Below, in pieces: positions 1-64,000 of a stretch of 64,000 nucleotides of DNA. Numbering within the stretch: position 1 is the first letter of the stretch; every line of letters starts with the position of its first letter. The position numbers were made by a program, and so were the translations under genes. The stretch is from assembly GCA_030159075.1 (NCBI GenBank), contig BROG01000374.1, forward strand, positions 248,001 to 312,000, written 5' to 3'. The stretch is from Atrina japonica. Lineage: Eukaryota > Mollusca > Bivalvia > Pterioida > Pinnidae. The notes under the pieces were generated by a model. That model was not told the origin of the DNA. It made no database searches and worked only from the letters and a program-made list of their open reading frames with translations.

Positions 1-59
1 CACACACACATACACCCACATATACAAATACACACACACACATATACACACACACACAT
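1..59. repeat. CA-rich microsatellite
   Basis: Imperfect (CA)n interrupted by TA and CC steps, running from the window edge; it may continue to the left. Confidence 0.9.
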
Positions 60-140
60 CCTTTAAAACAAGCCTCTGACTTGTGCTCAGACTCAGTGAA
101 ATTTTCTAAATGCAAGTGAGAGCCCCAACATTACATTCCC

Positions 141-328
141 AATTCAGGGTCTGAAGTCACCAAATTTACTCAATATACATGTACATGTATGCATTCAAGC
201 TCAACTCAGAGTCTAAAGTCACCAAATTTACTCAATATACATGTACGTGTATGCACTCAAGCTCAACTCAGGGTCTGAAGTCACCAAATATACTCAAACT
301 ACAGGTACATGTATGCACTCAAGCTCAA
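141..328. repeat. Tandem repeat, 62-bp unit, three copies
   Basis: Three head-to-tail copies start at 141, 203 and 265, each opening with AA(C/T)TCAG and containing a TACATGTAC(A/G)TGTATGCA segment (the third copy has diverged in its middle). Divergence is a few bases per copy. No coding potential is apparent. Confidence 0.85.
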
Positions 329-2539
329 CACTTTTTGTTGTTTTTGTTTTAGTTTTTTTAATTCCAGACATTGTTTACATTTGTAAAACTTCCAGACATG
401 ACTGAATAGGAAACACATTCTATTTATTTTCATTGCCACTATGATTTGATTGTCATAAAAAGTCTCTATTTTTCAACAATTTATAACGTAAACTGAACAC
501 TATAGAGAAATCAAGCATCAACTATAATCAATATCATCGTTTTTGTTATCACAATCAGTATCAAGGCTTTTTAATGAAAAATATAACTGTTTTCTGATTG
601 AAATTGAAAATATCAGACCTGAGTATAAACACTCACAAGAGGTATCTATGTGCATTATTTTACAAGAGAAAATCGATCAAATTTCAGGCATACCAACTAA
701 ATATAAACAATGTGGCTTTCGTCAGATGAGGTCATCAAAAACATCGACTGATATTACTTCCTATATATATATTTTAATTTATAAAATGTTACCAGGGTAC
801 AAGGTGGATTGCATTTGATTGTTACCTTTGGTATGTTTGTACAGTACATAATTTACAGTGTCGGAACTTCGAGTACGGTAAACAGGACTGAACCCAAACA
901 TTCCATTTTAGTTCCGTCACTTTGGGTGTTACGTATCTATATTGATCTTGGTTGACAAAATTTTTTCTGTATCACATGACCAGAAAAGCATTTGAATGTT
1001 CAACTAAAAGCACTGGAAACCCAGTAATTTTTTTCAAACTCCTTATTGCCTAAAAGATAGCAGAAAAGAAGACAAAGAACAAAAGGGTCAAAGGTCATAA
1101 TCCTTAAGCCAGAAAAAAATAAAGCATAAGTCTATATATGGTATATAGACATGTATATCAATCATTATCATTGTTTTGACTCCAGTCAACAGTTCCTACA
1201 ATCCTACATTTGTAGTACACATGTTGTATTTGAAGGGCAATTTTGATCAATATTCATTGTATATATAAATCCTTATCATGTATATCAAAATCTATCTGAC
1301 CTTCACTACATAACCTCAACACAATTCTAAATTTTTACATTATGTCACAGTCCCATATATAATGACCCAGCCTTGAACTGCTCCATCTCAGTCATGAAAA
1401 CAAACTTCAACAACTGACACCAGGTATAATATTTACATTACATTACAAATTCCACTTAACCATTTCAATGGATGTGAAAATAAAGACAATAAAAAGACCT
1501 AAATTTTGCCCTAAATATATGAAGTTTCACAAGGCCAATATCAATGTTTATCAGCACTTAAAAAAAAACAATTAAAGGACATTTGCCGTTATACAATGTT
1601 TTACAGAGTTCCTATGGATTGGCATCTTTATAGACCCTTCAACAGGTTCCAGGGAATCAAATCTAAATACAGGTATATAAAACACTGACAACATTGTCAA
1701 ATGCCAATCAAAAACATTTTTGCTCTTTCGTTCAGGTGAGCTAATAATACCATTAGTGGTAAGGATCATATTACCTGCATGTTCACCTGCAACGACCATC
1801 ATTTTAGCCGTGATAATACATTCCAAGACATACAGGTATTAAGTATGCAGGTACAATATAAACACTCTTATGTAATATAATAATGTTTTAATCATTAAGG
1901 TGCAATATTAAAGCATAGAAAAGACATTTATAAATTCCAATATCTTAAAAGTGATCTTATTTATTCATTTTATGCAATAACCCCATCACCTCTGGTTCAT
2001 GTGGAGAGGATAAATCATTAGGTTTCATAGTACAGACAGCATACTGGACTAATGTTCTAGACCTCTAGAAAATATATCGACACGGAACAAAGTGAAACCT
2101 AGAAAATGAAGAATCTGTATTCAGACCTTTACATTCCATTACAGCATCTAAATGTACAATGTACATGTACATGCAGTAAAGTACACACAAACTCCACCCC
2201 AGGAGTCACACATTCATAGAAAAAACATGCCAACAACACTAGGTTCAGACTTGAACAAAAATTATAGTGGCCATCTTGTAATTTTTCTAACTTTCTTTTT
2301 TTTTTTTCTTTTTTCTTGAAATAAACTGTTTTTCAAAGAATTTTTCAGCAACGTGATGGAAAATAATATAGTTAAAGAATATTCCTATGAATTAGTAGTC
2401 ATTGGTGATTAGGATGACCACTGATGTGAATACAACAAACATCACTTGTACATAATGTGTATATATTTGGTTCACTTACAAAAATGTATTGTGGTGTGTT
2501 GTTCTGTTGTGCTTCAATAAATAAAAAAAATCATCGCAG
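329..2539. other. Non-coding AT-rich stretch
   Basis: No convincing exon or element is seen. Short open frames at 543-818 (plus) and 1572-1826 (minus) lack coding-like codon structure and splice sites. There are poly-T runs near 2,297. On the minus strand a GTAAGT donor-like word lies just below 2,476, relevant to the segment at 2,540-2,680. Confidence 0.5.
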
Positions 2540-2680
2540 AAGAATGAGCCATGGATCGCGTGGAGCAGTGGCAGCTTGGTACTTCTGGGAAAACACACTA
2601 AGCCAAAGGGCAAGGAACTTGTTGTGATTGAGATTGTCTTATCAAGGACAAAATGGTGGGAGACTGCCATTGGCAATTAA
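2540..2680 (+). CDS. Candidate terminal exon or coding remnant, 46 codons, unknown
   Basis: A plus-strand frame opens directly after a CAG acceptor-like site (2,537-2,539), reads 46 codons and ends at TAA 2,678-2,680. About 72% of codons start with a purine, and the segment is clearly richer in G+C than its surroundings. The product would be basic and Trp-containing, begins KNEPWIAW and ends WWETAIGN; I do not recognise it. There is no good polypyrimidine tract upstream. The minus strand is also open (2,476-2,676) and ends at a GTAAGT donor-like word, so the strand is undecided. It could be a last exon, a retrocopy scrap or chance. Confidence 0.3.
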   Translation, partial: KNEPWIAWSSGSLVLLGKHTKPKGKELVVIEIVLSRTKWWETAIGN

Positions 2681-2780
2681 CATATCAAGTCTGATCTCTC
2701 TTAATCAAAAGATGCAAGTCAAAGAGTGCAGAAACTGTATGCACAATCAAAATACCAGACTGTCCACCTGGTCCAATATA

Positions 2781-2968
2781 ACAAAGGAACCTCGATATTA
2801 AGACCACCTGACTAACTCAAATTGGTCTGATTAGAGAGGTGGTCTATAAAGTTAGGCTATGAACTTTTTTGTTTATCTATTGAGAATTTTTAGAGAGACT
2901 CAATATTTATGGTCTTAAATGTGAGGTGGTCGCTCAAGAGAGGTGGCTTTAGGTGAGGTTCAACTGTT
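2781..2968. mobile_element. Inverted-repeat MITE, diverged TACAGTG family
   Basis: The left end reads GGAACCTCGATATTAAGACC and the right end is its approximate reverse complement, finishing GGTGAGGTTCAACTGT. Internal GACCACC and GGTGGTC motifs are shared with the other copies in this window. Non-autonomous; no transposase frame. Confidence 0.6.
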
Positions 2969-4070
2969 TTTAACCTTTTTTGTTTTCGGTCATTATTCTA
3001 CTTTCCACACAAAATTACACCCAACAGTATGGAAGCCATTCTCCATTTTAAAAGTGTGTATACTGACTTCAACCATTCACCATCAAGAGATCTTGGAATA
3101 ATTACTAAGCTGTCAGTGCCATGTTTGGATAAAATGGTATCATGGGAGAAATCAAACATTTATCATCTTCAATACATGCACACAAAAAAAGGATTCAAAA
3201 ACGTCATAGAACAACAATACTTGAAATGCTATATGGTATGACCTCTTTAAAAGCAACAACAACACAAAGCTTTAAAAAAAAAGCACAAAAACAAGTCGGA
3301 TGATAGCAGATATTCATTGAGTGAAAATGCTGGTGTTTACAAACAATTACGTAACCAAGGTGACTACCAAGTGATGTTTGTGGCAAAGAATAACATTTCA
3401 TGCACAACAACAGGAAACCAATATTTTTTGAAGCGTTAAAATAAGAAAGCTTGTAAATACAGTAATGGCTGTACAAAGAAAAGCCATACCATAATTTTTC
3501 TTTTAGAAATTGACAAAGAGAGGAAGACTTCCAAGAACTGTTGAATTGCTTTAAAACAAACATGTCAGTCACATTATGTTGATTAATCTAAAGAATATTC
3601 CACATGTCTAAAACACATGTTTCAAATTTTATACTGCCAACAGAGAACGATTACACAAATTTATAAACAATTTTTTTTTTAAATCTAAAAAAAAAAAAAA
3701 CACTTTGGAATTGACAAGATAATCTTCTTTGCATGTGAAGCATTTGTATTTGTCGGTCAATTATATTTTGAATTGCGTGTTTCTGTGACGTGAACAAATT
3801 TATACTGACTGATATCATCACTGTAATTTAAACACCAGAGCTTTTCTCATAAAATCTTTAAATTAACACGAGTCTTAGAATTTTAAATAACCTCTGATAA
3901 TCCTGAAATTTGATTGGTTGAGAGATAAACTTTGAGCAAACTTCTCAAAATTGATCTATTGTGGTGGGTCCAACTATGGATACTAAAACCACAAATTTAC
4001 ATCTACATTTTGTAAACTATGTACATTGTACTATCCAGTATCCTAAATGCATTGACATTAAAAAGGTTCT
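2969..4070. other. Non-coding stretch
   Basis: A 70-codon plus frame (3,029-3,241) and a 122-codon minus frame (3,204-3,572) are open, but codon structure looks random and no splice sites frame them well. There are A/T runs at 3,669-3,702. Nothing else is supported. Confidence 0.45.
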
Positions 4071-4280
4071 ATCACCATGTTGCAGGTAATGACAGAAACT
4101 TCAATCCATGTGTTTTAATCTTTTTATATTTTAATGAGTATCACCATGTTTCGGGTCAAGACAGAAATCTCAATCCATGAGCCCTATTCTTTTTGTATTT
4201 TAATGAGTATCGCCATGTTGTGGGTCGAGACAAAGAAATCTCAGTCCATGTTCCTTAATCTTTTTGTATTTTAAAGAGTG
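4071..4280. repeat. Tandem repeat, about 70-bp unit, three copies
   Basis: Copies start at 4,071, 4,140 and 4,209, each with AT(C)RCCATGTT, a GACA(A)GAAA core and a TTTTTRTATTTTAA end. Several substitutions separate the copies, so the array is old. Confidence 0.8.
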
Positions 4281-6548
4281 GTCCAAATGTTCATATGTAT
4301 AGCTTACGGATTTTGTTATGCCAGACTTCTCCTTCCCCAGACTACAAGGATTTCAAACGACTAGTGTCTAGATGTCATAACACAAGTCATGTTAGGGTAA
4401 TATGCTTCATGTAAGGGATTTATAATATGCCTCATTTGTACAACTTTGATCTGCCTGTTACAGGTACTTATGTAAGCATTCATACCTCTTCTTCCACAAA
4501 AACATAGATATGACATAATTACCAACCAATAATGGAAATCCTTAATCTATAAAAAATGTTATACTTGTTGTAACTTAAGTATTTTCTTTTAATTTCCTTA
4601 AAATGATTGAAATCTTTCTGTCTGTAACACAGGTCTTCATAATTATTTGTGTCTTGATAAATAAAAATCCAACGTACATGTATACTGGTATAAACTACTG
4701 ACTCTATCTCTAACATTCATTATATATAATGCGCATATACTGTACCATGATCTAGATCAAATGTAGATGACTCAATCGTTATGATGCTGACATGCAATCT
4801 TATGCATGTACCTTTCGACATACCTGTTAGATTTACGTTACACTTGTAATGCATAATCAATGCTCGGCTCGTACTATCAATAAGATTGCGATTTCAATTT
4901 TGGAAGAAATGTCTCTCACGAACATGTACATAAATAAAGTATGAGAGAAAACATGTGTAAGACAACAAATTGTAGGCATGAAGTACTGCAAGGTGTTAGG
5001 TTAACCCCAAACTCCTACATCATACCAAAGTAATTCGTAAACAACACAAAAAGGAACCATCCTACAATGAAATAAAACACATGGGTATTTACGTATCCAA
5101 AACAGCAATGAGCAAAAAGAAACAATTGTTTATTAATTACAAGGAGAATTGGATATGATTGTAAAATTGCGTGTAACTTTGGGAAGAAGAATTTTTATAG
5201 TTGACATGAATAATTTGGAGGGGGCCTTGGGCTTAAATGATACTATAATTTCTATTTCAATTCAGACAATTCACAAAACAGATTGTTCTTTCATCAGATA
5301 CCATTACCGTCAATAAAAAGAATACTTCACTTCCTGTCAGATTCGGTTTTATCGACATTTTATACTGGAATACAAACAGATTGATATTAGAACTGGAGAC
5401 TTCCACACAAATAATAACCCTAGACACCAAAGGCTTGGTAAAAGAAGTAACAACTCATACATCTTTTACATGGGTGTTAACACTGTGGTTTAATGTCTTA
5501 CTTTCTACATGTAGCATGGCTTGTTTAAGAACATAGGCCTAAATATATAGTTTTACTTACAAATGTAAAAAGGTCCATAGCATGCCTCTAAATTTATTGT
5601 ATGTCAACTGTGGCCAGTGACTTCTCCATATTAGGAAGAAAAAAATCTTTCAGAATGATGGGGAACATAAAACCAAATAAATATGATCTTTATTCATTTT
5701 CAACAATTCACAAACAAATTTATAGAACCTATATATACATGTAGTATATATATGTAAATGTCTCCTCCAAGAAAACCCATGAGTCCGGACTGTTGGCAGT
5801 CATGCCATTTAAACGCAACATACTCCCCTATCAAATCTCAGGATCCACCCTAGGTCGTCAACGCAAACAAATAAATGAATACCCATTGAGACTAACTGTG
5901 ACAAATGCTTTCGCATATTAATTTTTGATAGATGTAAACTTGTGGCATTGTTTACATGCAGTTGTACAATGTACTAGATTCATGTCAAATTGTTTTGAGT
6001 GATTGATGAATCAAGTTGGCGACATTTGAATGTAATCAATATCTTTATTCACATAAATTATATGTTGTCCATGTGGGCGTCTATTAGCAGATTACCCGGT
6101 ATATATTTTTTTAATGAATAAGGCAGCTTAAATGACTAAGAATGGAAAAGAATGAAAGAAAAAAATTACCATTCTGTATCACTAACATACCAAAAATGAA
6201 TAAATAAATAAAATAAACTGAATACAATAATTAAAAAAAATAATGACCTGAATAATCAAACCCATATCGGTATATACTGTAAAATGCATGTAATTAGTAA
6301 TTGATTTTTGGATGGATAATTCGTTACAAAATGTAACATATGGGCGTGTTGATGTATCCAACTTGTCAGGTCATTATATTAGTCCACTGTTGACATCACA
6401 ACCTAACACTTGTAATCATTTTATGTACATAAGGGGGCAACGACCTGTCAAGGTTGAATACTTACACAACTACAACAAACTTTAAAGACCTTGAGAGTTC
6501 TCAAATAAACCATGCCACTCTATTGGGGCATGAAGTAATTAATTTGTT
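4281..6548. other. Non-coding AT-rich stretch
   Basis: No supported gene or known repeat. If the candidate terminal exon at 6,549-6,656 is real, its 3' UTR would run into the right part of this stretch. A donor-like ACTTAC occurs at 5,556-5,561 on the complement, but no matching acceptor or clean frame defines an exon. Confidence 0.45.
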
Positions 6549-6656
6549 CTACACAAATCTATGATCCGGATGCGGCTGTTCTTGTGTTTGGAGCCTCCTC
6601 TCATCCTCCTCATCATTTGATTCTGTGATGCTATTTCCATCATCCTGACAGTCCAC
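6549..6656 (-). CDS. Candidate 3' terminal exon, acidic C-terminal tail, 35 codons
   Basis: On the minus strand, an acceptor-like ATAACAG (ending at 6,657) precedes a 35-codon frame that ends at a TAG stop (6,549-6,551). The first codons give VDCQDDGNS, followed by a run of Asp/Glu and then Gln/His/Pro, ending DHRFV. About two thirds of codons start with a purine, and the segment is more GC-rich than its flanks. The same frame meets a stop one codon upstream of the acceptor, as expected for an exon edge. Against it: the polypyrimidine tract is weak, a second minus frame is open across the same bases, and no link to the exon at 26,780 is shown. Family unknown. Confidence 0.3.
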   Translation of the reverse strand: MDCQDDGNSITESNDEEDERRLQTQEQPHPDHRFV

Positions 6657-7831
6657 CTGTTATAGTATTTACTTATCTGCCTAAAACTAAATGAATTCTT
6701 CTTAAGATCAATCACATAGACTAATCCAAGTGTGTCTAGAGTAATGAACAGATTAAGCCAGATTAGCAATAGCCCTCCTTTCTGCAGATTTGAATTTTTT
6801 TTTTTCTTTAGGGAGGGGGGGGTCTCCTTTCATATTTGCATTTATATAAAGACTACATAATGTAGCTGTTTTGTAAGGCCAAAATGTAAGACCTTTATTA
6901 CAGACACAGGTCAAAACACTAAAGTTTTCTTTAATTCTTCATGTTTATATCTATTACAACATGAGATTATAAGTTTTTAAATCTTAACTGAGAAACCTGC
7001 AAATATTTTTTTGACTATTGAACACTTGGGCTGATTTGTAAATATTGTACAGCTGAGTTTGAATAAAAAACACATGATCATAAAAATGAACCAACTTTTA
7101 AAAAAAATTATTTTATAGGTGCATAGGCACTCAAAATTACAGGATAAAAAATAAATTTTAATTTTGTCAAGGTAATAAAACTTAACAGTGCTTATAAAAC
7201 CCAATTGTGCATTTTAGTTTAAGAACCATTGACATCCAAAAGGTTTATGTTTTTTATTTATTTGTTTGTTGTTGTTTTTTTCTATTTATAGAATGATGAC
7301 TGACAATTTAGGTTGTTTACATCACCGATGATAAGTTTAAGGACACCCTTTAAAACCAAAACTGGCACAGGCTAGGTCAATGACTTTACTGCTAAACAGT
7401 CACCCATAATGGCCGTATGTCATCTAAACACTCCAGACTGTTCAACTTTCCCTAGCTTACAAAACACATTTTTCGGCAACAAAACAATTTTGCGATACTG
7501 CCATTATGAGGACATGTACCAATACGATGATTTACTGTCGGTTTGAGTTCCGAAGTATGGTACATTGTAAGTGCTGGTAAATCGGGGTTATAATTATTGC
7601 CAAAAATATCAATGGTACTTGCATTTAACGGTATGATTTATTTATAGAACGAAGAACTTTATTGAGCACAAACTTGTGTATTTAATTGTGTAGGATTTAA
7701 TACCATATATAATGATCATAGGATGATTTTAAATGCACTTTACCTGTCATTTTTGATAGATTTGACTGAATAGTGAAGAAGTATAAACTGACAAATAGCT
7801 GATTAACAGTCTTGTTTAATTTTGTACTAAG
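6657..7831. other. Non-coding stretch with poly-T and G-run at about 6,796-6,820
   Basis: Short open frames (for example minus 6,977-7,204, rich in Phe, Ile and Lys) are typical of AT-rich non-coding DNA. No element with defined ends was found. Confidence 0.45.
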
Positions 7832-7938
7832 TACTGTGGAATCTGTCTTAAGATACCACCCCATCTGCCACTGAAATGTGGTCTCTAAAGACAGCTGGTC
7901 TTTCATAAGAATGATCTTTCAAGACAGATTTTACTGTA
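7832..7938. mobile_element. TACAGTG-family MITE, subfamily 1
   Basis: Begins TACTGTGGAATCTGTCTTAA and ends AAGACAGATTTTACTGTA, near-inverted termini. It has the internal CCACTGAAATGTGGTCTCT motif shared by the other subfamily-1 copies. TA at both outer edges is consistent with a TA-targeting (Tc1/mariner/pogo-type) mobiliser, which is inference. Confidence 0.75.
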
Positions 7939-8055
7939 GAACATTATACTCCACTCCCCCATTTCAGCAAAAGTCTTCTTCCATTCTCGAACAATAAAGA
8001 CTTTCACCAGGTTTGTTCCTCATTAGAGCCGGGCATCAGAAAACTAATAAAATTT

Positions 8056-8231
8056 TACAATGAAACTTGTATTTAATGACCATCTTAACAGGAAAACCAG
8101 TCTTTATAAGGAGGTGGTTTTTATAAGGGGGTTGATTTGTACACAAAAGATACTATTGGGGACAGGAAAAAATGGTCCTTGTGACCAGATGGTCTTTATA
8201 CACAGGTGGTTGCTAAAGCAGGTTTACTGTA
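8056..8231 (-). mobile_element. TACAGTG-family MITE, subfamily 2
   Basis: Runs from TACAATGAAACTTGTATTTA to GCAGGTTTACTGTA. The interior (TCTTTATAAGGAGGTGGT, TTGATTTGTACACAA, GGTCTTTATACACAGGTGG) matches the copies at 13,388, 28,865 and 35,299. Orientation is opposite to that at 13,388. Confidence 0.8.
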
Positions 8232-8955
8232 CATGTACTAACAGTGAAAGTCCATCAAAATTTTACTTTGGCAGATTCTGAAATCTGATTGGATGAGCTG
8301 GCTAAGGTAAGGATATTCTCAGACCTAATTTTATTCTTAAGATTCATGATGCAGGGTCCTGATTTTTGTTTTATTCTAAAATATGAATTGGCCTTCTTGT
8401 ACAGAAACTGAGATCCAAGTTCAATTTCTTATGATAGATGGGATTATTATGCACACGTTAAAAACTTATCAATCTGTAACACAGCATGTTCACAAACATT
8501 CAGAACAAACCTTGTCTACAAAATCCTCGTCCACTAGGTGTCCTAAATTTTGCAACTTTCGTTATCCTTACTTTAGAAATTCACATGCTATAATTTTCAG
8601 AAAATTCACCTGATGCCTTCGGAGAATGTTTGAACATGTCAACCATCACATGTGACTTGATTAAGCGAAACAGAAAACTGGAACATATCTGCGGTTGGAC
8701 ACTTCAGGTGTGAGGTTATACATGTACATAACTTTTATCTTTTGATGAACTACTATCTACATATATTTGACGGTTTTATGAAATACATCAACTGTTTATG
8801 ATAAAACTTTTCATGCTAATCTTATTTCATATATGTTTTATCAATAAAATGCAGATTGTACCAGTTGTCACATGTCATTTCACCCTTAAAACCCTTCCAG
8901 GGCTCTCATTTACAACTGTGCCTATACATTCCCTGATGATATGAGACCTATAATT

Positions 8956-9125
8956 TACAATGGAACCTGTCTTGAGAAACCACCCTTTCAGATTCCTGCC
9001 ACTGAAATGTGGTCTCTCAAAAGATTATATTTACAGAGATATTTAACTGAGAGGTTTTCAAATTGTAGTCTCAAAAGACAGGTGGTTTATCATGACAGTA
9101 GTATCTGAAGACTAGTCCTACTGTA
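8956..9125. mobile_element. TACAGTG-family MITE, subfamily 1
   Basis: Starts TACAATGGAACCTGTCTTGA, ends CTAGTCCTACTGTA. Contains the CCACTGAAATGTGGTCTCTC core and the TATTTAACTGAGAGGTTTTC middle seen in other full-length copies. Confidence 0.75.
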
Positions 9126-9380
9126 CCTATAACCTTAGACAGCGCTGGCAACACCTGTAATGTCCTGTTTACTACTCGTCCAGTGTAAATAAGCAACTAT
9201 ATATCTAATACAGACACTTGATGTCCAGAAACTGGTCTTATCAAAAGGGCATCAAAAGTTCTTTCCCAAATTAGTAAATAGGAAACTTTCTATCCCTTTG
9301 AACCCTGAGATGGTCACTCAAGTTTTTGACCCTCTAGATGGTCACTCTAGATTCATATCTGTTCTGGGTGACAACCATAT

Positions 9381-9425
9381 CTCTCTCACTCTCTCTCTAC
9401 ACACACACACAGACACACACACACA

Positions 9426-9457
<32 letters not shown>

Positions 9458-9458
9458 A
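9381..9458. repeat. Compound (CT)n/(CA)n microsatellite
   Basis: Alternating blocks of CT and CA dinucleotides. It makes both strands open and produces spurious Leu-Ser-His-Thr frames. Confidence 0.95.
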
Positions 9459-10741
9459 TTCTATAAATATAGAGACAGAGAAATAGAGGAAACATGAACA
9501 TAACATAAACATGGGTTCAAGGGTGGTCTTGAAATTAGGAGACAAGAGACATGTGATATGATTGAAAGTGAACTGTTAGATACAGAGCTGACCAACATGA
9601 CTCGGAGTTACATGTACTATTGCTGCATGGTTTTTCTATCAAATAACATTACATGTTTTCCAAAATTCGTAAAAAATAAATATTCATAACGGATTTTCGG
9701 ATCCTATAATGGATTGTCTATAACAGAAAATATGCCGAAAACAGAAAATACCGTTAGTGTATGTGTTCTGTTTGACTATATCCAAATCTTAGCATCATTT
9801 ATACACACCATAAGCTGTCATGAAATATTAATGGCATCGACCACAATCATAAAACGAACATTATCTGACTATAATGTGGTTTTCCCCCCTGTGTATGTTT
9901 CTTCCCTCATATGTTTCTTCCCTGCATGTGTTTCCAGAGGATGTACACAGAATCATAAATCAGAACATAAACAACTGCATCCTCAATGGAATCAAAATAT
10001 TATGTACTCGGGCACTGGAAGTAAACATATGCTTATGGTTGTAGTGGCTATATATTGATATATCAGTAGCCACATCCTTTGCTGTGGCCTAGATTTATCC
10101 CAACAAACATTTTGCTTCACCCTATCATAGCTGTACAACATGCTGTCTAAAATTACTTTAAAACCAAGCAGAACAGCTAAGTGAAATTAGAAAGAAAAAA
10201 AAAAGGTAGTAAAATAATATAAAATAAGATTTAAAAAGGAGGGGGGAGGTAAACAATAACATATTCATCTATATAAACATGATAACCTAATTTTCTTCTG
10301 GTAAATATTTTAATGATAAAATCATTTTATCGCAAATTCAAGTATAGCCATGCAACTCGTAAGGAAAATCACAATATGTTTATCTCAAGTTGTCCTAAAA
10401 ACCTACATTTCAAAACCAGAATCTCACCAGGGTTCAAGAAATCAGGTAAAAAAGCTTTCATCGAGGTAAATAAAGGTATTAAATTAACATCTGATCTTCA
10501 CACTTCACTTTACATATGTTAGCAAACATGGAAAAAAAATATAATGCTGTAATTTTCCATAAGCCTACTTATACATGTACATGTATATATACTGGTAGAA
10601 TGCTTATCTTGTATAGTCAAATCAGTAGTATCCTCTTAGTGAATAAAGTACAATCAACTGGTTTATGATTTTGTTATAATGTTCCGTTGTATCTGCCAAG
10701 AATGTTTTTCACGTGTATAAAACTGTACTCTGGTGTGAATT
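9459..10741. other. Non-coding stretch with a 114-codon open frame
   Basis: A plus frame at 9,714-10,058 is one of the longest in the left part, but it shows no domain, no purine-first codon bias and no Kozak-like context. I treat it as chance. A-rich and G-rich short runs lie at 10,193-10,250. Confidence 0.4.
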
Positions 10742-10945
10742 AAAAATGTCAACTACATGTACTTAGGGAGAGGGCATCTGATTTAAGTTAAAAATGCCAC
10801 ATACATGAGGAGAAATAATTTGATATAAGTTAAAAACGCTACATACATAGGGAGAAATCATTTGATATCAGTTAAAAATGCTACGTACATGGGAGGAATC
10901 ATTTTATATCAGTTGAAAATACCACATACTTCAGGAGAAATGACT
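10742..10945. repeat. Tandem repeat, about 42-bp unit, about five copies
   Basis: The GTTAAAAATGC(C/T)AC word recurs at 10,787, 10,829, 10,871 and, diverged, 10,912. Each copy continues with ATACAT, GGAGAAAT and TTTGATAT. A related copy lies beyond the SINE at 11,789. Confidence 0.85.
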
Positions 10946-11071
10946 TCATGTATTTATAAGTTAACAAGAGTACAGAAACAGTACATAATACATCCGCAAT
11001 GAAAAGCGATGCACAGATTACTTGAAGGAAAATTTAACACTAAGCATGCACTATTGGGGTACTAAAGAGGA

Positions 11072-11353
11072 GAGCCGGCCTGGCTCAGTCTGTAGCACGC
11101 TTGACTCTTGATCGTGAGGTTGTGAGTTCGAGTCCAGTCGGTGATAGGTTGGTTTCCTGTCCTGCAGATGAGACAGTAAAAACCAAGGTCCCATGTCACA
11201 GCAGGTGTCAGCACGTTAAAGAACCCTCACTACTCAGTGGCCATTAGTGCCGAGCATAGGCCAAAATTTGATACCCTTCACTGGCATTTGGTGACTTCTC
11301 CATATGAGTGAAATATTCTTGAGTGGGATGTTAAACAACAACAAACAAACGAA
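11072..11353 (+). mobile_element. tRNA-derived SINE, family A, full length
   Basis: The 5' head carries an A-box-like TGGCTCAGTCTGTAGCACGC and a B-box-like GGTTGTGAGTTCGAGTCC, the two internal pol III promoter boxes of a tRNA. The body includes GGTTGGTTTCCTGTCCTGCA, GAACCCTCACTACTCAGTGG and CATATGAGTGAAATATTCTT. The 3' end is GTTAAACAACAACAAACAAA. Non-autonomous; would depend on a LINE for copying. It lies between two parts of the 42-bp repeat family. Confidence 0.9.
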
Positions 11354-11788
11354 AGAGGAATATCAGTTGGGTTGAGATTAGTAAGTGATTATAATTCACA
11401 GGTATAAGACTAAGATTATACATGGAGATGCATAATGAAATGTGCCTGCATTCAAAAAACTACACAGCGCAAAAAAAAATGTATGATTAAAAAAAAAAAA
11501 AAAAAGTAGCATTGTCCTACAATCACAAACAATTGACATTGAAATGTAGATTTGTCTCCAGAGCATGTTGCAAGGAACAAGTTTTATCAAAATTCATTTC
11601 TACGTTTGCATTCTACGACCTTGAAATTCAACTCGTGGCGAGAACTTGTTGCAAGGAACTGTATAAAGTTTCAATAAAATTTGTTCAGTACTTTGCTTAA
11701 AAAGCTTCGGACAAGCTAAATATTAACAGGCGAGTGGACAGACAGACAGAGTGGTGCCAATATACAGCGGCTTTAACTGCGGGGTATA

Positions 11789-11840
11789 AAAATGCCTCAT
11801 ACTTAGGAAGACAATATCAGATAAAAGTTAAAATGCCACA
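11789..11840. repeat. Outlying copy of the 42-bp repeat family
   Basis: AAATGCCTCATACTTAGG followed by ATATCAG, AAAGTTAAAATGCCACA matches the units at 10,742-10,945, about 850 bp away on the other side of the SINE. Confidence 0.6.
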
Positions 11841-12654
11841 AATTTGGTTATGTACATGTACACATACTCCAGTGACCACCATCAAAATGATTCCGATATA
11901 ACTGGAAGTGGCATAAAACACAAGTGAAACAAGCACACCAAAAGGTGTCATCTGAACGAACAATGATTTTTATTTCTAAAAGCCCAGGACTGGCAGAAAA
12001 ACATGACAAATTGTGAGATAGACAGATGGTGGCATAGTCAATACCACTTGCCCATTTCTCTATGGCTATATAAAGGCTCAGTTTCACTTCAGATTAAAAG
12101 TCACAGAAATTGTAGTGATACTATGAATATTGCAATCAAGTATTTATCTGGGAAGCAATTTACTAAAAGAATTATGATTAAGTGTTTTAATTAAAAGTAG
12201 TTGTTTGCAAATATCAACAAAGTGATAGTAACTATGAAACTATCAAACTAATTCAACAAATGTTAACGATAAAACAGCAATCACAAATTGAGCTAAAAAT
12301 TCTAAGTGATGGCTTAAGAGTTAAGGTTCCCACAATTCACAAAAATCACATTTTGTAAAAAAAACAAAAGGTGACTGTATTTAGTATCAAAATGATTTTG
12401 GTAAATATTTCTTTATCACTTTGGTGATTCTATATGTATGTGTAAGTGAATGTCTGTGTAACCCTTTTTCAAACTAGGGTAGGAAGGAAGGATAGTTTTT
12501 ATGTCTCTAACTTTGGATATACATTTAGACATAAATCATTGACTTGTAGGTGTTTATGCCATACACAGGTATTTTTCACTTCAAAGTGACTGCCAGGTTT
12601 TTTCTGGTACAGGAGAAATCCCAGTTATGATGAGAAGGTCTGCCAAGAGAAAAT
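11841..12654. other. Non-coding stretch
   Basis: No supported exon or element. Overlapping frames on both strands at 11,848-12,194 show no coding bias. Confidence 0.45.
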
Positions 12655-12842
12655 GGCACATCCAGGTTGTCAGAAGAAATCCCAGCTACAATGTAAGTGG
12701 CACATCCAGGTTGTCAGAAGAAATCCCAGCTACAATGTAAGTGGCACATCCAGGTTGTCAGAAGAAATCCCAGCTACAATGTAAGTGGCACATCCAGGTT
12801 GTCAGAAGAAATCCCAGCTACAATGTAAGTGGCACATCCACA
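12655..12842. repeat. Tandem repeat, 44-bp unit, about 4.3 copies
   Basis: GGCACATCCAGGTTGTCAGA starts copies at 12,655, 12,699, 12,743, 12,787 and a partial one at 12,831. Copies are almost identical, so the array expanded recently. Open frames across it reflect the absence of stops in the unit. Confidence 0.95.
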
Positions 12843-12925
12843 TTCTGTCAGAAACCAAAACAATACTGTCCATTTTCCAAAAATAAGGACATACAGATAA
12901 AACATTTTACCCTGCTCAAATTCCA

Positions 12926-13340
12926 GAGATGTGCCAATCATTACTCTAAAACCTAGAGATGTAATATTTTGAGCCAATCATTATTGAACAACATAGAGAT
13001 GTAATATTTTGAGCCAATCATTATTGTACAACATAGAGATGTAATATTTTGTGCCAATCTTTACTGTACGACATAGAGATGTAATATTTTGTGCCAATCA
13101 TTATTGTACAACATAGAGATGTAATATTTTGTGCCAATCATTACTGTACAACATAGAGATGTAATATTTTGTGCCAATCATTACTGTACAACATAGAGAT
13201 GTAATATTTTGTGCCAATCATTATTGTACAACATATAGATGTAATATTTTGTGCCAATCATTACTGTACAACATAGAGATTGATATTTTGTGCCAATCAT
13301 TACTCTACAACATAGAGATGTAATATTTTGTGCCAATCCG
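12926..13340. repeat. Tandem repeat, 40-bp unit, about ten copies
   Basis: GTAATATTTTG(T/A)GCCAATC recurs every 40 bp from 12,961 to about 13,320, each followed by ATTA(C/T)TGTACAACATAGAG. The first two copies carry TTTTGAGCC, later ones TTTTGTGCC, showing internal subtypes. Confidence 0.95.
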
Positions 13341-13387
13341 TAGCCCTTCACCCAGTTGTTATCTAATTTACAGTCCTTGTTTGTAAA

Positions 13388-13541
13388 TACAGTAAAACCT
13401 GCTTTAGCCACCACCTGGTCACAAAGACTGATTTTTGCTGTCCCCAATAGTACCATTCATGTACAAATCAACCTCTGTATAAGGATCACCTCCCTATAAA
13501 GATCAGTTTTCTGGAGGTCATTATATACAAGTTTCACTGTA
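13388..13541 (+). mobile_element. TACAGTG-family MITE, subfamily 2
   Basis: Left end TACAGTAAAACCTGCTTTAG, right end ACAAGTTTCACTGTA, near-perfect inverted termini of 14 to 15 bp. The interior reads through TGGTCACAAAGACTG and TGTACAAATCAACCTCTGTA. 154 bp, the most intact subfamily-2 copy here. Confidence 0.85.
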
Positions 13542-14335
13542 TGTGCCAATTTATCTTGGTTGACCCATACATGTACCCTGGGAAAAACCATCAACATATC
13601 TGCAAGTATATAACTCAGACCAGCATTACCACAAAACCGGTGTATAAGATAATCAATGAATGCTTAATTCTCCGAGGACTAGAGGTAAGATACTTTGTGA
13701 CCTCAAGTGCAATACTACCAAGTCCCCATTCAGAATTGATGTACTTGAAAAGTGACAAGAAATATGAATGAATCTCGTGATGAAACTACATGTAACCACT
13801 AGCTTCATTTGTCTTTAGGGCAAAAATAACAACTTGTTAGGAAATGTCCATTTCACGTTGCACAGATAAACCATGTATGTAAAACGGAAGCTACATCTTC
13901 TTTCATAAACCTTGTACATTATTATCATTTTTTGAGTAAGCACGATTTTGTTAACAAGGAAAGGAAATGCAAGGAATGTGGAGTAGGCGGGATACAATAG
14001 AATTTATAAAATATTGATGTTATTCTAAAGCGTCATCAATCTATTAGTATCAATATTTGGAGTACCAGGTGTATACAAGTACATACCTGTACTCTATTTT
14101 CAAAAAATTGTGGTGTGTGCATATCCTGTCCGATATTACCTGTTCTTATCTGAGTCATTGAGAAGGTGGTTATTTAACATTCATATGATTCAATTCATTT
14201 TTACAGTTTAAAAACAGAAAACATAAGATTATGTTCGGTAATGTACCACCCAGAATATTTTATCTATAAACAGGTATCACCTGTGTAGGTGTAGGGCCGC
14301 ATAGTTAGCCATACAGATGTACAAGACTTATTGAT
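13542..14335. other. Non-coding stretch
   Basis: A plus frame at 13,541-13,771 and a minus frame at 13,815-13,997 are open but show no coding features. No repeat with defined ends was found. Confidence 0.4.
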
Positions 14336-14640
14336 GCTTCTTTAAACAGACATTACGCTTGTAGGTATAACGCCACAAAGTTATATCATGTAAGATTTCT
14401 AAACACAGGCTTTCTGAACAGACATTACGCTTGTAGGTATAACGCCACAAAGTTATATCTTGTGTAAGATTTCTAAACACAGGCTTTCTAAACAGACATT
14501 ACGCTTGTAGGTGTAATGCCACAAAGTTTAATCCTGTATAAGACTTCTAAACACAGGCTTTCTAAACAGATATTATGCTTGTAGGTATAACACCACAAAG
14601 TTATATCTGGTGTAGGACTTCTAAACACAAGCTTTCTACC
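14336..14640. repeat. Tandem repeat, about 73-bp unit, four copies
   Basis: AACAGA(C/T)ATTA(C/T)GCTTGTAGG recurs at 14,345, 14,417, 14,491 and 14,565, each followed by CCACAAAGTT and TTCTAAACACA(G/A)GCTTTCT. Confidence 0.9.
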
Positions 14641-14793
14641 AAGTATTAAACATGTACAAAAAGAAAATTACTTGATTTCAACTAACATAATCTTTTTAAC
14701 ACAGAATTAAAAACAGATAAAGTCCATGACTGAGTTTGGCTTTTTTTTGTAAAAAAAAATACAGGACTAACCCAGCATCTACATGCTTTGTGT

Positions 14794-15076
14794 CTGTTTG
14801 TTTATTGTTGTTTAACGTCCTACTCAAGAGTCTTTCAATCATATGGAGACGTCAGCAAATGCTGGTGAAGGGCTTCAAATATTGGTCTATGCTCGACACT
14901 TATGGCCATTGAGCAGTGAGGGTTCTTTAACGTACCGACACCTACTATGACACAGGACTTCAATGTTTACTTTCTCATCGGAAAGACAGGAAACCAACCT
15001 GTCGCAGACTGGACTCAAACTCACGTCCTCACAATCAATAGTTGAATGCGCTACTGATTGAGCCAGGTTGGCTCAG
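14794..15076 (-). mobile_element. tRNA-derived SINE, family A, full length
   Basis: Reverse complement of the element at 11,072: enters through TTGTTTATTGTTGTTTAACG, then CATATGGAGACGTCAGCAAA, GTGAGGGTTCTTTAACGT, AGGAAACCAACCTG, and ends in the tRNA-like head with GGACTCAAACTCACGTCCTC and TGAGCCAGGTTGGCTCAG. Confidence 0.9.
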
Positions 15077-16468
15077 TATCTACGTACATGTAAAGCATAG
15101 TATGTGCTAAGAGTCAAAAGGTGTATTTACCATCAAGTTTTGCTGATGTATTAGCAGTAGAAGCAAGTAAACCAAACCCCAACAGATCTTTTAAAACTTA
15201 TGCCAATGCCATTTAGATTTGCCCCTCCCATCTTCGTGGAGGTGAGTAAAATATTGATCTATAAACCAATGTTAAGACAATCTTTACACTATATAAGAAG
15301 TAAGAATCTAAAAGTATTGGAGATTTTTTCAATTTTCTAGTTCAGCAACCATAGATGACTAATGCAACAGTGGTGAGATATTTTACAACCTTTCTATACA
15401 GAGACATTTTTTCTGATGTCAAGGATTTTCAGAGTAACCATAACGAATATCAAATACAATAATCTTGTAGAGAATATGAAGAAACAAACATCTAAACTCT
15501 GTGTTGGGTATACGTAGAGGAGTGTATGTAGACTAGAATTAAGCTTTCAGAGTGCAAAATGGTTACATATTTTTATATGCAAGGTCGTCACATTTAGCAG
15601 TATGCCTAATCACTAAGTGTCAAATAAAATCAGGACATTGATAAATTAAAGCCTTTAGGAAAACACAGATTTAATTTCTCCACTATTACCCTTCTTTGCT
15701 ATTCCTTTCTATACAAAACTGAAGAACAAAAGAAAATAGTAACATAGTACTTTTGACACTGATATGATTTTTTTCTACGTTTTAGATAAACAAGACAGGG
15801 GTGATAACTGTCAATTACGAGGATATTTCATTCCCCTTGTGAGGGCAGAATGCCACCTGATCCGCTGCCAAATATAACAAAAGGAGCCAAAAATTCTTTC
15901 ATAAACAAAGTTGCATGAACTTATAAATACAATCATCTGACCATCTATACAAATCTAAACAGAGGTTGACATAAAATAAAGTTTATTGCCCTTCAAAGTC
16001 AGAATCAGGAAAAGAAGCAAGAACCCTGATACCAGTATACAAATATAGTAGTCAGGTCAAAGTTCAACACTCAATGAGCTGTTTTACACTTATCAGTTAC
16101 CTAATTAACATGTAGATTTCACTGCACAAGAATTATGTAAAGGATCAAGCAAAATGGTACAGCTGAACTTTGTGTCTACATGTACACGTACATGTAGATC
16201 TAGATATCAGCAGATTTTACTGAATAGGACAGAAAATAGCCAATGACTTTCATTACTTTAATGAAAATACCCAACCAAATCTGCTGGTTTCTTTTGAAAG
16301 GTCGAGATACCCAAGAAGTCTGGATGTACATACAGTTATAAAAAAATAAAAATGATATTTTTTTTTTAATCTTTATTTTCAGATCATCAGACGTGTTTAG
16401 TTAACAAGTTTTTGGTTGTGAAGTATCTATATTTTACCACACACACAAAACAGTTAACATCAAACTGA
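15077..16468. other. Non-coding stretch with splice-like sites
   Basis: Two spots look exon-like but cannot be closed. At 15,120-15,245 a plus-strand acceptor-like ATTAGCAG and donor-like GAG/GTGAGT flank a segment that has stops in most frames. On the minus strand a good acceptor (TTTTGTTATATTTGGCAG, ending near 15,867) is followed by a GC-rich 46-bp segment and GTAATT. Either may be part of an old repeat. Confidence 0.35.
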
Positions 16469-16494
16469 TTATATATATATATATATATATACAC

Positions 16495-16577
<83 letters not shown>

Positions 16578-16627
16578 TGTGTGTGTGTGTGTGTGTGTGC
16601 TCGTGTGTGTCTGTGTGTTGGTGTGTG
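16469..16627. repeat. Compound (AT)n/(GT)n microsatellite, about 160 bp
   Basis: Two AT blocks separated by ACACATGTGT, then a GT block with occasional GA, CT and GG interruptions. Potential for cruciform and Z-DNA. Confidence 0.95.
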
Positions 16628-16880
16628 TTTACTTTATTTTTTTTTTAATTAATAAGATATAAATTATATGGTATTTACACTTTTATTTTTAAAATACATA
16701 CAATGTATGAGAAATAGAGAAAAATGTCATGTACATCTGGAAATATCACAGATACATGTAACATTGTACCATCACCAGATAAAGGTAAAATACAGGTGAC
16801 ATATTACCATGTACAATGTCAAAAGAGAACACACAAGACTGACAAAGTTATCTGTTCTTAGTAATGGAAATAGTCTCTGA

Positions 16881-16895
16881 AGAGTTATTTCCCTT
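16881..16895 (-). repeat. Mollusc-type AAGGGA(A/G)ATAACTCT motif
   Basis: AGAGTTATTTCCCTT is the complement of AAGGGAAATAACTCT. From general knowledge this word is scattered through mollusc introns; its role is unknown to me. Confidence 0.5.
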
Positions 16896-17159
16896 CTTAT
16901 ACTCCAGTGCATGCATAGAGCTAATAAAGTGAATCAACACTTCTAAACAAATGTACAATATCAAAGTATTATTTACTCTATCACTATAACTGGAATAATT
17001 ATCAAACTAAAATGAAAAATGGCATCTAATGTGTTTAGTGGCATACTACTGGACAATAGGGATAGCACAGATGACAAATCTACTTGTCTATATTATTAAT
17101 TACTGACTCAAGTCCACTGGACCAGTGCTGATTTCAAACCCTATAAAGGTAACAAAATG

Positions 17160-17278
17160 TACAGTGGGACCATGCCAACCCATCTGTCAGTGATATGAAC
17201 TCTCTCAAATGAGGTTTTATAGGATTATTCAAGAAATGTGGTCTCAAATGACAGTGGTCTTTCAAGACATTCACTGTA
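17160..17278. mobile_element. TACAGTG-family MITE, subfamily 1, diverged
   Basis: Left end TACAGTGGGACCATGCCAAC, right end TTTCAAGACATTCACTGTA. Contains AAATGTGGTCTCAAATGACA, matching the family core. Confidence 0.75.
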
Positions 17279-18451
17279 CATGTAATTGTATATTAACCTA
17301 TTCAGAACAATTCTAAATTTTAGGCATTTTGGTTTATTCATATTGTTTTAAGTACAGTCAGCTTTCTTATAATGATCATTACTCTGACACTTTGAAGTCT
17401 TTCGCCATCTGACAGAGTGACAGCATTTTTTGCCTAAAACAGATGTACATGTAAAGTAAGGTTATTTACCATCTTATTCTATATAACAGAGTTTACATCT
17501 TTCGATATTAACCTGGAATTAATAAATGATACTGTAACTATGAGTTTATGTATATTTCAGTTTTTATTTATCTATCGGCCGCATATCACAATACCAATTT
17601 CAAGTTTTAACCAGTTAGTTATCTTTTGTGATATGATTCTTTATAAGAGCTATAATTCAATACAATGACAAAATTTTAAGAAAGAAGCGTGGTCGTTATA
17701 GATAGGGCTCACTGTAATTATGTTCAACACATCTAGAAACAACAAAAATGCTAATTTAGTCAAAAATAAAATTTGGACTATGCTATCTATAAACCTGTGG
17801 AGGAAGAACCATGTTATACTAGGTACATCTGCTCCAAAGATAATAATTTTCACAATTTCAGTAGACAGATTTATGCTTTTTCTAATATATTTTGTTCAAA
17901 AAAATACTGCATAGAAGTGGAAACTCTACACTAAAGAGGAAGATTTACTAAGACTATGTACATTACCAGTACATGTGTATACATATGGCTATATTGGTTT
18001 ATCAAATTGATGTAAGGGAGATAACTCTATACATTGTGTAATGTACAAGCTATGTGTGGGTTATTCCTCTTGGCTCTTCAGTCAGATGTTGTCCTCGGAC
18101 CATATGACACATATCAAAGTCACCAATAAATATCTAGTGTTACTTTGTTGTAAAAGGAAATAAAAGTGTAAAACACAGGTGCAAGTTTCTTTTTATCTTT
18201 GTCGTAAAAAAAAAATCAATATTATCTATGAATCATACTTTTACGTTTATTTGTGTAACCTTAAAAACAGAAATCACACCTATTTGTTATAAAGATATAT
18301 GCAAATATAAATGTTTTCAACTTGCGACACATTTAGACTAATAATTTATCACTGAGGGTAGAGTCTATTCTTCATTTACATGGAAGTGCGGGTTCTATTT
18401 TAGGCATTTTCGATCACCTCATGATCAAATCAAATTAAAATAAGTTAACTT
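17279..18451. other. Non-coding stretch
   Basis: Overlapping short frames at 17,650-17,914 are chance. The segment 18,058-18,125 is comparatively GC-rich and open on the minus strand without a clear exon boundary; it may be part of an interspersed repeat. Confidence 0.4.
18014..18028 (+). repeat. Mollusc-type AAGGGAGATAACTCT motif
   Basis: Exact match to the word described at 16,881, here on the plus strand. Confidence 0.55.
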
Positions 18452-18542
18452 GTTAACCCCGAAAAAACAATGGACTCTTCTTCATTGTATAAATCTATGA
18501 CGTTGGCCAGTCCAAATGTGTCTTTTGTGATCAATGAGTTAA
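18452..18542. mobile_element. Short interspersed element with TTAACCCC/GAGTTAA ends
   Basis: Starts GTTAACCCCGAAAAAACAAT, contains GGACTCTTCT and GGCCAGTCCAAATGTGTCTT, ends ATGAGTTAA. A second copy lies at 19,096. The complementary TTAAC ends suggest a small inverted-repeat element. Confidence 0.6.
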
Positions 18543-19095
18543 ACTTTGAAAGCTACATTGTAGCTATAGCATCTTTGCTACTTCCCATTAGCCATTCTGA
18601 AGTATTGAAATGACATGTCCCAATGTTGTAATAGCTTACCACCATGACCCTAGAATTTTGCAGACATCCCATTAATGCATTATCAATACCATATATTTAC
18701 AGTTACACCTTCGATATAGAAAATTAGATGTACAATGTATACTAATCTCTCTCTAGAGAAACTGTCTAAATCACCACATCAGAAAAAAAAAATCATTTAC
18801 GTGCTTTTAATTTTTCACCAAAATATCTTTACATGTTCATGACCTTTTCTATTTTTTATTCAGTTGAGAATAACTAAAACAAAGAAATCCAATTATATTC
18901 ATAAAAGATACTAAGTACTTTAAGACTGTCAGTAAGGCATAACTTGTACAGATCAATTTCTTTATACACAGTTACATTAATGCAAGTTAGTATAAATGTG
19001 TCTGCAATTGATTTTTTTTTTTATCTTTTCACAAAGTACTATAAACAGTTTTTAATATGAGTACTTTGGTCTTGTTAATTAATATTCTTTACACA
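18543..19095. other. Non-coding stretch
   Basis: Nothing supported beyond A/T homopolymer runs (18,783-18,792 and 19,012-19,022). Confidence 0.5.
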
Positions 19096-19178
19096 TCAAC
19101 CCCAGGAAAAAAATGGCCTCTTCTGTAAATCAATGGCTCAGACCAGTCCAAATGTGTCTTTAGGGGTGATTAAGTTAA
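19096..19178. mobile_element. Second copy of the TTAACCCC element
   Basis: Shares CAACCCC(A)GGAAAAAAATGG, CTCTTCT, GACCAGTCCAAATGTGTCTT and a TTAAGTTAA-like end with the copy at 18,452. A weaker third match is at 32,891-32,930. Confidence 0.6.
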
Positions 19179-19745
19179 TGCCAGACTTCGGTATAGATTT
19201 TTTGTGTATGAATTGTTTATAATTATCATTCTTATCCTTGTTTGTATACATTATATATATATAGAGAAAATGTACATGTTCATGTACAGTCTATGCATAA
19301 AATCATAGAGTTCTCTCCCTTAGATAAAAAATGGTTAAAAGATTAAATGTTCATATCTATTATGTGCACATATCTCATTGTAGTACATACACGACAAAAA
19401 AGCTGAATGACAAAACCTGTACTGTACTTTACACATATAGTAGACATGTATCAAAACTCAAGGCTTTTCATCTGCTGTTCTGTAAATTACGATAATAAGA
19501 TTTTCATGCAATCATTACAAAAATCAATACTGCAACACAATTGCACTCTACAAATATTGGTAAAATCAATTTCAATCAGAATTACGAGTTTTCTATTGTT
19601 GTCCTTGCATTGTTTTGCTTCTGTACCACCATAACCGCCTTCCTTGTAAGGTAACATCATGGTTAAACCATAAATTGCTTCAATAACTAAGCTTACTGAT
19701 GTGTTGGTCTGTTTTGTGTCAATCATACAATGTACAATAGAATCT
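19179..19745. other. Non-coding stretch
   Basis: Overlapping frames at 19,407-19,726 on both strands have no coding bias. The last 15 bases (TACAATAGAATCTGTCTT) are the left end of a TACAGTG MITE that leads into the array at 19,746. Confidence 0.45.
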
Positions 19746-20042
19746 GTCTTGGGAGATCACTGTCATGAAAGGGCACTTGTCTTGGGAGATCACTGTCACG
19801 AAAGGGCACTTGTCTTGGGAGATCACTGTCATGAAAAGGCACTTGTCATGGGAGATCACTGTCATGAAAGGGCACTTGTCTTGGGAGATCACTGTCATAA
19901 AAAGGCACTTGTCTTGGGAGATCACTGTCATGAAAAGGCACTTGTCTTGGGAGATCACTGTCCTGAGAAGGCACTTGTCTTGGGAGATCACTGTCACAAA
20001 AAAGCACTTGTCTTGGGAGATCACTCTCATGAAAAGGCACTT
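19746..20042. repeat. 33-bp tandem repeat, nine copies, inside a MITE
   Basis: Unit GTCTTGGGAGATCACTGTCA plus ATGAAAAGGCACTT-like remainder, period exactly 33 bp. Nine copies, then a tenth diverged copy running into TTTTGTGACCACATTTTGAA. The left flank TACAATAGAATCT is a TACAGTG MITE terminus and the unit itself resembles that element's TGTCTTGAGAGACCACC end. Because 33 is a multiple of three and the unit lacks stops in several frames, open frames of 64 to 125 codons appear on both strands; each gives an 11-residue repeat (LGDHCHEKALV in one frame). No start context or flanking exon supports translation. Confidence 0.95.
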
Positions 20043-20324
20043 GTCTTTTGTGACCACATTTTGAAAACCACTACATGAAAAAGAGCCAAAATTGACATAC
20101 TAATTATTAAAAATTTTTCTATGAAAAAATACTATATTTTCATCAGTTTGCTGAAAATTTCTTTAAACAATTGTATATATAAAAAAACTATCTAGAATGG
20201 TCTCTAGTATTTTTTCCCAGTGTGAACCCAGTGGCAATATGACTATATGTAAATAGAGTAGCAGATAAGTTAGATTATTGAAAATATCGAGGTGGGATCA
20301 GGTACCAGGGGCAAATCAACTAAT

Positions 20325-20417
20325 CAGCCAGTCTGGCTCTGTCAGTGACACACTCAACTATTGATTGTAAGGTCGTGAGTTCGAATCCAGTCGGTGGCTA
20401 GTTTGTTTTCAGTCAAA
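20325..20417 (+). mobile_element. SINE family A, 5' head fragment
   Basis: CAGCCAGTCTGGCTCTGTCA (A-box side) and AAGGTCGTGAGTTCGAATCC (B box) followed by AGTCGGTGGCTAGTTTGTTT. The body is missing after about 20,417. Confidence 0.8.
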
Positions 20418-21139
20418 TAGCCTACACTTAGCATGGCAAATTTTATTCGAATAATTGACTTGATAATTAAAAAAATAAAGAAAAGTCATTGGTTTGAAAT
20501 CAACTCTAAATTTGGAAATACTTGTGTGCCAGTGCTAAGGTAGGGTAGGATTGACCTTAGTCACTACGAGAAAAGGGGGAAAACAAGTATCATACCAGTT
20601 CCACCTCAAGTGTCCAAAGACTGGCCTAAGAATGACTTAACAAAGTAAGAATGAGATGGGTTACACCCACCCTTAAATTGTTACAAACAATGTGTTAAGA
20701 CAGCCATCATTTGTCACAGTACAAATGCACTTTAGAACCAAACACATAGGAAGGGATTCTTTTTTTTTGTTCCTAACTAGCATTTCTAGCTTATCCATGG
20801 TCATGTTTCTGATATGTCTAACATGAATACAAGTTATAGCCTTGTAATATTTTACACTGCAATACTCTCTTACAAAAAACGTCTGTACCAGGTGCATTAC
20901 GATTTACCGTGACCAAAAATCATGACTCAATTTTTATCATTTTTATCATTTCAAAATAGATGAATGTTGAAGAGAGACATCATTACCATGAAAGATGGAA
21001 TGTCTGTCAAGACTAGCTCCATGAAATATGCAAAACATGTATATTACAGTACTAAAAAGTGTTTACACAAAGTAGAGAATGACTTCTAAGTAAGAACTTC
21101 ACCAGATATTGGTGAATAAAACAAATTTTGACTTAAGGT
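20418..21139. other. Non-coding stretch
   Basis: No supported exon or element; a 74-codon minus frame at 20,673-20,897 looks random. Confidence 0.45.
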
Positions 21140-21336
21140 TTATGCAGTTTTCAGCCAGCCATGACTTTGGGGTTACAATGTATGTGAAAAGAGACCATCA
21201 GACTTCTGCAACTTAACTGGCAAACTTTCTCACAAAATCAACTTAAGTTCCAGTGGGACTCAAAACCTTTGCCAACTAGAGGTGACAGACTGCAGGGTAT
21301 AAGGTGTGATGCTCTAACCACTTGGCTGCAGTCTAG
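21140..21336 (-). mobile_element. tRNA-derived SINE, family B
   Basis: The right end is a tRNA-like head on the minus strand: A-box-like GCCAAGTGGTTAGAGCATCA and B-box-like GGTTTTGAGTCCCACTGG. The body shares AGAGACCA(C)C, AACTTTCTCACA and TTTTCAG(T/C)(T/C)A words with the copies at 24,152 and 34,085. Distinct from family A. Confidence 0.7.
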
Positions 21337-21604
21337 CTCTGTATTTACCTTTTTCGATATAACTTGAGGAAAATCAATACCACCCATAAGACTCGCATTT
21401 TTCAAGGCGCATGGATCATTAGTAAGCGTTAGGGCTGCTTTGTGATGTTTTTAACCTGTCTTACCTTAGTTGATGACAAGGTGTCCTGATTGTGTTTTTG
21501 CTAAAATGACCCTGTTTTGGACTAAACCTACATATGCTGTGGTTAAGAAGATAGGTGTGGTCAGGTTAGAAGTTAATGTTTAGAGTATTATTTTCTAAAC
21601 CATC

Positions 21605-21690
21605 AAGTCTCTTTCTCTCCTAGTCAGAGTTGGTTTATGTGCCACTGGAACCAGCGAGAAAGTTTGCCACTTTACTTGCAGAAGACCGAT
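21605..21690 (+). mobile_element. SINE family B, body fragment
   Basis: GAGAAAGTTTGCCACTTTAC and GAAGACCGATGGTCTCTTCC are the opposite-strand form of the family-B body at 24,240-24,310. Confidence 0.6.
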
Positions 21691-23163
21691 GGTCTCTTCC
21701 CTAAAACACTGAAACCAGTTTTTGCTTTCACCATTAAAGAATCGCTACTACCATACGACTGAAAAAAAATGGTTAAGGAAAAACACCTGCTTTGTTTACA
21801 ACATGGGCGCAGACATTTTGGACACCCAAAGTTGTGCGGAGGGTAAAATGAGCCCAGAGATCTGATTGGTCATTAAATGAAAAAATTAGTTTTGCCATTA
21901 ATAAGTGAAATTAAGGTGATAAAAAAGATACATGAATATTGGTAGTACTTTGGAAATTATAGGGTTGACGGATGAAAATTGAAAGGGAGGGGTCATATGA
22001 GAATAGATATTTTCCTTTGGTGCGGAATACTACGAGTTGTAAACAAGTGAAAATTTGAAGTAGAAATGCAACGGCAACCTATACTTTTGATTGCATATTT
22101 TGTTATCAAAAATATTGATCTTTCAGCACAGGGTACTTATTTGACCCAGATTTAATAAACATGGGAGTGACAGTGACCTGAAGTTTTGTAAATTAGCATT
22201 GAGGCCTATGGGAAAATATTTGGTGGTGTCTGTCCTTTAGTGTAGCCTAAAACAACAATACTTGTACAAATAAACCAAAAATGAAAGCTAAACAGAGAAA
22301 TACATGTATAGGTATGATGTGTTCTGTCAGATGAGTTTGCTAAAACTTTGTGCTGTCCTGAACAATGTTAATTGTTTTTAACGATCTAACAGAGGCTAAA
22401 TTTGTACATATGATAACAGTTATTTTATACACATTTCTACACCATACCCATAAACACATATTTAACTTGAGCACTGCCAAAAACAGAACAGACAATTTAA
22501 ATTTGATACTAAAAGTAGCTCTCAAGCCAAATTAAAGTAGGGCAAAAATTATTATAAACTACTCAAGTGTGAGCAGTTCGATGTAATTGTGTATGCATAA
22601 ATTTTGCAATGCAAGCAAACACACATTTTTCAAACAGTTAAATACATGTAATAAAAAAATAAAACAATTTTAATATTCTCGGTGTGAAATCTTGCCAATT
22701 AATCGTGGCCGCTGACAAAGTTGATATTTTTCTGATTGAACTGTTTTGTCATAAACACAGTCGTAGTACATTGTATTTTCTCTGTGATGTTGTCTTTTTT
22801 TTTTTATCGTACACGTTAATCTATCTACCTTGTAAAAGAGTATATACCCCATAAGCATGTTTAAAGCCAAAAGTACACCAGGGTTTTAAGGTCTCATAAA
22901 CTCAACATGCATTACAAAGACCTGTATACAGATTAACCAATACTGAATCACATGTCCAAATAAAACATCTGAAATTTGTTTGTTTTTTTTGTCAGTTTCC
23001 TAATTTTTCTAATGGAGATTAAAGAAAAAGAAATAAAAGAAGTGGTCACTCCCTTGAAGCTTTATTCAAGCCATACTGCTATTAAGAAACCAGTCTCAAA
23101 ATTTTCCGAAATAAATTTTTATAAGAAATGTGCATATGTAACAATTTAATATACATGTAGGTC

Positions 23164-23166
<3 letters not shown>
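21691..23166. other. Non-coding stretch
   Basis: Frames at 22,340-22,525 and 22,670-22,870 (minus) lack coding features. No element with defined ends was found. Confidence 0.45.

Positions 23167-23235
<69 letters not shown>
23167..23235. repeat. (AT)n microsatellite with CA tail
   Basis: About 55 bp of perfect AT alternation, then ACACATATACACACATGTAT. Confidence 0.95.
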
Positions 23236-23236
<1 letters not shown>

Positions 23237-24151
23237 TGTATGTAACAAGCCAATCAATCTTTGAACAATTTCTGTTGTGTTAATACATTTTGTACTCTAT
23301 ACTTGCTCTTTGATAAGGTACTTCTGTGACCAGTGTCGATACCCTTAAAAATTCTAGTTTTAGAAACATTTGATTTAACACACAGGAACTATCAGTAGAT
23401 GTAGGTAAACCTTCACATATTGTGCACAGTATTCGGTAGATAATAAAGGTTACCTGTAATTAACGATTGAATGTCGAGCAACAAATGTAGGTCACCATCT
23501 TTAAATAAAATATTATTTCATTTTGATTAATGTAACATTACACAGGACACTTTAATAGTAATAAAAAGGCACAGATTCTGTCACCTGTGGGTTCCTACAT
23601 GATTTAGTTAATCAAATTCTGTCACCTCTGGGTTCCTACTGGTTTAAGTAATCAAAATACTAAATAAAGATATATACATGAACCATACAGCTTGAATATT
23701 AATTGCATAGTATCCCAACTGTAAAATAATGTAAAATAAAGAAGAAATTCCACAATACATGAAAAAAATTAAGGTCAACATAAATCAAATACATCTCTTT
23801 TTTTTTTGGACAAAAATATCTCTGAACATCAATGCAATGTTTGAGCAGGACACTTCAAATTTACACTACGGTCAAAAGATTACAAAAGACTTGGATTCAG
23901 TGTGATTCATGTGAATCTATATCATAGACTGATTCAAGACCAAAACTTTAAGCATGTAACAATTTAATACAAGTACTTCAAATATACGGTAAAAATCTTT
24001 TTAGTGTAAAGCATCAACAGTTGATAAAAATGTGACATGTTTTAAAGAATCTGGCAAAACATTGTTTGTAGACTGCAATATGATTCAACACATCTATCTA
24101 TTACATAATCCATGCCAAGGTTTATATCCAAGTTAGTACTTACATACATGT
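23236..24151. other. Non-coding stretch
   Basis: Contains an imperfect short direct repeat at 23,577-23,650 (TCTGTCACCTGTGGGTTCCT, then TCTGTCACCTCTGGGTTCCT). No exon is supported. Confidence 0.5.
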
Positions 24152-24320
24152 GTGTTTGTTTGTTTTATTAATGGTTTACGCCACACTCAACACTTTTTCA
24201 GTTACATCGTGACTGCCAGTTTTTAATGGGGAAGAGAGAACCTGGTTACAACGTACCCAGAAAGAGACCACCGGTCTTCCTTTAGTAAACAAGCAAACTT
24301 TCTCACAATTTTCTCTCCAA
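24152..24320 (-). mobile_element. SINE family B, 3' and body portion
   Basis: TTTGTTTGTTTTATTAATGG, CGCCACACTCAACA, TTTTTCAGTTACATCGTGAC, GAGAGAACCTGG and AAGAGACCACCGGTCTTCCT in series, ending AAACTTTCTCACA. The tRNA-like head is missing or diverged. Confidence 0.7.
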
Positions 24321-24521
24321 TTGTTTATGATCTATACGAGACAAGTGGTGGGTCATTTAACTCACAAGTGAAAAGTTTCAGGTTTGATTTCTATTTTACA
24401 GTGAAAAATTCTTGGTTGTTAAGGTTAAGGTTAGGGTGAGCCTACACAAGTAAAAACAAATACAAGTAAGATATGTACATGTATAATGTAGGTTGCTACT
24501 TAAATAGGAAATTTTTTATAT

Positions 24522-25150
24522 TCTACCCAAGTCAATACAATAATCTATAACATGCACAACTTACACAATCTAATACATCTATGATATATGCAAGCTATTT
24601 AAAGTCATCTTTGTTAACTACAACGTAGCAAGTCAATATAACTTTTGACAGTCTACCCCAAGTCAACATTATAATTGAATACCTCTTCACAAGTCAATAA
24701 AATAATTATATAACCTCTACCCAGGTCAATACAATAATTCATAACCTGCACAACTTACAAATCAAACACAACTATGATATAATATTATGTAAGCTAATTA
24801 AAGTCGTCTTTGTTAACTACCATGTCAATATAACTTTTTAAAGTCTATCCCAGGTCAACATAATAATTGAATACCTCTTCCAAAGTCAATACAATGAGTA
24901 AATACCCCTTAACAAGTCAATACAATGTTTGAATACCTCTTCCCAAGTCAATAAAATGTTTGAATACCTCTTCCCAAGTTAATACAATGAGTGAATACCT
25001 CTTCCCAAGTCAATACAATGAGTGAATACCCCTTTTCAAGCCAATACAATGTTTGAGTACCCCTTCCCAAGTCAATACAATGATTGAATACCCCTTCCCA
25101 AGTCAATACAATGTTTGAATACCTGTTTTCACGTCAATACAATGATTTAT
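24522..25150. repeat. Nested tandem repeats: 195-bp doublet running into a 31-bp array
   Basis: CTACCC(A)AGTCAATACAATAA begins copies at 24,522 and 24,717 (period 195; both contain CACAACTTACA, TCTTTGTTAACTAC, GTCAATATAACTTTT and TTGAATACCTCTTC). From about 24,880 the last segment alone, (C/A)AAGTCAATACAATG plus NNTGAATACC(C/T)CTTCC, is amplified at a 31-bp spacing about nine times. Confidence 0.85.
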
Positions 25151-25875
25151 CATCTGCACAAGTCAAGTGATGGTGAACACTGGTCAGGAAAAAGAATGTA
25201 TAACAGGTACTCCTATCATACAACATCTAAAACAAAAAACAAGAGAGAAAAAATTTATGTCTATCCACTGACATGATCCCAGATATAAAAATCAGAACTA
25301 AAATCATAAACTTAAATCAAGACTGAGAAATCTGCCTTCAGAAATAATTCCATTTTGTCAAAGGAGTATTTATAACTTGCACAAATACAGACAAACATCT
25401 TGAAAATTACAATGTATGTACCCAATACATGTACATACCCCACCTTCTACCAATAAACAAACAAGTAAATACATATTAGCAGGCATTGATGTGATGGGCT
25501 GATTTAACATTGTTCTCATTTTTAAACCGATTTGTATGATTAAGTCAGATATATGTACCAATTTATGCAGAGATAAAACAAGTAAAGTACTAGTGTTCAA
25601 CCTGACCCAGTTCAAGGTGACCGTGGCAACACATGTACAGCAGAAGGATAGTTTGCTTTGTTCTTCTCTTATTAGATAGAAAAAAAAACAAATTACTGAG
25701 TAATCAAAAGTTAAATTTTTGTTAATCTTCGAGGAATATTTCACATTTTTATATATGGAGCAACAGAAGAATGACCTGATAAAGTGTACAAGGAAGTCTT
25801 TGAGAAGTGAAATCGTATTATTTTCCACATAATGAATTCAGCAAGTAAGGCTTGAACTCTTGTCAACTTAAGAGA
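25151..25875. other. Non-coding stretch containing the longest left-hand open frame
   Basis: A 152-codon minus frame (25,370-25,828) is rich in Leu, Cys, Ser and Ile and shows no domain, no purine-first codon bias and no flanking splice sites. I judge it a chance frame, but it is the longest in the first 40 kb. Confidence 0.4.
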
Positions 25876-26035
25876 TACAGTGGAAACTGTCTTCAATATC
25901 TTAAAAAGCCACCTGTCTTTTGAGACCACATTTTGAAAACTATTCAGTTAAATATCTCTCTATATAAAACCTCTTTTGAGAGTCCACATTTCAGTGGCAG
26001 AAAGGGTAGTGATCTCTCAAGGCAGTTTTCAATGT
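25876..26035. mobile_element. TACAGTG-family MITE, subfamily 1, near full length
   Basis: Left end TACAGTGGAAACTGTCTTCA, right end AAGGCAGTTTTCAATGTA, with CCACCTGTCTTTTGAGACCA, TTCAGTTAAATATCTCT and CATTTCAGTGGCAGAAAGGG inside: the family palindrome in the reverse order of the copy at 8,956. Confidence 0.8.
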
Positions 26036-26119
26036 ATTTAATAATGGTTACCATAAAAATAAGTCACTCTGACACAAAGACCAAGCACACAACCTGACCC
26101 TGAAACCAGCCTACAAACT

Positions 26120-26470
26120 TGACAATAAAGCACACACTAACACACAATAACATGGCACACACTAACACATAATAACATGGCACACACTAACATCCACAAC
26201 AACATGGCACACACTAACATCCACAATAACATGGCACACACTAACACCCACAATAACATGGCATACACTAACACCCACAACAACATGACACATACTAAAA
26301 CACATAACGACATGGTACACACTAACATGTAACGAAATGACACAAAAACATGGCACACACTAACACACAATAACATAGCACACATTAACACACAATAACA
26401 TGCCACACTAACACAACACACAGTAACAGACAATAACACAGCACACACTAACACACATGTACATTGCACA
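26120..26470. repeat. Tandem repeat, about 27-bp CA-rich unit
   Basis: ACATGGCACACACTAACA(C/T) plus CACAATA recurs about a dozen times with drift; it degrades at both ends. It makes long Cys/Val/Leu-rich minus frames (26,137-26,508) that are repeat artefacts. It lies within 350 bp of the candidate exon at 26,780, in its first intron if that exon is real. Confidence 0.9.
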
Positions 26471-26773
26471 TACACACACAATTTACAAGTATAATCATAC
26501 ACAAACAATATATGATCACTATATACCTTACATTCCTATATACTCCTATTTTCATCATTAATTTTTTTCCAAATATTACACCTAAGAGTCATAAGGATAC
26601 AGACCACAATAACACTTGTGATCTCTTTATATACCGGTAATAAGAAAAAACAACATATCATAACATCCTGTGATTAGTATCAGACATCTGACATGTTAAA
26701 CCCATTGAACACTATATATACATCATATGTACCTATGCTTATCACATCTATATAGTAACAATGATATTAACAT

Positions 26774-26779
26774 ACTTAC
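26774..26779 (-). other. Splice donor, GTAAGT
   Basis: The complement of ACTTAC. On the minus strand the exon ends TTTGTTAA and the intron begins GTAAGTATG, a full consensus donor. Confidence 0.55.
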
Positions 26780-27012
26780 TTAACAAACTTGTATGAATTT
26801 GACCAGCCGCACGGCCGATACTGGTGATTTTTGTAATCGTCAGGTAGCATCCCAAACGCTGGATCATAATACTGCATCACATAGTAATGTGGGCCCAAGT
26901 GGTCAAAATCGGTCGTAGGTGATGAAACATAAACACCACTGGGTTGATTTGTAGTGGGGGCTGTGGTGGTAGCCATCCAGGAATAAGAAGTTGGTCTTAC
27001 AATGGTATGCAT
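26780..27012 (-). CDS. Candidate 5' coding exon of an unidentified minus-strand gene
   Basis: ATG at 27,010-27,012 (A at -3) opens 77 codons plus two bases up to the consensus GTAAGT donor; the frame would hit TAA only inside the intron. The sequence is richer in G+C than its flanks. The N-terminal part is Thr/Pro/Ser-rich (MATTTAPTTNQPSGVYVSS from the second Met), followed by an aromatic, Asp-containing segment with HYYVMQYYDPAFGMLPDDY and then YRPCGWSNSYKFV. There is no signal peptide or membrane segment. This low-complexity, Tyr-rich N-terminus would suit a regulatory protein or an intrinsically disordered leader, but I recognise no family. An acceptor-like TTTTACAACAG lies 12 bp upstream of the ATG, so it might instead be exon 2. 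Downstream exons are not confidently found. Confidence 0.5.
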
Positions 27013-27300
27013 TGTTTCAGCAGTCTGTTGTAAAATTGGTCACGTTCACCACAAAATGTGTATAGTGCACCTCACCAGTGTAGGTTCATGGTTAAATATC
27101 TCGACCAACTTGGCATATGAATATTAATCGGTCATCGCAAAGTGTGCACATTCACTTAACTAAGCCAGCTGATCTTAAGCTGTCCAGAGGTAAATATACA
27201 GATTAAAACACCTGTTTGCTTTCCACTCTCTTAATACAAATGTATATACTGGGAGAAATCAGTGAGAGGGTACATGTAGATGTACATTCATCGATAAAAT

Positions 27301-27342
27301 AAAACGTCATGAAACTGAATCATTTTCGTTCAGAACCACGTG
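27301..27342. promoter_or_regulatory. Possible regulatory sites upstream of the candidate exon
   Basis: ATGACGTTT (minus strand, 27,301-27,310) and a palindromic E-box CACGTG (27,337-27,342) lie about 300 bp upstream of the 26,780-27,012 exon on its 5' side. Single short motifs; their role is inference. Confidence 0.2.
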
Positions 27343-28416
27343 TTGGGTTCACTGACAAGAACCCAGTGACACTTCAAAGATAAAATGTCAATCAGTTGAT
27401 TATATGCACATCTTTTACCTGTGGTATATCATATATTCACATGTAGGTCACAAAGTCTTTGCTTTATGCCTCGTAATTTTTTTTTCTCCTAAAGAAACAA
27501 ACTTAATGGCATAAAAAACACCTGGAATGTACCAACGGACTGCTGAAATTGATGATCTCCTTTCTTCTTAATTATCACCCGACATCTCTATCCACAGAAC
27601 AAATTTTTTTTTAAATGTACATTGTATATAAATTTAAAAGTTAGTTTAACAATCTGGATCAGATGCTACAATGATACGTGTATGCTTGTTGTCCCAGCAA
27701 CTTAGAATAGAAGGACTTCAAAGATTACGTACAGATTACGACATCTGTTTAACAGCTTCTCACCTGAACATAGAATTTTCACCAGTTGACAGGTCCATGT
27801 ACAAAATTACATAAAAGCATATTATTGCAGTCCTTTGAATTTCTGCATTAAGAAATAGATAATTCACTCTGGTAATAAAATTAAGTGGTTTAACACCATA
27901 GCATAACAACATTGTAATTATACCTACATAAGCTAATGAGATCATGGTTTTACAAGTTTCACTGACAATGCCAGAAACTACTACTTTAAACTGGTTACCG
28001 CTGCCTTCCTAACTTAAATGTTCTTTCTAAAATGACAAAACATGAATTTGATGGGGTCATTGCCATCGTTGTCATCATCAGCCTGTGTCATATATTATAT
28101 ATACGGGTCATCAGAAACACACACGCTTGACACACACAAAATCAACAACAACAAAAATCCATTAATAGTGAGTGCTCAATGCATATACGTATAATACTGT
28201 TACTAAAATGGTTAACCAAGTAGTACTAGTATAATTAAGGTACTTGTCAATACACCGGTACCTGGTTTAAGTATCAGATGACGAAATATGAAGTAAGTGT
28301 TAGAACAATATAGATGTAAATTACATTTAACATTGGATCAAATAAATGAAACTTGTAATACTAAAACCATTTTTACTGTATATGGTTTCATCCCTTCAAA
28401 AAGCACACACATACAG
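27343..28416. other. Non-coding stretch
   Basis: A 61-codon minus frame at 27,760-27,945 looks random. No element with defined ends was found. Confidence 0.45.
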
Positions 28417-28860
28417 ACTGAATGACTGACAGAAAACAGATAAATACCAGTAGATAGATAATAAAGAGTTAGTTAAATAATTAATTAGACACAGAAAGAC
28501 AAACTGACAATATAGATAGACAGACAAGACAAATCTAGACACACAGACAGATAATAAAGAGTTAAATAATTACAGACAAAATAGATAGACAGACAAGACA
28601 GATATAGACACACAGACAGATAATAAAGAGTTAAATAATTAATTAGACAAAGATAGACATACAGACAAGATAGAGATCTAGACACACAGACAGATAGATA
28701 ATAAATTTAGTTAATTAGTTAGATAAAAAGTTAGTTATTTAGTTAAACACAAACAGACATACAGACAAAATAGATAGACAGACAAGACAGATAGAGATCT
28801 AGACACACAGACAGATAATAAAAAGTTAGTTAATTAGTTAGACACAGATAGACAAAACAG
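28417..28860. repeat. Imperfect GACA/GATA-rich tandem array
   Basis: Blocks of ACACAGACAGATAATAAA, AGTTA(A)(A/G)TTAATTA and GACAGACAAGACAGATA alternate with a period of roughly 65 to 75 bp over about six cycles. Confidence 0.85.
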
Positions 28861-28864
28861 ACAA

Positions 28865-29025
28865 AACAGTCAAACTTGCTTTGGAGACCACCTGGTCATA
28901 AAGACTGTTTTGCGCTGTCACCAATGGTACCATTTGTGTACAAATCAACCTCTATATAAAGACCACCTGACTATAAAGACTGGTTTTGTTGTATCCTTAT
29001 CCTTATATATACAAGTTGCACTGTA
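28865..29025 (+). mobile_element. TACAGTG-family MITE, subfamily 2
   Basis: AACAGTCAAACTTGCTTTGG to ACAAGTTGCACTGTA, with TGGTCATAAAGACTG and TGTACAAATCAACCTCTATA inside, collinear with the copy at 13,388. Confidence 0.8.
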
Positions 29026-29059
29026 CTTTAATTTTTCTTTCAGATGCAAATCAGATGTT

Positions 29060-29340
29060 TGATTTGTTTATTGTTGTTTAACATCCCACTCAAGAATCTT
29101 TCACTCATATGGAGACGTCACCAAATGCAGGTGAAGGGTTTCAAATTTTAGCCTATGCTTGGCACTTACGGCCATTGAGCAGTGAGGGTTCTTTAACGTG
29201 CTGACACCTACTGTAACACAAACCTCGGTTTTTACTGTCTCATCTGAAGGACAGGAAACCAACCTGCCTTTGGATGGACTCAAACTCACAACCTCACAAT
29301 CAAGAGTTGAGCATGCTACGGCTAAGCCAGGTTGGCTCAA
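29060..29340 (-). mobile_element. tRNA-derived SINE, family A, full length
   Basis: ATTTGTTTATTGTTGTTTAA at the left; body words CATATGGAGACGTCACCAAA, GCAGTGAGGGTTCTTTAACG, AGGAAACCAACCTGC; ends in the complement of the tRNA head (GGACTCAAACTCACAACC, AGCCAGGTTGGCTCA). Frames at 29,101-29,407 are artefacts of this element. Confidence 0.9.
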
Positions 29341-29891
29341 GGTTCATTCATCACAAGAAAAAGAGAAACAAGCCCCAAAATTGCTTCAGTTTTTTTTTAG
29401 TAAGTAAGTAAGAGTATAAGAGTATAGATACAAACTGATTTATTTTGGCCCCAAATATTTTGTATTGGTAATTGTCATTTGGATCCAATGTTAAGGCAGC
29501 TATAAATTGGAGTCTGCAGCACCCCATTGTACCTGTGTGATTAAACATGCATGTATCAGCTGTAACTGGCATCTGGTAACAGGACATGAGGGTGTCCTGT
29601 TTACATGTATGTCTATGTTGTTTCCAAAATCAGATTAGCCAGTTTTAAACTGGGTCACAAATTACACAACACTACAGAAGTTGTCAGATCCTGATCATTG
29701 CCTGTAGTCAATTCATTCTCATCACTGTCAAATGATAAAATCATATATATGACAGACTCTAGAGCAATAAAATAAACATATTTTAATACAGGTAGGTACT
29801 CCTAGTTCCAGTATGTTTTGTTGTTTATTTATAAACACAACAAATTTGACAATGTATGCGGTATTGCACCATGTAATGCAATTTCTGTATG
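29341..29891. other. Non-coding stretch
   Basis: No supported exon or element. Confidence 0.5.
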
Positions 29892-30167
29892 TACAGAGAC
29901 AGTGTTAAATCTAGGACAATATACAAGGGGGCCAGACGGGCTCATGCTATTAAAATCAAGGGGCCATTTTAATTGCGGCATGTCTGATTTCAGCGGGCCA
30001 TTGACGCAATGGCGCGGCTTAGATTGAACACTGCATAGAAACAACTTGTGTGAGACTACCATCTGAGAACCACTCAGTTAAATGATCCTTAAATAAAACA
30101 TCTTTTATGGAACCACCTGCCATGGAAGATCACAGATTATCGGTATCTCATGACAGGTTCCACTGTA
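29892..30167. mobile_element. TACAGTG-family MITE split by a hAT-like insertion
   Basis: The left scrap TACAGAGA (29,892-29,899) resumes after the insertion as CATAGAAACAACTTGTGTGA and continues with CTCAGTTAAATGATC to GACAGGTTCCACTGTA. Removing 29,900-30,041 gives a normal MITE start. Confidence 0.6.
29900..30033. mobile_element. hAT-like MITE, 134 bp
   Basis: Begins CAGTGTTAAATCTAGG and ends CTTAGATTGAACACTG, 16-bp inverted termini with two mismatches. It is more GC-rich than its surroundings (GGGGGCCAGACGGGCTCATG, GCGGGCCATTGACGC). Flanking 8-mers TACAGAGA and CATAGAAA could be a decayed 8-bp target duplication, as hAT elements make. No transposase. Confidence 0.65.
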
Positions 30168-30408
30168 ACTTTAATATTAACCCAATGTACATGTTTATAT
30201 GTAAGTAAAGTTTAAGTATGGATGTATGTTTAAAAGAATATATGTGTATGTAAATGTATGTACAGGTACATGGATGTAATATATACATGTATATACATGT
30301 ACAATGTAGGTTGTATAAATATAGTGGATATTGTCATGTCAGATGGTCAATAAAATGAGGTTCTACTGAAAGATTTAACTTAAAGGTTTTCTAAATGTTA
30401 TTTTACAA

Positions 30409-30657
30409 TACAACACAGGTGATCTCTCAAGACAGGTTCAAATGTGTTTGTGTGTCTTCCATTACTTTATACAGTGGAACGTGTCTTGAGAGACCACTCC
30501 TTCTGCCACTAAAATGTGGTATCTCAAGACAGGTGGTCTCTCATAAGAGATTTTATCTGAAGGATCACTTAATTACAGTAAGTGGTTTTCAGAATGTGGT
30601 CTAAAAAGATAGGTGTTCCCTCATGGAAGTGGTCTTTCAAGACAGGTTTCAAGTGTG
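30409..30657. mobile_element. TACAGTG-family MITE, subfamily 1, plus a half copy
   Basis: A right-end half copy (ACACAGGTGATCTCTCAAGA to about 30,445) is followed by a fuller copy from TACAGTGGAACGTGTCTTGA (30,470) with CCACTAAAATGTGGTATCTC and TCAAGACAGGTGGTCTCTCA to TCTTTCAAGACAGGTTTCAA (about 30,657). Confidence 0.75.
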
Positions 30658-30689
30658 TATATGTACACAGCTTCTTCTTTTTTTTGTTA

Positions 30690-30711
30690 GTGTGTGTGTG
30701 TGTGTGTGTGT

Positions 30712-30758
<47 letters not shown>
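30690..30758. repeat. (TG)n/(TA)n microsatellite
   Basis: TG block, TACATACA, then about 40 bp of TA alternation. It causes spurious Tyr-Ile repeat frames. Confidence 0.95.
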
Positions 30759-30759
<1 letters not shown>

Positions 30760-32018
30760 CCTCTACCAGCTGTTTACAAAAATGGGATATATTTCAGTCA
30801 AGTACTGTCAGTTGCCTTTCTATATCAAGATAGAAATTTTTATTGTTTGTTAGAAATTGACAAGTAGAGAGTTCATATAATCTATATCATTCACAAGTTC
30901 TAGCAAACTGAAATGTATTTTGTGATAAATATAATCAAGTACCGGTATGCACATTTTCAAAATCAGCCTTGTATACACGTGTTGCGATAAGCTGTATATC
31001 AGAGGATTGATTTATATACCTTCCCTATAAGTGACATATTCTCTTACACATATTTTATAAATAATCGTAGAGTGCACACTTTTCAAGTTGATGACAGAGT
31101 TAAGAAGTCTTACTGAAAGTGGACACCCAACGTCTTATTTTTTATTTTAAAGGTCACTGGCCTGACATGAAGAATTAGGAAATAAGAAACCCCATATATA
31201 TCTGACATAGAATTCTGTCACTTGCTGTGTGTGTACTACTGAAAGGTTTGGGGATACATTGTAAATACACCCCCTCCCCAACATAAAAAACTCACATCCA
31301 TTATATGATAAAATAAACTTGCTGATTTTGGCATTAAATACCAGTTAAAGACACAAACTATATATACTGTATGTAGATCTTAACTGTGAAAGATGAAACC
31401 ATCTGAACTTTGTCAGTAGAATTTGATATTTACAGCCCTTGTTCTGTAAAATTTCATTATTTTCAGTTTTCTGGAAGTAGGAACATGACTACACATGACC
31501 AGATAAGACTGACTAAGCCTAGCATCCACAAATTTCACACACATTCAATCAAAACCTTGATAACACAGTGACTGGTGTCATTGTCACCAGCAATATCACT
31601 GAAAGAACCAGTTAAAGATGTACACTTGGAAATGTTTGTCTTTGGTTATTTTCACCTTTTTAGACAGAAAATCCGCATTCTTTACCACTTCTTAAAGCAA
31701 TATGAGCTGTTCTAGGTGTAAAATTTTACATGTCCATTTTATGTACAGGCAATATTTTATTTAATATATATATATATCCCAAAGAGACAATCTGGTGGTT
31801 AAAATAACAAATGCATGCATATAATTGTAACAATCTTGCCAAACGTAACCAGTAACATAAGTTTTTGTTTGTCCGCCATTACTCAGGACATTGCAAATAA
31901 ACTTGCGATAAATTTTACGAAGATTACCGAGTGTCTAATAAGCATGTTCTATTTGCAGTTAATACATATTCTATTCTTATTACCTGTTGTGTTTATATTT
32001 GTACATCATCATTTCATT
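30759..32018. other. Non-coding stretch
   Basis: No supported exon. A good acceptor-like TTCTATTTGCAG ends at 31,958, but the frame of the following candidate meets a stop at once (31,960-31,962), so it does not define that exon. Confidence 0.45.
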
Positions 32019-32065
32019 TCAAAACATTCCCGTTTCTGATATTGTCCACGTGCCATATATATCAG

Positions 32066-32175
32066 ATGATCTCAACCCATTTTTAACTTGTCCCATCGCA
32101 TCCTCGGTTTTATCATTCTTGACACATGAACTGCCCAACTTCACCGGACATGGAGGCACGATCATAAAATATGAG
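32066..32175 (+). CDS. Candidate internal exon, strand uncertain
   Basis: An acceptor-like ATATATCAG (ends 32,065) and a donor-like GAG/GTACGC (32,176) bound 110 bp that read without a stop in one phase (DDLNPFLTCPIASSV then SFLTHELPNFTGHGG, ending IIKYE). The segment is GC-richer than its flanks. The complementary strand is also open from an ATG at 32,163-32,165 to TGA 32,019-32,021, with about 68% purine-first codons (begins MIVPPCPVKLGSSC), and is an equally good candidate. I recognise neither product. It may be an exon on one strand, or a conserved part of a transposable element. Confidence 0.3.
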
Positions 32176-33002
32176 GTACGCATAGTTTTCACAGTTAAAT
32201 TGTTTTGATTTCGGCATTGTCAGCATTCATTTTAGGGTAACTTTAATGATTGGAAAAATTCTTTTAGGGGCCTTATATATTTATTGATATATCATCAGAT
32301 TTACTTCAGGTATTTAAAATAGCATTAAAAAGCACATATTTTACACAATGCATATATTTCCCAATAAAAATCACATCCTGTATTTAAAAAGTAAAGATAA
32401 AAAACATAAAAATCGCCCGAGTTTAACATACATGTAAGTGGACTGTGTCAAGGGCCGAGATTGCTGATAGCCCGAGACTGTAAAGGACGGAGATCTCCCT
32501 GACCTAATTATGAAGCACATTTGATATGGCGAAAGAGGTTACCTGAAAGGTCATTGCATACGGAAATACAGCCAGAATTTTTAATATACTGGAAAACTCA
32601 AATTTTTATAAAACATAATTTCGAAAAGAAGATCTTTTACAATGCTTCACATCTTTGATAATAAACTTGAACACAAATTTTATCATATTTTCATCTATAT
32701 GTCATGGGACAAAAATCATCATTGCGACAGCTTATATCGCTTTAAATTCAACTTAAATTATCATAATCATTATCGATGGCATGTTTCAAGTTATTCAACT
32801 TGGAATTTTTGTTTTCATGACAGTTTTAAGTCTCATCCAACACTTCTGACGCTGAGCACTTTGCAAAGGAAAAGTTACTACCTATCATTAATTTAATCCC
32901 TTCAAACCACAGACCATAATGGACTCTTCTATTACAATAAAGCAGAGGATGCCATTATCTTGATTAAGATACTTAGGGTTATAAGGATCAAGAAGTCTCG
33001 TG
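32176..33002. other. Non-coding stretch
   Basis: A frame at 32,642-32,896 (plus) shows no coding bias. A weak match to the TTAACCCC element lies at 32,891-32,930. Confidence 0.45.
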
Positions 33003-33082
33003 TATGTCCCTAAGCTGGGATTCAAACCCATGTATTATGACATGCTAGGTGAAAACTTTAGTGAACTGAGCCACAGCAAGCA
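33003..33082 (-). mobile_element. tRNA-like SINE head, fragment
   Basis: On the minus strand TGTGGCTCAGTTCACTAAAG is A-box-like and GGGTTTGAATCCCAGC is B-box-like, about 40 bp apart. Not a tRNA gene: arms do not pair well and no body follows. Confidence 0.55.
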
Positions 33083-34084
33083 GATGCTATAAATCTTGAT
33101 AATAAAACAAAGTCATTATATGAACAGGCAGGTTTACAGGCTGTATTACTGTATTAAGGTGGTTTCAAAACCTTACATGACTTCTGATTAAGTTAAAATT
33201 TATAATACATGTATTTGTAAAAAAGAAAATGTGTGGGTGTGTAACTGTATGCATCCATGATCACAATTTGAATAAAACATTTTTGTGTATAATGTGAAAC
33301 ATTAAACCACACATTGTCTTCTAATACCTGTGTATGTGTGTTAGTGCAGTGTAGAACTACTAACAGCAAAGTGAATTGTAGTGAATGCCAAATTATTTTA
33401 CTATACAATAAATATCAAAGGTCTGGAACAGAGGTATATATGAAACCTAACCCAATTATGTATATCAAACTGTCAAAATTAAATGTCATCAGTGAGGAAT
33501 GTCATCTGAAACACTATAGGCCCTTTATCAACTCAACCTCCGTCAGCTAACAGTAGTTACCAAGAATCTAAAGACATAATGTGTGTGTTATTTGTGTGTT
33601 ATTTTTATTTGTTTCAATCTTTTTTATTTGCTGTTGGGGAGGAGGGCCGAGGCAAACTTGTTCAAAAGATTTGGCATCCATCAGGGTTTTGATCTGTATA
33701 ATATCCCAAGTGGGATCTAGATGGAGTTCTGTCAATGACTACAGTAATGTGCAATATATAAGTTCCTAAGATATGTTTACCCATTGCCTATTTTATATAA
33801 AACTGCATTTTCCCCAAAATATTCTGAGATGTACTTACAGCTGAATTTTCTTAAAAATTTACACTACTGAATGAAGAACTTTTAGCACTTTCATTTTGAT
33901 ATAATTTATTCAATAAGTTCAAAGTTTTTTAAAAATGATACATGTAGTTTAAACTTGAATCTGATTTTCAAATGTCTCATATTACACAAATCTAAAGCTT
34001 ACTTAAAACATAAAATGAATGTTTATATTTTCTACTTTTATTCTACTTTTTTCCTTATTCTTTTTTTGTTGTTGTTGTTGTTCA
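33083..34084. other. Non-coding stretch
   Basis: Short frames at 33,193-33,769 look random. A GC-rich patch GGGGAGGAGGGCCGAGGC sits near 33,637. Confidence 0.45.
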
Positions 34085-34190
34085 AACACTTTGTGCCACA
34101 CTCATCAATTTTTCAGTTACATTGTGGCAGTCAGTCATTAATGTTGAAGGAGCTTAAGAGCAGGGAAGAGACCACCAATGTTTGTTATCT
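34085..34190 (-). mobile_element. SINE family B, body fragment
   Basis: GTGCCACACTCATCAATTTT, TTCAGTTACATTGTGGCAGT and GAAGAGACCACCAATG match the order seen at 24,152-24,320. Confidence 0.65.
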
Positions 34191-34221
34191 TTAAGAGATA
34201 ACAAAAGTTTTATTGAAAGGA

Positions 34222-34309
34222 TTGTTTAACTAAGTGGTTCACAAACTGTGGTCCCACAGCACAAGACAGGTGATGACAACTGTGGCCTGTCCAGACAGGT
34301 TTCACTGTA
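34222..34309. mobile_element. TACAGTG-family MITE, right half
   Basis: AAGTGGTTCACAAACTGTGG through GACAGGTGATGACA to CCAGACAGGTTTCACTGTA. The left half is absent. Confidence 0.65.
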
Positions 34310-34750
34310 CTAGCAAATAAATGTCACCCAAATAATTCAAAACAAAAATATGATATCCTGCCAACATTTTACTTATCAGAACAAAGACAAACGTCTCCTT
34401 TTATGTTTCCATTTTTTTGAGATATATAATACCTCAGATGTAATGAGAGAAAGCTCACCTTTTATCTCTAAATTACACGTTTTTCAAGTTTACAAAGAAC
34501 AATTTCATTAGTAAGAGTCACCTGTACAAATGTGCATTTACCACAAAATTTTACACAAAAAGTTAACAATTCTACTATAGGAATAAAGTTTCTTCATTAC
34601 TTATTTTCTTTGAGGTCACTATCACAGTGTGGGATTTTAGCAGAGCTACATGTAGTCAGACCACTTAGAAAGAATCAGTTAGATGGTCTTAGTAGTAAGG
34701 CAGTAAGGTTCCATTATACGGTATATGTACATGGACTAGATGGACCAACT

Positions 34751-34805
34751 CTTTTTTTCTTTTTTTGGGGGGGAGGGGGGTGTCTTTTTTTTTGGGGGGG
34801 GGGGG
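34751..34805. repeat. Alternating T and G homopolymer tracts
   Basis: T-runs separate G7 (34,767-34,773), G6 (34,775-34,780) and G12 (34,794-34,805) on the plus strand. The three G-tracts could form a G-quadruplex; lengths may be affected by sequencing error. Confidence 0.85.
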
Positions 34806-35152
34806 TGACCTAGCATCTATAATACAAATATGTACAGTATTAAAATCTAAATTTAAAGGATATATTTTTTGGAACATGTGTTTGTCATACTTTGTTAAGT
34901 CTGTTTACTGCATCAGGAAATAAAAAAAAACTTGTAATTTTTATAAATGCACACTTTTGCCAAAAAATCTACAAGAAATATTTTTGCTCAGCAAAATGTT
35001 ACAAACAATTTGTTAATTACACCTGGAGATGAATTTTAACACTAAGTCTCCATGCATAAAGAACATGCTTGTTAACTAATTCTAGCCAGAAGAGATTATG
35101 GTATATATCAATCAGAGATTTGAAATATAGGGCATAATTCTAAAGGAACTTT

Positions 35153-35156
<4 letters not shown>

Positions 35157-35246
<90 letters not shown>
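35157..35246. repeat. (CT)n/(AT)n compound microsatellite
   Basis: About 47 bp of CT then about 42 bp of AT alternation. Confidence 0.95.
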
Positions 35247-35251
<5 letters not shown>

Positions 35252-35298
35252 TACATGCATATCAATCATTTAAATGCATATTACAAGGAAAGTTATAT

Positions 35299-35469
35299 GG
35301 CAGTTCAATTTCACTCCCATGACAGGACACAAGAAAACCAATCTTTATAGGGAGGTGGTCTTTATATAGATTGATTTGCACACAAATGCTACTACTTGGG
35401 ACAGCGCAAAAAATGGTCTTTGTGACCAGGTGGTCTTTATACACAGGTGATAAAGCAGGTTTTACTGTA
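35299..35469 (-). mobile_element. TACAGTG-family MITE, subfamily 2
   Basis: GGCAGTTCAATTTCACTCCC at the left; TCTTTATAGGGAGGTGGTCT, GATTGATTTGCACACAAATG, GACCAGGTGGTCTTTATACA inside; GCAGGTTTTACTGTA at the right. Same orientation as 8,056. Confidence 0.75.
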
Positions 35470-36970
35470 ATTAATTTCATCTTTTTAAACATTTAGACTC
35501 TTCTTTGTTTTTTTACTGGAACAAACTATTACTCTTCCAAAGGTAAATCAGGTATCTACTCTGATTCAGACAAAATTTCATCTTATTCCAATTTAACGAC
35601 ATACATTTATCCTAAGTACATCAATGTATTTACATAATCATCAAGCCTTCATATTTCACAAAAATATCTGTTCATTTAAAACCGAAATTACGATATAGCC
35701 CAAATGACAAACACTAATAAAGTCGTCTTGTAAAGGCATGATTCACCTGAACATAACAATTTAATTGCATTTTAAATACCTGTTAAAAATAAAATAACAA
35801 TGACAATAATTACATAGGGCAGACATAACAAATACAGATTTAAAAAAAATCATTTTCAACTCGACTTGTCATACAATTTTGAGTGACACCTAGTGATATT
35901 CTAGAACTCTAAATGTAAAAATACAGAGGCAACTAGGTTACCAGTCAGATATGGCATAGTATTGATATACTAGGGGTACTATGGCAAAATGTTGATATAC
36001 TGGGGTACAGAAATCACAATTTGATATTTTAAAGGTAAAACAAGCAAATATCATTCACCAGTTTTTCATTTTGGTATTAAATTTCTTTTGTTGATTACAC
36101 TGTTAAAGTGTTTGAAATCTCTTGGACAACGACAGACATGCAATCGACATGCAATTTTGTAACAACTTGTGAGGTAACCCAGATAATACCTCTAGTCTAT
36201 AACTGTTAACTTGTAAAGTAATCAGTCTGTTTCCATAGAAACTGAGGGTACATTATAAATTACAGACCTGCAAAATTAGATGACAACAATTGAAGTTTTA
36301 AATACGATGTCAAGAGATAGATAAACATTTTGTCGGAAATTTCTGAAGTTTCTTGCACGACAAATTCACTTACTCCCCAAACATTGAACTTTTTAAGTGC
36401 CTATACCTTTCAAGTAAACTTCTACATGTAACCCAATGACACAGTTAGACAATTCAGTGTCATCCTTTGAAATAAACCAAATGTACTTACAATGTACAAG
36501 TCTCTCCTTGTAGCAACTTAATAAAATCTGGAAACATTAGGAGAATGAAACCAAAAATACATGATAATCTCCCCTTGTGAAAAATTAAAAAGAATTTTGT
36601 TGACATCAAAAAACTTGTGGAATACATAAGACTAAGAATCAATTTCATAACTGAACAGAGTAAACAATTTCAAAATTATTTCATATAGCATACTATTAAG
36701 ACCAATGAATGCTCCACCAATGGAACCAATAATACAAGGATTCTCTTCCATGTGAGTAACAAAGCAAATCATAATTAGGATCCTGAAAACTAAACCAATT
36801 AAAGTACAAAATTATATCCTTTTTTAGAGTTTCTACCCCCAATACATATCATACTGACCGACTAAAGACCATGAACATTAGACTAATGAAACGAGCAATA
36901 AAGGATTGTCTCCCCTTGTTAACTCCTGACCAAATAAGTATACTGTAGGCACTGTACATCAAACCAATGA
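35470..36970. other. Non-coding stretch
   Basis: No supported exon or element. An ACTTAC donor-like word at 36,485 on the complement has no matching acceptor. Confidence 0.45.
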
Positions 36971-37231
36971 TTGTTTGTTTGTTTATTGTTGTTTAACGTC
37001 CCACTCAAGAATATTTCACTCATATGGAGATGTCACCAAATGCAGGTGAAGGACTTTGGCCTATGCTCGGCACTTATGGCCATAATCATTAAGAAGTGAG
37101 GGTTCTTTAACGTGCGAACGCCTATTGTCTCATCCAAGGAGTCAGGAAACCAACCTGCTGCCGACTGGACTCGAACTCATGACCTCATGATCTAGAGTCG
37201 AGCATGCTACCGACTGAGCAAGGCTGGCTCA
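36971..37231 (-). mobile_element. tRNA-derived SINE, family A
   Basis: TTGTTTGTTTGTTTATTGTT and TTTAACGTCCCACTCAAGAA open it; CATATGGAGATGTCACCAAA, GTGAGGGTTCTTTAACGTGC and CAGGAAACCAACCTGC follow; the head complement CGAACTCATGACCTCATG and GAGCAAGGCTGGCTCA ends it. A short internal deletion lies near 37,125, where part of the body is missing. Confidence 0.9.
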
Positions 37232-37369
37232 CATCAACTGCCTACAGATTGGATATGGGACCTACATCCTAATAAACTAATTGCATTGATTTATCTCCCC
37301 TTATGAATATCTGATTTATCACAATTTTGGGAAGTGTTTCTTTCATTGTCATTAAACATTTTTTACATT

Positions 37370-37423
37370 GTTTTTTGCTTTTTGAAAATTATCATCGTTT
37401 TTTGCTTTTTGAAAATTATCATC
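37370..37423. repeat. 27-bp perfect tandem duplication
   Basis: GTTTTTTGCTTTTTGAAAAT plus TATCATC occurs twice back to back. Confidence 0.9.
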
Positions 37424-37560
37424 GGACAGACATACAAAACTAAATACTAATAAAGGTAACTGATTTACAACCTTTGGTAAAAAGCTGAGCAGGAGCCTAC
37501 TAACAAACAGGTTTCAAGATCAGAACAAGATCATCTCCCTTTTCAATTACATGAAAGTGA

Positions 37561-37722
37561 CTGCATTTTGTGCTAAGCAATTAAACACAACATGCACAGC
37601 ATTCATGTGGTTACCCTGAACTTGCGTGTACTCATACCTGTCAAGTCTACCAATTTCGGCGGTAGTCTACCGATTTTTCTATTCATTTACCGCTTGTCTA
37701 CCGCCGAGAAAAAATCTACCGA
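37561..37722. repeat. Direct repeat of about 162 bp, copy 1
   Basis: From CTGCATTTTGTGCTAAGCAA to AAAAAATCTACCGAT; almost identical to 37,895-38,056, which starts 334 bp downstream. Contains clustered CTACCG and CGGCGGTAG words. Confidence 0.9.
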
Positions 37723-37894
37723 TACTGCATCATTTCAGAGGTAAATGTAATTACATTCCCTGATAACAACAGAGCATAATCAACATCACATGATATATTA
37801 TAAATTACATAGATCTAGGAAAAGGTTAAGTCACTGAAGCCCACAGCTGGTTTATTTGCAGATCAAACACTGGAAAATGTAAATATTTACAGAT

Positions 37895-38056
37895 CTGCAT
37901 TTTGTGCTAAGCAATTAAACACAACATGCACAGCATTCATGTGGTTACCCTGAACTTGCGTGTACTCATACCTGTCAAGTCTACCAATTTCGGCGGTAGT
38001 CTACCGATTTTTCTATTCATCTACCGCTTGTCTACCGCCGAGAAAAAATCTACCGA
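37895..38056. repeat. Direct repeat of about 162 bp, copy 2
   Basis: Differs from copy 1 by about one base (CATCTACCGC instead of CATTTACCGC). The CTACCG-rich part continues to about 38,130 here. A plus frame at 37,926-38,144 crosses it without coding bias. A transposable-element origin is possible. Confidence 0.9.
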
Positions 38057-38337
38057 TTTTTCTAATTTTCAACCTATTTCCCTATATTTCTACCACTTCT
38101 TGTCCATTTTACGGCGATCGGTAGATAAATGTTCTAAATCGTAATTTTCAGTCTATTAATTGGAGACAAAAAAATAGCTTGAAATTTCCGGCAGCCTTTT
38201 TCATTAGTTTTGGTAGAAGGAGACTAGTTGTGTAAAGTAGCCAGCTAAGAGATATATATTATAACCAAACTTTGTGTGTCAGACCTTTTTTGGGAAAATG
38301 CCATTGGCGACATAATTGGAAACTGAAATGCTAATTT

Positions 38338-38455
38338 GTGTCTTTAACGACACACGGGACCTCAAGTTTTACTGTCTCTTCCGAAGGACAGGAAACCAAC
38401 CTGCCCCCGGCTGGACTCGACCTCACAATCAGGAGCCGAGCATGCGCTCATCAAT
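38338..38455 (-). mobile_element. SINE family A, head-proximal fragment
   Basis: TACTGTCTCTTCCGAAGGAC, AGGAAACCAACCTGCCCCCG and GGACTCGACCTCACAATCAG match the tRNA-head side of the full copies; the tail side is absent. Confidence 0.75.
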
Positions 38456-38911
38456 TAGGAAAAACACATGTGTGTATGTAAAATTTGGCCCTTTGGAAAC
38501 TTTTTAAAAAGGCCTGTATGTAAAGGTAGACAGAAATTTGCAATTTTTTTTCTGAATATGATAGTAGCTGATTACTTACATGGCTTTTCAAGAAAACAAT
38601 CGTTAGAATCAGCTGGCTGTCAGCTTCTATTGAAAGGCCTGTTATGTGTTCTTTCTGATATTGTGTTCAATCTTAATGGTTAGAATACGTCATTGCATGT
38701 AGATTTTACGTACAACATACAATGTCAACAGATGCTACAGTCAATATAACTATTGTTTCTTCATCAATTTCAACAATATTTCAATGATGTCATATGGAAA
38801 ACATCTGGTACAACTACAAGGACCTTTTACATATTAGTTCTACATATACTTGTGTGTATTTCTTTTCTTTTCTTTTTCATATAATTTTGAAATATGAAAT
38901 AACATGTATAA
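38456..38911. other. Non-coding stretch
   Basis: A 71-codon plus frame at 38,468-38,683 shows no coding features. Confidence 0.45.
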
Positions 38912-39118
38912 TATAACCTTGAGAGACCACCCCATCTACCAATGAAATGTGGTCTCTCAAGACAGGTGGTCTCTCAAAATATGTTTTATTTAAAAGATAA
39001 TTGAACCAAGTGGTTCTTAGAATATGTTGTTACAGATTATAGGTGCTCTTACATGAAACTGGTCTTATATATTATAAGTCTTACAAAAAACTGGTCTTTC
39101 TATACATGTTTCACTGTA
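38912..39118. mobile_element. TACAGTG-family MITE, subfamily 1, left end eroded
   Basis: ACCTTGAGAGACCACCCCAT, CAATGAAATGTGGTCTCTCA, TTAAAAGATAATTGAACCAAG and the right end ATACATGTTTCACTGTA. The left terminus is missing its TACAGTG. Confidence 0.7.
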
Positions 39119-39129
39119 TATATATCGAC

Positions 39130-39260
39130 ACCTCTGTTGCATTCGATTAGGCGATCCGTGTTACGCGAATTGTACTCCAGACAAATAAAACAAGTACGCA
39201 CCGGGTGTGGAACATGAGTGACACGAGTTTACACCCAAATTTCCCGAGAGTACTCGAGTT
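39130..39260. other. CpG-rich patch in AT-rich DNA
   Basis: About 130 bp with roughly ten CpGs (CGATTAGGCGATCCGTGTTA, CGCGAATTG, TACGCACCGGG, CACGAG, CCCGAG, TCGAG). A short plus frame is open here (LHSIRRSVLRELYSRQ region) but ends at TGA near 39,216. It could be a young transposable-element fragment or a regulatory patch. Confidence 0.4.
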
Positions 39261-39390
39261 CAAAGATTGCGGATAAAAAATAGCAACAGTTAAATGATGT
39301 GAAGAAAAACCATTTTGTCAAGAAAAATGATGGTTTTACTAGAATTATTAGATATACTCTTGAGTGAATTTTAATTTTTGAATGAAGAAT

Positions 39391-39488
39391 TTCTCATCTG
39401 AAGGATAGGAAACCGACCTGCCACTGGCTGAACTTGAACACACAATCTCATGATAAAGAGTCAAACGCACTACCAAACTTAGCCAAGC
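39391..39488 (-). mobile_element. SINE family A, head-proximal fragment
   Basis: TCTCATCTGAAGGATAGGAA, ACCGACCTGCCACTGGCTGA and CACAATCTCATGATAAAGAG, ending CTTAGCCAAGCAG; more diverged than the copy at 38,338. Confidence 0.65.
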
Positions 39489-39960
39489 AGAATATGGATA
39501 AATTTAGAGAATATTGCATATAATGTGTACCAATCAACAGCAGCCAGGAAATTCTACAGCAAAAGCTCTGAAAGGAGACAATCATATGCCTCCTTTCACC
39601 CCCATGTATCATTATAGTATGCTACTCTGTGTTTCATTATAAAAGGAATGTTTATTACTCTTTGTAATTCTCTAATTTAACTTTGAATTACTTGGAAAAC
39701 TGGAAACCAGGAACTTGATGTCACATGACACATGGAAAACATCTGTTAAATCCAAAATTCTTCAGTTCGGGTTCCCATTGACAAAAAAATAAAAATTTAG
39801 AAAACAAAAAACAAAAACTGAAAAGAGGTCACAACAAATGATGAACTTTGATGAGGAATACAATAAATGTCTGTTAACAATATGTCTGAAATGAAATGAA
39901 GCGTGAAATCTTGTCAAATCTTCTCCCCTAATTCTGAAGCACCAGGATAATGAAATATGT
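39489..39960. other. Non-coding stretch before the skew boundary
   Basis: Ordinary AT-rich sequence with an A-run patch at 39,784-39,822. No element ends or target duplication could be identified against the block that follows. Confidence 0.45.
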
Positions 39961-40100
39961 AAAAGGTTAGTTGATGATGTGTGAGTTGGGGAATTTATTA
40001 TTGTATGTAATTATTTTGATTGTTGTGTTATTGGGGTTGAATGATGGAATTTATATTATGTTTAGTCAGTAATCTGTAATGTGTTTTGGAATACTACATG
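39961..40100. other. TG-rich, almost C-free block
   Basis: Of the 120 bases 39,961-40,080, 55 are T, 31 G, 32 A and 2 C. Its reverse complement has the same look as the block to the right (A- and C-rich, G-poor), so the skew flips sign at about 40,100. No coding or known element. Confidence 0.85.
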
Positions 40101-41613
40101 ACAGGGATAGAAAAGTGAAGGCACAGAGCATATATGGAAATTATTTCCGAAAGTAAAAGCAGAACAAAAAGTGACAAACATAGAAAACACAGGAGAACAA
40201 TTATATAGACATTCAAAAACAAATCACACATCACAGTGTAAATTCACATGATATTGTACATCAATAGACCCAGCATTACACCCACCAAGGCCAAAGTTAC
40301 CAAGAGTGTCAGAGCCCAGCACAGTCCACCATCCCAGTAGTAGTCTACACAACCACTTTAGATCGTACCCAGACTCAACAGTGAAAATATGACAATCAGA
40401 ACAAGTCAAATTGTAAACGAGTGACATCATATCAAACCATCCCCAATGAGACTGCAAGCAATAATAAATTAACAACAAAACCATTAACAGATTACACAAA
40501 CCCCGAACAAAAGAAAAATAAAAATCCCCCTCATCACTATATTGCACAAACAGACAACGGTTAGAAAACACAAATACTATCCATTAAGTTCCACCACAAA
40601 TATGCCAGCCCCCCCAAAACTTCCTCCACCAGGCAAAATAAAATACAAACAATGTCAAAACAAGACTAAATGGAGATCGCAGATCCTAATACAATATGAT
40701 GAGAAAATGGAATAAAAGACCAACAGCACCTTGTCCAAAATGACACAAGTACCAAACCACACATGAAACCAGTCAAAATCACCCATCACAAAATCCACCA
40801 TAGAAAACACAAACTACAAAACCATTCCCCAGTGATCCACAGCCTACCCAGAACCCAGCACAATTTATATCAATTTAGTATACCAACTCAGCACCAAAAA
40901 CATTACCACCATAAATGGAGACAAATACCAAGTAATATGCCAATTCCATTTTATCACCAACGAATAACCCGACACAATTCAAGGATACAAACCACATTCT
41001 CTATATGACAGACACACCCATTAACATTATCATGTACCAGCAATAACCACAGATAGAAGAGTCCAAACCCACCCACAGAGCACCACATACACCAATCATC
41101 AGGCAGACACTAAACAATCCATTTGCACACACAACCCATATCAAATCAAAAAACATATAAAAACCATACAGAACCAACAATTCCCCAATTGAATGTACAT
41201 CAAAGGATCATCAACACAAATTGATAAGAAAATGTCCAGTGTACAAATTCAAAACATGTGGTTACAAACAACTACCAATCCAAAACATAATAACATCCAA
41301 TAACCACACACAGCATGAACAATCCAATCAAATCAAAACAAACAATTCACAGTTCATTATTGTACACAACAAGTTAGTCATCAATTAAAGTAAAAACCCA
41401 GTCCATAAAGAACCCAATCCATACCAGTTATCAACCCCACCCCAACAATTCCAACTCAATAATTATTAATTGACATGACATCAAGATTATAAAAACAATA
41501 CCTACTCAAATCATAGGGCTAAACATGACTAAGACCATACAAAACAAAAAACAAAAAGAAACACAATAAACCATGTCAAGGCTAAATTAGGCCATTGGAA
41601 CCATAGTAAAGCA

Positions 41614-41622
41614 CCCCCCCCC
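41614..41622. repeat. C9 homopolymer
   Basis: One of several C-runs of eight or more in the A+C-rich block. Confidence 0.9.
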
Positions 41623-43960
41623 ATCCAACAACAGAAATCAGCAGGAATACAACATGGTGAAGATCACAATAATCAGAGCCCACAACAAGGATAAACCAGC
41701 CAATAATTTTGTGATTGAACACCAGCACATACAAAAATCCATAAAACAAAGTGTGACACAGACACAAAAGTAAACAATCACATTGTGCGCCCAGTAACAT
41801 AAATTCCAAAAACAAAGGTGGAATTATATATTACAGAACCAACCACAATCCAATACAATCCCAACCATGTAAAATACTAGTCAATAGATATAAACCACCC
41901 AAACACCATCAAATACATTTCAAGTAAAACCGAACACAATAGAAATACCACCAAGAAGACTAAGTACAATAAACCTTACATCAAACAGAAATAAATCCAG
42001 TCATAAGACAATCATTATAAACACACATGCATAAAAGCCCCCCCATCCATTTAACAACACAATCCATACATTTTTCAAATATACACATCTGAAAAGCCCC
42101 AATTAATCCATAATATTAAGCAGAAATATTGTGACCCACCACACAAACTCAACCTAAAATTTATAAATTGACCCAATAAATATCCAATATATAGCAGTTT
42201 ATCAGAACAGCCCAAAAGAACAGTCCATCAAATACCATGAACAGATGACAACACAAGACTACCCCCAACACCCTAATTTAACTATGAGAATGCAAACAGA
42301 AAATTCCATAGAAACAGCCATCACCCAACATTACCCAACAATGGTTGGGGATACCAGTTAGATGGATAGTCACAAGACATTAATCCCCCAAGCCCCAATT
42401 AGCCCTATTGCCAAAATAATAGCCAACACATACCAGATCATTATCACATCAACCTAGAACATGTGACCCAACAGGGTAACAACAATATGAGTCACCAACA
42501 ATACACATAATAATACCCCCCAAATGTAGAAACCAAAGTTACCCATATTCAAGAAACAATTCAATAAATCCAAAAATCGCTAACCAGGGGCAGCGTAAGC
42601 ATATGACCAAATGTAAAAATAGAACAAGAGGAAGGAATCAGTACCATCAGTCCAAAGATATTCACAGATTTCAGACCCATTTTTAACCCAACAATGATAT
42701 CCAACAAGCCAACCATCAAACAGTACATTTACCCAGCAATGCACCATCAATGACGGCAGCCATTCCGAAAGCCAGTACCACAAAACACATAAGGAATGTC
42801 AGACACAAGCCACACAAAGTCAGCAACATAAAATCCCCATAACGATCAACAAACAAAAGGGAAACTATCTCCAATGAAGTAGTAGTGTACAACAAGTATG
42901 GTTCATGGCAAAAACATGAACCGCCGCCAGTATAGAGTGTAGTATATCATGGTACAAATTATCCCCACCAAAGTAGCATGCAAACCAAACAGCCAGCCAC
43001 ATAGAGTAATGAGATACCAATAAAAAAAGTCAACCCCCCCGGTCCCAACCATAAAACCGACTAAGAGAGTACACCGGGAGAGGATAAGACTATCAACTAC
43101 AGTATGACAGCGATAATAACCACCATGTTGTCCAATTCACAAAAAGGACAATGATTGAGCCAGCCACTCCACACACTACCAGTCAGAAGTGGATATCCAA
43201 ACCAAAATTTCCCCAGATGCTCCCACAGTCAAAAAATCCCAACCAGCCAATGGCAATCAAGATGACACCAGAGAGCCAGGCAGTGACCCCATCAACAAGA
43301 ACAAAGTCAATGAATACATGGGGAGTAAAAGTTAACAAAAAATAACCACCAATGTGGATGGTGCACAGACTACAGAACAACAGACTAACAGAACCACAGA
43401 AAAAGATACATATAGTAGGGACAAAATACAAAAACCTCTAATGAATGTCAGACCAAATGGCCCTCACCCACCCAAAAATTATCAATTATAATGCAACTGC
43501 AGCCAAGCAGACTTGCAATCAGTGACAAGACCCCAGAAAAAAACCATGACATCCACCACAGCAAGTATACAGAACAGAAGAAAACATGCCCAGTGCACCA
43601 TGTAACACCAGGAGATCCCCACCGTAAACCAAAACAGATATATACCAACCAACAAAAAGACCCAACAAACCCGAAAATTGCAACCCCACACAGGCATACC
43701 CCCCAGCAACACACAAAAACAGGACCCACGCACACACTCGCAACCACAAGAAAGCCAACCAGCAGGACCCCAATTACCACACACGAGATATAGTGGCAAA
43801 CATAAGTGAACTACACCAAGATCCAGACAATCATGACCCAGGACAGCATGAAAGGATGCCCGAGAAACCAAAGCATAAAATATATACTAAGATAACATCA
43901 ATAGTCAAACAAAACTAAAGATTAGCAGACAAAAAAACAGGGACAGTAATCATAACACAA

Positions 43961-43992
43961 TGTATCATTATAAAATAACACACAATGATACA
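43961..43992. repeat. Small inverted repeat, 9-bp arms
   Basis: TGTATCATT (43,961-43,969) and AATGATACA (43,984-43,992) pair perfectly around a 14-base loop. No T-run follows, so it is not a terminator-like structure. Confidence 0.6.
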
Positions 43993-46900
43993 CTGAATCG
44001 GCAGGCCCCCCTCTCCCACAAGACCAGTCACCAGCCCTAACAGGGCCAGGACAACAAACATCCAATCACCAAAACATCAAAGCAATACACCCCCTAATCC
44101 ATGATATTAAAACCCCATAAAGGAAATGAAAAACAAAACCATGGAACAAATTAACACGAAAACCACACCATCCCACAAATCAAACAATGGTAATCATCAA
44201 GTGCAATGCCCAATCTAAGGTTTGATTAGAAAACATAAGCGACACCATCCAGCAAAAACATAAACAGCACTAACAGAGTGCACAATAAATAGGCACAAAC
44301 ATAAGCCATGATCCATAACAAAGTAGTGGAAGCAGGGTTCCAATGAAAGTGCACACAAAACAATATGAAATATAAAAATGTTACATCATAATTAAGACAG
44401 AATAAAACCCACAGACCTTCATAGTGAATTTTGATCCAACAAGAAAGTACAAGTCAGAAAATATACCTAATTAAGACAAACAAATCATCAACAACGAACA
44501 CCCATACATTATCCTCATATTGGAATAGCCCCATAAAAAACTCAGCATGAATTTTCTTCAATAATGAACCCACCAAATGGGAAGACAAAGTGACATAACC
44601 CTAGAGCCAGCAAGCAAGGCCCAAAAGTCCAACAAATCATTGTAAATTATTACTTCAAAACAAGAAAAATGAAACAACGAAGAACATAAAGGATCACTTA
44701 CATCAGAATGTTTATCAGATATAACAGAATTGTGTGCAAGTAGTTATGACCATTTGCCCCAATAACCAATATAAATAACACCCAAGCACCCAGACAGACA
44801 CAAGATCACCCCACCATCCACACATTTAATTGCCAAAAAGCGAACAAATCCATTGGGAACAATTAATATTAATTCCAAACATCAATAGTGATTAATTTAA
44901 CCAGCAAGAAAAAAAAGCACACCGAACAACAACAAAACGAAATCATCAGAGAATGCCACCAAAGTTATGTCATATACCACATTGTGCAGCTAATCATATT
45001 CACATAGTCGAATATGCATAGCCAGATTTGCCAACACTAGCAAAGAGAACAACGTGCACAATGGCCATTAAAAGTGCCATATAAACTAGAACACAGGCAG
45101 TACATTTAGACATCCAGGTTTAGTAAATTGAATGACCCAATTATAATCTCACATTTAAGTGAAATGCAGGCCAAGCGACAGCCCAATAGTACAACACACA
45201 AACAATTGAAATAAGCAAAATATCATAACCAAAACACCAAATACATCCCAGGTTCACCCCATGAATGTAGCAGCATTGAGAAAACATCCAACACCGTACA
45301 ACCCAACACATATCCTCAAACAACAGAAAGAGAATACATCTTAGTGAATAATACAAGTATATCAGTGTGAGCCACAAGATGACAGAATGCCCACAATCAT
45401 GAGAGCACCCCGACAATAACCCCAAATTCAATACCACATAGTGCATAAATCCAACACATCCAACAATATAAATTGACATTAAAAAATAAACCCATGACAT
45501 AGCCCAAGACAAGTCAGGGCCCATATGACCCCCCACCTAGTAGCAATGCCCCCCACAAGAAGGCCCCAAGCACAAAGACAAAAAGTCAAACATCAAAGCA
45601 AAATGCCAGATCACAAAGGCCACAGCAGGTGGGAAAAACAAGTGAACCACGGGAAACCCCAACACACCATGTCCAAGAACATTTAAGAACAAATGACCCA
45701 AGAAGGAGGCATATGAAGAAAGTGTTGAGAAGTCAGATGCAGATTCACAAATCCCCTCACCTCGCATGTTCAAGAAAACAATAACCCCTAATTATGGTAG
45801 AATCAATGAACACCACACAAGCAGTCCAATTTATCCAAGCATAAACCCCAAGGTTGATCCAATAGAACCATACAGATACCATAAGTGATAGTAACAACCA
45901 GCCAAAACAATATTCAAAACAGATCACCTCATCAGATGAGCCATCATAATGATTCACATCACAGAAGACAAATACCAACCCCTATTGGAGTGCCCCCAAC
46001 ACAATAAAAATATGTAAAGGGCATAAGGACAATAGGCGACCTAGCGACATGCCCCACCAGCAAAACCCAAGTAGCAAGAAACCATAATCAAACCATAAAA
46101 GCAGTTCAACACCATCATATAAATGACAAAAGGTAAGCCATGTGTACACATGCAGCCATCCAAAGAGAAGCGCCAAACAAAAAGCCAATATTGTTGCCAA
46201 GCATGGCAACCCCAATTTACGAACAAACAGTCTATGAAAAGAGTCAACCAAGTACAAACCAAGAGATAACAGCACCCCAAGAAGAGAGCAGACAAGAGAA
46301 AAGGCAGAGTCACAAAAACTCGAAAAAATCAGAACATAAAGTCCCCGGAACAGCTAGAGCAAGGCATATCAGAAACACACAATGAAGAGCACATAAATCC
46401 ATGCACCACCAGACAAGTACAAATAGCATAGGAAAAGAACAACCCAACATCCAAAAATCATAAAATCCAAATATACAAAACAAACCATATCATAGGGAGA
46501 GAATCACCCCCAAAACCACAAGAATGACGAGAATCTCCAACATTAATCACAAATCAATGACAAGCACGCAAAAAAACAATGTGCATCTAACAAAAGCCAC
46601 TAGAAAAATGAGAAACCATTAAACACCATAGAACACATGCACTCACACCATGTGAAAATCAACACAAAATCATAACATCAATTAAGCAAAATTATAAACA
46701 GTTAAGTGAAAGTAAAAAAAACAATGCGATTGAGCCTATGCTATCAAGTGAACATTGTAGCCCAAATAAAATAATTGCCCCAACCAATATGCCATTGACC
46801 CCACAAAATAGAAACCCAGTCAATAACATTTCAAGATCCAAACACTGAAAGTAAAGTGGACAGACATGGCAACCCCCAAATCCTAAGCAAGACAACAGGG

Positions 46901-48188
46901 AGCCATAAAATAATTGAATCAACTGCCAAAATAAAAAACATACAAACCAAACCCCAAATCCCACAGGTGCCAGTGTCAAAATCACAGGCAGTGGACAACA
47001 GGCACACCAATGAGAGTCCCACCCTAAATAAAAAAAAACAGTATTATAAAGTCCCAGAACATGAGCAACCATCCAACAGTCAGCAAACAGATCCATCATC
47101 CCAGTCCTCAGACTACAATCACAAAACAGGCCCATAGAGGGAGAGATCACAATGGTATGTACCATTTGGCACAAAAAACCCCATCACCCCCAAATCAAGC
47201 AAACAGTCAGCACCGATTTGCTACAATAACCAAAAAGTGTAATAATGAAAAAATGAAAGAAAAGGAACCAGGAGTACCCAAGAGACCACATAGAAGAAAT
47301 CCACAAATACAGCAAGGTATGCATGTGCAGAATCACGTACAAAAAAACCATAAGACCATAGACCATACAAAGTAAAACATAAAAATCAGGACCACATAAC
47401 CCTGAGTCCCAATAACAGACACAAAAAATAAATTAAATTTCTATGTATAGATCCATTGACCAAAATTTCAACAAAAGAAATTTGTCCAATCCAACTACAA
47501 TAGAAAATTATAGAGCACACAACATCCAAGAGCATCAATCATGCACAATACACCCACATCAATGGGAAGTCCCATATGCCAACCAATCAGGTGATAATTA
47601 CATACCAACAAGAATCAACCCATCAGCAAAAGTTACAACTGCATCCAAAGTTTCTTTAATTCAACACACCATAGTAACATATCAAATCATAACGGACAAC
47701 ATAGGTGTACAAAAGTGATAGAATCCACCTATCACATGAAAGAATTGAATATAAGTGTAAAGCACAACGCAATATGTCCATTATAATTGTCAATATATCA
47801 GAGGTCTATTCAGATAAATGTGATATAGCCCCGAAATCTCCACATAACCAATGCAAGCACCAAGTGCAAAGTAACACAGAATCCATAAGAAGTAGTAAAC
47901 ACATAACGCATTAAAACAGTACAAAACAAAAATTGAGAAGAAGTGACCACAGAAATCAAAAGCATGCCAAAAAAGCAAGGATAATGCCACCCAAGACATT
48001 AGAAAAGGATCCAAAGGTTAAAACCAACAAATTTGGTAAGTATACAATCACCACATAAGGAAAAAAAATGACAGACACAACAGAGCAGAACCATGGGGAC
48101 AACTAGCCCCAAACCCAAAGTAAGGTAAGCAAATCCCATGCAACACAAAAGATGAGCTCAAAATGATTAAGCACATTGACCAACCCAA

Positions 48189-48216
48189 CCCCCCCCCCCC
48201 CCCACCCCCCCCCCCC
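48189..48216. repeat. Long C tract, C15-A-C12
   Basis: C15 (48,189-48,203), one A, C12 (48,205-48,216). The minus strand is a near-pure G tract able to form a G-quadruplex; the plus strand could form an i-motif. Length is prone to sequencing error. Confidence 0.9.
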
Positions 48217-51200
48217 GCCATAATAACACTAAACCCAAAAACCTAGTATATATGCCACACACACCCAAACATTAAGAAAATACAGTCAACACGCAAGAGC
48301 AATAGCCACCAATAACAGCCAATACAGACCCAGAACACCCCAACATAATAAAAGAGGAAGCCACCACCCCACAAGATAATCAAGTACAATAAGAACCATA
48401 AAAGAAGAAAATAGACACCAACAAAGTAAATGTCAATTAGAACTGACACCCACCAAGTGCAAAATTAAAGCGCAAGTTAACATTCCAAACAACACATGGG
48501 CCATCAACCAAATAAAAGTAAAAACAGAGACAGAATGTGTGATTATAAAAGAAGTACAACACCAACATAGGAGTAGCATGCAACCCATTATCTGTGCCAA
48601 ATATTAGAGTGGACAGAGATTCACAATGAAAAATATTAAACAACAACAATTATGTATAGCATGGGATTTAAATGTAGAGTACGACAGTATCCACCAACTC
48701 ACATCCACAGGCCCGAGATACCAAAGTCCAGAAATAATACATTCAACCTAACCATAATCATGAACAAGACCACACATAACTACAACCACTACACAAAGCC
48801 CAAACAATAAGAATCCCCAAATACCATTGAGACATAATTGACATGTACTCCCAGTACACAACACGCAAAATATAACCATTCATACGACAAAGCAGTCCAC
48901 ACTAAAAACACAAAAAAGTCCAGGAACCGATTCTACTAAGTAATCAAAGCAATGGATGCAAGTGCCAAAGGCAGCAACCAATGATGAGCAATCCCATTAA
49001 ATAGCCCATAGTTGTAGAAGTCAGCATTGCATAGGGTGGTCCAAACAAAAAATATACAAAATAGTACATCGAAAAGAAAAACATGATAAACAACATGAGT
49101 ACAAACAAACAGCATGGTAAACACCAGTCCATGTATGTATCACACACAGATAAGAGAAAACAACACAACCACCCCTACCCAAACACACTCTAAATCCATA
49201 CAAGGGTTAGACATCAAGGCAGACAACATACAAACAAACCAGTAAGAAACAACCCAACACAGAGGATCATGGATATAAAAGTACAAGCCACTATTAAGCA
49301 AGCCAGATCATATAGTACAACACCATAGTGCATTAAATACCCCCACAAGTGACACAAAATTGTACACACCCCACATAATAATAATCCCAAAAATGCATAT
49401 TACACAAAGCAAACCAAAAAATAATAAACACAGAAAACAGCCATAACAATACCACCCAACAAACATATCCAAACATAGATTTTCAGATACCAAATACACA
49501 ACACCCAAAGCAAAGAAAAATCCAGCCCACATCATAATAAACCCACCCCCAAATCATCCCAGAAGAGAATATCGCCCCCACAACCCCCATCAAATAAAAC
49601 ATGCAAAGATACAGTCACAAATCCAATAAACACCAAATAAGAAAAGCCAATGCCAATTTAAACACACAGTATCATATCCATCAACCAAGATCAGAAAGCA
49701 ATGCAAAGAACAGCAAGCCCAAGAAAGAATAATCACAAGTTAACCAAAAAGGAGAAGTAGCAGATCCAAGGACCCCCCATCAATCCATAATTTGACAAGC
49801 CCCAACAGTACAAGCCACACATAGCAAGAAGTGTCAACCAGCCCAAATCCAAAATTATACAGCATACAGTAAGCAAATAAATATGGAAAGCGAACATATT
49901 GACAAGTCAATATCAGAAGAGTAGGCAGACAGCATCACAATAAGAAACACAAGAGAGTGATTACCAGTTATCCAGACAACAAATACCCCCAGAAGCCCAT
50001 CACCCCAGTCATTAGGTAACCATAACATCTATAAAGGTGCAAAACCATGGCTTAAGTACCAGTACCATCATCAGGAAACGAATTTGCAGTCAAAAAAACA
50101 GAAAAAACAAGAGTCCACACACTCGAATCCATACACAGTGAGCTAAATAAAACAACCAGACCACAAGAAAACACAAGAAGAAATTCCATTACATAAATAA
50201 TACCCACACAACGCCCCACCCCCAAGTTTAACCACATGAACAGCACGCCCATCACCAAGGAATCAACATGGTTTCCCAACCAAAATAATCACCAAAATTA
50301 CACCAGATTCACAATTAATAATCAATAATCACAAAGCAAAGCCCAAGAAAGAAACATCCAAAAACACACAAATTACCCATAAATTATACCATAAAAAACC
50401 AAATACAAATAACCAATCCATGCACATCACCCTGTTGGTCCCACATGACCCAATACAAAATTAGCATATGCAACACCCCCCATCCACATCACAATAACCC
50501 ACCCACAGTCCAGTATAGACCACAAAACAGTAATATGAAGCCATCCAGGAACAAAAATTGTACACACAAACAACGAAGTTAGTCAAAACATCAAATAATA
50601 GGTAACATACAAACAACCCACAAATGGCAAAAACAAGATAATAAAAAGAAACCACAAGATTGAAAAAGGCAATTAATGTAATCCGAAGAACCAAATCCAC
50701 CAATCCAGACAACCAAAAGTTGCCAGCCCCCACAATAAATGAAAGGATAAGATCAAAGCAAAGTACAACCCGCCAGCCAAGTAAAGTGTCAATGACAACA
50801 AACCAATCAAAGATAAGTCTCACCCAAGTAAAACCATCAGCAAACCACAACACAATACACCAACCAACACCCCATCAACAACATTGAACACCAGAAAAAT
50901 GCACAAGTGTCCATAGTGTTATCGACCCCAACCATGAGACAAAAGCCCATAAATATAAAAGTGTCAGCAAGAACACATGACAAGAGTGCCATAGACAAAA
51001 TTCATAATCAAAACCCAATCCCCCTACCATCACATTGCAACATTCCGTCACAATGCAAACAGGTAGCCCAAATTACAACACATGCCAACCATACAATGAC
51101 AAGAAAATCACTACAGCACAACACACAAGGTGAAACACAATCACACCCAGATCACACCACATAATATAGGAAAAGAATAACACTAAAGAGAAGCGAGTTA

Positions 51201-53438
51201 ACAATAAAGATCCCAACGTAGAAGAGAAACACAGAACAGACAAAATTAGTCACAAAGTGCAAAAGCACAATGTAGCAAGGAAATGCCAGAGAACAGATCC
51301 CCCAAGCAAGCCCCAACACTAACGATAATATTCCCAGGCTAAGGAAGATGTGAGGGGGGAACAGGTAAAAACAAGAACAGTACAATTGTAAAAGGTGCAC
51401 ACTAAAATAGCCCATCACACATATCGCAACCCACCAGAAGAGAGAAACACTAAAACCATGGCAAACAAACAAATAGCAACAACTAACCCACCAGAAGTAA
51501 AGGCTAAAGAAGAGAAGTCCCAGCATTACCACAGGCACACCCACCCCGCCCAACATATAAGCAAACAAAGAATCACATCAACAAAATATCAACATTAACC
51601 AATCACAGCAGTAGGGGGAGAAAACATTTTATTGCCCCATATAAGGTAGAACAGACATAGATAAAAGACCCACCCCAGTATCAGACACCATATGAAGTGA
51701 GACACACGTAGAATAGAGATAAACCTTTCACAATGAGAATTAATCAACCCACAGTTAACCAGGATCATAACAAGTCCAAAACCTCAGCCATATGCACAAA
51801 ACCAACTATACACATAACCAGGAATTAGATCCATGTACATAAACAAAAATATCAAGATACAAACCACAACGAAATAAACACACCCCCACAAGTAAAGCCA
51901 CCCACCAAAGAATATCCCCCCAAGTACATCCCATACAAAACCCCCCCAGAAACCAGAGCCCCCCACATAATAATCCAAACATAACACATTGGCAACCAAA
52001 TTTATCGAAACAGAAACAAATGAACAACATGACCACAAGAAATAACCCATCATCCATGTGCCAGAACAATGTACAGTGAACCAATAAAATATAAACAGCC
52101 CACAAGGACCCAATCCCATGCCTACAGTACACAAAACCATATCAGAGGGCAAGTATTAGAATGAGACCAAAAAGGTTGAGGAACATAAAGGAACACCTCA
52201 CAAAGGCCATACCACAACACAAAGCAAACAAGCAACCACCATTATAGTCACACTAGGTGACCTATGTAAGTTGAAGTCCATAAAGAACAGTGAACAAGCC
52301 ATAAAATCCATATAATAAGAACCACAATCAAAGAAGATTCCAAGCCAAACAATTCAACACAACCCCAAACACCAATGCCCCCATATCAAGGCAGAAAAAT
52401 ATACATAAACCAACAGTCATCAACAAAAAGCGAGCCAGTAGAGTCACTATTACAATCCACATCCAATGGTGGGTACCATGTCTCATATTTTGTGTAAACA
52501 ATTCCCCAGATGACAGCAGTGGCCATCCCCAATCCAGTAATCATTCAAACATAGAAGAATAAACACAGTAGAAACATTTACAATGGAAGTTACATAAGCA
52601 AACAGTATGAAGAAAAGCAAGAATTGCAAATCACCAACCCCCCCATCAAGATGCCCAGAACATGTATACAAAAAAACAGGCAAAAGAAAACCACCCAGCC
52701 CAACAGAGTCCACACAATTGCAAATAGATAATATACAGCATAAATTTGACAACCACAAGCAGTCCACCCACCTGTCATAATGAAAGAGAACACACTCAGC
52801 CCCAGATACATCATAGCATGCAGAACGACAATAAAAAACAAAGTCACAATCAAATATGATGATGGAATTATTACATTTCACAATCATATGTCCACACCCA
52901 GCCACCCACCAACCAAATCCAACCATTAAACATCATTATATTGTGAATACCCCAGACGATGCTCGAAATCATAAACAATGTCACTGATGTCCTAACCAAC
53001 ATCAATCAAACAGAATGACATCACAAATCAAACACACCATATCCGACCAACCTACCCCATTCATTGCCAACATGATCACCCGACAGTTGAGTGCAAAGGC
53101 AATCCCACAAGATATAGAGCACAACAAACACTAAAAATAAAATGATGCGTAGATGAGTCCAACAATGTCAATAACAGTATCAAATCCAAAGTGCAGACTA
53201 AGCCAATTTAGCCATATAACCGACTCAGTGCCAATAAAGACATGGTTATCATGTGCAGTGTGCCAAGCGAGTAGGACGACAATCAAACCACTCAATCAAG
53301 AGGATCACAAACATAAACCTGAATAAAACCAATTCCAAAACCACAATAATACCCAGATAAAAGTCATTTAGGCCAAAATAGTCACCATGAAGGACATACA
53401 AAATAAACATAGTATAAAATGACATATCATGTAAGATA

Positions 53439-53446
53439 CCCCCCCC
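53439..53446. repeat. C8 homopolymer
   Basis: Part of the recurrent C-run pattern of the A+C-rich block; a C7 run also lies at 54,052-54,058. Confidence 0.85.
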
Positions 53447-56400
53447 AGAAGTACAATACCCCACCCTACAGAGAGAAATACCACCAATAAAAACACAGCC
53501 ATGATTAGATGACACCACCAGGAATTGTCAGAACATACACCAACACATAATATAAGATGAACAGCAATTAATAATATAACAATTCAAATGGACAGTTCCA
53601 AGCAACAAACCCCAACAATATTAATCAAATAACAAATATGCTAGCAGAAAACCATAAGTAGTGTCCCGCCGTTAAATCCCAATGCAAGTCAAAAGATTCC
53701 CAACCCACCCAACATTAAAAATCCAATGACTAAGAAGTGTGTCCATTCATATGGTCACACCCATACAAGCCACAAAGAAAGTACAACATAAAGTTGAACA
53801 CATAAAGTTAACACAACCCCCCTAAACAAGGGTGAACAAGTGCACAAAGAAACTCAGAATGATACATATAAAATAACCCAATAAACCCATCACCATCAAT
53901 GTCTCAAAAAGACCCCAATAGACAGCACACTAATCAAATGCAATCCAACCAGTCAGAAACCAGCCACATGTAACCCAAGATCCCACATCATCCATAGTAG
54001 ACACAAGTGACAATGCCCCCAAAACAATAAACCAATAGTATTATCATAATGCCCCCCCTTGAATATGAAACCATAATAGTAACTACAATACATGAAACAC
54101 ATCCAATTAAAAATACGATAAAATCCACAGTACGCCCCCAGGAAAGTAACCAACCATACATAGAATCCCAAACTCAAAATGCCCCATAAATTACAAATAA
54201 ACCATGTGCAACAATCCCACAAACAGACCAACATATACCAGAGACAATGTCTCAGAGTAGAATGAAGTAACCATATTACAAAGACCTATATACCCACACC
54301 CCAGTGCAAAACATTGAGCTCAACAGTTTAAACAAAACAAATACCCCAAACCCACAATCACCCAATAACATACAACCCTAATCACCAAAAAGCATGAGCC
54401 CCGAACAATAAACCATGATACAGAGTCCAATGAAAGCATAAACACCCAAGTTACCCATGCTGAGGATAAATGAACCCCAAATACAACCACCCACGATCCC
54501 CCATCCACACAAGATACATAGGCATATCCGACACAACATCCAACAAACCACTAAAGGCAGTAGGACATAACCAGGGCAAAACATCAGAACAATACAAGCA
54601 TCCAAATCAACCACACACCCACACAAAATAATCAGAAATAGATAAAAAGCATAACAATTCAATTAAATGGAGACCACTAAGCCAGAGCAGCAAACAAGTA
54701 GCAAATAATCGCCCAAACACAAAAGTCAAAAAAATCAACATATCCGATCATCCAAGAACACAAGCAGAATTAATCAGTACCCTATGCTAATCATCCGCCA
54801 AGGTCCACCATCAAATCCATTTTGTACACCAATGAAGAAAATTAGAAACTATAATAAGGGACAGTATACATGAAGGATATCATTCCAAACACAGGTAACA
54901 ACAAATCATAAGTCAACAATACCAAGAATTTCCAATAAAACCCGATCCCCTAACCCAATGTATAAGAAACAAAGCCAACACAACATAAGCAGCCCAACAA
55001 CCAGGAAGCCAATACAAGTCAGTAAATATCACCCTACACTCAAGATATAGTAAACCCAGCCAACCCAACTACATTTACCCCATCAAATCAACTATTTAAC
55101 CAAAATCAATGCAAAACCAACACAACATCCAAGAAAAGCCCATCCAAACACACCCCCAAATGACCCCCCATAACATCAGAGAGGAGAGACCTAGGTTTGT
55201 CCAACAGAAGGCCGACAAATGAAACTACCACAAATTAATTCACATACATCAAGATCAAAATAACCAAGGAATAACAAAAAAAAGCAAAGAACAGCAACAC
55301 AGAACATAAAAAACCTAAAGATAACAAGCATAAACACAAATCAGTAATATTATTACAATAACAACCATGCCAGTAATACAGATTCGCAAAAAAAATAAAA
55401 TCCAAATCAACATGTACTAAAATAATTCAACACTATACCATACAAAGACAGCAAAGTACAAACACCAACAAAAGCACAACTTAGTACAAAACAAAAACAG
55501 GGACCATTATACCAATATCCAAAAGATGATACCATCATGTACCAATCATCAATTCATAATCAATCAGATGAACAAAACAGCAAAACCAGTATGACCATGG
55601 CCAAAATTATTTAAGGCCCAGGAGACTAACACACAAAGCATTTACCAAATTCATAATATATAAGATCATTGCATCCACAAAAGAAAACCAAAGACCATCA
55701 TTCCAAAGAGACAAAGGTTGCCAGCAGTACACACAACCCCTGACCAAAGATAACAGTGCAGACAAAAGTACCCAAAGAGCGTTTAAATAAATTCCAGTCA
55801 CCAGCAACCCAGATTGAAAAGGAAAATGCCACACAGTAACCACAGAAAACAAAGCATCAAATAATCAAACTACACAATCAAACCATGAACCCAATTCCAC
55901 AAGACAGCACCCAGAATCGGACGAAACCAATAAAAGTTGGGGTTGTGATCCCAAAAGCAATTCCATAAATCACCACACTACAATCATCCAAAACCAGGTT
56001 GACATCCGACACAGATATTCAAATACAAAAGTTCACAATGCACATAACCAGACCCCCCATTAGAAAAACCAAAGAATGCAATCAATGCCCATCCAGGATA
56101 TACACAACCAAATTAACAAGAATACATAAAAAATATAAAACCATCAACATAAATACAGACACAGAATCAACAAAAAAGGCAGATGTAGACAGCATAGAAA
56201 ACATGATCCCCGGATACCACTATCCAGTAGCAAGAGAAGCCCAGGGTTTCACCCCCCAACCATGCCAAACACACTCAATCCCCATCAACAGAACAGGACC
56301 AACACCTGGTCCCAAACCCAGGAAAAGAAATCAACAGGAATAACCCATAAATATCATGCAATGATATAAACAGTAAATGTGTAACAGACATTACCGCAAA

Positions 56401-56636
56401 TGAAGCACGCCTGTGTAAGCCAAAGTTCATAAATAACATTCATCCCCAATCCAAATCCAGAGACCATAATGAGACCCCCATGCATAAGAGTCAACCCACA
56501 ACCCCACGCACAAATGGCAACCACCATCACAAGCCAGCACCCCACAACACATAGACAAGGCAACACCATTACATCTCAGAGGTACCCCACATGATCCCAA
56601 AGAAAGATATAGACCCCCCCCAAAAATTTCCAAGAA

Positions 56637-56645
56637 CCCCCCCCC
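56637..56645. repeat. C9 homopolymer
   Basis: A C8 run lies about 25 bp upstream (ending near 56,621), so the minus strand here carries two close G-tracts. Confidence 0.85.
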
Positions 56646-59600
56646 AACACACCCCGATGCAACTACATTACAGCAAACCAAGTGATGAAATTTACAACAA
56701 ACCAACCAAAACAGGTATACACAGCCACCACAAACACGACATAGAGCCCAGGACACACAGAAATGACAATGCCCAATCACACACAACAATCATTATAAAA
56801 CAGTTTACACGGAAAAAGCCCATCAGTCCCAACATCCAAAAAATAAACAATTTGAATGACCATCCATAAGGGATCCAGTCAAAGACATATAAATGAGAAC
56901 CCACCAAACCTAGATATATCCCCAGATAATGTACGCACACAACCTCACAATTGCACCACAAGTAAACATCATCAAGTGACAAAAATATCCCAAAACAGGT
57001 CACACTAAGGTTCATCATAAATACATCAAAACCCACACAACATCGGATAATCTTATTATATCACCCACCCACCACAAGTCAAATAAACAAATTAAGTTAA
57101 AGATCATCCCCACAACATCCAAAGCCCAAGTTGTGGCCCAATCCATACACCCTCAGGTCAGATTATGCCAGTTCTAGCAAAAATACATAACAGCCCCCAG
57201 AAGATAATACCAGAGAAAATCAATAAATTGCACCAATAGGCAAATAAACGATAATGAAAACCCAACAAACACCCATTTCTTCAGACAAAAATGACATAGA
57301 TCATTATTTCCAAATAAGCGAGCTTAACCAAGACAACCAATTTCATAAGCCCAAAAAAAAGTTGTGCAAAGGCAACATCCAAAAAATATGCCTAGAAGTC
57401 CAAAAACCCAGCACAAGAACCATACGAGACAGCCAACCAGAAAGAAAAACCATCGAGCATATCTCCCCCCATTAATATACCACCCAAAGAAAAACATCAG
57501 AAATTATCCTATGCCACAGTTGAATATATGCCCCAACCACCCAAATATATGTAATATCGAAACAAAAACAACACCATGTCAATTAATTACCACCATAACA
57601 ACTAAACAAAGTGTAAGCCAAGCCAAGCACCAGATGGATCACAGGCAAATAAGTGTTGCATCCAACCCATTACTAGCACAAGAATCACAAAAGCACAGCA
57701 ACCTAGAACAAAAAGAAACACAACAAACCATGATACACATGCATAGTCATCCTAGAAAATAAAACCATATCACTACACCCGAAGCAAGCATTAAGTGCAT
57801 AACAGATAAATCATCATGAATATGCATCAACATAAAAGATATATAATAAACAAGAGGATCCGAAAAGAAATCACTATCCACCAACCAACACAACCTCCGA
57901 ATACAAGCAGACACCAAAACAATATAAGAATCAAATAGTAAAATGCAAATCAATTAATAAAGAACAGTTAAGATGGGTATGCCCAAGTATCCATATATTT
58001 AGAACTACCACATTCAACATGAATAATGCAAACATAACATGCCAGTAAGACCCATAAAGAAAACAAGAAGCCCACACAGATCCATAACGACGACCCACCA
58101 ACAAAATCAATGATCTAACACATACAAAATATGACTGCCATCCAAAGTAACCAACACAAACCACATATAGAGTACAGAAAATCAACAGGATGCACATTAC
58201 CATTTTCCAAAGAAACCATCACCACACATCAAAAAAATTGCAATGTACCAAACTTATCAGCCATACACAACAACGACATCCCATAAATTAAATGTCAAGT
58301 TAACAATCCACACAACATCCTAACTCACCCAAGATACGCACAGCACCTATCATTCCATAGTAGAGAGTACCAGCAAATGGTAATACTCCCATCAGAAATC
58401 ACCAAAAATAAGAAGTTCAACAATACATAAGAACATGCACAAGGTAACATTTTAGAATGCCCACCCATCAGACAACAATACCACAAATATATATATATAA
58501 TGAGAAGTCTAAGAAGAGACCAACCACTCAGCAATAGCACATTAATCCCAGAAAACATAGACAACAATCATCAGCACCATGCAAATGAAATACATATGTG
58601 CACAAGAAGTGAGCTTAACAACCCTAAGAGTCCACCACACAACCTGAACACACAAGCATGAACAACCAACCAGAATGTACCCAGAAGCCCACCTATCAGA
58701 TAAGTTTCTCACAGTGTGGATCCCAAACCAAAAGCAGTTCAACAACCATATCAATCGATGCAGAGAACCCAACCATTACACCAATAAGTAAAAGAGTAAG
58801 GCATGACAATACAGGCATCCAAGCCAGTACCTAAACCCATTCCCAAATCATGTATATCACAAGAAAGTAACACCAAGTGAAAAGACATATCACCATTCCA
58901 CCCCCTTGCCAATCACCAAAACACAAAAGACAATACTCCACAAAGAAACACTAAACCACAGAGACATCATCATTCCACAAGAATCAAACCACCAGCGCAT
59001 ATTGTTCCACAATACTTAGCCCCATACCAACCCACCCCACCACCAGATAACAAAGATGATTGCATAACAATCCCAAGTATTTACAAATGAAATACCACAA
59101 ATCAAACCAAAACACAACCAATACCCATAAGCATCAAGATCACATAAGTGAAGGGCCAAATGAAATAAAGCCCACCATCCAACCCATTATTATATCTAGG
59201 AAGTAAACAAAAAACCACCAAAAAAAATTTAGATCAAACAATGACCCACAAGCACACAAAAATGGATAAATATTTATAAAATCTACCACATATTGAATGA
59301 CAAAAGAAATTCCTGTCATCATCCAAGTACCCCAAAACCAAGAAAACCAACAACCCATCAAAAACCAGACCAATATCATTGTTATAAATGATCACATGGA
59401 TAAAATATCAATGCAATACCAATCACAGGTCACCAAAAACCCATTCAAGCCCCACAAAGCATAGCAATGTGTCATGAAAGCAACAAACAACCATGAAAAA
59501 CAAGGCCAATTCCACTACCCCCACCGCCCCCCATAGAGTTGCACATGGCACCAGAGTTTAGAAAATGTGTCCCAAGGGCAACAATCATTCATACACCTGG

Positions 59601-61234
59601 CTATCAAACATTTAAAATGACTAACAAAGTCAACAGATAACAAAAAAACCATAATTGCTCCATCACTAGTCCTCCTACCAAACTGAGACTACAGGAGTAG
59701 CCCACAAAGAGTACAGAAATCCAAACAGTGCAGTTAGTAAGATCAAAGACCCCAATACAGCAAATAAGACATAGAAAATAAACCAATTTTTCCAATATCC
59801 AGATGCCATAAACACCCACACCATAAAACAACCCACAAACCAACAGATACTCCAAGTAAGAGAACCGCCAACACCAGAAGAAAATAAATTGCATTCAGTG
59901 TCCCCATATTGGACCACCCAAAAAACCAAAAATCAATATCTGTGAACTCAGTGCAAAAGAAAAAAAGTCAGTCAAACAACCATTCCAATACAGCCCATAC
60001 TAGAACTTGACACCAAACAGTTTTTGGAATCAGCCACAGACAGTGTAACAACATTAAAAGACACATCAAGGCCAACCATAACTGAAATCAGTGTGAGAAC
60101 CCCACAAAACAACAATTAGAGGAGCCTACCAGTAAACACCCAATCAATTCCAAGCAACAGTGAAAAAGCATTATCATACATAAAAAAATAAATTGAGAAA
60201 CATAAGCCCACAAAAGAAGAAATTCTAATCCACCACAAACCACCGCCCCAGTATGCCAGTCAAAGCCAAACATTACATCAATAGAAGATGTATACAATGT
60301 TATCAAAACTCACAAATAACAGTTCAGCACCCAAAGTCCATTCCAAATCATAATAAATCCCACAAGATTTTACATAAACCCCACCATAACACTCCCAACA
60401 AAAAAAACCCAAATAGAAATCTACCCAATACAACACCCCCACCAACACAATACCCCAAACAATGAAAACCAAATGAAATACCCCCCGGTGTGCCAATCCA
60501 ACCCTCGATCAACCATGTATACCAAATGATCCCAATGTAGGCACAAATATGAGAACCAAGTGCATAATAACATGAATACCCTTCCCTCAATTATACCAAT
60601 TTATAATCCAAAATAAAAGTCACAAATGGCAGTCAGGCGAAAGACACACCCACCAAACAACACCCTACCATTACACCCACGTCAACCAACCACATTGGTG
60701 AACAATAGAAACATTCACATTCAGCCAAGAGTAGCACAACAATGTAACAAGCAGAATGACCAAATAGTCAAAAAATGAGAGTCCCAAAGGGACATCACCA
60801 AATCCCATCTTAGTAACAAGACAAGATGAAACAAACCAAGAATTGAAGAGCCAAATTAGATAACAAAGCCAATACATCCAGAAACCACAAAGTATTACAC
60901 TATTCAAAAATTAAATTCATGGAAACACCAAAGTCGCAAATCTTAAGCCCATGCTAGAAACATCCCCATCATTAAATTCATACAAACAGAGAAGACCCCT
61001 AGGCAGAACATGTTGCACCATGCACCCCCCAAATGATCAGTAATTAATATCAGTACCAATAACACAACAGGTAATATATAGTGAAGCCACATATGTGACC
61101 CCCAAAAATGAGATCACGAATGGAACATTCCAAATTATCATCAAATGTACACAAATAACATAAAATGCCATGTAAGATACCAATCATAAAAAAACAACCA
61201 GCATGTCATGAATGAAGAAACCACAATGCAGAAT

Positions 61235-61243
61235 CCCCCCCCC
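61235..61243. repeat. C9 homopolymer
   Basis: Another C-run of the A+C-rich block; no G-run longer than six was noticed on the plus strand of the block. Confidence 0.9.
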
Positions 61244-64000
61244 ACCAAATATAGTACCAAAAAATATAGTCCAACCATTGATATCAAAAAAGGAGCCAAA
61301 AAAACATGTAATATATAACCAAAAGCACAAGACACCAGCAACCAGCAAAACATAGTAAATAAACAAAAGAAGAAAGCAGTTTCCCATCAAAGTCAACCAC
61401 CAAAAATCCACAATTAGAACCATAAAAATACACTATGTTCATCCAGATGTAAGACCCCCAAAAGAGGAAGTAAAGTGAAACCACAAACATCCAACGAGCA
61501 ACAATCCACACAGAAATCCCACAGCATATAATACACAAATCAGACCAGCCAGTGTGAAAACAAGTAAGATATAGGAAAAAACAAATGAGCAAATGCATCA
61601 TAAAGCACCAGAATTCAGCGTCAGGAAAGTAAGTGCCCAATTATACACCAGTCCATCAAGCCACAAGGGTTCAGCAAATAGTCACCACAGGTCCGTTGCA
61701 TCCCACACAGTTAAACACCCAAATAGAATTGCAAACAGTGCAAAGTTATCATTATATTAAACCTCAAAAGATAAAATTCAACATTTAACACCAAACATTA
61801 TAGACCAGTCAGTAAGTCAAAGAACAACCAATAATGATGCACAAGAGAAGAATATAAGAATTCCAAGTCAACCACAACCCATCTGAACCCAGCAATCATA
61901 ACCAGACATAACATTAGAAAAAACACATAATAGCAAAATGTAAGTCACAAAGACAGACCATCAACCCAACCAACGAAATATTATAGGCCACCATCCATAT
62001 GAGTCTAAAAAATACACCAAAGCGTCCATCTAGTCACACACATGAGCATGAAAAGTACAAATTACAAAAACATAGAATCAGCAGAGTTCAGGGCAAAGTA
62101 AAAATGTAGGTGCAACACAATGACAATTAAATTATATGGAGAGGCCTAAACTGAACCAGTAGGCATATAACCAGGGAGGGGAGACAAACAGGCCATAGAA
62201 CCACAAAGAACAAGCACATTAGCAGAGTCGCCCAAAACCCATCAAAAATATAAAAAAACAATTGCCTACCATGTCCCAGAAACCAAAAGTGTCAACGTAG
62301 TGACCACCTCAGACAAACAGTCCACAGCAGCAAATGAGCAAGTTGCACAAAACACCAGTGCCCAAAAACAAGTGCGAAAACCACAGAGCCATACACCCCA
62401 GTGCAAAAGCAAAAGAAGTGATGAACAGAATTACCAACAAAACCAAGCATGCAGTCAAAACACAGTCTAGTCATAACAACAGTGCCCAAGAATAGAATAA
62501 GTAAAAAGTATCCAATCCCCAATCCCCCGACAGCACTCAGCATAAATCCTAATGCCAAGGTATCAACAAAAATTCCACCCAAAAACCACAAAATAGTCCA
62601 ACACAAAGGATTAAAATAAGCCAGAAACATGCAGAAAAAAGAAAAATACTAGTTGAAATGAGAGTATACAAAGTAAAACAATGCACCACACAGATCCCAT
62701 CCCCATATTTCAATACACATAACCAAGGAACAGAATTCACACCACCCCAAAGAGATATTGAGAAGTCAACAATACATAATACCATCCCCAAACCCCACCA
62801 GCAAAACAATAAATGAATCAATAACAACAAACAAATACCCCATGTGAAACAATGCAACCATCAAGTACCACCATCCAGGAACACATAGGCCCCCCCAGTA
62901 CAACCACACAAAAATAATAAGAGTCAGCAGGACCCCATGGTAAAACAAAACGCAAAGCATGACCACATGAAATACACCAAATGTGCAAATAGGTCACAAA
63001 ATACCAAATAAAGTCAACATTGATTATCCATTGCACCCCAATAATTCCAATCAGGCAGATTAATCAGTACATTAAAACTCCATACGAAAAGGGACCAAGA
63101 ATCAATATAAACCAACAAATAGAAAGAATAGACAAAGAAAGCAAACAAGCAATACGCGAAAAACCACCAAGCCCCAAAATTGAACAAGGTATATCCCCAC
63201 CATGAATACAACACACCTCCAGCTATAACAGTAGGTTAAGCTCAACAAAAAACACATCATAGCGCCACCATGGCAATTTAAACAAAAGTCAGTGAAAACA
63301 TGACCACCATTGTCTTTAAGAATATTGAAATGAAAAGACCATAAACCGAAAGCTGTACGCCAGTAAAAAACACAACACAGCCATGTGCACAGCCACAGCA
63401 AAAACAGAAATACCAACCAGCAATCCATGATGCAGCACCAAAATGTGTCCCCCTTAAAACAAATACAACAGGCTATTCCACCAAAAACAAAACCACCATA
63501 AAAGGTATTAACACTTAACAAAAGAGCGAAACCCCCAGAATAAGTTATGCCCACCTTGTCCATTACAGCACATCAAAATGCAACCCAAAACCCCCCCAGT
63601 GATGATGCAAGTGATGTGGAGCCAACCACCAATATCACAAGTTAACCCATAGCCAAAATTGCCCATGCTTGCCCCAGTAATTAACACACAATATACAAGA
63701 TAGAGGATACAGCATTAAAGCCTCTTACCCAAACCAATACATACAGATAAAGAACCAACAAGACAAAAAATGATACCAAAAGTCAGAAGGACTAACAGAA
63801 CCCAGTACAACCCTAACATAAAATAGTTTTAATCCATGATAAAAACAAATTGCCATGAAACTAAGCAGTCACAAAGATACCAAAAAAGTAATACCACATG
63901 CCACTACAATTGCATGTCACATTAATATAAAATACTGGATGTTGGAGAACACAGTATGTCCATACAATCCAGCAACAAAGAATGTAAGAAATCAAAAACA

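Follow-up and report, generated by a model that had tools for sequence, protein, structure and literature searches.

A block of 37.3-37.4 kb inside a contig of the Atrina japonica assembly departs over its whole length from strand parity, with a plus strand rich in A and C, and we give about an even chance to the reading that it is non-genomic, spurious sequence of about 37 kb, for example one aberrant long read that became part of the contig. The block is interior to contig C374 (706,327 bases), with ordinary unskewed DNA on either side. The window is the whole stretch analysed here, 64,000 nucleotides, and holds the left edge of the block (Table 1).

Extent, edges and genomic setting

Between 41,001 and 64,000 each 1-kb window has an AT skew of +0.38 to +0.53 and a GC skew of -0.25 to -0.45; in the left 40 kb the GC skew stays within about 0.2 of zero, the sole exception being a CA-rich minisatellite at 26,001-27,000 (-0.31). 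Expressed as (A+C)-(G+T) in 2-kb windows, the skew is 0.42 in the block against a flank mean of 0.022 (sd 0.053, maximum 0.217, n=110 windows). The minus strand of the block is composed of T.453, G.258, A.168 and C.121, which corresponds to skews of 0.46 (T over A) and 0.36 (G over C), with purines making up 0.426. A weak form of the same asymmetry was absent from the 110 flank windows, which are uncorrelated, and from 80 points elsewhere in the genome; a similar block was found at none of 100 sampled points (those 80 plus 20 on C374). Predicted RNA folding in the block is weaker than in the flank for the plus strand (-0.083 vs -0.168 per nt) and slightly stronger for the minus strand (-0.207 vs -0.183), with 25 pieces each, and we infer no function from it.

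A three-state first-order HMM sets the left edge at 40,096, and a second model, trained on 264 kb, delimits the block as C374:288,147-325,487 (from window 40,147 on; 37,341 bases, score 4143). Both edges are sharp, within about 100 bases, in these segmentations. An earlier note had claimed extreme asymmetry over at least 23.9 kb with an abrupt left boundary: the boundary is confirmed, the asymmetry is real and larger than claimed, and the right edge, which the note proposed to look for, is located as well.

Table 1. Features of the skewed block and its left edge (window coordinates unless marked C374)
Feature	Position	Strand	Basis and remarks
Skewed block, part within the window	40096..64000	.	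HMM segmentation and composition; runs on to C374:325,487, 13,487 bases past the window end
Left edge zone	40096..40147	.	Its two ends are the edge placements by two HMMs; 50-base table
Opposite-skew tract (T+G on plus) adjoining the block	39975..40095	+	Score 8.1; core C374:287,974-288,063 scores 10.8; weak
Candidate acceptor-like sequence TTTTCTATCCCTGTCATGTAG at the left edge	40094..40114	-	Roughly top 4-5% of minus-strand AGs over 264 kb, by an acceptor weight matrix; not best nearby
Candidate AATAAA	39994..39999	-	Sequence; about 94 bases beyond the candidate acceptor

Segments like the opposite-skew tract recur in the flank: about 226 kb of it contains 31 that score at least 7.5, and simple repeats account for all but 14 of them. 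A contig-end artefact was rejected because of the interior position of the block. Fold-back or duplication of the flanks was rejected as well: the 2.5 kb beside each edge gave alignment scores of 178, 191, 191 and 194, compared with control means of 192 and 209 (sd 68 and 66, 24 controls each). The one 1-kb piece of the block that was searched matched only itself in the genome. No second copy was present among the matches listed for about 700 bases left of the block (best 40 of 2,181 candidates scored) or for about 490 bases right of it (best 40 of 5,276); flank copy counts obtained in this way are lower bounds, although a full second allele should still rank first.

Low-order sequence and absence of relics

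A second-order Markov chain describes the text of the block: contexts of order 3 and order 4 are uninformative in it and informative in the flank. The order-3 gain is 73.6 in the block (simulated 71.2 +/- 7.1) and 170.1 in 37 kb of flank (simulated 72.8), and the order-4 gain is 304.4 (simulated 301.5 +/- 19.6) and 495.3 (simulated 299.2), respectively. There is no excess of microsatellites or slippage products in the block: (TG)5+ occurs 0 times vs 1.5 simulated and T10+ 0 times vs 3.0. Two features depart from simulation, namely an excess of G runs of 7 or more (21 vs 12.6 +/- 3.4) and a drift of C content along the block that exceeds all 60 simulations, the drift of A being borderline (2/60).

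Within the window part of the block there is no autocorrelation, self-matches amount to a single 26-base pair, and TRF reports six short rows of about two copies each, so a tandem, satellite or dispersed repeat was rejected there and the absence of a repeat unit, stated in the earlier note, holds for that part. Nor does this part match the left 40 kb at E<=1e-3. Decayed transposons masked by transitions or by A<->T/C<->G changes were sought in purine/pyrimidine and strong/weak alphabets by comparing the block with 280 kb, and were rejected since no relics were found: matches at a score of at least 38 numbered 4 (5, 5 and 4 in three simulations) and 56 (55, 71 and 85), in a search whose flank-flank control reaches a score of 259.

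Neighbour-base rules

The chief rule of the block is that A or C is avoided 5' of G on the minus strand. CpT on the plus strand (ApG on the minus strand) occurs at 0.28 of expectation across the block, which amounts to 456 minus-strand AGs against about 1,600 expected from base composition, and the gaps between them are distributed as if geometric (sd/mean 1.00), without an exclusion zone around each AG. The avoided triplets are CAG, AAG, ACG and CCG; relative to the chain expectation, CAG stands at 0.55 and ACG at 0.42, TAG at 1.38 and TCG at 1.39. CpG is avoided as strongly as ApG and in the same contexts, and the context effect on ACG, CCG and TCG is confined to the minus strand of the block. 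For the ratio P(G|C)/P(G|A) the block gives about 0.77 and the flank 0.40, the separate CpG depletion of the host being largely missing from the block, and the base after G or T has nearly the same distribution (Cramer's V 0.020 vs 0.053 in the flank). These contexts match neither ADAR, nor TC-preferring deaminases, nor plain splice-acceptor avoidance.

Alternative origins

Insertion of foreign or organellar DNA with a strong strand skew, for instance a mitochondrial or viral fragment, was among the causes offered in the earlier note; it agrees with the sharp edges and with the strand skew that, in the sources as available, is general in animal mitochondrial genomes, but it is already largely ruled out and most improbable. 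The earlier note had found no gene in the block, and its window part indeed lacks 3-base periodicity, open-frame lengths over 37.1 kb are as chance predicts (the code-5 length was reached in 37 of 100 simulations), eight block ORFs (6 of the 17 listed code-5 ORFs and 2 standard-code ones) have no Pfam match, the window contains no tRNA, and Rfam has no match in the window, L002 or L003. These searches revealed no mitochondrial gene for a protein, an rRNA or a tRNA and leave coding or organellar DNA unsupported, and near the edges there is no target-site duplication beyond one 8-mer, about 0.4 being expected by chance. One-strand deamination was another cause named in that note; as the work of ADAR on an RNA:DNA hybrid or of an APOBEC/AID-like enzyme, acting on adenosine or cytidine of one exposed strand, it fits the triplet contexts poorly and is scarcely credible. 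A and C are both scarce on the minus strand, and A>G at ApG is consistent with the preference of ADAR for a 3' G; yet ADAR prefers U>A>C>G 5' of the edited A, which predicts that TAG should be the most depleted, whereas TAG is spared and CAG is the most depleted. TC-preferring deaminases are at odds with a spared TCG and a depleted ACG, and transitions alone could not bring purines down to 0.426 of the minus strand. It is also very unlikely that the block is a real giant intron, T/G-rich and poor in AG and exon-enhancer-like words, kept clear of splice and exon signals by selection. The avoided triplets presumably resemble exon-enhancer words, but TAG, a good splice acceptor, is spared while CAG is depleted, the equal avoidance of CpG is not predicted by acceptor avoidance, the AG gaps leave no exclusion zone, and simultaneous selection on over a thousand missing AGs would be hard to sustain. 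The scarcity of ApG over 37 kb has a parallel in the available text of PMC10946897, where no dimer is more under-represented than AG at the pyrimidine-rich intron ends of eight further eukaryotes, C. elegans excepted, and selection against AG is inferred in Drosophila. Like those tracts, with T about 0.45-0.47, the block strongly under-represents ApG; unlike them, it is G-rich rather than C-rich, extends for 37 kb rather than a short intron end, spares TAG and avoids CpG equally (PMC10946897, as excerpted).

Possible, though doubtful, is a real nuclear locus subject to strand-specific germline hypermutation that turns A and C into G and T on the minus strand, with 37 kb at mutational equilibrium. 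Such a process would act fastest just 5' of G, would be slowed by a preceding T, and would have cleared transposons, microsatellites and CpG history from the whole stretch between two edges, each no wider than about 100 bases, which may be the ends of one giant intron. To our knowledge, no mechanism for nuclear strand-specific hypermutation of this kind has been described. The main rival of the non-genomic reading, rather unlikely in our view, is a unit transcribed in the minus-strand direction, or a single giant intron, that would start near C374:325,486 and end near 288,094. Germline mutation with a strand bias, turning A and C into G and T on the non-template strand and most quickly 5' of G, would there have reached equilibrium and erased the older sequence. 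Context-dependent point mutation at equilibrium would yield low-order Markov text, and a candidate donor, CAG|GTGTAT, lies at most 1 base from the right edge and ranks, like the candidate acceptor, roughly in the top 4-5%. The acceptor lies at most 2 bases from the left edge of the three-state HMM but 53 bases from that of the second HMM. An open frame read across the candidate junction meets a stop about nine codons on, and then AATAAA, and acceptor-like sites that equal or outscore the edge candidate occur at 11 per 10 kb inside the block, half their density of 23 per 10 kb outside. Against this, both edge sites are outscored nearby, better acceptors lie within the block, donor-like sites are denser inside than outside (42 vs 25 per 10 kb), the joined 21-residue peptide has no PDB match, Pfam gives nothing above cut-off in 10 of the 531 upstream minus-strand ORFs of 35 aa or more in the right flank or in 10 ORFs of the left flank, and four kinesin-gene intron samples (1,200 bases) are unskewed (T+G 0.518, ApG o/e 1.32). 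In the accessible part of PMC2927911, the non-template strand of mammal introns shows more A>G, A>T, C>G and G>T than the respective complementary changes, and near the start more C>T too. The skew of vertebrate introns, T over A and G over C along the unit, resembles the block in direction. The same excerpts put primate and rodent intronic GC skew below 0.06 away from the start, against 0.36 here, report a reversed A>G/T>C direction in two fishes, and describe a mammal asymmetry that continues past gene 3' ends, unlike the sharp edges and unskewed upstream and downstream DNA of the block; in the text available of PMC3315797, the coding strand is C-biased at the gene starts of fungi and invertebrates. 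Neither a graded skew reaching past the ends nor a weak skew in the other introns sampled was seen. Of the germline transcription proposed in the earlier note, the T+G excess on the minus strand agrees with mammals, while the fishes, an amplitude several times larger, the sharp edges, the lack of a weak flank version and the unskewed introns do not. Oyster piRNA clusters, with two of four classes transposon-enriched in the available portion of PMC6128900, are unlike the block, and among the literature matches listed by a word-matching search no comparable nuclear block was named.

The block as a probable assembly artefact

The spurious-sequence reading comes closest to the suggestion of the earlier note that the region was 'assembled differently', although that note had listed it only beside others. 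Basecalls of a single aberrant long read, with a stalled or mis-scaled signal, would join the two flanks, or a similar assembly fault would do so. Calls that derive from one strand of one molecule are not bound by A=T and C=G, and a caller with short memory would give low-order Markov text with no transposons, slippage repeats or CpG decay, abrupt ends and a single occurrence. The block has the corresponding properties: orders 3 and 4 add nothing, relics and slippage excess are lacking, CpG decay is little, the edges are sharp, and its relatives are missing from the flank, from the sampled points and, for the 1-kb piece, from the genome. We infer an instrument cause from these properties, and contig sizes (C200 reaches 1.09 Mb) hint at a noisy long-read assembly.

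The available text of PMC5872496 and PMC6708270 describes Nanopore 'high-quality noise reads', which get through quality and complexity filters yet have no match anywhere, and regards them as an instrument artefact; in this they resemble the block. The six tabulated in the accessible part of PMC6708270, however, are short single reads of 267-865 bases, far from 37 kb inside a contig. An assembler would also have had to let the block stand within a 706-kb contig; NextDenovo, to take one example, cuts chimeric reads apart and interrupts contigs where quality is low, according to the excerpts of PMC11046930. The over-represented six-mers of ordinary reads, of C and G for Nanopore and of T for PacBio (PMC7671305, as excerpted), do not match the block, and no published base composition of such noise reads was found in the literature searched. 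The drift of C, the excess G runs and the splice-like signals at both edges likewise count against an artefact.

If the block is an artefact, long-read assemblies can carry tens of kilobases of noise within contigs, and broken strand parity together with pure low-order Markov text would be a simple signature by which any assembly could be screened. A real block would be a nuclear violation of strand parity of an extreme kind and would offer a natural assay for mutation that acts strand-specifically; the hypermutation, if true, would be the nuclear equivalent of the strand asymmetry of mitochondria.

Extent, composition and rarity of the block

The strand-skewed block measures 37.3-37.4 kb, is internal to the 706,327-base contig BROG01000374.1 (C374) of the assembly searched (832 Mb, 2,347 contigs), and is flanked at left and right by ordinary sequence, the transition at each edge being complete within about 100 bases in the tables of the hidden Markov models (HMMs). 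Its minus strand is composed of T.453, G.258, A.168 and C.121, and the plus-strand skews are 0.46 for AT and 0.36 for C over G. In 2-kb windows the (A+C)-(G+T) skew of the block is 0.42, which exceeds the mean of the flank by 7.5 of the flank's standard deviations; the maximum among the 110 flank windows is 0.217. Block-like sequence is rare. None of 100 sampled points had a block-like score; 80 of them were hand-picked 400-base points from contigs C1-C760, and the other 20 were 250-base points from the rest of C374. Among 107 windows of 400 bases from 14 other loci, one was weakly positive, a TG-rich stretch scoring 4.6 against 22-70 in block windows. With 0 of 80 points, however, the genomic share of such sequence can only be placed below a few percent.

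Features of the edges and surroundings are collected in the table, where the window corresponds to C374:248,001-312,000. The last ~700 bases left of the block have no other copy among the matches listed (best 40 of 2,181 candidates), and in the part of the block that lies within the window TRF found no minisatellites comparable to those of the left 40 kb.

Positions of the block edges and of features in the surroundings
Feature	Position	Strand	Remarks
Left edge, three-state first-order HMM	window 40,096
Left edge, second HMM (trained on 264 kb)	window 40,147
Right end	C374:325,487		second HMM
Donor-like CAG|GTGTAT	intron start C374:325,486	minus	one base from the right edge
Acceptor-like TTTTCTATCCCTGTCATGTAG	ends C374:288,094	minus	two bases from the 40,096 edge, 53 from 40,147
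Dispersed repeat	window 38,918-39,066		near left edge; dozens of copies among the matches listed, most 80-91% identity
Dispersed repeat	window 39,136-39,386		near left edge; two copies among the matches listed, 80-81% identity
High-copy element, ~220-235 bases	C374:326,318-326,555		~0.8 kb right of the block; at least 40 places, identity mostly 90-95%
Minisatellites (TRF), left 40 kb	window 12,654-12,840; 12,930-13,338; 14,343-14,638; 19,745-20,047; 24,848-25,147		units 31-74 bases, matches 84-100%
Short ORFs with similar conceptual peptide motif LYKDHL.IK	window 13,451-13,768; 28,838-29,059; 35,265-35,492	both	probably one dispersed repeat family
hAT-transposase dimerisation domain, weak	C374:346,587-346,841	minus	E 0.097, below Pfam cut-off
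tRNA (Rfam, 42.7 bits)	C374:241,714-241,786	minus	outside the window

Texture

The earlier note had seen neither gene nor repeat unit. The longest open frames of the block under codes 1 and 5 are at chance level, being reached by 82, 82, 37 and 86 of 100 simulations; in the window part, order 1 is favoured by BIC, no periodicity was found, and the self-repeats amount to one 26-base pair. Over 37.1 kb the second order adds information (82.6, against 17.2 +/- 3.8 simulated) and orders 3 and 4 add none relative to simulations; an equal length of flank gains information at every order. There is no slippage excess except in G runs of 7 or more (21, against 12.6 +/- 3.4 simulated), and two-letter alphabets revealed no relics of the flank's transposons. 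One departure from homogeneity is C content, whose spread across 2.5-kb windows exceeds that of all 60 simulations; the variation of A is borderline (2 of 60), and G and T behave as simulated.

A context rule on the minus strand

In the minus-strand sequence, A and C are avoided as the base before G: the probability of G is.073 when the preceding base is A and.056 when it is C, as against.347 for G and.331 for T. Relative to a first-order chain the NAG triplets stand at 0.55 (CAG), 0.71 (AAG), 0.90 (GAG) and 1.38 (TAG), and the NCG triplets at 0.42 (ACG), 0.60 (CCG), 1.39 (TCG) and 1.14 (GCG), so that A and C act alike before G and a preceding T protects. The context effect at CpG belongs largely to the minus strand: on the plus strand ACG, CCG and TCG are at 0.99, 0.91 and 0.93, and GCG is at 1.42, a value that rests on few occurrences (39 against 27).

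Candidate processes

Several known processes were weighed against this rule. ADAR prefers a 5' U, so that editing should leave TAG lowest, yet it is the highest of the NAG triplets; TC-preferring deaminases should leave TCG low, and it is high; avoidance of acceptor AG should lower both CAG and TAG, but against the chain expectation CAG alone is low, and the avoidance of CpG is just as strong. Transcription-associated strand asymmetry would give a skew in the direction reported for mammals in one study (PMC2927911), which is however the wrong direction for two fishes treated there; the amplitude, the two sharp edges, the lack of any weaker form in the 110 flank windows, and the unskewed introns of a kinesin gene (1,200 bases from four introns, located between exon matches to Pfam PF00225) also speak against it. 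As a lead from splice-like motifs, the block may be an intron on the minus strand. Scored with a weight matrix, both edge sites come out among about the best 4-5% of GTs or AGs, and the frame read across the candidate junction is open, with a stop about nine codons on and AATAAA after it; no protein match backs this reading among the sequences tested, neither site is the best nearby, and the interior holds better acceptors. Coincidence at the left edge is partly circular, because the first plus-strand CT sets that edge. The block has half the density of acceptor-like sites found outside it (11 per 10 kb, against 23), but a higher density of donor-like sites (42 against 25).

Artefact or real locus

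The ratio P(G|C)/P(G|A) is 0.77 in the block and 0.40 in the flank, whose additional CpG depletion is thus little present in the block; the host methylation history visible in the flank is hardly visible here, which argues against ordinary descent from the host genome, although a very fast mutation process could hide it. Insertions, slippage, CpG decay, higher-order structure and detectable relatives, the marks that a stretch of animal DNA this long usually bears, are for the most part missing, and the features that are present, namely one-strand composition, short memory, abrupt ends and apparent uniqueness, might be the leavings of single-molecule noise. Spurious nanopore reads with good nominal quality are described in passages of two papers (PMC5872496, PMC6708270), but those described there are far shorter than the block. 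A real strand-biased locus, all such readings taken together, is possible, with the odds somewhat against it; that the block is an artefact has, in our estimate, a probability of about 0.5.
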